Source of the DNA: Vulcanimicrobiota bacterium
GTDB taxonomy: Bacteria; Pseudomonadota; Gammaproteobacteria; Xanthomonadales; Rhodanobacteraceae
DNA: 64,000 bases
Assembly (NCBI GenBank): GCA_903970555.1
Contig: CAJCJD010000022.1
Location: 1 to 64,000 of the forward strand
Reading direction: 5' to 3'
In this document: piece by piece, positions 1 to 64,000 of the stretch
Layout: the number at the start of each line of letters is the position of its first letter
How positions within the stretch are numbered: position 1 is the first letter of the stretch
Notes under the pieces: generated by a model
Seen by the model: only the letters and a program-made list of their open reading frames with translations
Database searches by the model: none
What the model was told of the DNA's origin: nothing
Made by a program: the position numbers and the translations under genes

Positions 1-1077
<1,077 letters not shown>

Positions 1078-1145
1078 TGAGGGATGTCTCCGAGTCTCAT
1101 TGGGGAAACCCGGCCTGGTGGCCGGATCGACGCGAGAACTTCGCA

Positions 1146-1218
1146 TCATGAGCGCCGTTGCAGTCGAAGCATCCACCGAGCCTGGCCGTCCTACTCACGG
1201 TCGCAGCGCCCCTCGGCG
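1146..1218 (-). promoter_or_regulatory. S-adenosylhomocysteine (SAH) riboswitch
   Basis: On the minus strand upstream of ahcY the leader contains the conserved blocks of the SAH aptamer in order: CCGAGGGGCGCTGCGAC, then CCAGGCTCGG, then AACGGCGCTCA. CCGAG pairs with CTCGG, and GGGCGC/GGCGCT fits the pseudoknot and stem of the family. It lies about 70 nt before the ahcY start. The known role of this class is to turn ahcY on when SAH accumulates. No strong intrinsic terminator is visible, so the control may be translational. Confidence 0.9.
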
Positions 1219-1319
1219 GGAAGGTTCCCATTTTAGCCATAGATGACGCCTTATGACGACTTGGAACGGGCACGATCGTTCAAATTCGGTAGGCTAGGGG
1301 GTTCATCACCGGAGGCCCC

Positions 1320-4049
1320 ATGGAAGCTAGTCGCGATCCCGAATTTCTGCCCCATGACGGTCCCTTGCGTGAGGATGTGCACCGCCTGGGTGCAATGGTG
1401 GGGCGCATGCTGGCTGAACAGGGCGGCGAGAGCTTCTATCAGCGCGTCGAGCAGGTTCGCACCGCCTCCATTCGCCGTCGCCGCGAAGGTAGCGCGGTGG
1501 ACGATCTGGCCGAATCGCTGGCCGGCCTGGATGCCGAGGCCGCCGAATCGCTGGCGCGCGCCTTCGCTGCGTACTTCCAGGCGGTGAACACCGCCGAGCG
1601 CGTGCATCGCATCCGCCGCCGCCGCGACTACCAACGTGAAGGCGGTGCGCCACAGCCGGAATCCTTGCTCGATGTTCTTCAGAAGTTAAAAGATCAGGGC
1701 GTTGGCGCCGACGAATTGCTCGAATGGCTGTACAAGCTCAAGGTCGAACCGGTCTTCACCGCGCATCCCACCGAGGCCATTCGTCGCTCATTGCTTGAGA
1801 AAGAGCAGTCCATCGTGCGCGCGCTGGTGGATAACTTCGACCCCACACGCACACCGCAGGAACGCAAGGAAGACGACGACCGCATCTTCATGGCCTTGTC
1901 CGCCGGCTGGCAGACTGCCGAAGCATCGCCGATTCGCCCTAGCGTGCAAGATGAACATCATCACGTCGGTTTCTATCTTGCCAATCCGATTTACCGCATC
2001 GTGCCGGCGTTCTACGAAGTGCTCGCGGATGCCTTGCAGACGGTTTATGGCGTAGCCGTTCCGCTGCCGCGCTTGCTCAGTTTCGCCACGTGGGTTGGTG
2101 GCGATATGGATGGCAACCCGAATGTGGGTGCCGACACCATCGGTAATAGTCTGGCGACACAGCGCGCGCATGTACTCGAGCATTACATTGCCGATGTCGA
2201 TGGGTTGGCGCGGATGCTCAGCCAAACGGACGATCGCGTCGACTTCGAACCTTCCTTGCTGCAACGTCTTGCTACCTATCGCGAACAATTCCCGCGCGCT
2301 GCGGCCACCATTCGTCCGCGACATGCGGACATGCCTTATCGTTGTCTGTTGACCTTGATCCGTGCGCGGCTCGAAGCGACGCTGGAAGAAGGTCACGACG
2401 AAGGCTACGCCTCAGCCGAGGAGTTTCTCGACGACCTGCTGTTGATCGTGCATGGCCTGATCGATCATCGTGGATTGAATGCTGGCGCTTATGCGGTGCG
2501 TCGCTTGGTCTGGCGCGTGCGTACGTTCGGTTTTCATCTGGCGCGTCTGGATGTTCGACAAGATTCACGCGTACACGACGACGCGCTGGCCGCGCTGTTG
2601 AGTGACGAGAATTGGACGCAGCGCACACCGGCAGAGCGCATTGCGAAGCTGCGGCCTTACGCCAGCGGCGAGCAGGTGTTGGCGAAAGTCGACGATGCCC
2701 AAGCCGAATCCCTGCGTGCCGTCTTCGCAACGCTTCATGCATCGCACGGCCACTACGGCATAGATGCCATCGGCCTGTACATCATCAGTATGGCGCGTTC
2801 GGCGGCCGATGTGCTGGCGGTGCTTGCATTAGCGAGGTACGGCGGATTCTTCGAGTCTTCGTCGGAAGGCGGCGGGCACAAAACCGTTGTGCCGCTGGAT
2901 ATCGCGCCGTTGTTCGAAACCGTGGACGATCTGAAAAACGCACCAGACACCTTGCGCGCGCTTTTGGATGACCCTGTTTATCGCGCACACCTGCGCGCAC
3001 GCGGCGACCGTCAATGGGTGATGCTGGGCTATTCCGATAGTGGCAAAGATGGTGGCACGCTGGCATCGCGCTGGGGCTTGCAACGCGCACAGGTCGAGTT
3101 GTTGGAGGTGGCACAGCAAGCTGGGATTCGCCTGGCGTTCTTTCACGGTCGTGGTGGTTCGGCCAGTCGTGGCGGCGCGCGCATCACGCCGGCACTGATG
3201 TCCTCGCCGCGCGGTTCGGTGGCCGGCGTGTTGCGCGTCACCGAGCAGGGCGAAGTGATTCATCGCAAATATGGCATCCGTGCGCTGGCGCTGCGCAATC
3301 TGGAGCAAACCGTCGGCGCGGTGCTGCGCGCTAGCTTGCGTCCACGTGAAGATGAGCCGCACGAAGCGCAATGGCGTGAATATATGACCGTGCTGGCTGC
3401 CGACAGCCGGCGTGCGTATCGCGAACTCGTCGATCGCGAAGGTTTTGTCGATTATTTCCGCGCTGCCACGCCCATCGATGTGATCGAGCAGATGGCACTT
3501 GGTTCGCGTCCATCGCGTCGTCGCAGCATGCGCGGCGTGGAGGATCTTCGCGCGATTCCCTGGGTTTTCGCCTGGACGCAATGCCGCTCCATCATCACCG
3601 GTTGGTACGGCCTCGGCACGGCGCTGGAGCGGGCCGTCGATGTGCATGGCGAAAAAGTGCTCGCGCAGATGGCAAGCGAGTGGCCGTTCTTCACCAACAT
3701 GCTCGATGACGTGGAGATGGTGCTGGCCAAGTGCGATCTCGATATCGCCGAAGCCTTCTCGAAACTCGCCGGTCCGTTGCATGAAAGCTTCTTCGCCATG
3801 ATTCGCGGCGAGTTCGAGCGCACCAGTCACTGGTTGCTGTGCCTGAAGGGAAGCCAGGAGCTGTTGCGCGATGATCCGCGCCTGGCTTTGTCGATCCGCC
3901 TGCGCAACCCTTACGTCGATCCGATGAGCCTGCTGCAAGTCGATTTGCTGCAACGCTGGCGCGCAACCGATCGCAAGGACGACGATCTGCTGCGCGCGCT
4001 GGTCGCGTGCGTCAATGGTGTTGCGCAGGGCCTGCAGAATACGGGTTGA
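1320..4049 (+). CDS. ppc: Phosphoenolpyruvate carboxylase
   Basis: Carboxylates phosphoenolpyruvate with bicarbonate to oxaloacetate, an anaplerotic cytosolic reaction that refills the TCA cycle. The 909-aa length fits the bacterial family. Visible catalytic signatures are FTAHPTE (catalytic His, about residue 146), GGDMDGNP, LGYSDSGKDGG (catalytic Lys) and FFHGRGGSASRGGA (the Gly-rich Arg loop). The ATG at 1320 follows a GGAGG six bases upstream. The gene ends three bases before the convergent uup stop codon, leaving no space for a separate terminator. No truncation or missing key residue is seen. Confidence 0.97.
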   Translation: MEASRDPEFLPHDGPLREDVHRLGAMVGRMLAEQGGESFYQRVEQVRTASIRRRREGSAVDDLAESLAGLDAEAAESLARAFAAYFQAVNTAERVHRIRRRRDYQREGGAPQPESLLDVLQKLKDQGVGADELLEWLYKLKVEPVFTAHPTEAIRRSLLEKEQSIVRALVDNFDPTRTPQERKEDDDRIFMALSAGWQTAEASPIRPSVQDEHHHVGFYLANPIYRIVPAFYEVLADALQTVYGVAVPLPRLLSFATWVGGDMDGNPNVGADTIGNSLATQRAHVLEHYIADVDGLARMLSQTDDRVDFEPSLLQRLATYREQFPRAAATIRPRHADMPYRCLLTLIRARLEATLEEGHDEGYASAEEFLDDLLLIVHGLIDHRGLNAGAYAVRRLVWRVRTFGFHLARLDVRQDSRVHDDALAALLSDENWTQRTPAERIAKLRPYASGEQVLAKVDDAQAESLRAVFATLHASHGHYGIDAIGLYIISMARSAADVLAVLALARYGGFFESSSEGGGHKTVVPLDIAPLFETVDDLKNAPDTLRALLDDPVYRAHLRARGDRQWVMLGYSDSGKDGGTLASRWGLQRAQVELLEVAQQAGIRLAFFHGRGGSASRGGARITPALMSSPRGSVAGVLRVTEQGEVIHRKYGIRALALRNLEQTVGAVLRASLRPREDEPHEAQWREYMTVLAADSRRAYRELVDREGFVDYFRAATPIDVIEQMALGSRPSRRRSMRGVEDLRAIPWVFAWTQCRSIITGWYGLGTALERAVDVHGEKVLAQMASEWPFFTNMLDDVEMVLAKCDLDIAEAFSKLAGPLHESFFAMIRGEFERTSHWLLCLKGSQELLRDDPRLALSIRLRNPYVDPMSLLQVDLLQRWRATDRKDDDLLRALVACVNGVAQGLQNTG

Positions 4050-4052
4050 GTT

Positions 4053-5936
4053 TTATCCGTCCAGTTCCGACCAGCGGGCATAGGCGCTGTCCAACTCAGC
4101 CTGCAGTGCGGCCAGCGCTTCATTGGCTTTCACGATGTTGGCGTTGTCCTGCTGGAAAAAAGCCGGATCGTTCATCGCAATGCTGCGAGCAGCGATATCC
4201 GCTTCCAGTTTTTCGATGCGCGCGGGAAGTTGCTCCAGTTCGCGTGCATCTTTGTAGCTGAGTTTGCGTTTCGGCTTCTCGACGACTGCCGCTTGCGCGG
4301 ATGCCGCCGTGGCTTTGACGGCCTCGACTCCAGTAGTGGCGCTCTCTGTAGAGCGACGTGCGTTGGATTTCTGTCGCAACCAGTCGCTATAACCGCCCAC
4401 ATATTCGCCGACCTGACCATCGCCTTCCAGTACAAGCGTGCTGGATACAACGTTGTCGAGGAATTCGCGATCGTGCGAGACCAGCAGCAGGGTGCCCTTG
4501 TATTCGGTCAGCAGTTCTTCCAGCAGTTCCAGCGTCTCGACGTCTAGGTCGTTGGTGGGTTCGTCCATTACCAGCAAGTTGGAAGGCTGCGCGAATAGCT
4601 TGGCGAGCAGCAGGCGATTGCGCTCGCCACCGGAAAGCCGGGTGATCGGTGCGCGTGCGCGCTCGGGTGAGAACAGGAAATCCTGCAAGTAGCCGATGAT
4701 GTGTTTGCGTTGGCCATTGAGTTCGATGTACTCGCGGCCCTCGGCCACGTTGTCCAACGCGTTCAGTGAGTCGTTGAGCTGGGTGCGATGCTGATCGAAA
4801 TACGCAATCTGCAAACCGGTGCCGAGGGTTACGTCGCCGCGTTGCGGCTTCAATTCGCCCAGCAGGATTTTTAGCAGCGTGCTCTTGCCGGCGCCGTTCG
4901 GGCCGACGATGCCGACGCGATCGCCGCGCATGATGGTAGTGGTGAGATCGTCGATCAGCACGCGGCCGTTATACGCCTGATGCACGTGTTCGACGTCGAT
5001 CACCTTTTTACCCGATGCCTTCGCATCGGCCAACGCCATCCTGGCGTTGCCCCCCAGCTCGCGCCGTTCGGCACGTTCGCGGCGTAGCGCTTTCAACGCG
5101 CGCACGCGACCTTCGTTGCGGGTGCGGCGAGCTTTGATGCCTTGTCTAATCCAAACTTCTTCTTGTGCGAGTTTTTTATCGAACAGCGCGTTGGCCTGCG
5201 CTTCGGCATGCAAGCGTTCTTCGCGGCGACGCAAATAATTGTCGTAGTCGCCCGGCCAGTCGGTGAGCTGACCACGATCGATTTCCACAATGCGCGTGGC
5301 CAGCGCACGCAGGAAGCTTCGATCATGCGTGACGAACACGATGCTGCCGGCAAATTGCTTGAGGAAACTTTCGAGCCAGCCGATGGCTTCGATATCCAGA
5401 TGGTTGGTCGGTTCGTCGAGCAACAACACATCTGGTTTGCGCACTAGCGCCTGCGCCAGCAGCACGCGACGCTTCATGCCGCCGGATAGCGCGGCGAAGT
5501 CGGTGTCGGCCGGCAATTCCAGCTTGGTCAGCACTTCGGTGACGCGGCGATCCAGATCCCAGCCATGCTGCGCCTCGATCTGATGCTGCACATCGCCCAG
5601 CGCATCAAAATCGCCTTCGGCAATCAGATGGTGATAACGCGCCAGCAGATGGCCAAGGTCGCCCAGGCCATCGGCGACGACATCGAACACGCTGCCGGCG
5701 GTGCTCTGCGGCACCTCCTGCGCCATGCGCGCGACGACCACGCCGTTCTGCACGCGGACTTCGCCGTCGTCGGCATGCAGCTCGCCGGCGATCAGTTTCA
5801 TCAGAGTGGATTTGCCTTCGCCGTTGCGACCGACGATGCACACGCGCTCGTTCGATTCGATCGAGAGATCGACATGTTCGAGCAGGAGGGGGCCGCCGAT
5901 ACTGAAGTCGACGCGCTGAAGTTGGATCAGGGACAT
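4053..5936 (-). CDS. uup: ABC-F family ATPase, Uup-like
   Basis: Soluble ABC-F protein with two ATPase domains and no membrane segment. Uup-type members act on ribosomes or branched DNA and reduce precise transposon excision (family knowledge). In the 627 aa: Walker [10 protein letters not shown] (about residue 37), signature LSGGMKRRV, Walker [12 protein letters not shown], an inter-domain linker rich in Arg/Glu (about 240-310), second Walker [10 protein letters not shown], signature LSGGERNRL and Walker [14 protein letters not shown]-terminal charged coiled coil (about 555-627, with [16 protein letters not shown]) is the hallmark that separates Uup from other ABC-F proteins. Convergent with ppc. 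The start at 5936 has a poor ribosome-binding site but matches the family N-terminus. Confidence 0.9.
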
Positions 5937-6339
5937 GTGCGTATTCTAGGTGATGAGGCGAGGCATTCGGTGCGCTCGCGCGGTGAAGTGCATCGGCATG
6001 GGTTGCCGATGCGCGATTTTCCGCCAATTTTGGTTACACTGGCCTCGTGCTCAGCCTGATGTGCGGCGAAGGAAATCCCGTCAGCGAGCGCGCATTGCGT
6101 CACATCCAACCCTGGAACAAACCCTCAAGCTGGAGCCGGCGGCGCCGATAGGTTTAGGTGCTGCCAGAGGGGGATGGGCGATTGCGTCATCCGTGAGCAA
6201 GCCTGATTTGTCTCATATCATAATTGGTCAAAAATAACATAGACTTAGTCAGGTTAATTGAAGTATTGTCTAGCCGCGGCCGGGGAGCCCCAGCGTCGCG
6301 TAATGCATCGTAGTGCTGTACCGGCGTGAGGAGTTCACT
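5937..6339. other. Intergenic region, divergent leader of uup and the carboxypeptidase gene
   Basis: About 400 bases with no convincing gene. A 30-codon ORF starting at 6060 (MCGEGNP...) and longer overlapping frames have no recognisable features. The segment 6205-6265 is clearly AT-rich compared with its surroundings and probably holds the promoter of the downstream gene, but I cannot assign -35 and -10 boxes confidently. Confidence 0.4.
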
Positions 6340-7407
6340 TTGGCTATCAAGTCCATCAAGCGGGGAAGGGTCTTTACCCAGCTACTGGGCTTGCTTGCGG
6401 CCGTGGTGCTGAGCGGCCTTGTGGGCGTTGCCCATGCTGGCTATGCAGCCATCGTGGTGGACCCGGCGACCGGCCAGGTGATCACCCAGGTCAACCCGGA
6501 CGAACTAAACCATCCGGCCTCGCTGGCCAAGATGATGACGCTGTACATCACCTTCCAGCAGCTGCAAAGCGGCAAGTTGAAGCTCGATCAATCGCTGCCG
6601 GTCTCGGCCTGGGCTGCCTCCAAGGCGCCGACCAAGCTGGGCTTGCGTGCGGGTGAGCAGATCTCGGTACTCGATTGCATCCTCGGCATGATCACCAAGT
6701 CGGCCAACGATGCCGCCACTGTGACGGCCGAGCAGATGGGTGGTTCGGAGGACAACTTCGTCACCATGATGGATGCCCAGGCCGTGCGCCTCGGCATGAC
6801 CCATACGCATTTCGCCAACGCCACAGGCCTCCCGGGCGACGACGAAACCACGGCGCGCGACATGGTCACACTGGCCATGGCGCTGTATCACGATTTTCCG
6901 CAGTACACCCAGTATTTCGCGACCAAGGAATTCGTATTCCATGGTCGCCTCGTGCGCGGGCACAACAATCTGATGAACCACTACCCAGGCATGGATGGCC
7001 TGAAAACCGGCTTCACCAATGCTTCCGGCTTCAATCTCGCTTCGACGGCGGTGCACGATGGCCACCGTATTTTCGGTGTGGTCATGGGCGGTCGCACCGC
7101 GTCGGTCCGCGATCGGTTGATGGCGCGCTTGCTGGATGACGGTTTCGACAATCGCGCCACGCCTGCCTTGCTGGTCGCGCAGGCCGGTATCAATGAAAGC
7201 CCGGGCACCGCGCGGCGCCTGCTGGCGGCCTTGTCGCCGATCTCCAGCGCCGATGCGGAAACGCTGCCGGCGGCTGCTCCGCGCTGCCGCCATTGCCGCA
7301 AGCGTCGGGCGCCAGTAGTGCACAAAGCCTGCACCGCGCATAAGAAAGGGTCTGCGGCTGGGTCCTGTCCAGTGATGGCCAAGCGCCGCTCCCACGAAGA
7401 AGAGTAA
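6340..7407 (+). CDS. D-alanyl-D-alanine carboxypeptidase (peptidase S11, PBP5/6-like)
   Basis: Periplasmic serine peptidase that removes the terminal D-Ala from peptidoglycan stem peptides. I choose the TTG at 6340: GAGGAG lies six bases upstream, and it gives a clean signal peptide (MAIKSIKRGR, hydrophobic core, cleavage near AHA-G). The 355-aa product has the three penicillin-binding motifs: SLAK (S61, K64), SAN (121-123) and KTG (222-224). The long C-terminal domain typical of PBP5 is not obvious. Instead the protein ends in an unusual Cys/Arg/Lys-rich tail (about 310-355). It is followed by a strong bidirectional terminator shared with metK. Confidence 0.9.
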   Translation: MAIKSIKRGRVFTQLLGLLAAVVLSGLVGVAHAGYAAIVVDPATGQVITQVNPDELNHPASLAKMMTLYITFQQLQSGKLKLDQSLPVSAWAASKAPTKLGLRAGEQISVLDCILGMITKSANDAATVTAEQMGGSEDNFVTMMDAQAVRLGMTHTHFANATGLPGDDETTARDMVTLAMALYHDFPQYTQYFATKEFVFHGRLVRGHNNLMNHYPGMDGLKTGFTNASGFNLASTAVHDGHRIFGVVMGGRTASVRDRLMARLLDDGFDNRATPALLVAQAGINESPGTARRLLAALSPISSADAETLPAAAPRCRHCRKRRAPVVHKACTAHKKGSAAGSCPVMAKRRSHEEE

Positions 7408-7430
7408 GTCGCTTCGTTTACCCCCTGCAT

Positions 7431-7463
7431 AAAAAACGGGCCGCTGATGCGGCCCGTTTTTTT
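7431..7463. terminator. Bidirectional intrinsic terminator
   Basis: A-run, then ACGGGCCGC, loop TGAT, GCGGCCCGT, then a T-run. The stem is perfect and GC-rich, with poly-A on one side and poly-T on the other, so it can terminate the carboxypeptidase gene (+) and metK (-). Confidence 0.93.
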
Positions 7464-7486
7464 GATCACGCTAGTGCGAGTGCGGC

Positions 7487-8686
7487 TTACTTCAGCTTCG
7501 CATCCGCACGCAGCGCGTCGGCCTTATCGGTCTTCTCCCAGGAGAACGCCGTGTAGGTCTTGCCGTCCGCGCCCTTCACTTCATACGGGGTGCGGCCGAA
7601 ATGGCCGTAGCTGGCGGTCTGCTGGTACATCGGGTGGATCAGGTCCAGCATCTTGATGATGCCGTACGGACGCAGGTCGAAATGCTTGCGGATCAGCTTC
7701 TCGATCTTGTCGTCGCTGATCTTGCCCGTGCCGAACGTGGTGACCGAGATCGAGGTCGGCTCGGCCACGCCGATGGCGTAGCTCACCTGAACCTCGCAGC
7801 GGTCGGCAATGCCGGCGGCCACGATGTTCTTGGCGACATAACGCGCGGCGTAAGCGGCCGAGCGATCCACCTTCGACGGATCCTTGCCCGAGAACGCGCC
7901 ACCACCGTGACGAGCCCAGCCGCCGTAGGTGTCGACGATGATCTTGCGGCCGGTCAGGCCGCAGTCGCCCACCGGGCCGCCGATCACGAACTTGCCGGTC
8001 GGGTTGATATGGAACTTAGTGCCCTTGTGCAGCAGCTTGGACGGCAGCACCGGCTTCAAGATGTGCTCGCGCACGGCCTCGACCAGATCCTTCTGCTTGA
8101 TGTCCGGATCGTGCTGGGTAGAAAGCACCACAGCGTCGATCGCCGTCGCCACGCCATTCTCATAGCGCAGCGTGACCTGGCTCTTGGCGTCCGGGCGCAG
8201 CCACGGCAGCGGCGACTTCTTCGCCTTGCGCACCTTGGCCTGCTGCTCCACCAGGCGGTGCGAGTAGTAGATCGCCGCCGGCATGAAATCCTTGGTTTCG
8301 TTCGTGGCATAGCCGAACATCAGGCCCTGGTCGCCAGCGCCTTGTTCTTCCGGCTTCTTGCGGTCCACGCCCTGGTTGATGTCCGGGGACTGCTTGCCGA
8401 TCAGATTCAGCACGCCGCAGGTCTCGCCATCGAAGCCGACGTCGGACGAGTTGTAGCCGATATCGACGATAACTTTGCGGGTAAGCGCTTCCAGGTCGAT
8501 CCAGGCGCTGGTGGTGACTTCGCCGGCGACAATCGCCACGCCGGTCTTCACCATGGTTTCGCACGCCACACGCGCCCGCGCATCCTGCGCAAGGATCGCG
8601 TCGAGGACGGCGTCGGAAATCTGGTCAGCGACTTTGTCCGGATGGCCTTCGGAGACCGATTCGGAGGTGAAGAGGTAATTGCTCAT
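7487..8686 (-). CDS. metK: S-adenosylmethionine synthetase
   Basis: Makes S-adenosylmethionine from methionine and ATP in the cytosol. The 399-aa protein carries the family signatures [13 protein letters not shown] near residue 15, [12 protein letters not shown] (about 130) and the phosphate loop [16 protein letters not shown] (about 275). The length matches the usual 380-400. The start at 8686 gives the standard N-terminus ([17 protein letters not shown]), with AAGGA about eleven bases upstream. It lies downstream of metE on the same strand, separated by about 200 bases containing a GC-rich hairpin. Together with metE and ahcY it forms three of the steps of the activated-methyl cycle. Confidence 0.97.
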
Positions 8687-8829
8687 CGTGGCTTATATCC
8701 TTCTTTACGGATAAAGAGATGGAAGAGGGGAACTACGCATGATACATGCACTAGCCCCGGATTTCACCGCCAAGTCTGGCATATCCATGTGACGGTGAGG
8801 TCGGATTCAGCTCTGGAATCTGGGGGCGT

Positions 8830-8860
8830 CAGCCGGGTCGGGCAATGCCCGGCCCGGCTG
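8830..8860. terminator. GC-rich hairpin after metE (possible terminator)
   Basis: CAGCCGGG-T-CGGGC, loop AAT, GCCCG-G-CCCGGCTG: a 14-bp stem with one internal mismatch, placed between the metE stop and the metK leader. There is no T-tract on the metE side, so it may be a weak terminator or an RNA-stabilising hairpin. Confidence 0.5.
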
Positions 8861-8889
8861 GATTGGGAGGGGTCGCGGGGCTTTAGGCC

Positions 8890-11157
8890 TCAGGCCAGCG
8901 TTCGCCGGACCGCCTTGGCCGCCCCCACCATCGCGACGAGGGCGGGCTCCGTTTCTGCCCAGCCGCGCGTCTTCAAGCCGCAGTCCGGGTTGACCCACAG
9001 CTGGCGCGGATCGAGCACCACCAGCGCGCGTTCGAGCAGACTCACCATCTCCACGTGCGACGGCACTCGCGGCGAGTGGATGTCGTACACACCTGGGCCG
9101 ATGCTGCCCGGATAGCTGAAGGCTTCGAACGCCTGCAGCAATTCCATGCGCGAACGACTGCTTTCGATCGAGATCACGTCCGCATCGAGTGCGGCGACGG
9201 CTTCGATGATGTCGTTGAACTCGCTGTAGCACATGTGGGTGTGAATCTGCGTGGCATCGCTGGTGCCACCCGCTGTGATGCGGAAGCAACGCACGGCCCA
9301 GTCCAGATATGCGGCATGTTCCGTGCGACGAAGGGGCAGGCCTTCGCGCACTGCTGGTTCGTCGATCTGAATGACGCGGATGCCGGCCGCTTCCAGGTCG
9401 TGCACTTCATCGCGCAAGGCGAGGGCGAGTTGCAGGCATACCTGTTCGCGCGATAAGTCATCGCGCACGAACGACCACTGCAACACGGTCACCGGCCCGG
9501 TAAGCATGCCTTTTACAGGCTTGTGGGTGAGCGATTGCGCATAGCGTGACCAACGCACCGTCATCGGCGCGGGTCGTGCGACGTCGCCCCAAATGATCGG
9601 CGGTTTCACGCAGCGTGAGCCGTAGCTCTGCACCCAGCCATGACGCGTGAACGCGAAGCCGTCGAGCTGCTCGCCGAAGTATTCCACCATGTCGTTGCGT
9701 TCGGGTTCGCCGTGTACCAACACATCCAGATCGATCGATTCCTGAAAACGAATGACGCGCTCGATTTCTTCGCGCAACACAATTTCGTAGGCATCGTTGT
9801 CGATGCGTCCCGCACGGTGATCGGCACGGGCACGGCGTAGCGATTCGGTTTGTGGGAACGAGCCGATGGTGGTGGTCGGCAAGGGTGGCAGCGCCAATGC
9901 GTCGGCCTGCACGCGGAGTCGATGCGCGAGGTTGGATCGACGCAGTGTGGCTTGAGGGCTCAATGCATGCATGCGAGCGCGGACATCGGGCCTTTGCACG
10001 CCGGATGCGTGCCGACGTTCGATGCAATACAAGGCTTGCTTGTCTAAGGCCTGCGTCGCATTGATGTCGCCGTTTAGCGCATTGGCGTAAAGACTAAGTT
10101 CTTCCAGTTTCTGCTTGGCGAAAGCCAGTCCGTTGCGCAACTCGCTCGGCAACGCGGATTCATCGGTCGCGTCGATTGGCACGTGCAGCAGCGAGCATGA
10201 CGGAGCCAACCAAAATGTATCGCTACGGCGTCGCGCCGCAATCTTCGCCAGCAGTGGTCGCACCTGCATGGGGTCGCTGCGCCAGATGTTGCGGCCGTCG
10301 ATCACGCCTGCGCTCAACACTACGTGCTCAGGAAGTGCCGACAACACGTCATCGAGTTGCTCCGGTGCGCGCACCAGATCGACATGCAAACCATCGATCG
10401 GCAACTCTGCCACCAGCGAAAGATTGTCGCCAACGCTACCGAAGTAGGTCGTCAAAAGGCGACGCGGCGATGGGCCGATGGCGAGCGCCGTATAAGCCGT
10501 CACGTAGGCATGTCGCGTCGCGGCGTCCAGATCCTGGACCAGGCAAGGTTCGTCCAGTTGCACCCATGGCACGCCTGCTTGCGCCAATTGTTCCAGCAGT
10601 GCCACATAGGCTGGCAGCAACGCATCGAGCAAAGACAGGGCGTCGCTGCCGTCAACGGTTTTGGCTAGACGCAGGAACGATACCGGACCAAGCAGCACCG
10701 GACGTGCATCCAGATTGAGCGCCTGCGCTTCCAGCCATTCGGCAAGCGGCTTGTTGTCGGTGAGCTGAAAGCGCTGACCGGCGTGCAGCTCCGGTACCAG
10801 ATAGTGGTAGTTGGTATCGAACCACTTGGTCATCTCCAGCGCATGCAAATCGCGGTTGCCGCGAGCCATCGCGAAATAGCCGGCCAAGGGATCGCTGCGC
10901 AGCAACGGGCGGTAACGCTCAGGCACCGCGTCAAACAGCAGCGCGGTGTCGAGTACGTGGTCGTAGAGAGAGAAGTCGTTAACGGCCACCGTGTCGATAC
11001 CTGCCGCCTTGGCTTGTCGCCAATGTCGCTGCCGCAGTTCGCGTGCCGTGTCGAGCAAGGGCGCGGCGTGGCTGTCGCGCCAATAGGTTTCCAGCGCGCG
11101 TTTCAACTCGCGGCGTTGGCCGATGCGTGGAAAGCCCAGATAGGCCGTGCGTGTCAT
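8890..11157 (-). CDS. metE: Cobalamin-independent methionine synthase
   Basis: Transfers the methyl group of 5-methyltetrahydropteroyltri-glutamate to homocysteine, giving methionine without vitamin B12. The start is the ATG at 11157 (MTRTAYLGFPRIG), with AGAGGAA six bases upstream; an ATG six codons further up lacks this. The 755 aa match the family (about 750). The N-terminal repeat domain begins with the typical GFPRIG. The C-terminal catalytic barrel shows the zinc ligands in THMCYSEFND and in NPDCGLKTRGW. The cobalamin riboswitch upstream is the expected control: B12 sufficiency should silence this enzyme in favour of MetH, which is not in the window. Confidence 0.97.
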   Translation of the reverse strand: MTRTAYLGFPRIGQRRELKRALETYWRDSHAAPLLDTARELRQRHWRQAKAAGIDTVAVNDFSLYDHVLDTALLFDAVPERYRPLLRSDPLAGYFAMARGNRDLHALEMTKWFDTNYHYLVPELHAGQRFQLTDNKPLAEWLEAQALNLDARPVLLGPVSFLRLAKTVDGSDALSLLDALLPAYVALLEQLAQAGVPWVQLDEPCLVQDLDAATRHAYVTAYTALAIGPSPRRLLTTYFGSVGDNLSLVAELPIDGLHVDLVRAPEQLDDVLSALPEHVVLSAGVIDGRNIWRSDPMQVRPLLAKIAARRRSDTFWLAPSCSLLHVPIDATDESALPSELRNGLAFAKQKLEELSLYANALNGDINATQALDKQALYCIERRHASGVQRPDVRARMHALSPQATLRRSNLAHRLRVQADALALPPLPTTTIGSFPQTESLRRARADHRAGRIDNDAYEIVLREEIERVIRFQESIDLDVLVHGEPERNDMVEYFGEQLDGFAFTRHGWVQSYGSRCVKPPIIWGDVARPAPMTVRWSRYAQSLTHKPVKGMLTGPVTVLQWSFVRDDLSREQVCLQLALALRDEVHDLEAAGIRVIQIDEPAVREGLPLRRTEHAAYLDWAVRCFRITAGGTSDATQIHTHMCYSEFNDIIEAVAALDADVISIESSRSRMELLQAFEAFSYPGSIGPGVYDIHSPRVPSHVEMVSLLERALVVLDPRQLWVNPDCGLKTRGWAETEPALVAMVGAAKAVRRTLA

Positions 11158-11370
11158 GTGTATTCCTCTTGCCATGGATAGCGAAAGAGGAACGAAGGGC
11201 GGCGCGCCGCCAGCGAGGGCCGGTGGCGTGAACCGTCGACCTTCGCCCCCGCGGGCGAACCGGTTTCACCACGGGCACACGACGCCACCACATAGAAGCG
11301 GTGTGCGCCAGGCTCCCCCGCGGGATACCAGGTCGGTCGAGCCGACGCGCGTAAGCGGTCGACCCGGCTG

Positions 11371-11515
11371 GGGCAGGTCTTCGGGCTCGTGGACTGAACG
11401 CCATGGGCGTTGCCTACTGTCCGTCGCTTCCCGGGCTGATGGCCCAGTGCCAATGACGGAGGTCGTTTCCACATACCGCTGCGGGGCAGCGCCGGATTCC
11501 CACCGGCTTCCCTTT
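11371..11515 (-). promoter_or_regulatory. Cobalamin (B12) riboswitch controlling metE
   Basis: Reading the minus strand: GGGAAGCCGGTG, the B12-box-like core GAATCCGGCGCTGCCCCGCA, then the CACTG and GGGAAG segments, and finally AGCCCGAAGACCTGCC. These are the conserved elements of the cobalamin aptamer in correct order. About 210 nt of leader follow before metE, including the GC palindrome GGCGGCGCGCCGCC (about 11189-11203) close to the ribosome-binding site, a plausible part of the expression platform. The known effect is repression of metE when adenosylcobalamin is abundant. Confidence 0.93.
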
Positions 11516-11591
11516 TAATTTCATCTCTTCATTCGCATGAAAAGATAAAAACCTTCAGCGCGGAGGAAATTAGCCTTCTGGACGCGCTAAG

Positions 11592-12509
11592 TCAATGCGA
11601 GGCAGGGGCACCGGCGGAAGGATGCGCGTGGATAAAGTCCAAGGTGTCCGCCAGCGTAGGCGCATCGCCATGCAGTGGCCGGGAAAGCGCAAACGCCAGC
11701 GCGATGTGGCCCACGCCGGGGTAAAGCTTTAGCGTGACCGGCTCGTGCTGTGCTTGAAGTGCGTGGGCGAGTGATATGGCGTTGGATGGATCGACCTCGT
11801 GATCGGCCGTGCCTTGCAGCAGCAACATCGGCGGTTCTTCACCACGCACAAAGCGCACGGGTTGCGCGCGCGCCTGCGATGCGGGATCACGGCCGAACAT
11901 GCCCAGCATGTCCTTGTCGGTTGGATCAATCGGCATGAAGTCGTAACACCCAGCCAAACCGATAAAGCCCGCCAGATCCTTTGGACGCAAACCATAGGGC
12001 GCCAGCCATGACGGATCGGTCGCGAGCAATGCGCCAATCTGGCCACCGGCGGAATGCCCCATCACAAACAGATCGTCTGGATTGCCGCCGAACTCACTCG
12101 CATGCTCATGCGCCCACGCCACCGCGCGCGCAGCATCCTGCATAAAGCCGTCCATCTTCACGTGCGGGTATTTGCGGTAATCGGGAATCACCACCATCAC
12201 CCCATGCGAAGCCAGCGCGGTGCCGACGAAGCGATACCAGGCGCGCTCGCCACGTACCCAACTGCCGCCATAGAAAAACACCACGACGGGCGCATGCTCG
12301 ATGGTCGCTGGACGATAGACATCCAGTTTCAATTGATGCTGTGCGTCGAACACGATGCCTTGCTGTGTGTCGATGCCGGCGCGGCGATCTGTGGCGTTCA
12401 GTCCCGCGAACAAGCTCGCTTCGCAGCCGCTGAGCAGCAATGCGAAAGCCACCACGGCAATGCCAGGCCAAAGGAGGTGCCAGCGATGGAGCAGAGAAGG
12501 CGCGATCAT
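11592..12509 (-). CDS. Alpha/beta hydrolase, esterase/lipase-type lipoprotein
   Basis: Probable secreted or membrane-anchored carboxylesterase; the substrate is unknown. The 305-aa protein begins with a signal peptide ending in the lipobox LLLSGC (Cys about residue 29), so it is likely lipid-modified. The hydrolase fold is shown by the oxyanion segment FFYGGSW (an HGGGW variant with Tyr in place of His), the nucleophile elbow GHSAGG, the acid in QGTADHEVD and the His in YPGVGHIA. The order and spacing fit the BD-FAE/esterase D7-like group. It is transcribed away from the fdo operon. The Shine-Dalgarno is weak, so the start is the first ATG giving a proper signal peptide. Confidence 0.8.
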   Translation of the reverse strand: MIAPSLLHRWHLLWPGIAVVAFALLLSGCEASLFAGLNATDRRAGIDTQQGIVFDAQHQLKLDVYRPATIEHAPVVVFFYGGSWVRGERAWYRFVGTALASHGVMVVIPDYRKYPHVKMDGFMQDAARAVAWAHEHASEFGGNPDDLFVMGHSAGGQIGALLATDPSWLAPYGLRPKDLAGFIGLAGCYDFMPIDPTDKDMLGMFGRDPASQARAQPVRFVRGEEPPMLLLQGTADHEVDPSNAISLAHALQAQHEPVTLKLYPGVGHIALAFALSRPLHGDAPTLADTLDFIHAHPSAGAPASH

Positions 12510-12765
12510 CGGCGTACAAAAGAGGGTGAGATCGCGATGATGCCGCCTTCGGCGTCGTAAGGGTGTGCGAATGCCCGGTGCGTTGCGCGCATGCGGTGTG
12601 CATTCGCTTGGAACTGCAAAAAAGCGACCGACCCAGCCCGGCGATCTATGCTACATTTTTGAGCAAACGACGAGGTCACTCCGTCGTCTTCAGGAGATTT
12701 TCGAGCCACGTCCACGCCCATCCACCGGGCGGTATGTCTAGCTAGATCTTCCAGGAGCGCAAGCC
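12510..12765. promoter_or_regulatory. Promoter region of the fdo operon
   Basis: This 256-base gap between the divergent esterase and fdoG has no gene. TATGCTACAT around 12648 looks like a -10 region. A hairpin ACGACG-AGGTCACT-CCGTCGT lies just downstream (about 12667-12688). AGGAG sits eight bases before the fdoG ATG. I see no obvious activator site. Confidence 0.4.
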
Positions 12766-15700
12766 ATGCCAATGACTCGCCGCGAGTTCATCAAGTTCAC
12801 AGGTCTAGGTTTGGCGGCATCGAGCCTGGGCGTGTTGGGCTTCGGGGCCTCAGGAGTAGCGCAAGCTGCCGCCGTACGGCCCTTCAAGCTCACCCGCGCG
12901 ACCGAAACACGCAACACTTGCACCTACTGCTCGGTCGCGTGCGGCATTCTGATCTACAGCATGGGCGACCGTGCCAAGAATGCGCGCTCCAACATTATCC
13001 ATATCGAGGGCGATCCGGATCATCCGGTCAACCGCGGCACCTTGTGCCCCAAGGGCTCGGCCCTGCTCGACATCGTGCATGCGCCGACACGGCTGAGAAC
13101 ACCTCGCTACCGGCAACCCGGCGGCACCGAGTTCAAGGATGTCTCTTGGGACTTTGCCCTTGACCGCATCGCCCGGCTGATGAAGGAGGATCGCGACCAG
13201 CACTTCATGACGAAGAACACGGCCGGCACCACCGTCAACCGCTGGACTAGCACCGGCATGCTGGCGGCCTCGGCGGCGTCCAGCGAAACCGCCTACCTGA
13301 CATGGAAGGTGGTTCGTTCCCTTGGCATGGTGGTGTTCGACAACCAGGCGCGCGTCTGACACGGACCGACGGTGGCCAGTCTGGCCCCATCATTCGGTCG
13401 CGGTGCAATGACCAACACCTGGCAGGACATCAAGAACGCCAATGTCGTCTTGGTGATGGGTGGCAATGCTGCCGAAGCGCATCCTTGTGGCTTCAAATGG
13501 GTGATTGAGGCGAAGATCGAAAACGGTGCCAAGCTCGTCGTGGTCGATCCGCGCTTTACCCGTACCGCCTCGGTGGCCGACTACTACGCTCCGATCCGCC
13601 CGGGCACGGACATCGCGTTCCTGAGTGGTGTGATCCGTTATCTGCTGGAGAAGGACGCCATCCAGCACGAGTATGTGCGTGCCTATACCAACGCCGGCCT
13701 GATCGTGAAAGATGGTTTCACGTTCCAGGAGGGCCTGTTCAGCGGCTACAACGAGGAAACCCACAGCTACGACAGGTCGAGCTGGGATTACGAGTTGGAC
13801 AAAGATGGTTTCGCCAAATCCGACGATACCTGGCAGGACCCGCGCTGCGTGATCAATCTGCTCAAGCAGCACGTCTCCCGTTACACGCCGGAGATGGTGT
13901 CGCGCATCTGCGGCACGCCGCAGGACAAGTTCCTGCACATCTGCGATCTGTTCGCCAGCACCGCCGCACCGGACAAGGCCCTGACCAGCCTGTTTGCGCT
14001 GGGGTGGACGCAGCACTCCGTCGGTGCGCAAAACATCCGCACCATGGCGATGATCCAGCTGCTGCTGGGCAACATCGGCGTGGCCGGCGGTGGCATGAAT
14101 GCCCTGCGCGGGCACTCCAACATCCAGGGATTGACCGACATCGGGCTGCTTTCCAACCAGATGCCCGGTTACCTGAATTTGCCCACCGATAAGGAAACCA
14201 GCTTCGACGAGTACATGAAGACGAAGCTGTTCAAACCCTTGCGTCAGGGCCAGACCAGTTATTGGCAGAACTACCGCAAGTTCGTGGTCAGTCTGCAGAA
14301 GGCGCTGTACGGCGATGCGGCCACCCAGGACAACAATTGGGCTTACGACTGGCTGCCCAAGCTCGACGTGCCGTTGTACGACATCATCAAGGCCTTCGAG
14401 ATGATGAACAACGGCCAGATGAACGGCTACATCTGCCAGGGCTTCAATCCGCAGCAGGCCTTCCCGGATCGCGGCAAGATCCGTCGTGGTCTCAGCAAAC
14501 TCAAGTTCCTGGTCACCATGGATCCGCTGGACACGGAGACATCGCGTTTCTGGCAGAACTTCGGCCCGCAAAATCCGGCCGATTCGGCGCAGATCCAGAC
14601 CGAGGTATTCCAGCTGCCGACGACGTGCTTTGCCGAGGAGAACGGCTCGCTGGTCAATTCGGCGCGCTGGCTGCAATGGCATTGGAAGGCGGCGGATGCT
14701 CCCGGCGATGCCATGTCCGACATTTGGATCATGAGCGGCATCTTCCATCGCCTGCGCGAGATGTATCGCAAGGAAGGCGGCGCCTTCCCCGATCCGATCC
14801 TCAATGTCACCTGGAAGTACACCGACCCGATCAGTCCTGACCCAGAGGAGTTGGCCAAGGAAATGAATGGCCGTGCGCTGGCCGATCTCACCGATGCAAC
14901 AACCGGTGCGGTAGCCACCAAAGCCGGCACCTTGTTGGACGGCTTCGCGCAGTTGCGCGACGACGGCACCACCGCCTCGGGCTGTTGGATTTTCTCGGGC
15001 AGCTTTACCGAGAAGGGCAACCAGATGGCTCGGCGAGATGCGACCGATCCGCGCGAGCAGGGCATTGCTCCCAACTGGGCGTGGGCGTGGCCAGCCAACC
15101 GCCGCATTCTGTACAACCGCGCCAGCGCCGATCCGGATGGCAAGCCGTGGAATCCGGCCAAGCCGATCATCTCGTGGAACGGCAGCCGTTGGGTGGGCAT
15201 CGACGTGCCCGATTACGGCCCGACGGTGAAGCCTTCCGACGGCGTCGGTCCCTTCATCATGAATGCCGAAGGCATGGGCCGCCTGTTCGCCCGCGACTTG
15301 ATGGTCGACGGGCCATTCCCCGAGCATTACGAACCGCTGGAATCGCCGGTGGAAAATGTGCTGCATCCCAAGGTTCGTTCCAATCCAGCGGCGCGCGTGT
15401 TCGCCGATGATCGTGCTGCATTTGGCAGTCCAAAAGACTTTCCGTACGTGGCGACCACGTATCGCCTCACCGAGCACTTCCACTACTGGACCAAGCACGC
15501 ACTGATCAACGCGATCCTCCAGCCGGAAGAGTTCGTCGAGATCGGCGAGGTGTTGGCCAAGGAGAAAGGCATCGATCAGGGCGGTTGGGTGAAGGTGTCT
15601 TCCAAGCGCGGCGTGGTGGTGTGCAAGGCCTATGTGACCAAGCGCATCAAGCCGCTCACGGTCGACGGCAAAGCGACCCATGTGATCGGCGTGCCGCTGC

Positions 15701-15840
15701 ATTGGGGTTTCACCGGTCAGGCCAGGAAGGGCTACGGTGCCAACACGCTGACGCCGTCTGTCGGCGATGCAAATACCCAGACACCCGAGTTCAAGGCGTT
15801 CCTCGTCAACGTAGAAAAGACCAGCGCACCGACAACCTGA
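12766..15840 (+). CDS. fdoG: Formate dehydrogenase (FdnG/FdoG type) alpha subunit, selenocysteine-containing
   Basis: Catalytic molybdenum/selenocysteine subunit that oxidises formate to CO2 on the periplasmic side. An N-terminal Tat signal ([10 protein letters not shown], then a hydrophobic stretch to about residue 36) directs folded export. A [4Fe-4S] site follows (CTYCSVACG, with the last Cys in GTLCPKG). The reading frame meets TGA at 13357-13359, codon 198, in the context NQARV-U-HGPTVAS. This is the selenocysteine position of the family and is followed by a SECIS hairpin, so the two apparent ORFs (12766-13359 and 13372-15840) are one gene. Read through, it is 1,024 aa, close to the roughly 1,015 of E. 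coli FdnG/FdoG. It is first in an operon with fdoH, fdoI and fdhE, and sel genes are nearby. Whether it is FdnG-like or FdoG-like cannot be decided here. Confidence 0.95.
13357..13398 (+). promoter_or_regulatory. Selenocysteine UGA codon and bacterial SECIS element of fdoG
   Basis: The UGA is followed by a hairpin: ACCGA (13365-13369) pairs with TCGGT (13394-13398), and an upper stem GGCC (13374-13377)/GGCC (13383-13386) encloses the loop AGTCT. The GUCU-type apical loop, the distance from the UGA and the coding sense match the SelB-binding SECIS of enterobacterial formate dehydrogenases. Confidence 0.9.
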
Positions 15841-15850
15841 GGCCAAAGAC

Positions 15851-16768
15851 ATGTCAGATTTGCAATCGCAAGACTATGTCCGGCGCTCCGCGTCGACCAT
15901 GACGCCTCCCTCGGCGCGCAGTCACGAGGACCAGGTCGCCAAGTTGATCGACGTCAGTCGCTGCATCGGCTGCAAGGCCTGCCAGTCGGCGTGCATGGAG
16001 TGGAACAACCTGCGGCCGGAAATCGGCCACTTTGAAGGGTCCTACGAGAACCCGGCGGATTTGGGTCCAAGCGTATGGACCCTGATGAAATTCGCCGAGT
16101 ACGAGAACGAGCAGGGCAACCTCGAGTGGCTGATTCGCAAGGATGGCTGCATGCATTGCGAGGATCCGGGCTGCCTGAAAGCATGTCCGGCGCCGGGCGC
16201 AATCGTGCAGTACGCCAATGGCATCGTCGACTTCATCAGCGACAAGTGCATCGGATGCGGCTATTGCGTGAAAGGTTGTCCGTTCGACATCCCGCGAATC
16301 AACAAGAAAGATCACAAGTCGTACAAATGCACGCTGTGTTCCGACCGCGTGTCGGTCGGGTTGGAGCCGGCCTGCGTAAAAGCGTGCCCTACGGGCGCGA
16401 TCATGTTCGGCTCCAAGACCGATATGAAGGACTGGGCCGGGGAGCGCATTGAGGATCTGAAATCTCGCGGCTTCGATAAAGCCGGCTTGTACGACCCACA
16501 GGAAGTCGGCGGCACGCATGTGATGTATGTGTTGCACCACGCCGACAAGCCGTCGTTGTATTCGGGCCTGCCCGACAAGCCGCAGATCAGCCCGGTGGTC
16601 ATGGCCTGGAAGGGCGTCATCAAGCCGCTGGCTTTGATTGGTATCGCGCTTGCTGCGCTTTCCGGCTTCTTCCACTGGGTCACCGCCGGCCCGAATGAAG
16701 TGACCGACGAAGACGAAGCACAGGGCGAGCGCGTGCTGCGTGAAGCGGAATCGGAGAAGTCATCATGA
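15851..16768 (+). CDS. fdoH: Formate dehydrogenase beta subunit (iron-sulfur)
   Basis: Electron-transfer subunit carrying electrons from the alpha subunit to cytochrome b556. The 305-aa protein has four ferredoxin-type Cys clusters for [4Fe-4S] centres: [37 protein letters not shown] and CTLCSDR...[10 protein letters not shown] single C-terminal membrane helix ([16 protein letters not shown], about residues 257-272) anchors it, followed by a charged tail. It is slightly longer than E. coli FdnH (294 aa) because of an N-terminal extension. It starts ten bases after fdoG and overlaps fdoI by four bases, so the three are co-translated. Confidence 0.96.
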
Positions 16769-17424
16769 CGCGCCCGAAGACCGTAATCATCCGCTACACC
16801 GCGGTGAACCGGATCAACCACTGGATCACTGCGATCTGCTTTGTGCTGCTCGTGCTATCGGGCCTGTCGATGTTCCACCCGATGCTGTTTTTCCTGTCCG
16901 GCCTGTTCGGTGGCGGTCAACGGACGCGCGCAGTGCATCCGTGGATCGGCGTGCTGCTGCTGATCAGTTACCTCGGTTTGATTATCCAGTTCTGGCGCGA
17001 GAATCTCGTGCACAAGGATGACATTGCCTGGATGAAGTCGATCAAGTATGTCGCGATCAACGATGAGGAACACGTGCCGCCGGTCGGTCGCAACAACGCC
17101 GGCCAGAAGATGGTGTTCTGGTCGATGACGTTGCTGATTCCGGTGCTGTTTTTCAGCGGCCTGGTGATCTGGGAAGTGTATTTCGGTGCGGCCACCTCGA
17201 TCCCGGTGCAACGTGTGGCGGTGTTGATTCACAGCCTGGCGGCGATCGCGGCAATCATCATCTGGGTGATCCACGTGTACGCGGCGATCTGGATTCGTGA
17301 TTCAGTACGAGGCATGACCCAGGGTTACGTCACTCCGGGATGGGCCTGGCGTCATCATCGCAAATGGCTGAAGGAGCTGGCGGCTGGCGAGCATGGCAAG
17401 CCGACTATCAGGAATCGTCCGTGA
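16765..17424 (+). CDS. fdoI: Formate dehydrogenase gamma subunit, cytochrome b556
   Basis: Membrane cytochrome b that anchors the complex and passes electrons to quinone. The 219 aa contain four hydrophobic helices (about 20-40, 55-75, 112-135 and 150-172). Candidate haem His residues are in NRINHW (about 20), in VHPWIG on the second helix, and in [20 protein letters not shown]. The ATG overlaps the fdoH stop (ATGA), and its stop overlaps the fdhE start (GTGA). The length matches FdnI/FdoI (about 211-217). Confidence 0.94.
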
Positions 17425-18371
17425 AACAAGCCGAAGCACCACCCAGCGGTAAATGGACGGGGCCATCTCACGCTGGCGTCAAAGCGCCCGATCCGATCCT
17501 GTTGGCCGATCCGGCCAAACGCTTCGCAGCGACCGCGCAACGGTTGAAACATCTTGCCGCCGGACACCCGATGGAGGCGTGGCTGCGTTTCATGGCCGCA
17601 TTGGCATACGCTCAGCATGTCGTTGCAACGACGCTTGCGCCTGCCGCGGTGCTTACTTCGACGATGGTGGCGCAGGCCACCGAAGCACGTCTGCCGCCGT
17701 TGGCGGCGGACGGTCATCGGCGCGAATCGTCCTGGCGCGAAGGACTCCTCTTGCTACTGGACCATATCGACAGCAGCGAACTGCCGCCCGCCGCGGTGGA
17801 GGCAATCGAGCAGTTGCGGCATCGAGACGCCGCTACGCTGGATACATTGGCGGACCATTTCTTGCGCGGCGTGTTGGCCGCTTCCGATGCGGGCGCTGCA
17901 GTTTTTGTCGCCGCGGCCTTGCAGGTGTATTTCACGGGCTCAGCCGCGCGGCTGCAGATCGATGACTTACGGTTGCTCGAAGAACGTGCGCTCTGTCCCT
18001 GCTGCGGATCACCTTCGGTATCCGGTTTGGTCACTGCCAGCGGTATCACACCTGGTACGCGCTACCTGTACTGCTCGCTGTGCTCCACCGCGTGGAACCA
18101 TGTACGCGCCGTGTGCATCACTTGCGGCGGCACGCGTGAGCTATTCCTGCAAGGGATCGAAGGCGATGCTGGCGTGGTGAAGGCTGAGACTTGCGGTGAG
18201 TGTCACACGTACGCCAAACGGCTCTACCAGGTGCACGACATGCAGGTCGATCCCTACGCGGACGATCTTGCCTCGCTGGGTCTGGACATACTGATCGCCG
18301 AAGCGGGCTTTGCCCGGCACGCGCAGAACCCGCTGCTGCTGGTGGGCGATAGCGAGGTCGTGGCCGAGTAG
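17421..18371 (+). CDS. fdhE: Formate dehydrogenase accessory protein FdhE
   Basis: Cytosolic protein required for assembly or activity of formate dehydrogenases. The start is the GTG at 17421, overlapping the fdoI stop (GTGA); an in-frame ATG at 17340 would lie deep inside fdoI. The 316 aa end in a zinc-ribbon/rubredoxin-like region with four CxxC pairs: CPCC, CSLC, CITC and CGEC (about residues 193-255), the hallmark of FdhE. The length agrees with E. coli FdhE (309 aa). It is the last gene of the fdo operon and is convergent with the permease gene. Confidence 0.92.
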   Translation: MKQAEAPPSGKWTGPSHAGVKAPDPILLADPAKRFAATAQRLKHLAAGHPMEAWLRFMAALAYAQHVVATTLAPAAVLTSTMVAQATEARLPPLAADGHRRESSWREGLLLLLDHIDSSELPPAAVEAIEQLRHRDAATLDTLADHFLRGVLAASDAGAAVFVAAALQVYFTGSAARLQIDDLRLLEERALCPCCGSPSVSGLVTASGITPGTRYLYCSLCSTAWNHVRAVCITCGGTRELFLQGIEGDAGVVKAETCGECHTYAKRLYQVHDMQVDPYADDLASLGLDILIAEAGFARHAQNPLLLVGDSEVVAE

Positions 18372-18410
18372 GTGCTACTCGGCACGTATCCGCCGGCATG
18401 ACGAGCGCGT

Positions 18411-19469
18411 TCAGCGCATTCCCAACAACGACGCAAGCGCTCCGCCAAGGATCCCAAAGCCGACCACTGCTATCGCGATCGCCACTAGCATCCGCACGGG
18501 AAACGAGCGCGCAAGCATCGCCAGCGATGGCAAGCTTACCGGTGGCAAGGTGAGCAGCAATGCAGCGGCGGGACCGCCCCCCATTCCCAACGCCAGCATC
18601 GCCTGAACGATCGGTACCTCACCGGCTGTTGGAATCACGAACAGCATCCCAGCCAGTGCCAGCGCCGCGATCCAGAACCATTGATCACCGATCGCCGATC
18701 CGATGTGAGGGAACATCCACGCGCGGATCGCGCCGAGCAGCAATACGATCACCACGTATTCGGGAATCAGTCGCACTATCATCCGCACGAAGATCTGTAC
18801 CCAGCGTCGGCCCACGTCAGCCAGCGAGCGCGCCTCGGGTTCTACTGGCGATGACTCCATCGCCACCGACGCCCCCGGATTCGCCATGCGGTTGGCCAGA
18901 TAACCCAGCCCGAACACCATCGGTATGCCCAGCAGCAGGCGCAGTAAAGTCCAGTTCCAGCCGAGCACGAAGCCGGTAAACACCAGGGTCGCAGGATTCA
19001 ACGTGGTATTGCCAAGCCAGAACGCGATGGCCGCGCCGGGTGCCGCCTGGTGCTTGCGTAAGCCCACGACCACCGGCGCCGCGCAGCACGTGCACATCAT
19101 GGTTGGCACGGCCAGCAGGCCGCCGGCCAGCACGCTGCTAAAACCGCGGCCGCCCAACGCACGCTGCACCCAGTTCTCCGGCAGCAACGCCTGGATGCCG
19201 GAGCCTAGCAATAAGCCCAACACCATGGCCTGCCAGATCGCCTTGCCATAAGCCAATGCATAGCCGAGCGCCGCGCTCCAGGACGGCGCTGGCGCGCTCG
19301 TCTGGTCACCCATCAGGATCGAATGGCCAATGGAATGCTGGGTCGCGGCCACGAATGCACGTGCGTAGTACGGATGCCACTTCACATAAAACAGGCCAAC
19401 CACCGCGAGCAACACAAACACCAACACGCGTGCGCGCACGTTGCGCGTGGTTTGCAAGGCGACGGACAT
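18411..19469 (-). CDS. Predicted permease, YraQ/ArsP (DUF318) family
   Basis: Polytopic inner-membrane protein of 352 aa with about eight to ten hydrophobic segments. The family signature is visible: a CTCCAAP motif followed by VVGLRKHQAAPGAAIAF and LGNTTLNPATLVF, repeated in weaker form in the second half (PTAGEVPIVQAML...GPAAALLLTLPPVSLPS). Relatives include YraQ and the organoarsenical exporter ArsP; the substrate here is unknown. The start at 19469 has AGGAGG five bases upstream. It sits between fdhE and selA, inside the formate/selenium locus, on the opposite strand, so a role in moving a selenium or metalloid compound is possible but only an inference from position. Confidence 0.8.
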   Translation of the reverse strand: MSVALQTTRNVRARVLVFVLLAVVGLFYVKWHPYYARAFVAATQHSIGHSILMGDQTSAPAPSWSAALGYALAYGKAIWQAMVLGLLLGSGIQALLPENWVQRALGGRGFSSVLAGGLLAVPTMMCTCCAAPVVVGLRKHQAAPGAAIAFWLGNTTLNPATLVFTGFVLGWNWTLLRLLLGIPMVFGLGYLANRMANPGASVAMESSPVEPEARSLADVGRRWVQIFVRMIVRLIPEYVVIVLLLGAIRAWMFPHIGSAIGDQWFWIAALALAGMLFVIPTAGEVPIVQAMLALGMGGGPAAALLLTLPPVSLPSLAMLARSFPVRMLVAIAIAVVGFGILGGALASLLGMR

Positions 19470-19640
19470 GGATTCCTCCTGCCAACACTCTTGGACATGA
19501 AGGCCCTACAGGGCACGACATTGCCCACCGTATGCCGCAGGCCGGATGCGCTGCGCAGGGGCAAGACTTTCAACGGCGGCGAGCACGGCCGCGTCGAGGA
19601 GCATGCTACGGCACAGGGCGAAAGTCACCGGCTGAAATAC

Positions 19641-19782
19641 AACGACTGACGCTTTGCTCCCAACCTTACGTGCAGTAGGGGAGGGTTGGGAAGGGGTGAA
19701 TTCATCACGCTTACGGCAAGCTCGGACAACCCCACCCCAGCCCTCCCCTGCGCGCAGGGGAGGGAGCAAAGCATCAGTCGTT
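19641..19782. repeat. Intergenic inverted-repeat element (MITE/REP-like), about 142 bp
   Basis: The ends are 21-base inverted repeats with one mismatch: AACGACTGACGCTTTGCTCCC on the left (19641-19661) and its near complement on the right (19762-19782). Inside is a second palindromic pair, CTCCCCTGCGCGCAGGGGAG (about 19743-19762). It has no coding capacity. It lies between the divergent permease and selA. Such GC-hairpin elements are commonly dispersed in Xanthomonad-type genomes, but copy number cannot be judged from one window. Confidence 0.6.
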
Positions 19783-19891
19783 TGCCTTGACCCCACCCGG
19801 TGCGCACCGCAGCATAGGGGCAACCCGAGCCTTCGTCGCCGTGCTCTCGAATCAACGCTTGGGTATTCGGCGATGTCACTGGATGAGCGTC

Positions 19892-21316
19892 ATGGCCGAA
19901 CCCGAGGCAATGTCCCTGCGTCACCTTCCTGCGGTAGCCGCCGTGCTGGCGACGGCCGAGGCGGCGTTGCTGCTGGAACGCCACGGACGCATTGTCACCA
20001 CCGACGCCATTCGCCAGGTGATCGACGACACACGCGAGATTTTGCGCAGCACTAGCGCCGTGGCTCCCAGCGCCATCGACGTGGCGCAACGTGCAAGGGA
20101 TCTGCTGGAAGCGCGCGCACCAGGTCTGCGTGCGCTGTTCAATCTCACCGGCACCGTGCTGCACACCAATCTGGGCCGCGCGATGCTGGCTGAAGCCGCG
20201 ATCGAAGCGGCGGTGGAGGCGATGCGTCACCCAGTGGCGCTGGAATACGACCTCGCCGGCGGCACGCGTGGCGAACGCGACGATCATCTGCGCAGCCTGC
20301 TCTGCGAATTGACCGGTGCGCAAGACGCCACCGTGGTCAACAACAACGCGGCGGCCGTGCTGCTTTGCCTCAACACGTTCGCGCTCGGGCGCGAGGCTGT
20401 GGTATCGCGTGGCGAGCTGATTGAGATCGGCGGCGCCTTCCGCATGCCCGACATCATGGCGCGGGCCGGCGCACGCATGGTCGAAGTGGGCACCACTAAC
20501 CGCACTCATCCTGCCGATTATCACGACGCTCTCAACGAACGCACCGGCCTCGTGCTCAAGGTGCACACCTCGAACTACCGTATCCAAGGCTTTACTGCGG
20601 AAGTCGGCGCGCGCGAATTGGCCGCTATCGCCGATGCAGCTGGTGTGCCGCTGCTCAACGACCTGGGCTCCGGCAGCCTTGTCGATCTGTCTCGCTACGG
20701 GCTCGCCAAGGAGCCCACCGTGCGCGAAGCTGTAGCCGAGGGTGCGCGGCTGGTCACCTTTTCCGGCGACAAGCTGTTGGGCGGTCCGCAGGCTGGCTTC
20801 ATCGTCGGAGACCACGCGCTGATCGAGCAGATCAATCGCAATCCCCTCAAGCGCGCGCTGCGCGTGGATAAGCTTCGCCTCGCCGCGATCGAGGCCACGC
20901 TAAACCTCTACCGCGATCCCGATCGTCTCACCGAACGTCTGCCCACGCTGTACTTCCTGACACGCGTTAAAGCTGACATCGAAACGCAAGCGCGCCGCCT
21001 GCAGCCGACGGTTGCCGAGCGGTTCGGAGATGCGTTCGTGGTCGAGGTTGGTGAATGCCTCAGCCAAGTCGGTTCCGGCGCGCTGCCATTGGATACCCTC
21101 GCCAGTGCCGCGCTGGTGATTCGCGCGCGCAACAGCCAGAGTACGTTGCAGCGATTGGTCGCCGCGTTGCGCATGCTGCCGCGGCCGATCATCGGCCGGG
21201 TCGCCGATGGCTCGCTGCATTTGGATTTGCGTTGTTTGGTCGAGGCGGACGAATCACTGTTCCTAACGTCACTGGCCCAGCTCGACGTCGACGGCGTGGT
21301 TGCTGCCGACCCATGA
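19892..21316 (+). CDS. selA: L-seryl-tRNA(Sec) selenium transferase
   Basis: PLP enzyme that converts Ser-tRNA(Sec) to Sec-tRNA(Sec) using selenophosphate. The 474-aa product aligns by eye with E. coli SelA throughout: LPAV near the N-terminus, NLTGTVLHTNLGRAML, EYDLAGG, VNNNAAAVLL, SRGELIEIGGAFR, EVGTTNRTH, HTSNY-IQGF, LGSGSLVDLS, and SFSGDKLLGGPQAG with the PLP lysine. The ATG at 19892 is preferred because it leaves eight residues before the conserved start; 19883 and 19910 are possible. The last four bases overlap the selB start (ATGA), so the two are translationally coupled. Confidence 0.95.
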   Translation: MAEPEAMSLRHLPAVAAVLATAEAALLLERHGRIVTTDAIRQVIDDTREILRSTSAVAPSAIDVAQRARDLLEARAPGLRALFNLTGTVLHTNLGRAMLAEAAIEAAVEAMRHPVALEYDLAGGTRGERDDHLRSLLCELTGAQDATVVNNNAAAVLLCLNTFALGREAVVSRGELIEIGGAFRMPDIMARAGARMVEVGTTNRTHPADYHDALNERTGLVLKVHTSNYRIQGFTAEVGARELAAIADAAGVPLLNDLGSGSLVDLSRYGLAKEPTVREAVAEGARLVTFSGDKLLGGPQAGFIVGDHALIEQINRNPLKRALRVDKLRLAAIEATLNLYRDPDRLTERLPTLYFLTRVKADIETQARRLQPTVAERFGDAFVVEVGECLSQVGSGALPLDTLASAALVIRARNSQSTLQRLVAALRMLPRPIIGRVADGSLHLDLRCLVEADESLFLTSLAQLDVDGVVAADP

Positions 21317-23304
21317 TTGTCGGCACCGCCGGTCATATCGATCATGGCAAGACGGCGCTGGTCAAGGCCTTGACCGGCGTCGATGGCGATCGCCTGAAAG
21401 AAGAAAAAGCGCGCGGCATCACCATCGACCTGGGCTTTGCTTATCTGCCATTGGAAGACGGCTCGGTGGTTGGCTTTATCGATGTGCCCGGACATGAGCG
21501 CTTCGTGCACACCATGCTGGCTGGCGCCAGCGGCATCGATGTTGCGTTGTTGGTGGTGGCGGCCGACGACGGCGTGATGCCGCAAACCCTGGAACATCTG
21601 GCGATCCTGGATCTGTTGCACGTCCAGCGAGGCGTGATCGCGCTAACCAAGGTCGATCTGGCGACGCCCGAACGCTTGGCCGAAGTGCGCGCGCAGATCC
21701 GCGAAGCCACCGCAAACAGCATGCTCAAGGACGCCGACATTCTGCCAGTTTCCTCGACCACCGGCCTGGGTGTCGACGCGCTGCGCGATCGGCTCGCCGT
21801 CGAGGCACGCACGCTCGGCGCGCGAGTCGCCGAGGGGCGATTTCGCCTCGCAGTCGATCGCGTGTTCACGCTGTCCGGCATCGGCGTGGTGGTGACGGGC
21901 ACCGTGCTGTCCGGGGTGGTAAACATCAAGGATCAGGTGCTGATTAGTCCTTCGGGATTAGCGGCACGCGTGCGTTCGATGCATGCGCAGAATCGCGCGG
22001 TAGAGAGTGGCAGGGCGGGGGACCGTTGCGCACTCAACCTCGCCGGCGAAGCCATCACCAAGGATGCGATCCATCGCGGAGATATGGTCGTCGATCCTTT
22101 TCTGCACGAGCCGACCGATCGTATCGACGCGCGCTTGCATCTCTTGCCCAGCGAATCCAGGCCAATCGGCCAATGGTTTCCGGCGCGTCTGCACCATGCA
22201 GCCGTCGAGGTTGGTGCGCGCATCGTATTGCTTGAAGGCGAACAATTGCTGCCCGGACATACGGCGGATATCCAATTGGTGCTAAGCCGGCCGATCGCCG
22301 CTGCGGCACTTGACCGCTTCGTGCTGCGCGACGTTTCCGCCCAGCGCACGATAGGCGGCGGCCAGTTCCTCGACCTGCGTGCACCTTCGCGCCAGCGCCG
22401 CACTGCCGAGCGCGAGGCAGTGCGCGCTGCGCTCTCCATCATCGATCCACAGCAAGCCTTCGCCGCGTTGCTTCAGACGTCGCCGTTCGCGTGGGATCTC
22501 TCGGCATTTACACGAGATCGTGCACTCTCTGCGGCCAAACGCGATGAAATCACCGCAGCACTGTCGCCGGTCGTCTTCGATATCGGCGAGCAACGCACTG
22601 CGATCAACCAGGCGCATTGGCAACGCTTCGTTACTGCCGTGATCGAATGTCTTGAAATGTTCCACGCGACCAACCCCGACCTGCAAGGCATGGGCCGGGA
22701 GAAGCTGCGGTTGGCATTGCAACCCAGGCTGCCTCCTCATGTCTTCGCGCTAGCCCTGCAGCACGAAGACCTTGCTGGACGCGTCGTTCGCGATGGTGCC
22801 TTTGTACGCCTTGCTAGCCACGCCCTGCAGTTGAGCCCGGAGCGCGCGGTGTTATGGCAGGCGATCACCCCGTTACTTGGCGGTGATATCCGCTTCCGCC
22901 CACCGCGGGTGCGCGATATCGCGCAAGTGCTTGGGCGTCCGGAGCAAGAGATCAGAGATCTGATGAAATTCGCGGCACGGCTGGGCCTGGCCGATGAGGT
23001 AGCGCACGACCATTTTTTTCTGCGCACCACCATGCACGAAATGGTACTTATCGCCGCCGACATCGCCGCGCATGCGGCTGACGGTCGGTTTACCGCGGCA
23101 CAGTTCCGCGACAGTCTCGACAATGGTCGAAAGGTCGCGATCCAGATACTGGAGTTTTTTGATCGGCAAGGCGTTACGCTCAACCGCGGCACCTTGCGTA
23201 GAATCCGGTCGGAATATCTCGATTTGTTTGGTCCGGCTGCGACCGCGTTGCATGATGGAAGAGAATCGTCCCCGGTGGGGCGTCCGGACTTCAAATCCGG
23301 GTGA
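21313..23304 (+). CDS. selB: Selenocysteine-specific elongation factor SelB
   Basis: EF-Tu-like GTPase that carries Sec-tRNA(Sec) to UGA codons by binding the SECIS. The 663-aa product begins with the G1 loop [13 protein letters not shown], followed by G2 GITIDLGF, G3 DVPGHE and G4 LTKVD. Two beta-barrel domains follow, then a C-terminal series of winged helices that bind SECIS RNA (about 380-640). The ATG at 21313 overlaps the selA stop; the frame stays open upstream inside selA, but the G1 position fixes the start. The last 16 codons ([15 protein letters not shown]) are encoded by the tRNA-Sec gene itself: the CDS ends with TGA at 23302-23304, 48 bases inside selC. Confidence 0.95.
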
Positions 23305-23352
23305 GGCAGTCAGACTGTCTCGGGTGGGTTCGACTCCCACTCTCTTCCGCCA
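23257..23352 (+). tRNA. selC: tRNA-Sec, anticodon TCA
   Basis: A 96-nt tRNA with encoded CCA. The 8-bp acceptor stem GGAAGAGA/TCTCTTCC is perfect and followed by discriminator G. The anticodon arm is CCGGA-CTTCAAA-TCCGG with anticodon TCA at 23291-23293. There is a long variable arm (GAGGCAGT...ACTGTCTC) and a T-arm GTGGG-TTCGACT-CCCAC. The 8+5 acceptor/T-stem architecture, long extra arm and TCA anticodon are diagnostic of bacterial selenocysteine tRNA. Its first 48 bases overlap the 3' end of selB. Its 3' end is the probable integration site of the island that follows. Confidence 0.97.
23338..23352 (+). other. Putative attL core (3' end of selC)
   Basis: CACTCTCTTCCGCCA forms the T-arm/acceptor 3' end of tRNA-Sec. 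A copy lacking one T is at the other end of the island. Tyrosine integrases of the P4 type use exactly this part of tRNA genes. Confidence 0.6.
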
Positions 23353-23852
23353 ACGAAGTAAATTAAGTTGTTGATTTAACGCAACTTATTTGAAATATGT
23401 GGCGGCTGGTATGCCATTGGGTGTGCCGGCCGTTGTTGCTACTGGCTAAAACTCATTGCACTCGGTTACGAACTTTACTGCCACGTTCGGATGAGAGATC
23501 GAAGCAACTATGGTAATGGCCAAATCGGTAACTTCCAGCAAGGCAAGGTGGTCGGCGGACTTTTCCGTGGCTGAGTAGTTGCTGGGTAATAGATCTCGCG
23601 TTGTTTTCAGTAAATGCCCAACCCTACGGGTAGGCGCCGGTCAGGCCACGAGCTTCATCACTTCGTTCCACGCCTGATGCTTGCCTGGGCTACCCCGCCG
23701 AGCCGCCATGCCGTATCGTCTTCATGCATGTGCCACGACCGAGAGCCGCTGCGCGCTCACGGGCAATGAGCAGACAGCAATAACGAGCATCCATAGGTGT
23801 ATGCCGGCATGACACGCGGCAACTTCTCGCTGGTTATGATGGAAAACGGGAG
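23353..23852. other. Left-end non-coding stretch of the island
   Basis: About 500 bases with no gene I can support. It holds the arm-type motif at 23409-23427. A short minus-strand frame (about 23642-23709, 22 codons, MAARRGSPGKHQAWNEVMKL) looks like a gene tail left by recombination, but I cannot name it. The end of the stretch is the leader of the GHKL gene. Confidence 0.4.
23409..23427. repeat. Possible integrase arm-type site, left end
   Basis: GTATGCCATTGGGTGTGCC, which matches 16 of 19 bases of the motif at 56228-56246 next to the integrase start. The paired location at both island ends suggests integrase-binding arm sites. Confidence 0.4.
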
Positions 23853-26213
23853 ATGAGTTTGACTAAAAAGGACAGTCTGCACTTCGATGTCAGCACGGGC
23901 CTCAAGCGTGTGCTGGGTCGCGAGCTCATTACCGATGACGAGGTCGCGATCTTCGAACTCGTCAAGAATTCTTTCGACGCCAGCGCGGACAGTGTGCAGC
24001 TTTACTTCGGTGACGGCATGATCGTCATCGCGGACAACGGCTCCGGCATGACCTATGAAGATCTGACGAACAAATGGTTGTTTGTTGCTTACTCGTCCAA
24101 GCGCGTAGACGGCTCCGCAGATGACTTCCGCAACATCGCCGCCGAGCGCCGCCACTATGCAGGAAGCAAGGGTATAGGCCGCTTCTCATCTGATCGCCTG
24201 GGAGAGGAGGTCATCATACAAAGCCGCCCTCAGGGCCGTGCCAAGGCCGTCCATCGGCTGACCGTCGATTGGGAGCTATTCGAGAAGGACGCAAAGGAGC
24301 ATTTCGAGAACGTTCCCGTCCGCTACGCGGAAGAAGACGCGTTCCAACTTCCGCGCGAGCTACGCAAGTTCGAGTCGACGCTTAAGCATGGCACTGCGAT
24401 CACTATCCAACGGCTGAGACGGCCATGGCCGCGACAGCGCATCCTGAATTTGAAGGCGTCGCTAGCCAAGTTGATCAACCCGTTTGGAGAGGAGACCGAC
24501 GGCTTTGGCATTCACATCACAGCACCGGCCGAGGCAGCAGAAGACAAGCGGCTCATCGCCTTGCATGCCAAGGAAGGCGAGAAGCCGCTGCCTAAGGATC
24601 TAGTCAACGGCCAGATCGGCAATTTCATCTTCAGCACACTGCAGGACAAGACGACGTTCATTCGGGTGACCATCGACGCTAAGGAGCTGCACACGACGCT
24701 TACGGACCGTGGTGAGGTCATTTACCGCATTGCCGAACCGAACCCGTACGAGCGTCTGGCGTCGGCCGAGTTTAAGTGCGAGATCTATTATCTCAACCAA
24801 TCAGCGAAGGCCACGTTCACTCGGCGTGTGGGCTTACCGTCTGTGCAGTTCGGATCAGTTTTCCTTTTTAGGAACAACTTCCGCGTCTACCCGATCGGCG
24901 AAGACGGGAATGACTGGTTCGGCTTCGATCGCCGCAAACAGCAAGGCTATGCACGCTTTCTGGGCACTCGCGAAATTATTGGACGCGTTGACGTATCCGG
25001 GTCGGATGAAGACTTTCAGGAAGCATCAAGCCGCAACCAAGGTCTGATCGAAACACCCGCGGTCGAGCAGTTGCACAAAGCAGTGATGGAGCATTGCCTA
25101 AAGCGATTGGAAAAGTACGTCGTCCCGGTATCTTGGACCGACAAGGCCGATGCGAACACCGACGACCTTTCTCGCCTGATGACGGACCCGGGACGCGCAC
25201 GTGTGTCCTCGGCGGTCGCCAACCTCGTAGATAACGACAAGGTGCGTTTGATCGAGTACAGCAAGCGGCTCGTTGACCTGATCAACGAGCGCTCCAGCGA
25301 TTTTGAGACATCCCTGGTCAGTCTGCGCGCGATTGCCGAGAAAACGAACGACAAGAAGTTGCTTGCTAAGCTCGATGCAGCCGAACGTCGCTTCGACGAT
25401 CTCAAGAAATCTGAAGCAGATGCACGGCGCGTGGCAGACAAGGCGCTGGCAGTAGCCGAAGCCGCAAACCAGCGCGCAGCCACGGCAGAAGCAGAGGTGG
25501 AAACGGAGCGGCGGCGCGCGCACTTCCTGGAATCCTTCGTCACAGTGGATGCCGCCACGATCCTGAACCTTCATCATCAGGTAACGATCTATGCCGTCGA
25601 CATCGCACAGCAGATCGAGAACTTTCTGATCGAGACTGCCGGAAAGACATCGATTCCGCGCGAAACTGTTCTCAAGACGCTGGAGCAGATGGCCTTCCTC
25701 AACAGGAAGGTCATGTCGGTGACGAAGTTCGCGGCGAAAGCGAACTTCAAGTTGGACTCCGAAAAGATCGAGACCGACCTCGCCTCGTTCATCTACGACT
25801 ACATCGAACAGATTGCCCGTACCACAGGCAGCGCGCGACTGCAGATCACGGCCGAGAACGAGCACCCTGGCATAAAGCTGCGCTTCAACCCGATTGACGC
25901 GTCGATCATTGTTGACAACCTGATCAGCAACGCGAGGAAGGCCAAGGCGTCTCGCATCAAGTTCGTCCTGACGCAGGAGGACAAGAACAGCCTAACAATC
26001 CATGTGAGTGACAACGGCCGCGGTCTGGCCCCCGGCACAAACCGCTCGCGTATTTTTGAGATGGGCTATACAACCACGCAAGGCTCAGGCCTCGGCCTCT
26101 ATCATGTTCGGCAGGCCCTCGGAGAAATGGGGGGCAGCATCGAACTCGACGATCAAGTGGAAAAGGGCCTGGGACTCATTATTAAGATCGCCGCGAAGGG
26201 GAGAAGCGCGTGA
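23853..26213 (+). CDS. Dual GHKL ATPase / histidine-kinase-like protein (candidate defence sensor)
   Basis: No named family is recognised for the whole protein. The 786 aa show two complete Bergerat ATP sites. The N-terminal one is of Hsp90/MORC/MutL style: ELVKNSFDA (N39, D42), DNGSGM (61-66) and GSKGIGRF (104-111), followed by an S5-like region ending about residue 400 (FRVYP, 343-347; ASSRNQGLIE, 391-400). Next come a helical linker and a coiled coil (about 495-565), then a helical hairpin with LNLHHQ (H574/H575) resembling a kinase dimerisation domain, and a second ATPase: DNLISNARKA (N689, N693), DNGRGL (720-725) and GSGLGLYHV (744-752). There is no signal peptide or membrane segment, so it is cytosolic. 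The ATG at 23853 has GGGAG immediately before it; TTG at 23859 has better spacing. It overlaps the receiver gene by four bases. The role in phage defence is inference from architecture and neighbours. Confidence 0.75.
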   Translation: MSLTKKDSLHFDVSTGLKRVLGRELITDDEVAIFELVKNSFDASADSVQLYFGDGMIVIADNGSGMTYEDLTNKWLFVAYSSKRVDGSADDFRNIAAERRHYAGSKGIGRFSSDRLGEEVIIQSRPQGRAKAVHRLTVDWELFEKDAKEHFENVPVRYAEEDAFQLPRELRKFESTLKHGTAITIQRLRRPWPRQRILNLKASLAKLINPFGEETDGFGIHITAPAEAAEDKRLIALHAKEGEKPLPKDLVNGQIGNFIFSTLQDKTTFIRVTIDAKELHTTLTDRGEVIYRIAEPNPYERLASAEFKCEIYYLNQSAKATFTRRVGLPSVQFGSVFLFRNNFRVYPIGEDGNDWFGFDRRKQQGYARFLGTREIIGRVDVSGSDEDFQEASSRNQGLIETPAVEQLHKAVMEHCLKRLEKYVVPVSWTDKADANTDDLSRLMTDPGRARVSSAVANLVDNDKVRLIEYSKRLVDLINERSSDFETSLVSLRAIAEKTNDKKLLAKLDAAERRFDDLKKSEADARRVADKALAVAEAANQRAATAEAEVETERRRAHFLESFVTVDAATILNLHHQVTIYAVDIAQQIENFLIETAGKTSIPRETVLKTLEQMAFLNRKVMSVTKFAAKANFKLDSEKIETDLASFIYDYIEQIARTTGSARLQITAENEHPGIKLRFNPIDASIIVDNLISNARKAKASRIKFVLTQEDKNSLTIHVSDNGRGLAPGTNRSRIFEMGYTTTQGSGLGLYHVRQALGEMGGSIELDDQVEKGLGLIIKIAAKGRSA

Positions 26214-27133
26214 GGCTCGATTTCAACGTGCTGTGGGTGGATGACCAACCCGACAGAGTTGCCGCGCAGATCAAGAGGATCGCGTTGCGAATGGCTGACG
26301 AGGGTTTCGAATTCAAGCCCCGACAATGCATTACGATTGAGGAGATGGAACAAGCTATTTCCGATGACGTTTTCACAGACGAGGTAGACCTTATCCTAGT
26401 GGATTGGGATCTTGGCAAAGACGTTCATGGCGAGGACGCGATCGAGCGTATCCGTCAGATTGTCCAGTACAAGGATGTGGTCTTCTATTCTGGGCAGGCG
26501 ACAGTTATCGAGTTGCGGCAGAAGGCCTTCGACAAGAAATTGGAGGGGATCTATTGCGCCAGTCGCGATGATCTGGTCGAAGAGGTGGTCGGCGTCTTCG
26601 ACTCCCTCATTAAAAAGGTTCTCGACCTCGATCACACTCGCGGCATCGTCATGGGCGCCACCAGCGATATTGACCACATGGTTAATACTTGTCTGACACT
26701 GGCGCACGACAAGCTCGATGGCGAGGGTAAAGCCAAATTTATCAAGGAAGCACTGACGCGCGTGGCGGAACAGGTGCAGAGTCTCACCAAGTTAGGCGAG
26801 AAGCTCCGGTCCGCGCCGAGCGTTGAAGCTCTATTCAAAGCGCACATACTTTTCACGTCGGACCATCGCCTGCGCATGCTAGCGAGCATCTTAGCTATGG
26901 ATGAGTTCGCGACGCACTCAACTGGTGTGGCGACTGTCAAATCGTATCGCGATGGCGTTGTTAGTAACCGCAACACTCTCGGGCATGCTGTCTTGGTTCC
27001 TCAAGGTAAGCCTAGCAGCGTCGTCGATGACGCCGGCAAGGTTGTCGACATCGCCCAGATGCGCGAGCTTCGCAAATTGATTTTGAGCTTACGTGCGGAT
27101 TTCCGCGCTTTGCTGGACGCCATGCAGGCGTGA
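26210..27133 (+). CDS. Receiver-domain protein with helical, HEPN-like C-terminus
   Basis: The likely partner of the GHKL protein, whose stop it overlaps (GTGA; start at 26210). The N-terminal 125 aa form a response-regulator receiver fold: acidic pair D11/D12 (WVDDQ), likely phospho-acceptor D65 (LVDWDL), and S94 in the switch position (VFYSG). The usual conserved Lys after strand 5 is not evident (IYCASRDD). The C-terminal half (about 130-307) is predominantly helical with no DNA-binding wing or HTH that I can recognise. It contains R254-N-T-L-G-H259, which fits the R-x4-H motif (polar residue after Arg) of HEPN ribonucleases. The 3' end overlaps the convergent methyltransferase gene by 45 bases. 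An effector RNase controlled by the receiver is an inference; it could also be a non-catalytic signalling domain. Confidence 0.65.
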   Translation: MRLDFNVLWVDDQPDRVAAQIKRIALRMADEGFEFKPRQCITIEEMEQAISDDVFTDEVDLILVDWDLGKDVHGEDAIERIRQIVQYKDVVFYSGQATVIELRQKAFDKKLEGIYCASRDDLVEEVVGVFDSLIKKVLDLDHTRGIVMGATSDIDHMVNTCLTLAHDKLDGEGKAKFIKEALTRVAEQVQSLTKLGEKLRSAPSVEALFKAHILFTSDHRLRMLASILAMDEFATHSTGVATVKSYRDGVVSNRNTLGHAVLVPQGKPSSVVDDAGKVVDIAQMRELRKLILSLRADFRALLDAMQA

Positions 27134-28393
27134 GTGCACTTTGCGGTCGCGTTCGGCCGCAACCGTGTGCTTGGTCCTAAGCAGATCCGCCAGAGCCTCG
27201 CCGATCGCGCGTGCGACTAGCGGCGGCACTGCGTTAGCCACTTGCGTGAAGCGAGGCACTTCTTGCCTGCGAAGGTGACCGCCGGTCGTGTACTTACCCT
27301 GGAAGGAGTACCAGTCAGGGAAAGTCTGTAGCCGCGCGTTCTCCCGAACCGTCAATGTGCGTGGCTCCGAATAGTGAAGCAGATCGTCGGGCATGCTCGT
27401 GATCGTCGGCGACGGGCGATCAGGATCGAGCACACGCAGAGCCAGTTTCTTGAGCCCGAAGCGCGCCCGCATTTCAGCCCCAATGCTGACATTCAGACGG
27501 CCTTTGGCGTGGCTCAGCTTAATGATCTCCTTGAAGCGGCGTGCAATGTCGTCGGCGTGACGCGCCAGACGTAGGTCGGCGGGAACTTTGCACCCTGCAT
27601 TCATCAGCTTTTGGTAACGAGTGAGCGGACCGGCGTAACGGGTTTCCTCGAAGCCCTTGCTCTCCGTTGATGGCTGCGTGCCGCTTCGACCAACCTCAAG
27701 ATCAGAAATCGCCGCTTCCGACGAGACCGGGGCTGTCAGACGCAGGGAACGTAAGAATGAGGGAAGGCGACTTTGCAGGTGTACGAAGGGGTTCGGTACA
27801 TTCAATTCAGAGCGGAAAGCGAGAACGAAGTAGCGTGTGCGCGCCTGTGGCACGCCGAAGATGGATAGATCGAGCAACTGCTCATGGACCGTATACGCGT
27901 CAGACAGTCTCGTTTTGAGTGCCTGCGAAAAATTCTTAATCTCCTCGCCGGCGCTGAAATCGAGCGTGAAGCCTCGGACGTTCTCGATCAAGACCGCTTT
28001 TGGCTTGATGATGTCGACCAAGTTCAAATAAGAGGCAAACAGCTGATTGCGGGGATCATCGTGCTTGCGTCGCCCCGCGCTGGAAAAGCCTTGGCACGGT
28101 GGCCCGCCGACTAGCACGTCTATGCTTCCGGAGATTTCTTCGAGCTGTTCTCGATAGTTGCTCAGAAGCTCGACGATGCCGATCGGTTCTTTTGGGAGCC
28201 ACCGTGGCCAGACGTACTTGTGCGGCGAACCCTTCGCCAACAGGTTTGCCTTGAGCGTGGCGAATGCGAACTTGTCGCGCTCGATCGCAAAGCGGCCAGT
28301 CCAGCCAGCCTGCATTAACCCTAGGGAAAGACCACCGCACCCAGCGAAGGCGTCGATAAAAGTCAGTGGCTTAGTGGAAGTTCGCGGCATCAT
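27089..28393 (-). CDS. DNA (cytosine-5) methyltransferase
   Basis: Methylates cytosine at C5 in a target sequence that cannot be read from the protein. The 434 aa contain the ordered C5-MTase motifs: I (DAFAGCGGLSLG, about residue 14), IV (GGPPCQGFSSAG, catalytic Cys), VI (ENVRGF), VIII (QARTRYFV) and X (QVANAVPPLVARAIGEAL). The variable target-recognition region lies between about 200 and 340. The start is 28393 or the adjacent ATG at 28390. It converges on the receiver gene, with a 45-base 3' overlap. No restriction endonuclease gene adjoins it, so it is either an orphan or the modification arm of an unusual system with the GHKL/receiver pair. Confidence 0.93.
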   Translation of the reverse strand: MMPRTSTKPLTFIDAFAGCGGLSLGLMQAGWTGRFAIERDKFAFATLKANLLAKGSPHKYVWPRWLPKEPIGIVELLSNYREQLEEISGSIDVLVGGPPCQGFSSAGRRKHDDPRNQLFASYLNLVDIIKPKAVLIENVRGFTLDFSAGEEIKNFSQALKTRLSDAYTVHEQLLDLSIFGVPQARTRYFVLAFRSELNVPNPFVHLQSRLPSFLRSLRLTAPVSSEAAISDLEVGRSGTQPSTESKGFEETRYAGPLTRYQKLMNAGCKVPADLRLARHADDIARRFKEIIKLSHAKGRLNVSIGAEMRARFGLKKLALRVLDPDRPSPTITSMPDDLLHYSEPRTLTVRENARLQTFPDWYSFQGKYTTGGHLRRQEVPRFTQVANAVPPLVARAIGEALADLLRTKHTVAAERDRKVHSRLHGVQQSAEIRT

Positions 28394-28454
28394 CTCTCGG
28401 TTCTAAGTTGTTCGTGGAGGTGCCCTGATTCATTATGCCCATTGCTGTGGGTGA

Positions 28455-28649
28455 CGGCCAGATCACATAGGTGGCCCATGCCACGGCACACAGGGATTCG
28501 ACCGCCTGATTCTGGGACTGGCAGCCGACCTTATCGCAGCGTTGTTCGACGACCCATCTCCTGAGGAGCGAGCCGAGTTCTAGAGTCTATTTTCGAAGGT
28601 CCTGGACTCACTATGGGCCCGCGGCATCGATGTCCGTGCCCTAGGGTGA
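28455..28649 (+). pseudogene. Decayed gene fragment of unknown function
   Basis: In one frame the stretch reads a helical, acidic peptide (GFDRLILGLAADLIAALF...PSPEERAEF), a TAG at 28581, then continues plausibly (SLFSKVLDSLWARGIDVRAL) to TGA at 28647. It has no start codon in a good context. It looks like the broken tail of a gene; the family is not recognised. Confidence 0.3.
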
Positions 28650-28659
28650 CGCCGGGGAT

Positions 28660-28711
28660 GACCACAGACCGAGGCCACCCAGATCAAGCTGGGCGGCCTC
28701 GATGTGTGGTC
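28660..28711. terminator. Long hairpin downstream of a decayed gene
   Basis: GACCACA...CGAGGCC-A-CCCAG, loop ATCAAG, CTGGG-C-GGCCTCG...TGTGGTC: about 19 paired bases with small internal loops. There is no T-run. Possible terminator or recombination-related hairpin between the methyltransferase leader and the lipoprotein gene. Confidence 0.4.
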
Positions 28712-28741
28712 ACGACATGAAGAAATTATCAGTCTCGGGAC

Positions 28742-28776
28742 AAGTCCTCGCCACTCCGTAAGGGCGGCGAGGACTT
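28742..28776. terminator. Hairpin after the lipoprotein gene
   Basis: AAGTCCTCGCC pairs perfectly with GGCGAGGACTT across a 13-base loop, 27 bases beyond the stop of the minus-strand lipoprotein gene. No T-tract follows, so it is a weak or factor-assisted terminator. Confidence 0.45.
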
Positions 28777-28802
28777 AGCTCCTTATCAGGAAACAAGGAA
28801 GC

Positions 28803-29537
28803 CTAGGGTTTGTACATGTCGAAATACGTCGGATTATTCCCGACCATGAGTCGTACTGGATACCAAGGGTTTCCTCCATAGCTCCTGTGCAGAACCTGCC
28901 CACTACTCATAGTCAGGTCAAAGCCGGCGAAGATCAGTGTGGTGCCGCTATCATTGACTACCCACTGGTAGATGTCCGTGATCCCGGTGACGTACCCCAG
29001 CGACTTGAGTCGATCGATGTCAGCTTGCGTTCTGTTCTGAATGTCAGCCAGGTTTTGCGATTCATTTGCCAGAGCTTGTTGGTAGTTCCTCTGCTCATCG
29101 GCAATATCTTGCTTGCACCGCACGAGATCCCCGCAGCCACCTTCATCCATGATCTTTTGCGCATTGGCGATCCGTTGCGGCTCTTTCGCCAGATTGTCAC
29201 GAAATCCTTGCTGATCGAGCTGGATTCGTTGAGCTAGCTGTTCAAGCTCTTTCTGCTGCTCCTGCTGATACGGAGCATTGTCCATGTTGAGGACGCATTG
29301 ATACTCAATGATCGTGCGGTCTCGATCATCCTTCGATTCTTTCCACGATACCGAGTCGCATGCCTTGCGATGGTCGAAAACCTGACCAATCGTGTACGAG
29401 GTGCCATCAATTACCTGATCTTTGAGGCTGGATATATCCCCGTTCGTGCAGCCAGCAAGACCAATGCCTATTACAACAACAGGCATCTTCGTTAGAACAG
29501 ACGACACGGACCGCAATTTCTGGTTTGGTTGTTTCAT
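28803..29537 (-). CDS. Predicted lipoprotein with coiled coil, unknown function
   Basis: No family recognised. The start at 29537 is chosen because AGGGG lies seven bases upstream and it opens a proper lipoprotein signal: MKQPNQKLRS, hydrophobic core VVVIGIG, lipobox LAGC with Cys about residue 30. The mature part has two Cys-containing segments (KACDSVSW and EYQCVL), then a Gln/Glu-rich coiled coil (about 90-180) containing a further Cys pair (GGCGDLVRC), and a C-terminal beta-like region (GTTLIFAGFDLTMSSGQV...). The 244-aa protein is divergent from an XRE regulator, with palindromic TATAC/GTATA sites between them, so it is likely regulated by it. It could be an envelope-stress or exclusion lipoprotein. 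Confidence 0.6.
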   Translation of the reverse strand: MKQPNQKLRSVSSVLTKMPVVVIGIGLAGCTNGDISSLKDQVIDGTSYTIGQVFDHRKACDSVSWKESKDDRDRTIIEYQCVLNMDNAPYQQEQQKELEQLAQRIQLDQQGFRDNLAKEPQRIANAQKIMDEGGCGDLVRCKQDIADEQRNYQQALANESQNLADIQNRTQADIDRLKSLGYVTGITDIYQWVVNDSGTTLIFAGFDLTMSSGQVLHRSYGGNPWYPVRLMVGNNPTYFDMYKP

Positions 29538-29615
29538 TGAATTACCCCTGTTTGCTTGATGAAGAAATACGGAAAAGGCTGTGCTTGGCCCGCTGCCTGA
29601 GAGGCCGCGTCGCTT

Positions 29616-29660
29616 GATATATACTGCAACGGTATAGACTACTGCGCTAGAGGTATATGG
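29616..29660. promoter_or_regulatory. Divergent promoter/operator between lipoprotein and XRE genes
   Basis: TATAC-TGCAACG-GTATA (29620-29636) is an inverted repeat with 5-base arms. A further GTATAT half-site lies at 29653-29658. The position, about 40-80 bases before the XRE start and about 85 before the lipoprotein start, fits an autoregulatory operator. Confidence 0.45.
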
Positions 29661-29697
29661 GCCATGCTGTCTGGGGTTCAGCCACCATTGCCCTTGC

Positions 29698-30030
29698 TTG
29701 ACCAAGTCCGTCACAGCCATCTTTGCGAAGCGTCTGAAGGCGGCCCGCGCCATACGTGGGCTGTCGCAACGAGCGCTGGGAGGACTTGTGACGGATGACA
29801 AGGCCAACGGTGGTGTCCGGATCAATCGCTACGAGCAAGAGGTCAATCGAGCGGACATGGATACGGCAGCAGCGCTTGCACAGGCGCTGGAGGTGCCCTT
29901 GGCATACCTCTTCGCCGAAGAGGACGATCAGGCGGAAATGCTGCTGGCATTCGCTAAGCTTTCTAAGAGTGCGCGATCCAAGCTGCTTGATCTGGCCAAG
30001 CAAATGGCTGCTGAGAAAGCGAAAAAGTAG
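29698..30030 (+). CDS. XRE-family helix-turn-helix regulator
   Basis: Small cytosolic DNA-binding protein, 110 aa. Residues 8-70 match the Cro/C1-type HTH: FAKRLKAARAIRGLSQRALGG, then VRINRYEQEVNRADMDTAAALAQALEVPLAYLF. A short acidic and then basic C-terminal tail follows (QMAAEKAKK). There is an insertion between helix 2 and the recognition helix (TDDKANGG) compared with the usual family. The start is TTG at 29698; no in-frame ATG gives a better N-terminus. It probably controls itself and the divergent lipoprotein gene. Confidence 0.82.
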   Translation: MTKSVTAIFAKRLKAARAIRGLSQRALGGLVTDDKANGGVRINRYEQEVNRADMDTAAALAQALEVPLAYLFAEEDDQAEMLLAFAKLSKSARSKLLDLAKQMAAEKAKK

Positions 30031-30088
30031 TAATCAATTCTTGCTGCAGACCCCGGTAACGGCTGAAAAGCGTTCCGGTTCGGCCTGG

Positions 30089-30113
30089 ACAACGTGCTGG
30101 TGTTGAGCACGTT
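30089..30113. terminator. Hairpin after the XRE gene
   Basis: CAACGTGCT, loop GGTGTTG, AGCACGTTG: a perfect 9-bp stem about 60 bases past the stop. There is no T-run, so terminator function is tentative. Confidence 0.4.
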
Positions 30114-30131
30114 GCTTCCGTTGCCCAATTT

Positions 30132-30151
30132 GGCCCATTTCGAAATGGGCC
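30132..30151. repeat. Perfect 20-bp palindrome next to the insertion sequence
   Basis: GGCCCATTTCGAAATGGGCC is fully self-complementary and lies six bases before the GGTC target duplication of the insertion sequence. It may have been part of the insertion target or an operator. Confidence 0.6.
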
Positions 30152-30161
30152 GCTAAGGGTC

Positions 30162-31761
30162 GAGGCTGTGTGGAAACGCAAAACTCCTAGCCAAGCGCAG
30201 CGTTGTGTCGTTGCTTCATCCTGTCAGAACCCGTTAGCAAGAAACAACGAAGGCTTAGGCCATGATGGCTTGCATCAGCGGCCTCACTCCTATGATCTTC
30301 ATCACCCGCTTCATGTTGTAAGCCAATACATGCAAGCTCATTTCCGTGGCGACCTTGGGTAGCGTTCGCATGAGGAAGTGCGTGGCGCCCATCCAGGCCT
30401 TCAGTGTGCCGAACGTATGCTCGACCGTCTGGCGCCGCACACGCATCGCTTCGGGACGTTCGTCCAGTCTGCTCTGCAAGCTCTCCAGTGTCGACTCATG
30501 CTCCCACCGCCGAATGCGTCGATAACGCTCCGTCGTGCATTGAGATCGCAACGGACAGGCGGGGCATGCCGATGACCCGTACACGTGGATCGTCATGCCA
30601 TCTTCGATAGTGCTCATGCGCCGCGGTGCGCGCTCACCGGCTGGGCACTGATACGCATCGTGGTCAGCTTCATAGCGAAAGTCGCGTTTGTCGAAACGCC
30701 CCTTCGCTTTGCTGTTGGAGGTCAACGGCTGGGGTACCAGCGGTGTGATACCCGCTTGTTCGCAAGCCCGTAGTTCCTCGCCCTTGTAGTAACCGCGATC
30801 GGCCAAGGCGATCAGCGTGTCCTGGTCCATAGCTTCCTGGGCTCGCGTGGCCATGGCGCTCAGTTGATGGCGGTCATGGCCCGCGTTCGTCACGGCGTGC
30901 GCGACGATGAGGTGGTGCGTGGCATCTACCGCCGCTTGCACGTTGTAACCCACGATGCCGGAGCCACAGCCGTGGGTCGCCATGGCACGCGCATCGGGAT
31001 CGGTCAGCGATACCTGCTTGGTCAGGAGTCTCCCGCATCACCTTGCCTAGCGCGTTCAGTTGCTGCACCTGTTCGCGCACCGTGGTGAGCTTCAGCGTCA
31101 GGTGCTTGACCCGAACCTCCGGCAGTCGGCCGGGTTCGCGGTCGGCACGATCCAGTTCAGCCAGATACCGCGCCACGCTCGATTCCAGTGGTTCCAGTCG
31201 TGCCTTGAGCTTGGCTTGCGTGAGGTTCTTGTCCCGGCCATTGACGGCCTTGAACTTACTGCCGTCGATGGCCACCACCGCATCGGTGAACAGCTTCATC
31301 TGCCGGCATGGCAGCACGAAGTGGCTGCACACGCGACGGATGGCAGCGCTGTTGTCCTTACGGAAATCGGCGACCGTCTTGAAGTCCGGCATGCAGCGAC
31401 CGGTCAGCCAGATCAGTTCGACATGGCGCTGGGCTTCTCGCTCCAGTCGTCGACTGGACTGCACGCGATTGAGGTAGCCATAGATGTAGATCTTGAGCAG
31501 CGTGGCGGGATGGTAAGCAGGACGCCCCGTGACGGCAGGCCCCACGCCCGCAAAACCCAGTTCGCGAAGATCCAGCTCGTCCACGAACACATCGATGACC
31601 CGAACGGGATGATCGTCGTCTATATAGTCGTCCAGTCGTTCGGGAAACAACACACTCTGGGATCGATCAGCACCTTCGACGAATCGCTTCATGCAAGACT
31701 CCATCGACTGACTGGGTCTAGGATAGTGGCGCTGCGTTGCGGAGTGTTTTCACACAGCCTC
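30162..31761 (-). mobile_element. Insertion sequence, IS1182-family type, 1.6 kb
   Basis: The boundaries are set by terminal inverted repeats GAGGCTGTGTG-n-AAAC (left end from 30162, right end read inward from 31761) and a 4-base direct repeat GGTC on each side (30158-30161 and 31762-31765). It holds one transposase gene on the minus strand, now frameshifted. Size, gene layout and transposase sequence match the IS1182 group. Confidence 0.85.
30255..31704 (-). pseudogene. IS1182-type DDE transposase, frameshifted
   Basis: The transposase begins at 31704 (MESCMKRFVEGADRSQ...) with the N-terminal DUF772-like domain (DDHPVRVIDVFVDELDL, then GRPAYHPATLLKIYIYGYLN), followed by AIDGSKFKAVN with the first catalytic Asp. 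Near 31021 the frame is lost: an extra C in GACCAAGCAG turns ETPD-KQVSLTDPDARAMATHG into nonsense. The correct frame continues at 30983 (GIVGYNVQAAVD, LADRGYYKGEEL with Asp, and TVEHTFGTLKAWMG with the final Glu) to the stop at 30255. All catalytic segments are present, so a single base disables it, unless the shift is a sequencing error or is programmed. Confidence 0.88.
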
Positions 31762-31877
31762 GGTCGGAAGCGGCCGCTATCCGCAGCACTCTCTCAACAA
31801 CCTTAAACACGGCCCATCAGTTCCCGGCACCGGCCCTGACGTACCATAGGGGCTCCACAGCAGGGACAGGGGATCCC

Positions 31878-32921
31878 ATGGAACTTCTCACCGAAGACGG
31901 TGACATTGCCAAGCGGATCCATGCCCTCAAGCCGACGCACATCGCTACGGCATACATCGGTCTGGACTGGCATCGCTACGTGGATGCCGCAGTGCTGGAA
32001 TCCGTTGTCCTTTCGCCCACCGTGGGCTCGAACCCGAAAGCCATCTGCCAACTGATAAAGGCCATTGGCTTTGACCGTGTCCACTTCCTGGACCACCTGC
32101 ACGCTAAGTTCTATTGGTCGCCTGAGGCAGCTGTGCTGGGAAGCAGCAATCTCTCCAACAACGGGCTCCAGGGATCCAGGGGTCTGGTGGAGGCCGCAGT
32201 CGCCATTAACCCCGCGCATGAAGCACAGGCGCACGCGGATCTCAAGTTGATGCATGAGCGCATCGAGGCAAAGGCTCGGAAGCGCTACAAGACCGAAGAC
32301 GCGAAGTGGGCCCAGGTGAAGGACCTGGAAAAGCAATTGGAGCGGTTGAACCGCGCCAATGGAAAGGCTTTGCTCCGTCCCACGGAGAAGCACATCACCG
32401 GCACGCCACTATCGGTGTTTACGTACGCACCCCAGCAGCAGCACATCCACATCATCGGGTGGTGCGAAGAACTGGCGCAGGACAGCCAGAAGGTCAAGCA
32501 GGGCATGCTCGATCAATCCTCGGAGCGAATTGCTTATGCCCTGGAGCACTACGTTGGTGTCCGCAATCACGACCCCTTGAACGTGGATGATTGGGTCCTT
32601 TTCTGGGAAACCACCGCGGACGGGTTGGAACCCAAGCCCCGTGGCGCGATTGAGTGGATGCGCATTGATTACGTTCTGCACGACACCAGTAAATCCAAGA
32701 TCTGGCGGAAGATCGGATATGAAGTCTATGCGCGCGAACCGCACCAGATGCCCTTCGCTCTGGATGGCGCGGCCAAGAAAGCGTTCCGCAAACTGCTGCG
32801 TAGCGGAATGTTCGACGAGATGTATCTGGCCACCGATGCGAAGGGCTGGTCGTTGGAACGCGCCGATGCGAAGGTTGAACAGTTCCTGGATGTTCTCAAG
32901 AGCATCGCCGCAAGCACATAA
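31878..32921 (+). CDS. Phospholipase D-like (HKD) nuclease family protein
   Basis: Predicted cytosolic phosphodiesterase or nuclease of the PLD superfamily, 347 aa. The start at 31878 has AGGGG six bases upstream. The N-terminal half contains the active-site signature HAKFY followed by LGSSNLSNNGLQGSRGLVEAAV (about residues 77-110), the single-HKD arrangement seen in dimeric PLD nucleases such as BfiI-type restriction enzymes. A coiled segment follows (about 120-165, KARKRYKTEDAKWAQVKDLEK). The C-terminal half (about 170-347) is not recognised. It stands alone, 116 bases after the insertion sequence, without a methyltransferase partner. A defence role is possible but not shown; it could be a repair or general nuclease. 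Confidence 0.7.
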   Translation: MELLTEDGDIAKRIHALKPTHIATAYIGLDWHRYVDAAVLESVVLSPTVGSNPKAICQLIKAIGFDRVHFLDHLHAKFYWSPEAAVLGSSNLSNNGLQGSRGLVEAAVAINPAHEAQAHADLKLMHERIEAKARKRYKTEDAKWAQVKDLEKQLERLNRANGKALLRPTEKHITGTPLSVFTYAPQQQHIHIIGWCEELAQDSQKVKQGMLDQSSERIAYALEHYVGVRNHDPLNVDDWVLFWETTADGLEPKPRGAIEWMRIDYVLHDTSKSKIWRKIGYEVYAREPHQMPFALDGAAKKAFRKLLRSGMFDEMYLATDAKGWSLERADAKVEQFLDVLKSIAAST

Positions 32922-33020
32922 AAAATGGAGTATGGACCTTTCATGACGGATTCCTGGTATCCGCACAATTCCTCCAAACGCTCGTAGCAATTCAATTATC
33001 AAAGCAGGTTCGCTTTATGT

Positions 33021-33043
33021 GTCTGCTTTTGGTGAAAGCAGAC
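33021..33043. terminator. Hairpin after the PLD-like gene
   Basis: GTCTGCTTT, loop TGGTG, AAAGCAGAC: a perfect 9-bp stem about 100 bases past the stop. It is the only structured element in the otherwise featureless 294-base gap before the convergent DUF932 gene. Confidence 0.35.
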
Positions 33044-33215
33044 CTCCGCGCGATATAGTCACGCGGCCTGATAGCCGCTGATCACTCATCCTGGTCAGCA
33101 CGAGCGAGGTGTTCAGTGCTAGTCGGAACCTATGTTCAACCTGACCGGAATCCGCACCCTGCATGGTTCATCACCTTGATGGGGATGGACCATGCCGAGG
33201 TACCGCATTACTCGT

Positions 33216-34178
33216 CTATGCAATGAGTTGTAACGCTTCGCCCCAAGCCCGTTGTTTCAGCATGGCACCTTGGCCAAACCACGCCGTATCGCGACGGTGA
33301 TCGTTGCTGCGGGAACGACGATGGTGATCCACGTACTCTGTCACGCTGTTGAGTAATCCCCATGCCGTGCCTTTGGCCGATGACAGGCCCGAGCCTTTGC
33401 CTTGGCCGGAATAGAGGGCAAGCACTTTCTGAACCACCTGTTCGTTGAAAGCGCAGCCGTGTGGCTCTGTGTTCAAATGGCCGTAGGCGAACACCTTCGT
33501 CAGAAAGGCTTCGACTGTTTTCTCAGCCACCCGGCAATTTGCCAACTCCTTGATGTGATCGGAGAACGACGACCAAGGAGTGACGGCGATACCCAACTGC
33601 TGCTTGACGGCCTGGGCGTCGAACTCGTTGCGATGTGGAACTTTCACTGCGCCGGCACCGTCGCGCAGTGCAACGGCCAGGGTGTTGTTGCAAACTACTC
33701 GGACCGAGGTGAATTGGGCCGTGGTCGCCAGCGTCCCGTCGCACGCCGTTGCCAGCAGCAGATAGCCATTGACCGTGTCATCACCCTTCAGCGTCACGCT
33801 TTGACCAGTGCGGGCCAAAGCCCAAAGTTTACGGCCTTCCTTGAGTACGCCGGCCGTTTCCATCTGATAGCCACCGATTTCGGTTAGGTCGCGATAGAAC
33901 TCCAAAATCTCGGCTGGCTGGACGACCTTAAAGCGCTTGGATACTACGGACAGCGGCGCCTTGGTGTCCGACCGATAGAGCACTTTTTGCTCGGGGTACT
34001 TGTGCAGAGAACCGGGGAATGGGTGACCGGCGATGAACTGCACATAAGCGGTCTCGATCTGCCAGTCCATACCTGCTTGCTTGGCCCAGATTTCCAGCGG
34101 CTGATCGGAGGCAAGCCGTGTCCCCAAACCATGCCAGGGTTGTTCTCCGACATAGGCCATGGATTGAACTAAGTGCAT
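33216..34178 (-). CDS. DUF932 domain protein (phage/plasmid-like)
   Basis: 320 aa, of a family common on plasmids, phages and integrative elements and of unknown biochemical function. The family pattern is visible: MAYVGEQPWHGLGTRL at the N-terminus, APLSVVSKRFKVVQPAEILEF (about 92-112), LLLATACDGTLATTAQFTSVRVVCNNTL (about 140-170), and AWGLLNSVTEYVDHHRRSR near the C-terminus. The start at 34178 is preceded by AAGGAG at six bases. It lies in a minus-strand group with a split zinc-ribbon protein and a small membrane protein; a hairpin and a repeated ATGCGCCTCTTA motif lie upstream. Confidence 0.88.
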   Translation of the reverse strand: MHLVQSMAYVGEQPWHGLGTRLASDQPLEIWAKQAGMDWQIETAYVQFIAGHPFPGSLHKYPEQKVLYRSDTKAPLSVVSKRFKVVQPAEILEFYRDLTEIGGYQMETAGVLKEGRKLWALARTGQSVTLKGDDTVNGYLLLATACDGTLATTAQFTSVRVVCNNTLAVALRDGAGAVKVPHRNEFDAQAVKQQLGIAVTPWSSFSDHIKELANCRVAEKTVEAFLTKVFAYGHLNTEPHGCAFNEQVVQKVLALYSGQGKGSGLSSAKGTAWGLLNSVTEYVDHHRRSRSNDHRRDTAWFGQGAMLKQRAWGEALQLIA

Positions 34179-34192
34179 GAACCACTCCTTAT

Positions 34193-34205
34193 AAGAGGCG
34201 CATAA
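34193..34205 (-). promoter_or_regulatory. Minimal leader motif ATGCGCCTCTTA before DUF932 gene
   Basis: On the minus strand ATG CGC CTC TTA TAA encodes a four-residue peptide (MRLL) that ends directly at the AAGGAG of the DUF932 gene. The same 12 bases recur at about 34894-34905 upstream of the next minus-strand gene. This could be a minimal leader ORF or a shared operator; the evidence is the repeat only. Confidence 0.35.
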
Positions 34206-34209
34206 ACGT

Positions 34210-34235
34210 CCAGGGCCCGGATGACCGGGCCCTGG
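34210..34235. terminator. Hairpin between split zinc-ribbon and DUF932 genes
   Basis: CCAGGGCCCGG, loop ATGA, CCGGGCCCTGG: a perfect 11-bp stem just after the zinc-ribbon gene on the minus strand. It may separate the two transcripts; there is no strong T-run. Confidence 0.55.
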
Positions 34236-34277
34236 GCGATATGCTGCGTTGGAAAGAAAAGTGAGAAACGTGATTGC

Positions 34278-34643
34278 TTACGACCTATCGCTAAACGTGT
34301 GGCCACAGTCGCGGCAGAGCTGGTTGTGAAGGATATTTTTGTCGATCGCGGCTCCTAGCTTGGAGCCCGCCGCGCAGCCGGTGGCACCGCCCACGATTCC
34401 CTCGATAACCACACCCGCCACGCCGCCAAGCATCGCGCCGACGGGACCGGCGAGCAGTCCGATTTCCGCCCCAGTCAACGCCAAAGCTATTCCGCTGGTA
34501 GAGCCTGCGATGGCACCAATAGCACCACCCAACCGCTGCGCGTAGTTACGAGGCTCGATCCTCGTCGATTGGCAGTTCGGGCAGCGTGGCGTGATATCCA
34601 CGATGTCACCACTCCATTCGTGCTCATGCACCATGTCATGCAT
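34278..34643 (-). CDS. Zinc ribbon split by a glycine-zipper membrane hairpin
   Basis: No family recognised. The 121-aa protein has CPNC (about residues 21-24) and CRDC (about 110-113), together forming a zinc-ribbon-like pair. Between them lies a long Gly/Ala-rich hydrophobic stretch (about 38-98, GGAIGAIAGSTSGIALALTG, GPVGAMLGGVAGVVIEG) of the glycine-zipper kind that inserts in membranes. It starts at 34643 behind GGAG and overlaps the preceding small gene by eight bases. An element-encoded membrane or surface-modifying peptide is possible. Confidence 0.6.
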   Translation of the reverse strand: MHDMVHEHEWSGDIVDITPRCPNCQSTRIEPRNYAQRLGGAIGAIAGSTSGIALALTGAEIGLLAGPVGAMLGGVAGVVIEGIVGGATGCAAGSKLGAAIDKNILHNQLCRDCGHTFSDRS

Positions 34644-34788
34644 GGACTTTCTCCTCCAGCCGGTATTTGACGTAACACCGGATGCAGGAGGCCCACAAGC
34701 TTCCCGCTAGAAAGAGAACAGTGAACACAATCAGGCATTCGACCAGCGAGGGACACGGATAACCGATCCAAGGTCTATCAAACATCAT
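34636..34788 (-). CDS. Small membrane protein, unknown function
   Basis: 50 aa starting at 34788 (MMFDRPWIGYPCPSL) behind AGGAGG at five bases, which supports this start over a longer frame from 34869. It has one hydrophobic helix (about 17-33, CLIVFTVLFLAGSLWAS), a Cys pair after it and a basic/acidic tail. It overlaps the start of the split zinc-ribbon gene, so the two are probably co-translated. Confidence 0.55.
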   Translation of the reverse strand: MMFDRPWIGYPCPSLVECLIVFTVLFLAGSLWASCIRCYVKYRLEEKVHA

Positions 34789-35184
34789 TAAGCCTCCTTT
34801 GAAGGCATCCACCGATAAGCGGATGAAGCGACCGAGACGGCTGCTCGTAATGGTGATATGGATGCGCAAATCCGTGGAATGAACAGTGGGCGATTAAGAG
34901 GCGCATACCAACGCTGGTGATGCCGCTAGCAGCCGTCACGCCGTGCTTTGAACTAACTAGACATCGCCTTAGAACTATCTCGACGGCAGTATTTTGGACG
35001 CAAACCACGGACCGCGGAGCAGTTTTTTTTCACTTCCGCTTAGATGCCGGAAAACCGCATTCTGGTGCGGTTTCTACTTCATTGCGGAAGATTGTGCGGA
35101 AGCGTTAGTGGTCATACCAGTGCGTGCTAAAGCGCGGCACGTGGTTGAGGATGGGTTTCCATTCAACCAATCACGGAAACATTC
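34789..35184. other. Divergent control region before the AlpA-like gene
   Basis: No gene supported in about 400 bases. It contains the second ATGCGCCTCTTA motif (minus strand, about 34894-34905), an 8-bp hairpin AAACCGCA-TTCTGG-TGCGGTTT (35052-35073), and two spaced copies of TGCGGAAG (about 35083 and 35095) that could be regulator or replication-protein sites. Confidence 0.4.
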
Positions 35185-35631
35185 ATGGAAATCTTATCCC
35201 ACGCGATTCACTCGACTTTGCCACTGCGCAATGATGCCCGCTATCAATGTTTACAACTTCCACCGGTACCGCTCGTAAACGGTATACCAAAGCTTTTGTA
35301 CAATGAAGAACACGTCGCAGAGATGTTTGACTTCAGCACTTCGACCGTGCGTAACCGGTACGATCCCGAAAGCCGGTGGTACGACGAGAATTTTCCAGAG
35401 CCCCGCAGCACGGACGGGAGCGGCGAAGGGCGTAAAGCTGCCGTTCGCTGGTATTGGGGGGATTTGGTGTTCTACGCCGCTAATTTGCCCCGCGTTTCGG
35501 AATTGAAGCCAACCGGCAAGCAACGTCGTCAACCTAAGCTCGCGAGCCATTCAACTCGTCGCAACACCGGTACCCACAACAATCAGGTAGCTGGTGTAAG
35601 CGATCTTAGCGACAAGCCCTTCGAGCTGTAG
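35185..35631 (+). CDS. AlpA/excisionase-like DNA-binding protein
   Basis: 148 aa. The central part (about 38-95) reads like a winged helix-turn-helix of the AlpA/MerR excisionase kind: LLYNEEHVAEMFDFSTSTVRNRY, then the wing with WYDENFPEPRSTDGSG and KAAVRWYWGDLVFYA. Prophage and island elements use such proteins to activate the integrase or excise. The C-terminus is basic and polar (KQRRQPKLASHSTRR). The start has GGAA seven bases upstream. It precedes the YagK/YfjJ-type gene on the same strand with a 175-base gap. The assignment is by motif shape only. Confidence 0.6.
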   Translation: MEILSHAIHSTLPLRNDARYQCLQLPPVPLVNGIPKLLYNEEHVAEMFDFSTSTVRNRYDPESRWYDENFPEPRSTDGSGEGRKAAVRWYWGDLVFYAANLPRVSELKPTGKQRRQPKLASHSTRRNTGTHNNQVAGVSDLSDKPFEL

Positions 35632-35806
35632 CTCATCGCGTAGACGCGTCCGTGCTTCACATGGACGTATGGCCAACTCAACAACGGCTTTTATTTCCCT
35701 CTTTCCCAGCAAACGCGGGTCGCCCTTCTTGAAGGGCTCCGCGATTGCGAGGGTGCGCCATCAAATCATTTACGGTTCTTATCTAATCTAATCTAGGAGT
35801 AAAACC

Positions 35807-37078
35807 ATGAACAACAACGATGAAAATAACCCACAACAAGAAGCAGTAAACCATAGCGAAGCGGAGTTTAAGGAGTTACAAGTCGAAGCGACTTCGACGG
35901 AAGACCTCGACGTCGAGAGCGCCTTGCGTGAGATTGAAGCCGCAGAAAAGCGTCATGAGCGATTTGCTCACACCTTGGTGCACTTGCCCGACGGCAAGGT
36001 GCAGGTGACGGAAGAGCGTAATCTGCTATTTTGCGTCGAGGCATCCGAAAAGACGATCGAACAGATCGTATCGTCAGAGGGTCCTGCAGTTAGGAAGGTC
36101 AAGGACGCTCGTGCGAGGGATGGGTTTCGCTACGAGTTCACAAAGATAGGCGTTCAAGCTTTAGTGATGAGTCGCGATCTACCCGATGTCATCAGGCACA
36201 TGTTCCCGGACTATGGCGTAGACAATCGACTGACGCCGATGCAAGAGGAATGTGTACCGAAACATATGCGTCCGATTTTCAATCCACGCATTACCGTTGC
36301 TCTGCACGCGAGCGACCACGCGTCGCGTGGCTTGCGTTGGTGCATAGGTATCGTTCCTGATGCTAACCAGCCCGATGTTCGCAGCATCCTCAGTCACATG
36401 CTGAAAACGATTCGACGCGTATGTCGCTCGAAACGGTTTAAGTATCTTGAGAACAACCATCGCCAGAATGCGCGACTGCGCTTCAAGGGTGCATGCGAAT
36501 ACATGACCGAGTTGTTCGAGCAGTACTCTAAGTTGCTCATCCTACGTGTGGACCTTTATTTCCGCCCAAATGAAAAGGAATGGGCCGACACCGAAGCAGC
36601 GGGGCGTAGCATTAATAGCTTCATGCGTGCGTTGCGGGATGGCCGCGTGGTGCCTGATATGGCGGGGTGGCTATATCGCATCGAAAATGGGTTTCGACGT
36701 GGCATACACGTGCATTTACTTGTGGCGATGGACGGCCATAAACACCGCGAGGCCGCAACATGGTCCCAAGCCATTGGCGAGGCTTGGGTAGCCAAGTACA
36801 GCGCCGGCCATGGTTCATATTTCAATTGTTATACGCGCAAGGACCATTACACGTTCAATGGGCTGGGTCTAGTCCATATCAGCGACCACGAAAAGCTGCT
36901 GGGCCTTCGTGAAGCGTTGCGCTATGTAACCAAGCCCGATTTCCACATCACCACCGGCTTCACGAAGAACTTCAGGAAAGGTCAGCCACCGAATTCTAAA
37001 GAGGTTACAAAACGCGGTGCGCCTCGTAAGGCCGAGCACGATATGAGCTTGGTGAACAAAGTTTTACGTGGTAATTAA
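35807..37078 (+). CDS. YagK/YfjJ C-terminal domain protein, HUH replication-initiator-like
   Basis: 423 aa. The C-terminal half matches the YagK/YfjJ (inovirus Gp2-like) domain: LILRVDLYFRP (about 245), SFMRALRDGR, WLYRIENGFRRGIHVHLLVAMDG (about 288-310), AATWSQAIGEAWV, LVHISDHE and ALRYVTKPDFHI. HVHLL is an HUH-type metal-binding pair as in rolling-circle initiators, so the protein may nick and replicate the element. The N-terminal 60 residues are acidic and probably disordered. AGGAG lies eight bases before the start. It is typical of P4-like satellites and inovirus-derived elements. A catalytic Tyr cannot be assigned with confidence. Confidence 0.75.
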   Translation: MNNNDENNPQQEAVNHSEAEFKELQVEATSTEDLDVESALREIEAAEKRHERFAHTLVHLPDGKVQVTEERNLLFCVEASEKTIEQIVSSEGPAVRKVKDARARDGFRYEFTKIGVQALVMSRDLPDVIRHMFPDYGVDNRLTPMQEECVPKHMRPIFNPRITVALHASDHASRGLRWCIGIVPDANQPDVRSILSHMLKTIRRVCRSKRFKYLENNHRQNARLRFKGACEYMTELFEQYSKLLILRVDLYFRPNEKEWADTEAAGRSINSFMRALRDGRVVPDMAGWLYRIENGFRRGIHVHLLVAMDGHKHREAATWSQAIGEAWVAKYSAGHGSYFNCYTRKDHYTFNGLGLVHISDHEKLLGLREALRYVTKPDFHITTGFTKNFRKGQPPNSKEVTKRGAPRKAEHDMSLVNKVLRGN

Positions 37079-37080
37079 AT

Positions 37081-38250
37081 TCAACGGAGCTTCTGAGGCT
37101 GCGACCACCTGACAACTCGCCTTAAGAAAGGAGTTTCTTTTTCTAAGAACCCCAGACCTTTTAGTCGCTTGTCTACGGTGTCATGGTCAGGTCTTGCCAC
37201 AGCAGGCTTCCCGTTGACCTTATTGCATTCATCAATCCACCACCGCGCGACAATGATGAGTAACGCCAAGCCTTTGGTGACAAATTCAGGTCTGTCGTGG
37301 CCGGGTCTGAATAGGTCAGGTGCGACAACCTCGGGATGTATCTCCGATTGATTTGCTTTTTTAACGCCGCGGCCTCGATGGTGACGAGGTGTAATGAGCT
37401 TTACGGCATGATGCGCCACGGTTTTCTGGAAAAGGTTAGGTTCCTTGCTTGAAACCCAAAGCTCCACGTCGTCGCGCTGCACTTGCTCGTTGACCAACAG
37501 CCGATAGAAATTTTCAGCTGCACAATACAAGAGGTACACGCCATACGCCCCGTCACGCAGACCGTAGGGATCCTCTTGTGGTTTGCCAAGTTTCACAGTG
37601 AGCTCATCCTCAAGAAGTGCATCAATGAGGATGTTCTTCTGCTCAACAACGGCTGGGCTGCTGGATAGCTCACTGTGAAACCGTGCTTTGCTACCGAGAT
37701 GTTGATCCACTAGCAGTGATGTCACCACTCCATCTGTAACCCTATCGCTGGAGCACAGGCGCAGAGCCGAAGGTATCTGACTAGAAATGAGCCATCCTTG
37801 CTGTGCAAGACGGGCATCTGAATGTGGCTTTAAGGAAGCCGGGAAGATGTTGAGCGTTGTGCGGTACTGGGTTCTTAATTCTTCTGCGTGCCAGGGTCCC
37901 AGCGCAAGGTGGGTTACTTCTGGGTGAACCTCTCCGCCGAGGGTAATCATCAGTGAACTGTCGTCGTCATCGTGCCGTGTAATTCTGGGCGGCTTGCCCA
38001 TGTGCTCACGAAATTCACTGCCGTTCGTAGAGAGCGTGCGCATCTCAGTGCCGCTAGGTCGTCGACCGGCTGTAAAATTAGGATCGGCATACGCGACGTC
38101 GGTGGGGGGGACTTCGATGTATAGGCGCGTCTTACCTCTTGCGGCCCAATTAAGGACCAGGTCAATTTCTTGCCCTGACCTAGGAATACCTTGCTCTGTA
38201 AAGACGAGCGGTACCAATCGAAGGCGCCGATCCTGCTTGGCTTCACTCAT
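37081..38250 (-). CDS. Hypothetical protein, unknown family
   Basis: 389 aa, not recognised. The N-terminal third contains beta-like segments (LRLVPLVFTEQGI, TRLYIEVPPTDVAYAD and SLMITLGGEVHPEV), the middle is helical (ILIDALLEDELTVKLGK, GAYGVYLLYCAAENFYRLLVNEQV), and the C-terminal third has a basic HHRGRG patch and a helical end (FVTKGLALLIIVARWWIDECNK, 330-352). There is no signal peptide. The start has AGGA nine bases upstream. It converges on the HUH-like gene with two bases between the stop codons, so it is a cargo gene on the opposite strand. A defence or accessory role is only a guess from its place. Confidence 0.55.
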   Translation of the reverse strand: MSEAKQDRRLRLVPLVFTEQGIPRSGQEIDLVLNWAARGKTRLYIEVPPTDVAYADPNFTAGRRPSGTEMRTLSTNGSEFREHMGKPPRITRHDDDDSSLMITLGGEVHPEVTHLALGPWHAEELRTQYRTTLNIFPASLKPHSDARLAQQGWLISSQIPSALRLCSSDRVTDGVVTSLLVDQHLGSKARFHSELSSSPAVVEQKNILIDALLEDELTVKLGKPQEDPYGLRDGAYGVYLLYCAAENFYRLLVNEQVQRDDVELWVSSKEPNLFQKTVAHHAVKLITPRHHRGRGVKKANQSEIHPEVVAPDLFRPGHDRPEFVTKGLALLIIVARWWIDECNKVNGKPAVARPDHDTVDKRLKGLGFLEKETPFLRRVVRWSQPQKLR

Positions 38251-38713
38251 TGGTCTGTTCCTAAGGAGAGGTCAGGTACTGCCCCCAAGTCTGCATCAAC
38301 GGGCATACTCGCTCAACCGAATTAAGGTCCTGCTTGCGAGCCATCGCACAAGCTACTCCGCAGTTGAAGCAAGATGCTCGATACCAGAGGCTTATTGCGT
38401 ATTGTCCGATACGGATTGGGTGACTGATAAGAAGATTGTCCTGGGAACCTTCTCAAGAGGTTGCCAGGATCGCGTTGCCTGATGTAACGAAGTCCGCCCA
38501 AGCTTGCATCAGCGGGCGTCGCTGCTCAAGCAGGTCCGTGCGGTGGTAGGCCGCCTAGACCTTGTTCTGCACGGCATGCGCCAAGGCTCGCTCTGCCGAA
38601 TCGCATGTGTAGCCCTTCTCGCTACACCAATAGTAGTGAACGATCGAGCCAAATCCGAGTGTAAAAACGACCAAGAAACGATGCGGTCGGGTGTAGCTGA
38701 CGGATGCTGCTGT
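38251..38713. other. Junction stretch with integrase debris
   Basis: No intact gene in about 460 bases. 38474-38660 is the decayed integrase tail listed separately. A further degenerate echo (CTGCATCAACGGGCATACTC at about 38293) resembles the same integrase tail, suggesting repeated recombination here. Confidence 0.5.
38474..38660 (-). pseudogene. C-terminal remnant of a P4-type integrase
   Basis: The stretch is clearly similar at DNA level to the 3' end of the intact integrase (55005-55160): it shares AAGGCTCGCTCTGCC, TTGTTCTGCACGGCATGCGC and GTGCGGTGGTAGGCCGCCT. In the integrase frame it has an internal stop (KV-stop-AAYHR instead of KVEAAYHR) and no matching terminal stop. It is a leftover of another island or an earlier integration. 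Confidence 0.85.
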
Positions 38714-39778
38714 TTACAGCGCTTGAAGAAATGCCTTCAAATCCTCGCGTTCCTCGATAGTGAGCTGAAGCGGATGGTCGGCCTCCAAGCTTCGGTAATA
38801 CACCTCGCGGTCGATGGCATCGTCCAATGTGGCGACACTGCCGTCGTGCATGTAGGGCGCGGTGAATGCAACGCTACGCAGTGAGGGTGTGCGAAAGAGT
38901 CCGATATCAGCCGGATCCTGCGTTACATTAAAGCGTCCGAGCTGTGCTTCGTCAGCGTGCGTGGCCACGCGATCACCGATGGCGGCTCCGTGAAGCGATC
39001 GTTCGATGATCGCTTGGGAGAGTTCCGGAAGATGTTGGTTTACCGCGTCTAACCCAACGCCAGCTCGGTGATAGGCGTGATCCGTCAGCATGGCTGGAGA
39101 ACCCTGCAGCAAGTGGCATTCAGCACAATGACCTTTGCCCTTGAAGATGGCTAGGCCAAGTTGTGCGCGTGGACTTAACGCACTGGGATCGTTGTGCGAG
39201 GCATAACGGTCATAAGCGCTTTCGGGCGACTTCAAGGAACGGACATACGCCACCAGTGCGCTGGCAACTTCGTTGGGCGTGATGCCCGATTTGCCATCAG
39301 GGAATGCTTGCGCAAATGCATTGCGATACTCGGCATTCGCTTCGATTTTTTGGACCAGTTCAGCCTGATCCCGAAGCCCCATTTCCACCGGATTGGTGAG
39401 CGGATCGAGCACCGCCTGTTCCAGTGCCGTCCGTCGTCCGTCCCAGAAGAACGTATTATCTCCGGACGCTTCGACGGTGGCCAGACTTGGCGTGTTGCGG
39501 GTTCCGGTACGCCCGTACACACCGACAGCCACACGGCGGCCGTCGGTGTAGGCCTTGCCTGGAATATGGCACGACGCGCAGCGGGCGGTACTGTCGACAC
39601 TTAGTTGTGCATCGTTGAAAAGCTGTTTGCCCAGTGTAACCCGCAGAGAAATCAGTGAAGTCCGATCAGACTTCACGACTGCGGTGTGGCTTTTCATTAC
39701 AACAGCCAACGACAATGCCGATAGGACGATAAGCCCTATCAGGCATAGAGCGAGATATCTGTGCGACGACTGTCGCAT
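38714..39778 (-). CDS. Di-haem cytochrome c peroxidase family protein
   Basis: Periplasmic or membrane-tethered enzyme reducing hydrogen peroxide with electrons from small c-type carriers, or a MauG-like oxidase. The 354-aa protein starts with a membrane anchor (about residues 8-28, LALCLIGLIVLSALSLAVV) and has two c-haem sites: CASCH (about 66-70) and CAECH (about 218-222). Other family elements are GRRVAVGVYGRTGTRNTPSL, FFWDGRR, and the distal region LFRTPSLRSVAFTAPYMHDG. The start is ATG at 39778 (AGGGG close upstream); GTG at 39790 is possible. It is on the island between the integrase debris and a lipoprotein gene. Confidence 0.88.
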   Translation of the reverse strand: MRQSSHRYLALCLIGLIVLSALSLAVVMKSHTAVVKSDRTSLISLRVTLGKQLFNDAQLSVDSTARCASCHIPGKAYTDGRRVAVGVYGRTGTRNTPSLATVEASGDNTFFWDGRRTALEQAVLDPLTNPVEMGLRDQAELVQKIEANAEYRNAFAQAFPDGKSGITPNEVASALVAYVRSLKSPESAYDRYASHNDPSALSPRAQLGLAIFKGKGHCAECHLLQGSPAMLTDHAYHRAGVGLDAVNQHLPELSQAIIERSLHGAAIGDRVATHADEAQLGRFNVTQDPADIGLFRTPSLRSVAFTAPYMHDGSVATLDDAIDREVYYRSLEADHPLQLTIEEREDLKAFLQAL

Positions 39779-39802
39779 AGCCCCTGTCACAAGAAACCGT
39801 GT

Positions 39803-40306
39803 TTACATGGGGACGAAACGCACCATCGCGCCGCTGGCCTTGAGCGCATTGGTATCGGTCGCCTGCTCGGACGCGTCGCTCACCACCATTACCACGATGC
39901 CTTTCATCGCATCCGTCTTCAGCTGCTTGGACACATTCGTGATGAACACGGTGGTCTGCTTTGCATCTGGGCCACCCAAAATCAGCATGCCGCCCGGCAT
40001 CAAGATTGGCCCGATGCTGTGCACCACGGAGTCCGTTTCATTCTGGCGCCTTGCGTTCGCCGCCACGCTATCGCCGCCGGGAATGACATAGATGTAAGGC
40101 TTCATGCCCACATCCTTGCCGTGCAGCTTGCCCTGTTCCGAAAGATAGTTACCCCAGGTGTTCTCATCCGCGGTGGGCGCCGGCTTGGCTGGGCCGGATG
40201 CGGCGTCCGACGTATTCGATGTCCCACTGGTGGCCCCCTGCTGATGACAGCCTGTCAAGACCAGCGCCACGACGCCCATACACACCCACCATCCTGACCG
40301 AATCAT
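39803..40306 (-). CDS. Predicted lipoprotein, unknown function
   Basis: 167 aa. The start at 40306 has GAGGGAA just upstream, whereas the longer frame (40318) would place that site inside the gene. The N-terminus is a lipoprotein signal with lipobox LTGC (Cys about residue 20), then a Thr/Ser/Pro-rich linker (about 22-50). The folded part (about 60-167) has PYIYVIPGGDSVAANARR, GPILMPGGMLILGGPDAK, TTVFITNVSKQL and GIVVMVVSDASEQ, reading as alternating strands and helices. Family not recognised. It lies 24 bases upstream of the cytochrome c peroxidase start, on the same strand, so they probably form one transcript. Confidence 0.6.
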   Translation of the reverse strand: MIRSGWWVCMGVVALVLTGCHQQGATSGTSNTSDAASGPAKPAPTADENTWGNYLSEQGKLHGKDVGMKPYIYVIPGGDSVAANARRQNETDSVVHSIGPILMPGGMLILGGPDAKQTTVFITNVSKQLKTDAMKGIVVMVVSDASEQATDTNALKASGAMVRFVPM

Positions 40307-40582
40307 GTGTTCCCTCATCAGAAAATGCGCTACCCCTGTGAATGAACTGCAGTCAGTCCATTCGTCTTCACACGCTTTAGCGGCGCCATTAAAGCCTATT
40401 GAACGCCCGTGTGACTAGTGGGGCTTTCTTCACAAAATCGTCATGCAGTTTTGTGATGGTATATAGCGTGAAGAGCTCGCAAGGCTGTTGATCGCTGTGC
40501 GGGTAAGGGGCGCCCCATTGCAGGGCATCACGCGTGACATCAAGTCGGCCGTTCATGATCGAATGGCATAAGGGACGTGCGT

Positions 40583-43500
40583 ATGGAGTCGCAGCGCAAC
40601 GGAGTAATTCGGAGCCACATTCGTCGATTCGGCATGAAGCGACGGAGCCCCTCAGGACGGCAACTCGTCGTCTGGGCGGTGTGGCTGCTTTGCACCGCGA
40701 TGCTTTGGGCCGGTCTGGTCCAAGCGCAATCCACCCATTACGTCTACGACGCGAACGGTCGCGTGGTCGCGGTGACCACGGCTAATGGGACCAGTGTTCA
40801 ATACAGCTACGACACGCTGGGCCATGCCAGCCAGATCAGCGCGCCGCTCTCGTCCGGGCAGATGGCCATCTTCGCCTTCATGCCGACCCACGGTGAGGCG
40901 GGTGCACAGGTCACGATTCAAGGACAAGGCTTCGATAGCAATGCAGCGAATGACACGGTGAGCTTCAACGGCACCGTAGCCACGGTGCTTTCCGCCACCG
41001 CGGCGCAACTGGTGACGACAGTGCCGAGCGGCGCTACAACCGGGCCGATCAGCGTGACGGCGGACGGCCAGTCGGCTACCAGTGCTACGCCGTTCGTGAT
41101 CGATGATACCGGCGTACCGCCCAGTATTACTCAGGTCAGTCCTGCGGTTGTATCGGTTGGCAGTCTAGTGACCGTCACAGGTGCAAATCTGGATCCGGTG
41201 TCGGGCGATACCAGCGTACAGATGGGTAATCGCGATATCACCGCATTGTCCTCGATCACCGATACCCAGTTGCAATACACCGTGCCCAGTGATGGTACCA
41301 GTGGCTATGTTACCGCCGAGACGCCTTATGGCCTGGCGACCAGTCCCGCGCCTATCGTTGTGCTACCCAGCAGTATTAGCGCGAGCAGCGTTGTCAGCAG
41401 TGGTAACGCCGTCGTCAATGGGGCGAGTGTCAATCTAAATATCAGCGCCTCTGGCCAATACGGCGCGGTAACGTTCGTCGCGACCCAAGGGGGATGGGTA
41501 AGTCTGCAAGCCAGCGCCATCACCACGACGGCCAGCAGCATCAGCTATACGGTGTATGGGCCCGGTAACGCGGTGGTCCAACAAGGCAGCATCTCGGCTT
41601 CCTCGCCATCGATTCATTTGCCGCAATTGGTGGCCGGTGCCACCTACTTCGCACTCTTTCAACCGAGTGGCGCGGGTGTGCAAATGACCGTGGGCGTGCA
41701 AAGCAACGCGCTGCTCAGCACTAATGTAGCCGCGACCGTAGTCACGACCGTTGCGGGGGCTAGTGAGCGTGTGCTGTTCCAGGCGACGGCGGGCCAGAAT
41801 CTGGCGTTCCAGATCAACAGCACCACCACCAATCCATCCGGTCACACCGTGACCTATACGGTCTACACGCCGAGCGGATCGAGCTATACCAGTGGTACCA
41901 CCGCAAGCACTGGGGTGATCAATCTCGGCAACATGCCGACGGCCGGCACTTACCAGGTGATCATCGCTCCCGGCAGTGGGGTGACAGGAACCATGCAGGT
42001 GGAAGTCACACTTGGTGTGACGGGAACCTTGAATGGTACGCCGCAAAACTACAAGGCCAATGTCGCTGGCCAGAATATCTACTTGTCGTTTACCGCCACG
42101 CAAGGTGAGAGCCTTGAGTTAACCCTCAATGGCGTCAATGACGCGGGCGGGACATATAACCAATTCCTGGTGTACGTCTACAACGCGGCAGGTGCACAGG
42201 TAACCTCGTTCTGGTGCTATGCCTCCAATCCTGGAGCAAGTTGCAATCAGCATCTGTGGTATCTGCCGGCGGGCACGTATTCGGTAGTCGCAACGCCGTA
42301 CTACGGAGGCGTACTCAGCTTCACGGCATTGCTCGAACAGGATCTGACGGGCGGGACCATTCCGGTCAACGGAACGGCGAGCGTCGCCTTGGCCGCTGGT
42401 CAAGTGGAGCGGTACTCGTTTAATGCCAACGCGGGCGACACGGTTGCGCTGAACGTTTCGGGCGTAACGACCACGCCAACCGGTCAGGGAGTGGTCTTCC
42501 TGGTGTATCGCCCGGATGCCGGTGCCATTACCACGAGTACGCCGGCCTATACATCGTTTACGCCCACTAGCTCGCAGACCGTGAACCTACCGAATTTGCC
42601 GGTGAGCGGTACCTACACGGTGATCGTGGCGCCAAATTACGGGCTGGCCGCAAGCGCGCAGTTGAGTGTGGTGGGAGGCGTGACGGCAACGCTGCCGGCC
42701 AATGGCAGTTCGCAAAGCTATAGCAGCAATGTCACCGGCCAGAATGTCTACCTGTCGTTTACAGCAACCCAAGGTGAGAACCTGGAACTGGTGCTCAACA
42801 ACGTCAATGCTGCGGGCGCCACCTATAACCAGTTTATCGTCTACGTCTACAACGCCGCCGGCTCGCAGGTCGCTTCGTTCTGGTGCTACGCATCCAATCC
42901 GGGCAAGAGCTGCAACCAGCATTTGTGGTACCTGCCTGCGGGTACGTATTCGGTGGTTGCTACACCGACCTACGGGGGAGTGCTCAGCTTCAATGCATTG
43001 CTCCAACCAGATATTGTCGGATCTGCGCTGACTGACAACAGCCCAACGAGCATTTCGCTAGGTGCCGGTCAGGTTGAACGCTATACGTTCAATGCGAATG
43101 CTGGCGACACCATTGCATTGAATGTGTCAGGGGTGACCACCACGCCGACGGGTCAAGGCGTGACCTTTCAGGTCTACCGGCCGGATGCCGGTGCCATTAC
43201 CACGAGCACGGCGACTTACACTTCGTTCGCGCCTGCCGGCTCGCAGACGGTGAATTTGCCAGACCTGCCCGTAAGCGGTGCGTACACCGTCATCGTGTCG
43301 CCGAATTACGGTCTCGCCGCGAGCGCGCAATTGAATGTGGTATCTGGATCTATCGGCAGTTTGTCGACGAATGGAGCGTCGCAAAGCTATACCGCCAACA
43401 CCACCGGCGAGAATGTCTACCTGTCGTTTACAGCAATCCAAGGTGAGAACCTGGAACTGGTGCTCAACAACGTCAATGATGCAGGTGCTCAGTACAACCA

Positions 43501-46500
43501 ATTCCTGGTGTACGTCTATAACGCCGCAGGCGGACAGGTGGCATCGTTCTGGTGCTATGCCTCCAATCCTGGGGCAAGTTGCAATCAGCACTTGTGGGAT
43601 CTTGCAGCCGGTACGTATTCGGTGGTCGTCACGCCGACTTACGGCGGTGTGCTCAGCTTCAATGCATTGCTTCAACCAGATATTGTCGGATCTGCGCTGA
43701 CCGACAACAGCCCAACGAGCATTTCGCTAGGTGCCGGTCAGGTTGAACGCTATACGTTCAATGCGAATGCTGGCGACACCATTGCATTGAATGTGTCAGG
43801 CGTGACCACCACACCCACCGGCCAGGGCGTGAGCTTCCAGGTCTACCGGCCGGATGCGGGTGTCATCACGACGGCTACGTCGACCTACACGTCGTTTGCC
43901 CCGACCGCCTCGCAGACTGTGAATCTGTCGAATCTGCCCGTCAGTGGTACGTACACGGTCATCGTGGCGCCGAACTACGGTCTTGCTGCGAATGCTCAGT
44001 TGAATGTGGTGTCCGGGTCCACCGGTACACTATCGACCAGCGGAACGCCGCAAAGTTATAGCGCCAATGTCGCCGGTGAGAATGTCTATCTATCATTCAA
44101 TGCCACGCAGGGACAAAATCTTGAGCTGGTACTGAACGGCGTCAATGATGCGGGGGCTCAGTACAACCAATTCCTGGTGTACGTCTATAATGCCGCGGGC
44201 GCACAGGTCGCATCGTTCTGGTGCTATGCCTCCAATCCCGGGGCGAGTTGCAATCAGCACCTGTGGGATCTCGCAGCCGGCACGTATTCGGTGGTCGCGA
44301 CACCGACTTACGGCGGCGTCATCAGCTTCAATGCGTTAGTCCAGCCAGATATCGTTGGTTCGGCGCTAACAGATAACAGCCCTCTAAGCATTTCACTGGG
44401 CGCGGGTCAGGTTGAACGTTACACCTTCAATGCGAATACAGGCGACACGATCGCCCTGAGCGTGACGGCCGTGACCACCACGCCTGCCGGCCAAGGCATC
44501 ACCTTCGCGGTTTACCGGCCGGATGCGGGTGTCATCACGACAGGCACATCGGCCTACACCTCGTTCGCTCCGACGAGTTCGCAGACGGTGAATCTTGCGA
44601 ACCTGCCCGTGGGCGGCACCTACACGGTCATTGTTTCACCCAACTACGGTCTGGCCGGCAGCGCTCAGTTGAATGTGGTATCCGGCGCGACGGGCACGCT
44701 GTCGACAGGCGGGACATCGCAACGCTATAGCGCCAACACGGCCGGCGAGAACGTCTATCTGTCATTCAATGCCACGCAGGGACAAAACCTCGAACTGACG
44801 TTGAACAACGTCAACGATGTAGGTGCCCAGTACAACCAGTTCCTGGTCTACGTCTATAACGCCGCAGGTGCACAGGTAGCATCGTTCTGGTGCTATGCCT
44901 CCAACCCAGGGGCCAGTTGCAGCCAGCATCTGTGGAACCTTGCGGCGGGTCAGTACTCGGTCATCGCCGACCCCAATTACGGCGGCGTCATCAGCTTCAA
45001 TGCGCTGATCGAGCCGGACATCACCGGATCGTCGATCGCATCAGGCAATAACGTCAGCATTTCCCTGAACGCGGGTCAGGTGGAGCGTTACACCTTCAGC
45101 GCAAATGCAAGCGATACGGTGACCCTTGCGGCATCCGCTATCGCCACGACGCCAACAGGGCAAGGCGTGACGTTTACGGTCTATCGCCCCGATGCAGGCG
45201 TCATTACCACGAGTACCTCTGCCTACTCGTCTTTCGGACCAAGCAGCGCGCAAACCGTCACGCTCTCCAACTTGCCAATAAGCGGAACCTATACGGTCAT
45301 TGTGGCTCCCAACTACGGGTTGCCTGCCAATGCACAGCTAAGCATGCAGGACACGGCAGGTGCGCCACCCACCTATACAACCACGCCGACACTTTCCGAC
45401 ACGGGTGCATCGGTGAGCGAAAGTGCATCGGCGGCAGGCAGTAACGTAAGCATGACGTTCAACGCCAATTCCGGTGACAACCTGGAATTGCAGTTGAATA
45501 ACGTGAGCGCGTCAGGAGGCAACGTCAACGGCTTCCGGGTCGATGTATATGATCCCTCTGGCGCGGATGTGACCTGGAGTTATTGCTACGCCTCTAATCC
45601 AGGTGCGGCTTGCCGTTTTGCGCTGTGGAACCTCAGGCCGGGTACCTATTCGGTCGTCGCAACACCGACCTGGGGCGGCACGATCAGCTTTAGTGCACAG
45701 GTGCAAGCCGACATCTCCGGCCCATCGCTCAGCGCTAATACGCCAGCCACGGTAACGCTGGGTACCGGGCAAGTGGAGCGACTCACCTTCAGCGCCAATC
45801 AGGGCGATACGGTCGCGCTGAACCTGTCGGGCGTAAGCACGACGTCACCCACCGGACAGGGGGTGTACGTAAATGTCTACCGTCCCGACGTCGGATTGAT
45901 CAGTACCAGTAACTACTACACGTATTTCAGCGAGACAGGTTCGGGAACGCTCAATTTGCAGAACCTGCCGGTCGGCGGCACCTACACCGTGGTGGTGTAT
46001 ACGAATGACGGCACGCCAGGGACCGCACAGCTGACTCTGGTTCCGGGCTCGACCGGAGCGGTAGCGACCAACGGCACAGCGCAGAGCTTCGCGACCCAGG
46101 CGTCGGGCGAAAATGCCTACTTCAGTTTCAACGCAAATCTCGGCGACAACCTGGAGTTGGAGCTGAGCAATATCAGCGTGACCGGCGCCACCAATAATGG
46201 TTTCCGCGTCGACGTATACAGTGCCAATGGCACCGACGTTTCCGGTACCTACTGCTACACCTCAAATCCTGGAGCGAGTTGTCGCTTTGCGCTCTGGAAC
46301 CTGGCGGCTGGCACGTATTCAGTGGTGGTGACGCCGACCTGGGGCGGAACGATCAGCTTCAATGCACAGCTTCAGAGTGATGTGGTGGGCCCATCGCTAA
46401 CGTCAAACACGCCTACGACGGTGACACTCGGTAGCGGACAAGTTCAGCGTCTTACCTTCAACGCCAATCTTGGCGACACGGTGGCGCTCAACTTGTCCGG

Positions 46501-48727
46501 TGTAAGCACTACGGCACCCACGGGCCAGACGGTTTATGTAAATGTCTACAGGCCGGATACCGGTGCCATTACTACTGGCAACTATTACACCTATTTCAGT
46601 GCCACGGGCTCGGCCACGCTCAATTTGCCGAATCTGCCGGCAAGCGGTACCTATACGGCTGTCGTCTATACCAGCGATGGCACGCCTGGAACCGCGCAGC
46701 TTACGTTCGTGCCCGGCGCGACAGGTACGTTGACCACCAACGGTGCAGCTCAGAACTTTGCCGCCAGTACGCCAGGTGAGAATGTTTACCTCAACTTCAA
46801 CGCTAACCTCGGCGACAACCTGGAATTGCAGTTAAGCAATATCAGCGTGACAGGTGGCAGCAACAACGGCTTCCGAGTAGACATCTACAACAGTACCGGT
46901 ACCGATATCTCAGGTACCTATTGCTATACCTCCAATCCCGGCGTCAGTTGCCGGTTCTCGCTGTGGAACTTGGCAGCGGGAACGTACTCTGTGGTCGTCA
47001 GTCCGACCTGGGGGGGAACTATCGGTTTCACGGCGCGGCTGCAATCTGACGTAATCGGCCAAAACCTGACCATGGGCACGCCTGCTGCCATCAATCTCGG
47101 TTCGGGTCAGCTGCAGCGCGTGACGTTCAACGCCAACACCGGCGATACGGTGGCACTGTATTTGTCGGGCGTGAGTACGACATCGCCCACAGGGCAGCCG
47201 GTATACGTCAGCATTTATCGCCCGGACGTGGGCGCGTTGACCACGGGCAACGCCTATACATCCTTCTCAGCCACTAGTTCGGGCCTGATCAATCTGCAGA
47301 ACCTTCCGGCGAGCGGCGAGTATACGGCTACGGTCTATACGCCTTATGGCACGCCGGCTAACGCGCAGCTCACGCTGGAATCGGGTGCGACAGGAGCGAT
47401 CACGACCAACGGTCCCGCACAAAGCTTCGTCGCCAACGCGCCCGGCGAGAACGTGTATTTCAACTTCAATGCTAATTTAGGCGATAACCTGGAACTGCAA
47501 TTGAGCGGCATCAATGTGCCTGGCGCCAGCAACAATGGCTTCCGGGTGGATGTCTACAATTCGACCGGCGGCGATATCTCCGGCACGTATTGCTACGCCT
47601 CCAATCCGGGCGCCAGTTGCCGGCTTGCCTTGTGGGGCATGGCGGCGGGTGCGTATTCGGTGGTGATAACGCCGACGTGGGGTGGCTCGATCAATGTCAC
47701 CGCTCAGCTTCAGTCGGACACGACCGGGACTGCGCTTGCCATGAGCACGCCAGCGACCATCACTCTCGGCGCAGGTCAGATGCAGCGCCTGACGTTCAAT
47801 GCCAATGTGGGCGATACCGTGGCATTGAGCCTGTCCGGCGTGAGTTCCACCTCGCCTACGGGGCAGGCGGTCTACGTCAATGTTTATCGTCCCGATATAG
47901 GAGCCATTACTACCGGCAACTACTACACGTATTTCAGTGAGACCGGTTCGGGAACGATCAATCTACAGAATCTGCCTGCGAGTGGTACCTATACGGTCGC
48001 CGTCTACACCGCTTACGGTACGCCAGCTACAGCACAGTTGACGCTGGTTCCTGGTGATACAGGCACCGTATTGAGCAATGGTGTTGCACAAACGTTTAAT
48101 GCTAATGCGCCCGGGCAAAATGCGTATCTCAGCTTCAACGCCAACCTCGGCGATAACCTTGAGTTGACGTTGAACAATATCAATGTGCCTGGCGCCAGCA
48201 ACAATGGCCTGCGAGTAGATGTCTACAACGTCAGTGGCAGCGACGTATCCGGTACGTATTGCTACGCCTCCAATCCGGGTGCTGGTTGTCGGCTCGCGCT
48301 ATGGAATCTGCCGGCGGGCACGTATTCCGTCGTGGTCGTGCCCACCTGGGGCGGGACGGTGGATTTCACTGCCCAGCTTCAGGCGGATACAACGGGACCA
48401 GCATTGACGGCCAATACGCCGTCTACCATCAATCTAGGTACAGGCAGCATCGAACGTCTGACGTTCAACGCCAGCGTTGGCCAGAACGTGGTGCTCAATC
48501 TTTCTGGTGTGAGTAGTACCTCGCCGACGGGCCAGGCAATCTACGTGAATGTGTATAGGCCGGATACGGGCGCGATTACCACCAGCAACTATTACACCTA
48601 TTTCGACGAATCCAGTTCCGGAACGGTAACGCTGTCGAATTTACCGGCTAGCGGCACCTACACCGCAGTTGTCTACACCAGCTATGGCACGCCGGCGACA
48701 GGGCAATTGAGCTTTTCGCCGCAGTAA
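40583..48727 (+). CDS. Giant secreted repeat protein (YD repeat, IPT/TIG domains, ten PPC-like repeats)
   Basis: 2,714 aa, exported (signal helix about residues 30-48, LVVWAVWLLCTAMLWAGL, ending VQAQ). The ATG at 40583 has AGGGA seven bases upstream; ATG at 40634 would also retain the signal. Right after the signal comes one RHS-type YD repeat (HYVYDANGRVVAVTTANGTS). Two IPT/TIG-like domains follow (about 95-260; FAFMPTHGEAGAQVTIQGQG and ITQVSPAVVSVGSLVTVTGA). From about residue 480 the protein consists of ten tandem units of exactly 223 aa (669 nt), each with a conserved Cys pair (CYASNPGASC), a GTYSVV strand and YTVIVAPNYG, resembling bacterial pre-peptidase C-terminal (PPC) beta domains. 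No catalytic domain is seen. A structural or adhesive stalk, perhaps working with the RHS protein 66 bases downstream, is the likely role. Confidence 0.75.
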   Translation: MESQRNGVIRSHIRRFGMKRRSPSGRQLVVWAVWLLCTAMLWAGLVQAQSTHYVYDANGRVVAVTTANGTSVQYSYDTLGHASQISAPLSSGQMAIFAFMPTHGEAGAQVTIQGQGFDSNAANDTVSFNGTVATVLSATAAQLVTTVPSGATTGPISVTADGQSATSATPFVIDDTGVPPSITQVSPAVVSVGSLVTVTGANLDPVSGDTSVQMGNRDITALSSITDTQLQYTVPSDGTSGYVTAETPYGLATSPAPIVVLPSSISASSVVSSGNAVVNGASVNLNISASGQYGAVTFVATQGGWVSLQASAITTTASSISYTVYGPGNAVVQQGSISASSPSIHLPQLVAGATYFALFQPSGAGVQMTVGVQSNALLSTNVAATVVTTVAGASERVLFQATAGQNLAFQINSTTTNPSGHTVTYTVYTPSGSSYTSGTTASTGVINLGNMPTAGTYQVIIAPGSGVTGTMQVEVTLGVTGTLNGTPQNYKANVAGQNIYLSFTATQGESLELTLNGVNDAGGTYNQFLVYVYNAAGAQVTSFWCYASNPGASCNQHLWYLPAGTYSVVATPYYGGVLSFTALLEQDLTGGTIPVNGTASVALAAGQVERYSFNANAGDTVALNVSGVTTTPTGQGVVFLVYRPDAGAITTSTPAYTSFTPTSSQTVNLPNLPVSGTYTVIVAPNYGLAASAQLSVVGGVTATLPANGSSQSYSSNVTGQNVYLSFTATQGENLELVLNNVNAAGATYNQFIVYVYNAAGSQVASFWCYASNPGKSCNQHLWYLPAGTYSVVATPTYGGVLSFNALLQPDIVGSALTDNSPTSISLGAGQVERYTFNANAGDTIALNVSGVTTTPTGQGVTFQVYRPDAGAITTSTATYTSFAPAGSQTVNLPDLPVSGAYTVIVSPNYGLAASAQLNVVSGSIGSLSTNGASQSYTANTTGENVYLSFTAIQGENLELVLNNVNDAGAQYNQFLVYVYNAAGGQVASFWCYASNPGASCNQHLWDLAAGTYSVVVTPTYGGVLSFNALLQPDIVGSALTDNSPTSISLGAGQVERYTFNANAGDTIALNVSGVTTTPTGQGVSFQVYRPDAGVITTATSTYTSFAPTASQTVNLSNLPVSGTYTVIVAPNYGLAANAQLNVVSGSTGTLSTSGTPQSYSANVAGENVYLSFNATQGQNLELVLNGVNDAGAQYNQFLVYVYNAAGAQVASFWCYASNPGASCNQHLWDLAAGTYSVVATPTYGGVISFNALVQPDIVGSALTDNSPLSISLGAGQVERYTFNANTGDTIALSVTAVTTTPAGQGITFAVYRPDAGVITTGTSAYTSFAPTSSQTVNLANLPVGGTYTVIVSPNYGLAGSAQLNVVSGATGTLSTGGTSQRYSANTAGENVYLSFNATQGQNLELTLNNVNDVGAQYNQFLVYVYNAAGAQVASFWCYASNPGASCSQHLWNLAAGQYSVIADPNYGGVISFNALIEPDITGSSIASGNNVSISLNAGQVERYTFSANASDTVTLAASAIATTPTGQGVTFTVYRPDAGVITTSTSAYSSFGPSSAQTVTLSNLPISGTYTVIVAPNYGLPANAQLSMQDTAGAPPTYTTTPTLSDTGASVSESASAAGSNVSMTFNANSGDNLELQLNNVSASGGNVNGFRVDVYDPSGADVTWSYCYASNPGAACRFALWNLRPGTYSVVATPTWGGTISFSAQVQADISGPSLSANTPATVTLGTGQVERLTFSANQGDTVALNLSGVSTTSPTGQGVYVNVYRPDVGLISTSNYYTYFSETGSGTLNLQNLPVGGTYTVVVYTNDGTPGTAQLTLVPGSTGAVATNGTAQSFATQASGENAYFSFNANLGDNLELELSNISVTGATNNGFRVDVYSANGTDVSGTYCYTSNPGASCRFALWNLAAGTYSVVVTPTWGGTISFNAQLQSDVVGPSLTSNTPTTVTLGSGQVQRLTFNANLGDTVALNLSGVSTTAPTGQTVYVNVYRPDTGAITTGNYYTYFSATGSATLNLPNLPASGTYTAVVYTSDGTPGTAQLTFVPGATGTLTTNGAAQNFAASTPGENVYLNFNANLGDNLELQLSNISVTGGSNNGFRVDIYNSTGTDISGTYCYTSNPGVSCRFSLWNLAAGTYSVVVSPTWGGTIGFTARLQSDVIGQNLTMGTPAAINLGSGQLQRVTFNANTGDTVALYLSGVSTTSPTGQPVYVSIYRPDVGALTTGNAYTSFSATSSGLINLQNLPASGEYTATVYTPYGTPANAQLTLESGATGAITTNGPAQSFVANAPGENVYFNFNANLGDNLELQLSGINVPGASNNGFRVDVYNSTGGDISGTYCYASNPGASCRLALWGMAAGAYSVVITPTWGGSINVTAQLQSDTTGTALAMSTPATITLGAGQMQRLTFNANVGDTVALSLSGVSSTSPTGQAVYVNVYRPDIGAITTGNYYTYFSETGSGTINLQNLPASGTYTVAVYTAYGTPATAQLTLVPGDTGTVLSNGVAQTFNANAPGQNAYLSFNANLGDNLELTLNNINVPGASNNGLRVDVYNVSGSDVSGTYCYASNPGAGCRLALWNLPAGTYSVVVVPTWGGTVDFTAQLQADTTGPALTANTPSTINLGTGSIERLTFNASVGQNVVLNLSGVSSTSPTGQAIYVNVYRPDTGAITTSNYYTYFDESSSGTVTLSNLPASGTYTAVVYTSYGTPATGQLSFSPQ
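42017..48724 (+). repeat. Ten tandem 669-nt coding repeats
   Basis: The codon at the Cys-pair motif falls at 42209, 42878, 43547, 44216, 44885, 45578, 46247, 46916, 47585 and 48254. The spacing is exactly 669 nt except for one 693-nt step, where five A-type units (FWCYASNPG, NQHLW) change to five B-type units (YCY[A/T]SNPG, RFALW or RLALW). About 110 bases are nearly identical between units (43012-43130 and 43681-43799), showing recent duplication or gene conversion. Confidence 0.92.
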
Positions 48728-48793
48728 TTAGGTTGCATGGATGACGTCGGAAGTTTCATTGAGTTAAAGCCAAACGTCTTTAAGGAATCGGAC

Positions 48794-51700
48794 ATGAAAG
48801 CGGAAGGGAAGAGCATCGGACGAGCGGGCTGGATTGGCCTCATTAGCGTAACTACGCTGAGCGCGTTGGCATTCGCCCTGCCGCCAGCTACCTCTCCGGA
48901 GCGCATTCGCAGCGCCGATCACACTTACTTTCTGCCACCTTCCGCAGAAGTCAGTAACACATTGCTCCCCGATGGCCGCACCTTCGAAGTACACGGTATC
49001 GATGGTGTGGCGTATTTGATCGATGGTGATCATCGCAAGACGATCCCACTCCCCGAACGCCGCCGCTTTGCCTCGGTCACCGTGATGCCCGGTGGCCAAG
49101 TGCTGCTCTGGGGTGGTATTGACGGGCGCGGCCAAGTGCTTGCTACCGGCGAATGGTTCGATCCAGTACACGCACGCTTTGTGCACACCGGAGTGTTGGG
49201 CCTGCCTGCGCGTGCCGGTCATACGCTTACGTTGCTGAGCAACGGCGATGTGCTTATGGCCGGCGGCTGGTCACAAGACGGCACGCCAGCAACCACAGCC
49301 GTGATGTGGCAGCCGAAGTCGCATGACGTCGTGGCGCTGGATCACGTAGAACGTGGTGTGCGTCTGGAAGCGATCGCTGCGTTGCAGCCCGATGGCTCTG
49401 TGCGGATCGACGGTGGTGTTGATGCCAAAGGTCTCACGGTACCGACCGCGCTGCGCTTTGATCCCCATGCGCAGACGCTAAGCACGATCTCTCCGCTCGC
49501 ATCGACCGCGGCGGTCGCTTCGGTGGCCCCGACGATCACCGTGCTTCCGGGTATCGATACCACCGCCGCACCGCTTCAAGGTCCTCTGACGCTGCGCTTC
49601 AACACCGCCATGGACGTGCGCGCGTTGACGACCAAGACAGTGACGCTATTGGGTCCGGAAGGCGCAGTGCCGATCCACGTGGTGGGTACCAACGACGGCC
49701 GCCAGGCCTTTGTGCAATTGCCGGACGACCTGTATCCGGGCTCACGCTACACCTTGTTCGTGAAGGGGCTACACACCACCCAGGGCACCGACGTGCCTTA
49801 TACCGTGGTAGGTTTCACCACCGCCCACACCGTCGCCACCAGTGTGGTGATGGCCGGGCAGGGCGCGTTGCCCTCGCCGAATATTGCTTCGACGGAGCCG
49901 GTGTCGAACGAGCCACCGCTCTACCTCATAGCCGGTGATGGACGCGCCGCCTGCAACACGCCGGCCGATCAGTTGTGCCGTGCCCACAGCTTCATTCGTG
50001 AGGGTGCGTTCTATCCCGGTAAGAACAACGCCCCGGATGCCACCGGTCCGCACTGGCGCCTTTACGCCAAGCACCAAAGCCTGCCTGATATACATGCATT
50101 GGAAGCGGCGTTGCCCAAAGGCACCACGGCCTTGATTGGCCAGGTGCGGCAGATCGATGAAACGCCCGTTGCCAATGTGGACGTAAGCATTGGCGATCAG
50201 ATGGTAAGGACCGATGCACAGGGTGTGTTCGTGCTCAAAGGTCTGTCCGCCGGGCGGCAGGAAGTCTTTGTCGATGGTGGTTCGGCGAGTCATGACGACG
50301 TGCACTACGGCCGTTTTCTGGTTGGTGCCGACGTCAAAGCGAAGACCATCGGGCATATGCCGTTCGTGATGTACCTGCCGCGCATCCTGCCGCGCGACGA
50401 GATTGCACTGCCATCGCCAACCAACCGCGAAGTGGTACTCACCCATCCGGACATGCCGGGCTTGGAACTGCACATTCCCGCCGGTGCGGTGTTCAAGGAT
50501 CGCAACGGCCATGTGCTCACGCACATCGCCATCGTGCCCACGCCGGTGGACCACGCACCGTTCCCGCTACCCGACAACTTCCCGATGTACTTCACCATCC
50601 AGCCGGGTGATGCGGTGGTGCAGGGGCTGACGCCGGATGCCGCGAAAGGCATTCGCGTGGTGTACCCCAACTACGGGCACGACAAGCCGAACACCGCGAG
50701 CAACTTCTGGGTGTACAGCGCCAAGGACGGATGGCAGATGTACGGCGGCGGTCATGTGACGAGGGATGCCAAGCAAATTGCGCCCGATCCGGGCGTATCG
50801 CTGGTGTGGGCTATGGGCGCAGGTGTGTCGACCAGCAACGCGAATCCCCCAACGAAGCAGCTTGCTAACAATATGGCAGTTGCCGAGCCCATTGATTTGC
50901 AAACAGGCATTTTTTTTAGTGCGTGGGATGATTTAGTAATTAATGACGTGGTGCCACTCAGGTTGCACCGGGCCTATTCGTCCGGAGATGCTAGTTCTCA
51001 CGTATTTGGCATCGGTGCTAACGCCAATTTTGCTATTCATCTTTATAGCTCGGCCAGCAATTTCAGCAATCCAGAGTTGGTTCTTCCAGATGGAGAAGGC
51101 ATTGTTTTTAACCAGATCACCGGTGCGTCCGCCAGCTGGCCGTTGACGGGCGATGTGTGGGAACACACGGGAACGAACTCCATTTTCTACGGTGCCACCT
51201 TGCAGTTCTTTACCGGAACGCCGATTGGTGAGTACTGGCAGATGACCATGAAGGACGGTACCGAATACGGCTTCGAGAGCGATGTACCCAATCAGTTGAA
51301 GTGGGTCCAGGACCGCTTTGGCAACGAACTACTGTTCAATTATAACGGCGGCCTTGTCGACCAGATCGTATCGCCGAGTGGTCGTACCGTTACGCTCAAC
51401 TACGACAGCAGCAATCGTGTGTCCACGGCGATTGACAACAGTGGCCGTACGATAAGCTACGCCTATAACACCGCTGGTGATCTGGCAACGGTGACCTATC
51501 CGGACGAAACCACCGAGCAATATACCTACGACAGCAATAATCACATGCTTACGATGCGGGATCGCCGGGGTAATGTATGGGTAACTAATCAATACGACAC
51601 TAATGGTCGCGTCATTAAGCAAACGTTTGCGGATAACACGTCTTATCAGTTTGCCTATACAACCAATAGCAGCAACGCCGTCACGGCGACCACCATCACC

Positions 51701-54109
51701 GACCCCAACGGCAACCAGGAGCAGGTGGTATTCGATCCGGTGAGCAGCTATGTGTCGTCGGATACTAGGGCCTACGGTACGTCACTGGCACAAACCATGA
51801 CTTATGTGCGCGAGCCATCTGGTCTGATCGACAGCGGAACCGATGCATTGGGTCGTACCACTGCATACACCTACGATGCATTAGGTAATGTATTGAGCGT
51901 GACGCAGCTGTCTGGCACGTCCAGCGCCATCACCACCAATTTCACCTATACGAGTGCCTACAATCAATTGGCCTCGGTGATTGACCCACTCGGCCATACC
52001 ACCACCTTCAGCTACACAAACGGGTGCCTGACTCAGATCACCGATGCACTGGGTCACAACACCAGCATTCAATGCAATGGCGCCGGTCAGACTACCTCCG
52101 TGCAGGACGCGTTGGGTAACACGACGTTATATTCCTATCAGGGCTATGACCTGCAAAGCGTCACCGACCCACTTGATCGCACAGTCAATTACGCTGTTGA
52201 TGCACTGGGTCGCCGTATTGCCGCGCGCGACCCACTGGACAACGTCACTTTGGCTCAGTACAACACTAACGATTGGGTGACTACGATCACGGACCCGCTC
52301 AACCAAATTACGTCGCTAACCTACGACGGCAACGGCAACCTGCTTACAATGACGCTGCCCAATACAGGCGTGATTCAGTACACCTACGACACACGCAATC
52401 GCTTGATCAAGCGTACGGATGCGATGAGTCAGAGCGAATCGTGGGCATACGACGGCTTGGGCCATGTGCTCACCCATACAGACCGCAAAGGGCAAGTCAC
52501 TGACATCAGCTACGATGCACTGAATCGGCGAAGTCTAGTGTCCTACGCTGACGGCTCTGGCGTTCAGGCCACCTACGACGCGGCCAACCGCCTGATTGGC
52601 CTGACCGACTCAGTCAATGGCAGCTTGGGCTGGAGCTATGATGGGCTGGACGATGTCACCGGCACCAACAGTCCTGAGGGCAGCGTAAGCTACACCTACG
52701 ATGCTGCCGGTCGGCGCACTGGTATGATCCCAGCGGCGCAGGCCCAGGCCATCTACACCTACGACAACGCCAACCGCCTTATCGGTATCACCCAGGGCAA
52801 CGAAACGGTGCAGTTGGCCTACGATGCGGACAATCGTCGTACAACGCTCACGCTGCCCAACGGCGTCACAGTCAACTACGGTTACGACAGCGCTAGCGAA
52901 CTCACTGGGCTGACGTACACCGAAAGCAACGGTACGAGCTTGGGCAATCTGGCTTATAGCTACGATAGCGATGGTCGGGTGAATAGCAAGAACGGTAGCT
53001 TCGCTACCGATGTACTGCCGACATCGACGACACAGGTACCCACGTTTGACCTCAATGATCGGGAAACGAGTTTCAACGGGCAGGCATTTAGCTACGATGC
53101 CGATGGCAATCTGACTTTCGACGGTACGAACACCTATACGTGGAATGCGCGCAATCAGCTGACGCAGATCAGCCAGAACGGCAATGTGCAGTTGAGCTAT
53201 GGCTATGATGCGCTGGGAAGACGGGTAGCCAAAGCCAACAACGGCGGTACGTCCACCCAGTTCCTGTATGACGGGATCAATGTGGTGCAGGAGACGCAAG
53301 GAAGCACCGTCAATCCAATTCTCGTGGGCTTAGGAATCGATGAGCGCTTTGCGAGAAATGACGTTACCGGGCGAACCTACTTCCTGAGCGACATGCTCAA
53401 TAGTACCGTCGCGCTTACGGATACGACGGGGGCGATCCAGCAACAATACAGCTACGACCCCTATGGCAATGTGACGGCGAGCAATACGACGACGGGGTTT
53501 ACCAATCCGTACCAATATACAGGTAGAGAGGCGGATAGCCCTGGACTCTATTATTACCGGGCGCGCTACTACAGTCCGATGATGGGTGGATTCATCAGTG
53601 AAGATCCTCTTGGATTCGATGGCGGTCAGGCGAGCTTCTATGCCTATGTGGATGGCAATCCGCTAAACGACACCGATCCTTTGGGGTTATGCGACTGTGC
53701 CGTTGATCCACAAAAAATGGCTGATTATTTGAGGTCGCATGCATCACGAACACCGGGTGGATACTGCGCAAGGGCAGTTAGCCATGCCATCGACGCTGCG
53801 GGCGGCAATTCTGGCTACGCAACTAATACGAATCCGGCGGCAGGAAAAGACGCAGGAACGATGCTGACCAATAATGGCTTCACCCCTGTCTCGCCAGATA
53901 ATTACACCCCACAAGTTGGAGATACGAGGGTATTCGGAGCTACGGCGGGACATCCATATGGGCATGTTCAAACTTACACGACCTATACGGGGCCCAATGG
54001 GCAGACACAGGGGCAGTGGGTTTCGGATTATCTTCAGCATAGTGATCCACCTCCTGCTTATGCCAATGCGCCTTCTACAACCTATCGGCCGTGCTCATGC
54101 AGTCAATAA
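48794..54109 (+). CDS. Secreted RHS-repeat protein with C-terminal NlpC/P60/CHAP-type toxin
   Basis: 1,771 aa. ATG at 48794 has AAGGA seven bases upstream; a signal sequence follows (GWIGLISVTTLSALAFAL). Domains in order: Kelch-like repeats (about 50-190; GGQVLLWGGIDG, NGDVLMAGGWS), Big_5 Ig-like (about 250-340), a carboxypeptidase-regulatory-like domain (about 435-500), a DUF6531-like entry (SAWDDLVINDVVPLRLHRAY, about 710), YD/RHS repeats (about 850-1560), and the RHS core motif (YYYRARYYSPMMGGFISEDPLGF...DPLGL) ending about 1632. The 139-aa C-terminus differs in composition and has C1658 (GGYCARAVSHAIDAAGG) and H1724 (GHPYGHVQTY), then QWVSDY, a papain-like peptidoglycan amidase/peptidase pattern. 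The next gene encodes a likely immunity protein. No secretion-system genes are in the window. Confidence 0.85.
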   Translation: MKAEGKSIGRAGWIGLISVTTLSALAFALPPATSPERIRSADHTYFLPPSAEVSNTLLPDGRTFEVHGIDGVAYLIDGDHRKTIPLPERRRFASVTVMPGGQVLLWGGIDGRGQVLATGEWFDPVHARFVHTGVLGLPARAGHTLTLLSNGDVLMAGGWSQDGTPATTAVMWQPKSHDVVALDHVERGVRLEAIAALQPDGSVRIDGGVDAKGLTVPTALRFDPHAQTLSTISPLASTAAVASVAPTITVLPGIDTTAAPLQGPLTLRFNTAMDVRALTTKTVTLLGPEGAVPIHVVGTNDGRQAFVQLPDDLYPGSRYTLFVKGLHTTQGTDVPYTVVGFTTAHTVATSVVMAGQGALPSPNIASTEPVSNEPPLYLIAGDGRAACNTPADQLCRAHSFIREGAFYPGKNNAPDATGPHWRLYAKHQSLPDIHALEAALPKGTTALIGQVRQIDETPVANVDVSIGDQMVRTDAQGVFVLKGLSAGRQEVFVDGGSASHDDVHYGRFLVGADVKAKTIGHMPFVMYLPRILPRDEIALPSPTNREVVLTHPDMPGLELHIPAGAVFKDRNGHVLTHIAIVPTPVDHAPFPLPDNFPMYFTIQPGDAVVQGLTPDAAKGIRVVYPNYGHDKPNTASNFWVYSAKDGWQMYGGGHVTRDAKQIAPDPGVSLVWAMGAGVSTSNANPPTKQLANNMAVAEPIDLQTGIFFSAWDDLVINDVVPLRLHRAYSSGDASSHVFGIGANANFAIHLYSSASNFSNPELVLPDGEGIVFNQITGASASWPLTGDVWEHTGTNSIFYGATLQFFTGTPIGEYWQMTMKDGTEYGFESDVPNQLKWVQDRFGNELLFNYNGGLVDQIVSPSGRTVTLNYDSSNRVSTAIDNSGRTISYAYNTAGDLATVTYPDETTEQYTYDSNNHMLTMRDRRGNVWVTNQYDTNGRVIKQTFADNTSYQFAYTTNSSNAVTATTITDPNGNQEQVVFDPVSSYVSSDTRAYGTSLAQTMTYVREPSGLIDSGTDALGRTTAYTYDALGNVLSVTQLSGTSSAITTNFTYTSAYNQLASVIDPLGHTTTFSYTNGCLTQITDALGHNTSIQCNGAGQTTSVQDALGNTTLYSYQGYDLQSVTDPLDRTVNYAVDALGRRIAARDPLDNVTLAQYNTNDWVTTITDPLNQITSLTYDGNGNLLTMTLPNTGVIQYTYDTRNRLIKRTDAMSQSESWAYDGLGHVLTHTDRKGQVTDISYDALNRRSLVSYADGSGVQATYDAANRLIGLTDSVNGSLGWSYDGLDDVTGTNSPEGSVSYTYDAAGRRTGMIPAAQAQAIYTYDNANRLIGITQGNETVQLAYDADNRRTTLTLPNGVTVNYGYDSASELTGLTYTESNGTSLGNLAYSYDSDGRVNSKNGSFATDVLPTSTTQVPTFDLNDRETSFNGQAFSYDADGNLTFDGTNTYTWNARNQLTQISQNGNVQLSYGYDALGRRVAKANNGGTSTQFLYDGINVVQETQGSTVNPILVGLGIDERFARNDVTGRTYFLSDMLNSTVALTDTTGAIQQQYSYDPYGNVTASNTTTGFTNPYQYTGREADSPGLYYYRARYYSPMMGGFISEDPLGFDGGQASFYAYVDGNPLNDTDPLGLCDCAVDPQKMADYLRSHASRTPGGYCARAVSHAIDAAGGNSGYATNTNPAAGKDAGTMLTNNGFTPVSPDNYTPQVGDTRVFGATAGHPYGHVQTYTTYTGPNGQTQGQWVSDYLQHSDPPPAYANAPSTTYRPCSCSQ

Positions 54110-54156
54110 GAGTGGTGTTGGCACAACTTGTTCTCACTGTGTAAAAGGCCAGTGCA

Positions 54157-54681
54157 ATGAATATTTTTTCGTCGGTACGTAGCCCTTTGCTCCACATGTC
54201 ACTTTGTCTTTTGTTTTGTTTTTTAGTGTCCACCGCCAGAGCAGAAGGTGATGTGGCTTCCTCTAAGGGGGTAGTGGAAAAACTGTATCAAGACTATGCA
54301 TGGGTTGTGTTGATGGATAACTCCGACTTAGTAGGTCTGGCCGATCAACCGGAAATCGAACTTTCAAAATACTTTACGGCGTCGCTTTCAAGCTTGATAA
54401 GCAAGGATCACAAGTGTGCGGAAGAGACGCAGGATGTTTGTAATTTGGATTTTGATCCCATTTACGATTCACAAGATCCAAGCGGGACGCATCAGCTTCG
54501 TATAGAGCAGATGAATCATGCCTCAGAAGTGAGAGTTACATTTTTGCCGCGCTGGTCATCGCCGGCCGTGACCGAGCTTCGGTTCAAAATGATTGATACT
54601 CCTACTGGATGGCGGATCGATGATATTTATTACCGTGATCATGAAAGCATCCGTGCGATACTTCAGCAGAAAAGGCATTGA
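54157..54681 (+). CDS. Probable periplasmic immunity protein (DUF3828-like)
   Basis: 174 aa with a clear Sec signal peptide (hydrophobic LLHMSLCLLFCFLVS, cleavage after ARA, about residue 29). The mature part reads as a small alpha+beta fold: VVEKLYQDYAWVVLMD, LSKYFTASLSSLISKDHKC, DLDFDPIYDSQDP-type acidic segment, VTFLPRWSS and GWRIDDIYYRD, which resembles DUF3828/Tai4-type proteins. It starts 47 bases after the RHS toxin gene and is more AT-rich than the surroundings, like the toxin tip. Periplasmic location fits a cell-wall-degrading toxin. Immunity function is inferred from position and export signal. Confidence 0.7.
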   Translation: MNIFSSVRSPLLHMSLCLLFCFLVSTARAEGDVASSKGVVEKLYQDYAWVVLMDNSDLVGLADQPEIELSKYFTASLSSLISKDHKCAEETQDVCNLDFDPIYDSQDPSGTHQLRIEQMNHASEVRVTFLPRWSSPAVTELRFKMIDTPTGWRIDDIYYRDHESIRAILQQKRH

Positions 54682-54893
54682 TAGGCACAGGCTTCACGAG
54701 TCCGTACCAGTACACCGGACGGAAGCGGATGCACCGGGTTTGTATTGCTACCGTGCGCGTTATTACAGTCCGCCGATGGGTGGCTTCATTAACGAAGACC
54801 AAGCTAGGTCAGTCGGTAGGTAGCTCAGCTACTACGTATGCGCCGACGCAGATGCGATCAATTATGTCGATCTGCTTGGTCTAGCGCAGAGTT
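54682..54893 (+). pseudogene. Orphan RHS core tip, decayed
   Basis: Immediately after the immunity gene the sequence again encodes the RHS core end: TGFTSPYQYTG, a frameshift, APGLYCYRARYYSPPMGG, FINED, then after more shifts ADADAINYVDLLGLAQ. This is the same region that precedes the toxin in the intact RHS gene (53495-53690). It is a displaced, inactivated former tip, as seen when a new toxin/immunity cassette is inserted ahead of an old one. Confidence 0.85.
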
Positions 54894-54933
54894 TGGTCAT
54901 TGATTGAACAAGGGTATGAAAAATACTTTTGAC

Positions 54934-54985
54934 TCAGACAAGCGCATAGAGCCCGGCTTCTGCCGGGCTCTATGCGCTTGTCTGA
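54934..54985. terminator. Perfect 24-bp stem hairpin
   Basis: TCAGACAAGCGCATAGAGCC plus CGGC, loop TTCT, and its exact complement. It lies between the RHS remnant and the integrase stop. Convergent genes on both sides make a bidirectional terminator likely, though T-runs are short. Confidence 0.75.
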
Positions 54986-55001
54986 GGGATGTAACGAAGG
55001 G

Positions 55002-56201
55002 TTAGCCTGACGTAACGTGGTCCGCCCAGGCTTGCATCAGTGGCCGTCGTTGCTCAAGCAGGTCAGTGCGGTGGTAGGCCGCCTCCACTTTGTTCTGCAC
55101 GGCATGCGCCAAGGCTCGCTCTGCCAGATCACGCGAGTAGCCTTTCTCGCTGCACCAGTCACGGAAGCTGGATCGAAAGCCGTGCGCGGTGGCGGTGCGT
55201 CCCACCACATCGCTAACAGCCCCAACGCGCCGCAACAGCGCCGTCAACGCCATATCCGACAACGGGGCGCGGTCACGCACGGAGGGGAAGACCAGCGTGT
55301 CGTGCTGACCACGTTGGTGCTTGAGAATTGCTACGGCCGGTTTCGACAGTGGTACGCGGTGGATCTGCTTCGCCTTCATGCGTTCCGCCGGCACCGTCCA
55401 GAGCTTGCTGTCCAGGTCCACCTCACTCCAAGTCATGTGCCGAACTTCACCAGAGCGAGCGGCAGTCAGGATCAGGAACGCCAACACCTGCCGGGACACA
55501 TCGAAGCTATGCGGCAGTTGCAGATGCTCGACAGCAAACTCGGGAATGAGAGACCAGGGCATAGCCGGCTGATGCTGCGTGCGAACCGTTTTGCCGGGTT
55601 GCAATGGTAAGAGGTGCCCGACCACATCGACCGGGTTGGATTGGCAGAAACCGTGCGCCCAGCCCCAGGCCATTACGGCATGCAACCGCTGCTTCACCCG
55701 TCCCGACGTTTCGGCCTTCGCTAACCAGATAGGCCGCAGCACGTCGGCAATGTGGCGGGGCTGGATTTGATCCAAGGGCATCGCGCCGATCAAGGGAAAG
55801 GCGTACTCGGTGAGTGTATTGATCCACTGTTGAGCATGCTTCGCGTTCTTCCAGCCAGGTGCAAGCTCTTTGTGCAAAGTCTCTGCTGCATTGCGCAGAG
55901 AGGGGATGCTTGGTTTGGCAGCTTCGTTCGCTTTGACCTCTAGCGGGTCTTGTCCGTGGGCGATCTGCTCACGCATGAAGCGAGCTTGTCGTGCCGCTTC
56001 TGCTAGACCGACGTCGGGGTAGCTGCCTAGCCCTGCGTTGCGACGCTTCTTGGTGATGGGGCTTACATAGCGGAGAACCCACTTGCCTTGCCCCTTCTGG
56101 CTGGGAGATGGATGAAGTGTCAGCCCGGTAATTCCGCCATGTGCAAGCGGAGTGCTTCCAGGTTTGACACTGCGCGCTTTGGTATCAGTGAGCAAAGCCA
56201 T
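55002..56201 (-). CDS. P4-type tyrosine integrase
   Basis: 399 aa site-specific recombinase that would integrate the island at a tRNA gene. The N-terminal DUF4102 arm-binding domain is clear (MALLTDTKARSVKPGSTPLA, then YVSPITKKRRNAGLGSYPDV and LAEAARQARFMREQI). The core-binding and catalytic domains follow, with the active-site residues: Arg in TAARSGEVRHMTWSEVD (about 245), Lys in MKAKQIHRVPLS, HGFRSSFRDW (His-x-x-Arg), and His in ERALAHAVQNKVEAAYHRTD with the nucleophile Tyr in AAYHR. All appear intact. It starts next to the arm-type motif at 56228-56246 and lies about 180 bases from the putative attR. Confidence 0.95.
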   Translation of the reverse strand: MALLTDTKARSVKPGSTPLAHGGITGLTLHPSPSQKGQGKWVLRYVSPITKKRRNAGLGSYPDVGLAEAARQARFMREQIAHGQDPLEVKANEAAKPSIPSLRNAAETLHKELAPGWKNAKHAQQWINTLTEYAFPLIGAMPLDQIQPRHIADVLRPIWLAKAETSGRVKQRLHAVMAWGWAHGFCQSNPVDVVGHLLPLQPGKTVRTQHQPAMPWSLIPEFAVEHLQLPHSFDVSRQVLAFLILTAARSGEVRHMTWSEVDLDSKLWTVPAERMKAKQIHRVPLSKPAVAILKHQRGQHDTLVFPSVRDRAPLSDMALTALLRRVGAVSDVVGRTATAHGFRSSFRDWCSEKGYSRDLAERALAHAVQNKVEAAYHRTDLLEQRRPLMQAWADHVTSG

Positions 56202-56227
56202 GAACGAGGTTTCCGGGTTGAAGTTCG

Positions 56228-56246
56228 GTATGCCATTTAGTATGCC
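56228..56246. repeat. Possible integrase arm-type site, right end
   Basis: GTATGCCATTTAGTATGCC, itself a tandem of two TATGCC half-sites, upstream of the integrase gene. It is similar to the motif just inside the left end. Confidence 0.4.
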
Positions 56247-56378
56247 ATTTCGGTTTGGATATGGTTGTATCGTGTTGTGGTTCGTTAGGCCAATATTTCT
56301 CTAAATCAGCTTAAGTAAGCGACTTTTGTTAGTCTTCGTTGGTATACCTTGGGTTTCTTTACGGATATTGCAGGCGGT

Positions 56379-56392
56379 CACTCTCTCCGCCA
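56379..56392 (+). other. Putative attR core (partial duplicate of selC 3' end)
   Basis: CACTCTCTCCGCCA equals the last 15 bases of selC minus one T, placed between the integrase gene and selD. The one-base gap lowers certainty. Confidence 0.55.
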
Positions 56393-56409
56393 TCTCATTG
56401 GCGAACTTG

Positions 56410-57450
56410 TCAGACCACCTCGATGCCCGGTGCGCCCGCCGTTGCCGTACCGATGATGCTTGCACGGGAATAACCGGCCGCTTCGATCATCGTCCGGATC
56501 GCCTCCGCGCGCTCGGCCTTGCACGCAACCAGCAATCCGCCGGAAGTCTGCGGATCGGTCAACAAGGCGCGGCGCCATTCCGGCAGATACGCGGGCAGGG
56601 CGACGTCATTGCCGTAGCTGCTCCAGTTTCGCTTGGAGGCACCTGTGACATAACCTGCTTCGGCCAACGCCTCCGCCTGCCTAAAAAAGGGAATGCGTGA
56701 CTGTTCAATCCTGATTCGCAGTCCACTACCGCGCGCCATTTCCAGGCCGTGCCCTAGCAGACCGAAACCGGTGACATCAGTGATCGCGTGTACATCCTCA
56801 TGCTTGGCTAACTCCTGACCAATGCGGTTGAGTTGCGTGGTCGAGGCCAGCATTTCCGCGTACGCATCCGTTGGCAACGTCTGCTTCTTGAACGCAGCCG
56901 AATAAATGCCCACACCAATGCCCTTGGTCAGGATCAGCGCATCGCCGATGTGTGCATCGGAGTTGCGGCGTATGTTGGCGGGCGCGCATAGCCCGATGGC
57001 GGCCAGACCATAAATTGGTTCGGCCGAATCGATCGAATGACCACCTGCAATGGGAATGCCGGCTTGTGCGCAGATCGCTTCGCCTCCGGCAAGGATCGCA
57101 CGCACTGTTTCCACGTCGAGCTTGTCCAGCGGCATCCCCAGAATGGCCAATGCCATGATCGGATTGCCACCCATGGCATACACGTCCGACAGCGCATTGG
57201 CCGCCGCGATGCGGCCGAAATCATAGGGATCGTCGACCACCGGCATGAAGAAATCGGTGGTGGCGATCACGCAGGTATGTTCATCCACCTGCCACACGGC
57301 CGCGTCGTCACTGGACTGTGTGCCAACCAAAAGCTGCGCAAACGGCATCGCAGCAGGCTTGTCGGCAAGCAATTGCTGAAGCACCGACGGTGCGAGTTTG
57401 CAGCCACAGCCGCCGCCATGGGCGAGGTCGGTCAAACGAACGGAGGCCAT
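56410..57450 (-). CDS. selD: Selenophosphate synthase
   Basis: Makes selenophosphate from selenide and ATP, the selenium donor for SelA. The start is ATG at 57450 ([14 protein letters not shown]), with AGGAG five bases upstream; a longer frame from 57531 adds an unlikely N-terminus. The 346 aa match E. coli SelD (347). Key features: [10 protein letters not shown] (C15, C17, K18; the active position is Cys, not selenocysteine), [66 protein letters not shown] and DPQTSGGLL. In the ancestral arrangement it would converge on selC; the island now separates them by 33 kb. Confidence 0.97.
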
Positions 57451-57602
57451 GCTAGCTCCTGCGAAAGTGCCGATATGAACGATACAGAGGCGCAGCACCG
57501 AGGTCGACGCCAACCAAATTCCGTTATTCATACGTTTGCAAGGTGCAAGTTTTGGAGTTTTTTGAAGTAAAATAATGCCTTACAGCGTCTCAGCTATCCA
57601 TT

Positions 57603-58601
57603 ATGCAAATCGGCCCCTACGCCATAAATCCACCACTCATTTTGGCGCCCATGGCCGGAGTGACGGACAAACCGTTTCGCTTGCTCTGCAAGCGAATGGG
57701 GGCTGGCTATGCCGTTTCCGAAATGACGTCTTCGGATTCGCGCATGTGGAAGACAAAGAAGAGTTTGTGGAGGATGGACCACGAAGGCGAGCCCGAGCCC
57801 GTCGGCGTGCAAATCGCGGGAGCAGATCCGACAGCTTTGGCGGAAGCGGCGCGTCACAACGTCGACCACGGCGCCCAGCTTGTCGACATCAACATGGGTT
57901 GCCCCGCGAAGAAAGTTTGCAACGCGTGGGCGGGCTCCGCGCTACTTCAAGACGAAGCGCTGGTTGCGCGGATTCTTGCCGCGGTAGTGAGTGCGGTCGA
58001 TGTCCCCGTCACATTGAAAATTCGCACGGGGTGGAACCGCGACAACAAGAATGGATTGCGCATCGCCAAGATTGCCGAAGACTGCGGGATTAAAGCGCTG
58101 GCAGTTCATGGTCGCACCCGCGACATGCAATACACCGGTGACGCGGAATACGAGACGATCGCCGCCATTAAGCAGGCCGTGCGCATTCCGGTTATGGCTA
58201 ATGGCGACATCACAACCCCACAAAAGGCGCTTGAGGTATTGAAGCTCACGGGTGTCGACGGGCTAATGATCGGCCGGGCTGCGCAGGGGAGGCCGTGGAT
58301 CTTTCGAGAGATTTCGCATTTCCTAAAGACAGGCCAGATCATGCCTGCGCTTGGGCCGCGTGAAATACGGGAAATACTTCTGGGACACCTTGAGCACTTA
58401 TACGCGTTCTACGGCGAGCAGGCGGGCGTTCGCATTGCTCGAAAGCACTTGGGCTGGTACGCCAAAGACTGCGCCATGAATGTTTCGTTTCGAAACGTGG
58501 TCAATCGCGCGGAAACTGCAGTGGATCAAATGCGCCTTGCGGGAGAGTATTTCGACGCCCTGCAGTCCGGTGCTATGGCCGATATCCCGTTCGCGGCATA
58601 G
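57603..58601 (+). CDS. dusB: tRNA-dihydrouridine synthase B
   Basis: FMN/NADPH enzyme that reduces uridine to dihydrouridine in the D-loop of tRNAs. The 332 aa align by eye with E. coli DusB: APMAGVTDKPFR at residue 16, INMGCPAKKVCNAWAGSALL (catalytic Cys in GCPAKKV), VTLKIRTGW, HGRTRDMQYTG, VMANGDI and GLMIGRAAQGRPWIF. The C-terminal helical tRNA-binding domain (about 245-320) contains RIARKHLGWY. The ATG at 57603 lies 150 bases from the divergent selD start. It lacks the fis gene that follows dusB in enterobacteria; a nucleoside permease is convergent instead. Confidence 0.92.
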   Translation: MQIGPYAINPPLILAPMAGVTDKPFRLLCKRMGAGYAVSEMTSSDSRMWKTKKSLWRMDHEGEPEPVGVQIAGADPTALAEAARHNVDHGAQLVDINMGCPAKKVCNAWAGSALLQDEALVARILAAVVSAVDVPVTLKIRTGWNRDNKNGLRIAKIAEDCGIKALAVHGRTRDMQYTGDAEYETIAAIKQAVRIPVMANGDITTPQKALEVLKLTGVDGLMIGRAAQGRPWIFREISHFLKTGQIMPALGPREIREILLGHLEHLYAFYGEQAGVRIARKHLGWYAKDCAMNVSFRNVVNRAETAVDQMRLAGEYFDALQSGAMADIPFAA

Positions 58602-58635
58602 GCGCTTGCGCCGTTATCGGGATGTCCTTTAACGC

Positions 58636-59895
58636 TCAGTGCGCCGGAAGATCCCGCAGCGCTTCCGGCTGGTGCTTGTGCCGAAACAGGAACACGAACA
58701 GCACCGCGACCACCAGCGAATAGATCGCGAAGGTCATCCAGATGCCATGCCATGCCAGGCTATGGTCGGCCCGCGTGAAGTAGCGATCGATGATGATGCC
58801 GCTGATCGAACTGCCAAGCACCGCACCGATGCCGTTGGTCATCAGCATGAACAAACCTTGCGCGCTGGCGCGAATTGCTGGGTCGCTCTGGCCTTCGACA
58901 AACAGCGAGCCGGAGATGTTGAAGAAATCGAACGCCATGCCGTAGACGATGCACGACATGATAATCATCCATAGACCTGCACCCGGGTCGCCGAAGGCAA
59001 ACAAGCCAAAGCGCAGCGTCCACGCCAGCATGCTGATCAGCATTACTGTCTTGATGCCGAAGCGTTTCAGGAAGAACGGAATGGCCAAGATGAACAGCGT
59101 TTCCGACACCTGCGAAATCGACATGATGATGGCGGGGTAACGCACCGCGATCAGGTCTTTGTAGGCATCGACTTTGTCGAAGTCGTGCAGAAAGGTATCG
59201 CCATAAGCATTGGTCAACTGCAGCGCAGCGCCGAGCAGCATGGCGAAGATGAAAAAGATGGCCATCTTGCTGCTCTTGAACAGCGCGAAAGAGGTAAGGC
59301 CGAGCGCGTCCAGCCACGAGCGATGATCGTTGCCGCGCAACCGCGGCGGACAGGGCGGCAGCGTAAAGGCATAGAACCCAAGTACCAGCGCCGCCGCAGC
59401 GGCGACATAGAACTGGCCGGTGGTGGTTTCCAGATGCAACAGGCTGACCGTCCACATCGCCACGATAAAACCCACCGTGCCCCACACGCGGATTGGCGGA
59501 TACACGCGCACGACATCCACGCCGTCACCTTTGAGTGCGTTATAGGCCACCGTGATGGAAAGCGAGATGGTCGGCATGTAGCACATCATGTTGACCAACA
59601 TCACCCAGAACAGCGTGCTCGGGTCGTTGATCATCGGAACGATGCACAGCACGACCGCGCCGGCGATATGCAAGCTGCCGTACAGGCGCTCGGCACGAAT
59701 CCACTTGTCGGCAATCACGCCGGTGATCGAGGGCATGAACAGCGAGGCGATGCCCATGGTCGAGAAAATCGCGCCGAACTGCGCGCCGGACCAATGCCGG
59801 TTCTGGAACCAGTAGGCGCCGATGGTGATCAACCAGGCCCCCCACACGAAGAACTGCAGGAAGTTCATCGCGATGAGTCGCAGTTTCAGGCTCAT
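58636..59895 (-). CDS. Nucleoside:H+ symporter, NupG/XapB-like MFS permease
   Basis: Inner-membrane transporter taking up nucleosides with protons. The 419-aa length equals the NupG family (about 418) and twelve hydrophobic segments can be traced. Family features include LRLIAMNFLQFFVWGAWLITIG at the N-terminus, GVIADKWIRAERLYG in the first cytosolic loop, VAYNALKG...VRVWGTVGFI, and SGSLFVEGQSDPAIRASAQGLFML in the second half. Substrate range is inferred from the family. It converges on dusB with a 34-base gap. Confidence 0.85.
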   Translation of the reverse strand: MSLKLRLIAMNFLQFFVWGAWLITIGAYWFQNRHWSGAQFGAIFSTMGIASLFMPSITGVIADKWIRAERLYGSLHIAGAVVLCIVPMINDPSTLFWVMLVNMMCYMPTISLSITVAYNALKGDGVDVVRVYPPIRVWGTVGFIVAMWTVSLLHLETTTGQFYVAAAAALVLGFYAFTLPPCPPRLRGNDHRSWLDALGLTSFALFKSSKMAIFFIFAMLLGAALQLTNAYGDTFLHDFDKVDAYKDLIAVRYPAIIMSISQVSETLFILAIPFFLKRFGIKTVMLISMLAWTLRFGLFAFGDPGAGLWMIIMSCIVYGMAFDFFNISGSLFVEGQSDPAIRASAQGLFMLMTNGIGAVLGSSISGIIIDRYFTRADHSLAWHGIWMTFAIYSLVVAVLFVFLFRHKHQPEALRDLPAH

Positions 59896-60065
59896 GGGCA
59901 GGTCTCAGGCATGGTCTTTTCCCTTGATAAGGCCGGGGAAAGTCCCTGGGGCCGCAAATCGCGGGCAGCGTAGAGGAAGCCCGGCCCGATGGGCAAGGCG
60001 CAGTGCGGTGCGGTGTCTAGCGGAGGGTCAGCCGCTACACTGTGGTGCGTCCCCGGAGTGCCCCC

Positions 60066-60698
60066 ATGAGCCTGTTCATCACAATCGCGATCCTTCAGAT
60101 CATTGCCTTGGCGATTCCGGGGCCGGACTTCTTTTTCGTCTCGCAGACCGCAATCAGCCGTTCTCGCTACGAAGCGATGGCCGGCGTGGTTGGTATCGCG
60201 TTGGGTGTGGCGGTGTGGGCTGCCCTGGCGCTGCTCGGTTTGCAATTGCTGTTGCAGAAGCTGATCTGGCTGCAGCGGCTGATCGCCATCGGTGGCGGAC
60301 TTTATCTGTGCTGGATGGGCGTGCAGATGTTGCGTGGTGCGTTTGCCAAGCCGGGTGAGAGTGCGGCGGAATCGCAGGCGATGCAGACCACCTCGGGCGC
60401 CGGGCGTTCGTTGATGCGCGGACTGTTCACCAATCTGGCCAATCCCAAGGCGGTGATCTACTTCGCCAGCATCTTCTCCGGATTCGTCGGTGCAGGCGTA
60501 ACTCCTTCGGCGCGCTGGGGCCTGTGGGCGCTGGTGGTGGTCGAGACGCTGCTGTGGTTTTCGTTCGTCGCGGTGTGTTTCGCGTTGCCGGTGATGCGTC
60601 GTGGCTACCTGCGTATTCGACGCTGGATCGACGGCTGCGCCGGCGCCGTGTTCATGCTCTTCGGCTTGCACCTGATCTTTTCTCAGCGCAGTACCTGA
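60066..60698 (+). CDS. LysE/RhtB-family amino-acid exporter
   Basis: Small inner-membrane exporter, 210 aa with about six hydrophobic segments. The family start is clear: MSLFITIAILQIIALAIPGPDFFFV, with the conserved PGPDF, followed by SRSRYEAMAGVVGIALG, and GLFTNLANPKAVIYFASIF in the middle. I choose ATG 60066 over an upstream GTG-type start at 60042 because it matches the family N-terminus. The substrate (homoserine, threonine or another amino acid) cannot be told. The last 16 bases overlap the convergent UDG-family gene. Confidence 0.88.
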   Translation: MSLFITIAILQIIALAIPGPDFFFVSQTAISRSRYEAMAGVVGIALGVAVWAALALLGLQLLLQKLIWLQRLIAIGGGLYLCWMGVQMLRGAFAKPGESAAESQAMQTTSGAGRSLMRGLFTNLANPKAVIYFASIFSGFVGAGVTPSARWGLWALVVVETLLWFSFVAVCFALPVMRRGYLRIRRWIDGCAGAVFMLFGLHLIFSQRST

Positions 60699-61276
60699 GC
60701 GACCTCGCGACGCAAGACGGGCAACAGCTCCGATTCGAACCACGGATTGCGCTTCACCCAAAGTTGGTTGCGCGGACTGGGATGCGGCAGCGGCAACACG
60801 CCGTTAGCAAGATGACTACGCCAAGCAGCAACCGTCTCGGTTAGCGTGCGGCCACAACGCGTACCAAGCATGCCTGCTTGCGCGTACTGCCCAATCGCTA
60901 GCGTCAATTGCACGTGCGTCAGCAATGGCAAGAGACGCGGTTGCCACGTCGGCGCGCATTCGGGGCGTGGCGGCAAATCGCCGCCACGATAGCTGCCCGG
61001 AAAACAGAAGCCCATCCCCATGATCGCGATGCGCTCGGCGTCATAGAAGATGTCGCGATCGATGCCAAGCCACGCGCGCAGGCGATTGCCGCTGACGTCG
61101 TCGAAAGGAATGCCGCTCGCATGGACTTTGCGCCCGGGTGCCTGACCGACGATCAGTAAGCGCGATGAGGTGGCTGCTTGCAAGACCGGACGCGGCCCAT
61201 CCGGCAAATGTGCCTCGCATAACCGGCAGGCACGGATTTCCGCCAACAGCGGCCCCAGTTTGTCGCGCTGCTTCAC
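60683..61276 (-). CDS. Uracil-DNA glycosylase family protein
   Basis: 197 aa; superfamily member expected to bind or remove uracil from DNA, exact activity unknown. N-terminal CRLCEAHLPDGPRP carries a CxxC pair (about 17-20) as in Fe-S UDGs, though the later two Cys ligands are not obvious. LLIVGQAPGRKVHASGIPF is motif 1 (GQAPG, about 44-48), and LPLPHPSPRN (about 166-175) is motif 2 with the leucine-loop His. The start is a GTG at 61276 that overlaps the stop of the upstream oxidase gene, so the two are coupled. Confidence 0.78.
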   Translation of the reverse strand: MKQRDKLGPLLAEIRACRLCEAHLPDGPRPVLQAATSSRLLIVGQAPGRKVHASGIPFDDVSGNRLRAWLGIDRDIFYDAERIAIMGMGFCFPGSYRGGDLPPRPECAPTWQPRLLPLLTHVQLTLAIGQYAQAGMLGTRCGRTLTETVAAWRSHLANGVLPLPHPSPRNQLWVKRNPWFESELLPVLRREVAQVLR

Positions 61277-62643
61277 GGCAGCAATTTTCCGGGATTCAAG
61301 ATGCCGTCCGGATCGAACGCGGCTTTCACGTTGCGCATCAAGCTCAGGGTGTTCGCTTCAAGCGCAAGTGGCATGAATTCACGTTTCACCAAGCCGATAC
61401 CATGTTCGCCGGAGAGGGTGCCTTGCAGCGAAATCACTAGCGCGAACACCTCCGCAAGGCATGCATGCGCGCGCTCGCGCTCGGCCTCATCGCGCGGCAA
61501 CAAGTTCACGTGCAGATTGCCGTTACCCGCATGGCCGAAGGTGACGACCAGTACATCATGCTTTTTCGAAAGCTGTCGGATGCCTTCGACCAGCTCTGGC
61601 AGATGGCTCACCGGTACGACGACATCTTCGTTGATCTTATTCGGCGATATCGTGCGTTGCGCAGGCGATAGCGCTTTGCGCGCTGACCATAGAGCCTGCG
61701 TTTCTTCGGCTGTTTGCGCAATGCGGAGTTCTTCCAGTCCGTCGCCACGCGCGGCGCGCGAGACGGCATCGACCGCCGACGGTAGCGTGTCGGGTTCGCC
61801 GTCGACTTCGATCATCAGCATCGCGCCGGCCAGCGGTACGTTATCGCCGCCGTGATCGTGGGCGAGTTTCAGCGCGACATCATCGATAAATTCCAGCGCG
61901 CAAGGCGTTACCGGTTGCGCCATGATGCGCGCCACCGCGTGGGCTGCGCTGCTTACGTCACGATACGTCGCACGCAATGTGCGCAGGCCGGAAGGCTTGG
62001 GCGTCAGCTTGAGTGTGGCTTCGGTGATCAGTGCGAGCGTGCCTTCGGAGCCGATCAGCAAACGTGTGAGGTCATAACCGGTCGCGCCCTTGCTGGTATA
62101 GGTGCCGCAGCGAAATCCTTCACCAGTGCCGGCCACGGCACGCAAGCCCAGCGTGTTTTCGCGCGGGCTGCCGTATTTCACCGTGCGCGGGCCAGCGGAA
62201 TTGCAAGCGAGGTTGCCACCGATACTGCACCACGGCGATGACGTCGGGTCCGGTGGCCAAAAGAAGCCGTGCGGCGCCAGCGCGCGTTGCAAGTCGCCAT
62301 TCAAGACGCCAGGCTCGATCACCGCGAGGCGATTGTCCGGATCGATGCGCAGGATGCGATTCATGCGCTCAAAACTCACCACCACGCCACCGTCTACAGG
62401 CACGGTGGCGCCCGTGGTGTTGGTGCCGCGACCGCGGGCGATGACCGGCACGCGATGTTCACGGCACGCGCGCACGAGCGTTTCGATTTGCGCGTGCTCC
62501 TGCGCGAAAACTACGGCATCGGGCAGGGCGTTGCGGCGCGAATTGTCGTAGGCGTAGGCGATCCGCTCGGCTTCGTCGGTGAAGCATGCGCCGGGACCGA
62601 AAGTCGCGTGTAGCGTGTCGAGCAGGGAGGCTGGGAGTTTCAT
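61273..62643 (-). CDS. FAD-linked 2-hydroxyacid oxidase/dehydrogenase, GlcD/Dld-like
   Basis: Flavoprotein of the VAO/PCMH family, likely oxidising D-lactate or glycolate and passing electrons onward. The start ATG at 62643 (MKLPASLLDTLHATFG) is chosen because the longer frame would overlap yraN. 456 aa: the FAD domain has PVIARGRGTNTTGATVPVDGG (about 71-91), WPPDPTSSPWCSIGGNLACNSAGPRTVKYG and LLIGSEGTLALITEATLKL. The C-terminal cap has VVTFGHAGNGNLHVNLLP and SGEHGIGLVKREFM, with the catalytic His region. Substrate not determined. Confidence 0.87.
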   Translation of the reverse strand: MKLPASLLDTLHATFGPGACFTDEAERIAYAYDNSRRNALPDAVVFAQEHAQIETLVRACREHRVPVIARGRGTNTTGATVPVDGGVVVSFERMNRILRIDPDNRLAVIEPGVLNGDLQRALAPHGFFWPPDPTSSPWCSIGGNLACNSAGPRTVKYGSPRENTLGLRAVAGTGEGFRCGTYTSKGATGYDLTRLLIGSEGTLALITEATLKLTPKPSGLRTLRATYRDVSSAAHAVARIMAQPVTPCALEFIDDVALKLAHDHGGDNVPLAGAMLMIEVDGEPDTLPSAVDAVSRAARGDGLEELRIAQTAEETQALWSARKALSPAQRTISPNKINEDVVVPVSHLPELVEGIRQLSKKHDVLVVTFGHAGNGNLHVNLLPRDEAERERAHACLAEVFALVISLQGTLSGEHGIGLVKREFMPLALEANTLSLMRNVKAAFDPDGILNPGKLLP

Positions 62644-62675
62644 CTGCAGCAGTATCCCACCACAGCGTTCGTGCG

Positions 62676-63032
62676 TCAGGCGGCTTCGAATGCGCCGCGT
62701 AGCCAACTCATCTGCGCACTGTCGGCAGGCCCGTCATAGCTGACGACATCGAAGCGGCAGGCCCGATGTGCATGCTGCGGATGAGCGGCGAGCCACAGTT
62801 CGGCCGTTTGAATCAAACGGGTCTGCTTGGTTGAGGTAATCGATGCGGCGGCATCGCCATGGCCGGCGCGCAGGCGGTGGCGCACCTCGACGAAAACCAC
62901 CATGTCGCCGTCGCGCATCACCAGATCCAACTCGCCGTAGCGGGTGGTGAAGTTGCGCTCAAGCAGCTTGAGTCCCGCCTTTTCCAGCGCGCTGCACGCC
63001 CGCTGTTCAAACAGCGCGCCGGCTGCCCGCAT
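62676..63032 (-). CDS. yraN: YraN family (UPF0102) endonuclease-fold protein
   Basis: 118 aa restriction-endonuclease-fold protein of unknown role. Family pattern: GALFEQRACSALEKAGLKLLERNFTTRYGELDLVMRDGDMVVFVEVRHR (about 4-54), containing the E...D...ExK-like acidic residues, then the helical end ITSTKQTRLIQTAELWLAAHP and CRFDVVSYDG. The ATG at 63032 overlaps the lpoA stop by one base (TGATG). The lpoA-yraN order matches E. coli yraM-yraN. Confidence 0.9.
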   Translation of the reverse strand: MRAAGALFEQRACSALEKAGLKLLERNFTTRYGELDLVMRDGDMVVFVEVRHRLRAGHGDAAASITSTKQTRLIQTAELWLAAHPQHAHRACRFDVVSYDGPADSAQMSWLRGAFEAA

Positions 63033-64000
63033 CAACCGTTGGCCGGTTGTACGGCAGGTGCTGCAGCGCTGCTTGCGGGTGCAGGTGCGCTGCTGGCAGG
63101 TGCTGGGCCGGCCGGTGCGTTGTCGGTCTCCAGGCTGCCGCTCATTGGGTGAGCGACGCCGTCCTGGAATTTCAGCCAGGTCATCACGCGATTCACGTGT
63201 CCGAAGGTATCGGCGGCAAGCTGCCCGGTGGCGCCCGGCAGATAGCTACCCGGATGATTGCGCAACCAATCGATGTAAGGCACCAGGTTCCACGCGTCCA
63301 TGCCGAAGGCAAACAGCAGCGCGGTGGCGCCGCGCGCGGCAGGCAATTGCGAGGCGACGTCTTGATAGCTGGGCAGGCCGGTCTGCGCATCGAACAGCCA
63401 CGGTGCATCGCAGAACTCCACACCTTCCAGATCGCGGTCGGCAGAGGCGTTCTCGCTGCCGCTGTAAATGTGCGATGTGGCGAACACAGGCAAGCTGATA
63501 CGCGCCACGCGCATTTGCGGTAGCAGCAAGCGTGCCTGTTCCGCGCGCATGCTGATGAAGATGCCCGCATCGGTACTGGGATTGCCCGCACTCAGTGTGG
63601 CGATGGCAGCGCTGTAGTCGACGCCACTCGACGGGAGCTGCGCGTTGCCGGCGACTTGACCGCCCTTGGCTAACATTTCCGTCTTGAACGCGGCCGCCGA
63701 GCGTTTGGCGAAGTCATCGCCTGAAATCACGATATAGGCACTGTGAATGCCGCGCTCGATCATGTGATCGGCCACTTGCGCGCCTTCGTCCTCAGGCAGC
63801 AGGGCGAATTCACTGGCCGTACCGACCGGCAGGCTCTTGTTTTCCGAATGGTTGAGCGCGAGCACCGGAATAGGCAGTGATGATTGGCCCAGAACACCCA
63901 TCACTTCCGCGCGCGTCAGCGGGCCGACCACCATTTGCGCGCCGTCGGTAACGGCCTGGTTATACGCCTTGATCGCGCTGGCAGCGTTGCCGCCGCTGTC
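63032..64000 (-). CDS. lpoA: LpoA/LppC family penicillin-binding protein activator (partial, N-terminus outside window)
   Basis: Outer-membrane lipoprotein family that activates the peptidoglycan synthase PBP1A. The minus-strand frame is open to the right edge, so only the C-terminal 322 residues are seen. The periplasmic-binding-protein-like domain is clear: DGAQMVVGPLTRAEVMGVL, PIPVLALNHSENKSLPVG, FALLPEDEGAQVADHMIERGIHSAYIVIS, PVFATSHIYSG, LEGVEFCDAPWLFD, and AFGMDAWNLVPYIDWL. The C-terminus is a Pro/Ala-rich tail (APAGPAPASSAPAPASSAAA). Followed directly by yraN. Confidence 0.88.
   Translation of the reverse strand, partial: DSGGNAASAIKAYNQAVTDGAQMVVGPLTRAEVMGVLGQSSLPIPVLALNHSENKSLPVGTASEFALLPEDEGAQVADHMIERGIHSAYIVISGDDFAKRSAAAFKTEMLAKGGQVAGNAQLPSSGVDYSAAIATLSAGNPSTDAGIFISMRAEQARLLLPQMRVARISLPVFATSHIYSGSENASADRDLEGVEFCDAPWLFDAQTGLPSYQDVASQLPAARGATALLFAFGMDAWNLVPYIDWLRNHPGSYLPGATGQLAADTFGHVNRVMTWLKFQDGVAHPMSGSLETDNAPAGPAPASSAPAPASSAAAPAVQPANG

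Follow-up and report, generated by a model that had tools for sequence, protein, structure and literature searches.

A kinase-receiver pair with a candidate HEPN-type output beside a C5-cytosine DNA methylase

What could join a kinase with two ATPase domains, a receiver protein and a DNA methylase in three overlapping genes? The question is raised by a locus within the window, the whole stretch of 64,000 nucleotides analysed here. The ORF coordinates agree exactly with the three reading frames and the two gene overlaps given in a preliminary description of the locus, and the features discussed below are as follows.

23257-23352, + strand: tRNA-Sec gene, after selA/selB and just upstream of the module; left edge of the accessory stretch
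23853-26213, + strand: sensor kinase, a fusion of MORC-type ATPase and histidine kinase, 786 aa
23940-24332, + strand: N-terminal GHKL/MORC-like ATPase domain of the kinase, residues 30-160 (PF13589 HATPase_c_3, E 2.1e-24)
25575-25577, + strand: H575, probable phosphoacceptor histidine, in LHHQ (alignment of 18 kinases)
25899-26180, + strand: C-terminal histidine-kinase ATPase domain, residues 683-776 (PF02518 HATPase_c, E 1.5e-21)
26210-26213, + strand: kinase stop and receiver GTG start, overlapping by 4 bases
26210-27133, + strand: receiver protein (receiver and HEPN-like putative effector), 307 aa, GTG start
26402-26404, + strand: D65, receiver phosphoacceptor aspartate, invariant (20/20)
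26615-27130, + strand: C-terminal domain of the receiver protein, residues 136-307, mostly helical in models, HEPN-like
26969-26986, + strand: R254-N255-T-L257-G-H259, HEPN Rx4H motif
27089-27133: 3' ends of the convergent receiver and methylase genes, overlapping by 45 bases
27089-28393, - strand: C5-cytosine DNA methylase, 434 aa (PF00145, E 7e-54)
55002-56201, - strand: tyrosine integrase at the far end of the stretch, beside selD (56410-57531)

The three genes and their occurrence

The members collected comprise 20 loci, the window included, which represent about ten lineages by our estimate from identities, since several members are close relatives. Loci L033-L035, on the contigs of L018/L019, and L020-L022, which repeat the window, L024 and L025, were counted once, and L023/G322 (E 7e-4, residues 51-85) was excluded from the members. 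The 4-base overlap of kinase and receiver genes recurs in 12 of 17 loci compared, and receiver and methylase genes overlap in nine of the ten convergent loci compared. The window ORFs searched around the module (20 with Pfam, four with PADLOC) yielded no recognisable restriction enzyme, in line with the preliminary description, and no Dnd/Dpt gene. Beyond a transposase, a PLD-like protein is encoded at 31737-32921, with a weak match to PF13091 (E 0.076, Pfam). A second copy of the tRNA-Sec 3' end was searched for and not found, and thus the limits of the island are inferred; a promoter and terminator scan gave counts under the shuffle means.

At 19/20 loci a C5 methylase gene lies next to the pair or within its operon, in four different gene orders, and the exception, L042, ends at a contig edge. 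The window methylase is the only PF00145 match found in its draft genome, and such a match occurs in just 14 of the 56 genomes of the class, a count that covers the window's own genome. The full three-gene set is present in all five genome relatives (L002-L006), on the viral contigs L018 and L019, in nine more loci and in three more genomes; one copy belongs to Aeromonas lusitana. Since this set recurs in distant lineages and PF00145 is found in so few genomes of the class, the association exceeds chance. Moreover, the three proteins show correlated pairwise distances (Mantel 0.955, 0.819 and 0.844; 16 loci with all three proteins usable), each value being reached by 0/5000 permutations. The methylase can thus be regarded as the genuine partner it had been proposed to be, and the contrary pattern, homologues mostly devoid of it, is not what the loci display.

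The settings of the module include viral contigs (the IMG/VR loci being viral by choice of collection), a Tn7-like element, a type I restriction-modification (R-M) locus and a Dpt-like operon. The viral contigs and Tn7-like genes bear out the mobile or accessory setting assigned to the module earlier, and the R-M and Dpt-like neighbourhoods its putative defence-like character. An operon shared with Dnd/Dpt (DndFGH-like) restriction is seen in the distant member L012/L065 only, where DndH-like, ATPase and 515-aa genes join the module and a C5 methylase gene comes first. In L019, L025 and L036 the receiver gene is directly followed by a gene for HAD_PNKP, an end-repair phosphatase, which was spotted by eye and confirmed with Pfam, the profile scan for it covering these three loci. 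For the window receiver, searches of 72,556 plasmid and 50,697 phage records gave no match, and the kinase has four partial matches in the phage records and matches in 94 plasmid records, five of them at 80-90% identity (five other records were examined). A distant blastn search with the L002 kinase-receiver stretch gave no match in E. coli.

Kinase, receiver and published relatives

The two complete Bergerat ATP sites attributed to the 786-aa protein are supported by both Pfam matches and by residues invariant in all 18 usable kinases, L024 (contig edge) and L044 (interrupted) being left out. These are E35, N39, D61, G63, G65 and G104/107/109 in the N-terminal site and N689, N693, D720, G722, G724 and G744/746/748 in the C-terminal one. 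H575 is likewise invariant (18/18) and is probably the phosphoacceptor histidine of the window kinase. By eye, the region between the two ATPase domains was judged to be a coiled coil. The second protein was correctly recognised as a receiver: its AlphaFold2 model predicts a (beta-alpha)5 fold that includes the acidic pair, the phosphoacceptor Asp and the Thr/Ser, Foldseek matches the model to response regulators, and D12, D65 and S/T94 are each present in 20/20 members. PF00072 (Response_reg) gave no match to the window receiver at E<=0.1, and Arg119 (R in 19/20) occupies a position where receivers usually carry Lys. The coupling of kinase and receiver suggested earlier is supported.

The general gene set is not without precedent. 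Histidine kinase/receiver pairs of paraMORC type beside C5 methylases were predicted by Bellieny-Rabelo 2021 (PMC8011034), whose account includes kinases with HATPase_c_3, H-box and HATPase_c, receiver partners and enrichment of C5 methylases. This removes the earlier claim that no described system has this exact set and rules out a wholly new kind of system. The closest published class, the HEF_HK/Response_reg_2 pair (PF19191/PF19192), is described there as a cytosolic HATPase_c_3/H-box/HATPase_c kinase with a receiver gene, enriched near C5 methylases and also found near R-M genes and Vsr (PMC8011034). The window has the same architecture, with HATPase_c_3 at the N-terminus and HATPase_c at the C-terminus of the kinase, an adjacent receiver gene and a C5 methylase nearby. 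However, its kinase has an HHQ box and no HEF_HK match at E<=0.1, whereas the same model finds the L009 kinase at E 6.3e-28. PF19192 reaches only 16.5 bits in the window receiver (cut-off 27; residues 54-88 only) and has no match in the window's own genome. Furthermore, three Response_reg_2 proteins compared are 555-617 aa long, whereas the window receiver has 307 aa and a HEPN-like end. Full membership of this class is thus ruled out by both domain models, and the window pair is a separate branch of the theme in PMC8011034, with a predicted HEPN-type output.

The pair thus resembles a published class and corresponds to no named PADLOC system, a match to which had been mentioned earlier as evidence against novelty: of the receivers scanned with PADLOC, seven out of the 20, six had no match at E<=1 and that of L006 had one at E 0.021. 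Detocs, a two-component phage defence of three proteins (DtcABC), also combines a histidine kinase with a receiver-effector. Its kinase senses through TPRs, a second receiver acts as buffer and the effector cleaves ATP; the window shows none of these features. With no TPR or nucleosidase family in Pfam and no PADLOC match for the receiver, membership of Detocs was rejected. The MORC-ATPase restriction enzymes BbrUII/HgiDII (NF050001) match region 21-224 of the window kinase (E 8e-26), but the match ends near residue 224 and scores 90.7 bits against a cut-off of 550, and the C-terminal half of the window protein is a histidine kinase instead. With no whole-protein match, the module was not assigned to this type II R-M family, in which the restriction enzymes have 5mC methylases as partners; M.HgiDII and M.BbrUII are such methylases (PMC5867850). 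A figure legend of DefensePredictor (PMC13092281) names HATPase and REC among eight predicted systems; the system has no description in the text of that paper, and it may overlap with the window module.

The C-terminal domain of the receiver protein

The C-terminus of each of the 20 receivers is a short domain that bears R-N-x-[LF]-[AG]-H, the signature of HEPN ribonucleases. R254, N255 and H259 are found in every member and L257 in 19/20, and the HEPN pattern Rx4-6H with a polar residue after the R is present as R254-N255...H259 throughout. Across residues 156-307 of the first 11 members only five columns are invariant, four of them inside the motif, and from L018 onwards (14 members) the domain shares only 14-34% identity with that of the window. 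The strict motif is carried by 0/8 receivers from other paraMORC-type kinase/receiver pairs and arose by chance in 1/2000 shuffled receivers. In the AlphaFold2 models it is predicted at a helix end ahead of the last helix, an order that fits the description of HEPN as a helical bundle in which the motif closes helix 3 and helix 4 follows (PMC3710099). The HEPN ribonucleases of that paper, including PrrC, RloC and paraMORC-Ymh fusions, share Rx4H, N after R and a helical domain, and R-M loci encode some fusions of a HEPN domain with a paraMORC ATPase (PMC3710099). Here, in contrast, the HEPN-like domain is carried by a receiver, and control by phosphotransfer would apply; the parts of PMC3710099 drawn on here contain no receiver-HEPN fusion.

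Profile matches to HEPN families were weak. The window domain matched no HEPN model at E<=1 (Pfam); HEPN_RiboL-PSP, HEPN_MAE_28990, HEPN_Apea and Abi_2 each had a weak Pfam match in 1/20 members, that of HEPN_RiboL-PSP in L018 lying under the cut-off (19.9 vs 28.4 bits). PEP-utilisers_N, which matched more C-terminal halves than any other Pfam model (4/20, best E 0.0049), was interpreted as a look-alike among helical domains. HHalign against seven PF18735 proteins (L050 included; L051-L053 and L055, below the PF18735 cut-off, left out) placed the alignment on the motif, with a match that is mostly motif and a probability of only 3-5%. After trimming of gap-rich columns (probability 3%) the score was reached by 0/250 template and 0/250 query column shuffles; before trimming, 5/200 template shuffles and 0/200 query shuffles equalled or exceeded it. 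The top values of the untrimmed template shuffles, about 132, look like gap-column artefacts. A profile search of PDB chain sequences with A4 gave 15 matches, none with an E-value below 0.027; most were designed helical proteins, ferritins and ATP-synthase stalk chains, and no HEPN was among them. For the C-terminal model, Foldseek gave no PDB match with an E-value below 1.0.

The missing PDB fold match and the weak Pfam and HHalign scores would suit a helical binding module without nuclease activity, in which case the receiver would work by protein contact. We consider this unlikely, given that R, N and H stay invariant despite the low identity of the domains and that HAD_PNKP genes lie beside three of the receivers. 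A DNA-binding response regulator was rejected, as no such output domain was found over the cut-off in Pfam scans of the receivers; the HEPN-like helical C-terminus of the earlier proposal is supported. The domain is HEPN-like and makes the receiver protein a candidate for cutting RNA. Among the papers retrieved, judged mostly by title and start of abstract, none was found to describe a receiver-HEPN pair with a C5 methylase, and the putative RNA-cutting branch of the predicted gene set seems to be new.

A possible mode of action and its significance

We propose, giving the reading an even chance, an R-M-like anti-invader module in which a two-component phosphorelay with a HEPN RNase at its end serves as the "restriction" arm. 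The C5 methylase would mark host DNA, and the MORC-like N-terminal ATPase of the DNA-clamp-like sensor kinase would engage invading DNA, probably in unmodified form, or a complex bound to DNA. This engagement would lead to autophosphorylation of H575 by the C-terminal kinase ATPase and, by a chemistry suggested by the invariant residues, to transfer of the phosphoryl group to D65 of the receiver. Phosphorylation could then free the HEPN-like domain, which may cut host or viral RNA via R254/N255/H259, so that growth or phage replication would stop; at loci with a HAD_PNKP gene behind that of the receiver, this enzyme would repair the RNA ends so produced. Such a module may represent a new R-M mode, a suggestion that we rate slightly below even: methylation would signify self, and foreign DNA would be reported by His-Asp phosphotransfer to an RNA-cutting HEPN ribonuclease, the DNA itself being left uncut. 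Related C5 methylases occur with DptFGH-like genes, with the phosphorelay or with both, and their "restriction arms" would therefore be interchangeable.

Three other readings of the whole module were weighed. It may be an addiction module, in which methylation holds off a kinase/receiver-HEPN toxin and cells that lose the element together with its methylase die, thus stabilising mobile elements instead of, or besides, defending against phages. The occurrence on viral contigs and beside Tn7-like genes, the nearby methylase at 19/20 loci and the known behaviour of R-M systems (PMC8011034) would fit such a role, which is compatible with the anti-invader reading; it is nevertheless rather improbable, as addiction does not need a kinase with two ATPase engines and the type I R-M and Dpt-like neighbours point to defence. 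A regulatory cascade tuning the expression of methylase or restriction genes, as suggested in PMC8011034, would draw on the same kinase-receiver logic and R-M neighbourhood (PMC8011034), but it is quite unlikely in view of receivers that carry an invariant RNase-type motif rather than a DNA-binding output domain (over cut-off, Pfam) and a window module with no recognised restriction enzyme beside it. Least probable by our estimate is a general stress sensor, in which the MORC-type kinase detects DNA damage, supercoiling or nucleotide levels, HEPN slows growth and the methylase is a fellow traveller: GHKL ATPases bind ATP and NTP sensing has been speculated upon (PMC8011034), but methylase linkage through four gene orders and correlated protein distances argue against it.

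If the anti-invader reading is true, two-component signalling would set off an R-M-like immune system whose effector cuts RNA. A testable role would also be provided for the MORC-type ATPases that were reported from bacterial R-M loci in 2008 (PMC2292703), and for the published, predicted paraMORC-kinase/receiver pairs.

Kinase, receiver and a HEPN-like C-terminal half

In the window, the 786-aa kinase combines a HATPase_c_3 domain at its N-terminus (residues 30-160) with a HATPase_c domain at its C-terminus (683-776; both Pfam), separated by a long and probably helical stretch. Its residues 21-224 are hit by the model for BbrUII/HgiDII restriction enzymes (E 8e-26, 90.7 bits versus a cut-off of 550), and the available text of PMC5867850 describes M.HgiDII and M.BbrUII as 5mC methylases. 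H575, the probable phosphoacceptor histidine, and the ATP-site residues of both domains are invariant in the alignment (18/18 kinases). The receiver residues D/E11, D12, D65 and S/T94 are kept in all 20 members; Arg119 replaces the usual Lys in 19 of these, the remaining one having an alignment gap, and the kinase and receiver genes overlap by 4 bases in 12 of the 17 loci listed. The invariant relay residues and the coupled genes make phosphotransfer from kinase to receiver likely, as judged from sequence.

The 307-aa receiver protein is predicted to adopt a receiver fold followed by helices (AlphaFold2; mean pLDDT 79.1, pTM 0.68), and the best PDB matches of the model are response regulators, from E 1.4e-6 (Foldseek). 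PF00072 does not match the window receiver (Pfam), and its C-terminal half finds no structural match in the PDB (Foldseek). Among the first 11 receivers 26 columns are invariant, of which only R254, N255, L257, H259 and R288 lie beyond residue 156; across the 20 members R254, N255 and H259 remain invariant and L257 is present in 19. According to the available text of PMC3710099, the HEPN signature, located where helix 3 ends, is Rx4-6H in which R is followed by a polar residue, and HEPN domains are metal-independent RNases leaving a 2',3'-cyclic phosphate product end.

Profile searches with the 20 C-terminal halves return weak matches to HEPN_RiboL-PSP (3.1e-4), HEPN_MAE_28990 (2.4e-3), HEPN_Apea (6.3e-3) and Abi_2 (0.094), each in a single member, and none of these four matches the C-terminal half from the window; PEP-utilisers_N matches four of the 20. 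HHalign against seven PF18735 proteins, with motifs RNKIAH, RGDIAH, RNEIAH or RNDLAH, aligns on the motif with a score of 21.4 at a probability of only 3%; this score is reached by 0/250 template and 0/250 query shuffles, and decoys score 14.0 and 14.2. The strict motif occurs in none of eight receivers from other kinase/receiver pairs (PF19192 proteins L009-L011 and plasmid pairs L013-L017), L010 and L011 showing looser R-to-H spacings and L014 the sequence RHTLNH. Directly after the receiver gene, three distant members carry a HAD_PNKP end-repair phosphatase gene, above the Pfam cut-off in 3/3, a neighbour that fits an RNA-cutting effector:

L019 8900-9355: HAD_PNKP gene
L025 10838-11278: HAD_PNKP gene
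L036 9380-9832: HAD_PNKP gene

Distribution and methylase linkage

A genome scan with the receiver yields five loci, in Aeromonas lusitana, a Paucimonas MAG, Achromobacter, a Pseudoxanthomonas MAG and an Acidobacteria MAG, all of which (5/5) contain kinase, receiver and convergent methylase; in the Acidobacteria copy the receiver is 50% and the kinase 69% identical. Besides the window, whole-genome searches find one relative among 274 genomes of the class and two clear relatives among 398 of the phylum, a further match (E 7e-4, over 35 residues) being left out of the member count. In IMG/VR, the receiver alignment finds L018 and L019, and the kinase alignment finds 11 loci, two on these same contigs and nine new; although only the kinase served as query, 9/9 of the new loci encode a 301-317-aa motif-bearing receiver after the kinase. 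The members number 20 in all. In L044 (6007-9990) what looks by eye like a transposase gene breaks up the kinase gene, and the methylase and receiver genes look intact.

The third protein is a C5 methylase (best PADLOC model PDLC03234, E 9.6e-78) and the only PF00145 match in its draft genome. A methylase is linked in 19/20 loci, L042 lying at a contig edge. Its gene converges on that of the receiver in 11 loci (window, L002-L006, L018, L024, L037, L039, L043), stands upstream in tandem in five (L019, L025, L036, L041, L044) or upstream and divergent in two (L038, L040), and opens a longer operon in one (L012/L065). As a baseline, any PF00145 match is found in 14/56 class genomes, the window genome included. 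Distances of the three proteins correlate over the 16 loci with all three usable. The three-gene observation of the preliminary description stands, gene sets, intact motifs and linkage being borne out, together with co-variation and some mobile contexts.

The module directly adjoins Tn7-like transposition genes (TnsC/TniB, TniQ/TnsD) in L002 and lies behind type I R-M genes (T1R, N6_Mtase, Methylase_S) in L003; L018, L019 and L036-L044 are on IMG/VR contigs, viral by choice of collection, L025 has an integrase-like ORF close by (by eye), and in L038 Vsr adjoins the methylase. These contexts fit a mobile defence gene set.

Genomic setting and methylase relatives

The window derives from contig C22 of a draft genome (completeness 91.7%, contamination 3.4%). 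The module follows selA, selB and tRNA-Sec after 500 bases, and a tyrosine integrase and selD lie about 27 kb beyond it:

window 19787-23352: selA, selB, tRNA-Sec, left flank of the accessory stretch
window 56410-57531: selD, right flank of the accessory stretch

In the 12 same-genus genomes examined (G657-G668, 12/12), the best selD match is no better than E 1.8e-6, the window selD scoring 4.8e-248 in the same comparison; because these genomes have no good selD match, the neighbourhood looks accessory. The sel genes have a G+C content of 63.3%, the module one of 56.6% and the stretch 28394-55000 one of 56.4%. A second copy of the tRNA end, looked for as far boundary, was not found, so that we can only infer the island limits. 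Within the stretch, 30255-31704 holds a transposase split over two overlapping frames (DUF772 and DDE_Tnp_1 parts), probably frameshifted; the product of 31737-32921 weakly matches the PLD-like family PF13091 (E 0.076) and has no relatives among the fetched loci at E<=1e-3; and 40577-54681 looks like a polymorphic-protein cluster, with a repeat protein of 2716 aa (by eye), an RHS-repeat protein of 1790 aa and, behind the latter, a small ORF.

In G137 (L012/L065), one strand encodes, in this order, a C5 methylase (32% identical to that of the window), a 713-aa ATPase-like protein, a 515-aa protein, a DndH-like 1833-aa ATPase, kinase and receiver. Methylase neighbourhoods were compared on seven of the best among 3935 plasmid records that match the window methylase. 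The four closest methylases opened (about 45% identity) come from Rhizobium, Shinella, Sinorhizobium and Pseudoalteromonas. Behind the methylase, all but the Pseudoalteromonas record encode proteins related to the 702-aa protein of L056, to the 515-aa protein (40% identity) and, at 22-23%, to the N-terminal portion of the 1833-aa ATPase. In Pseudoalteromonas a large ATPase (38% identical to that of L012; DndH match 5.5e-66) comes after proteins annotated with similar sizes, and the methylase stands at the end. The other three have different neighbours, for example an LlaJI restriction enzyme. Related methylases therefore occur with DptFGH-like genes, the kinase/receiver pair, or both. The DptFGH-like sets (L056, L057, L059 and L063 on Rhizobium, Shinella and Sinorhizobium plasmids, L058/L064 in Pseudoalteromonas, L065/L012 in G137) comprise, with the C5 methylase, a protein of 677-713 aa (P-loop seen by eye; unmatched in Pfam and PADLOC where scanned), one of about 503-515 aa and an ATPase of 1623-1833 aa that is DndH-like or related; such sets would be linked to methylation of cytosine and not to phosphorothioation. 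In the Rhizobium set, Vsr follows the large ATPase.

Relation to published pairs

The module, at first put forward as a new system, is a variant of a published, predicted kind, the pairs with C5 methylases of PMC8011034. The available text of that study reports 91.6% linkage between kinase-like and receiver-like genes over 644 regions, in which C5 methylases and Vsr are frequent, and a relation to paraMORCs; a functional test of the pairs was not found in it. Available portions of further papers place MORC/paraMORC ATPases in R-M operons (PMC2292703), mention fusions between HEPN domains and paraMORCs at R-M loci (PMC3710099) and describe phage defence requiring the GHKL site for VcSduA, with a paraMORC3-like domain order (PMC12137116); those of PMC12839542 and PMC11229360 contain no such kinase/receiver pair. 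In a search with most subscription papers and preprints outside its scope, no paper was seen to describe a C5 methylase together with a receiver-HEPN pair.

On a Stenotrophomonas rhizophila plasmid (L013, 4742-10107), a C5 methylase, a MORC-kinase, a 212-aa receiver-like ORF without the motif, a 226-aa ORF and a SIR2-family gene pair a sensor of this type with another output. A Campylobacter armoricus plasmid (L017, 5998-10448; 27 Campylobacter plasmid records match the kinase) is laid out like the window module, with genes for a kinase, a response regulator of 340 aa and a convergent C5 methylase, but the HEPN motif is absent. The Response_reg_2 proteins of L009-L011 are 555-617 aa with a long C-terminal part, and their partner kinases (435-439 aa), unlike that of the window, are without an N-terminal MORC domain.

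The variant itself appears new, and the mechanism proposed for it is more specific than the first one: DNA sensing would lead through phosphotransfer to RNA cutting, the methylase may mark self, and the outcome would be abortive infection.
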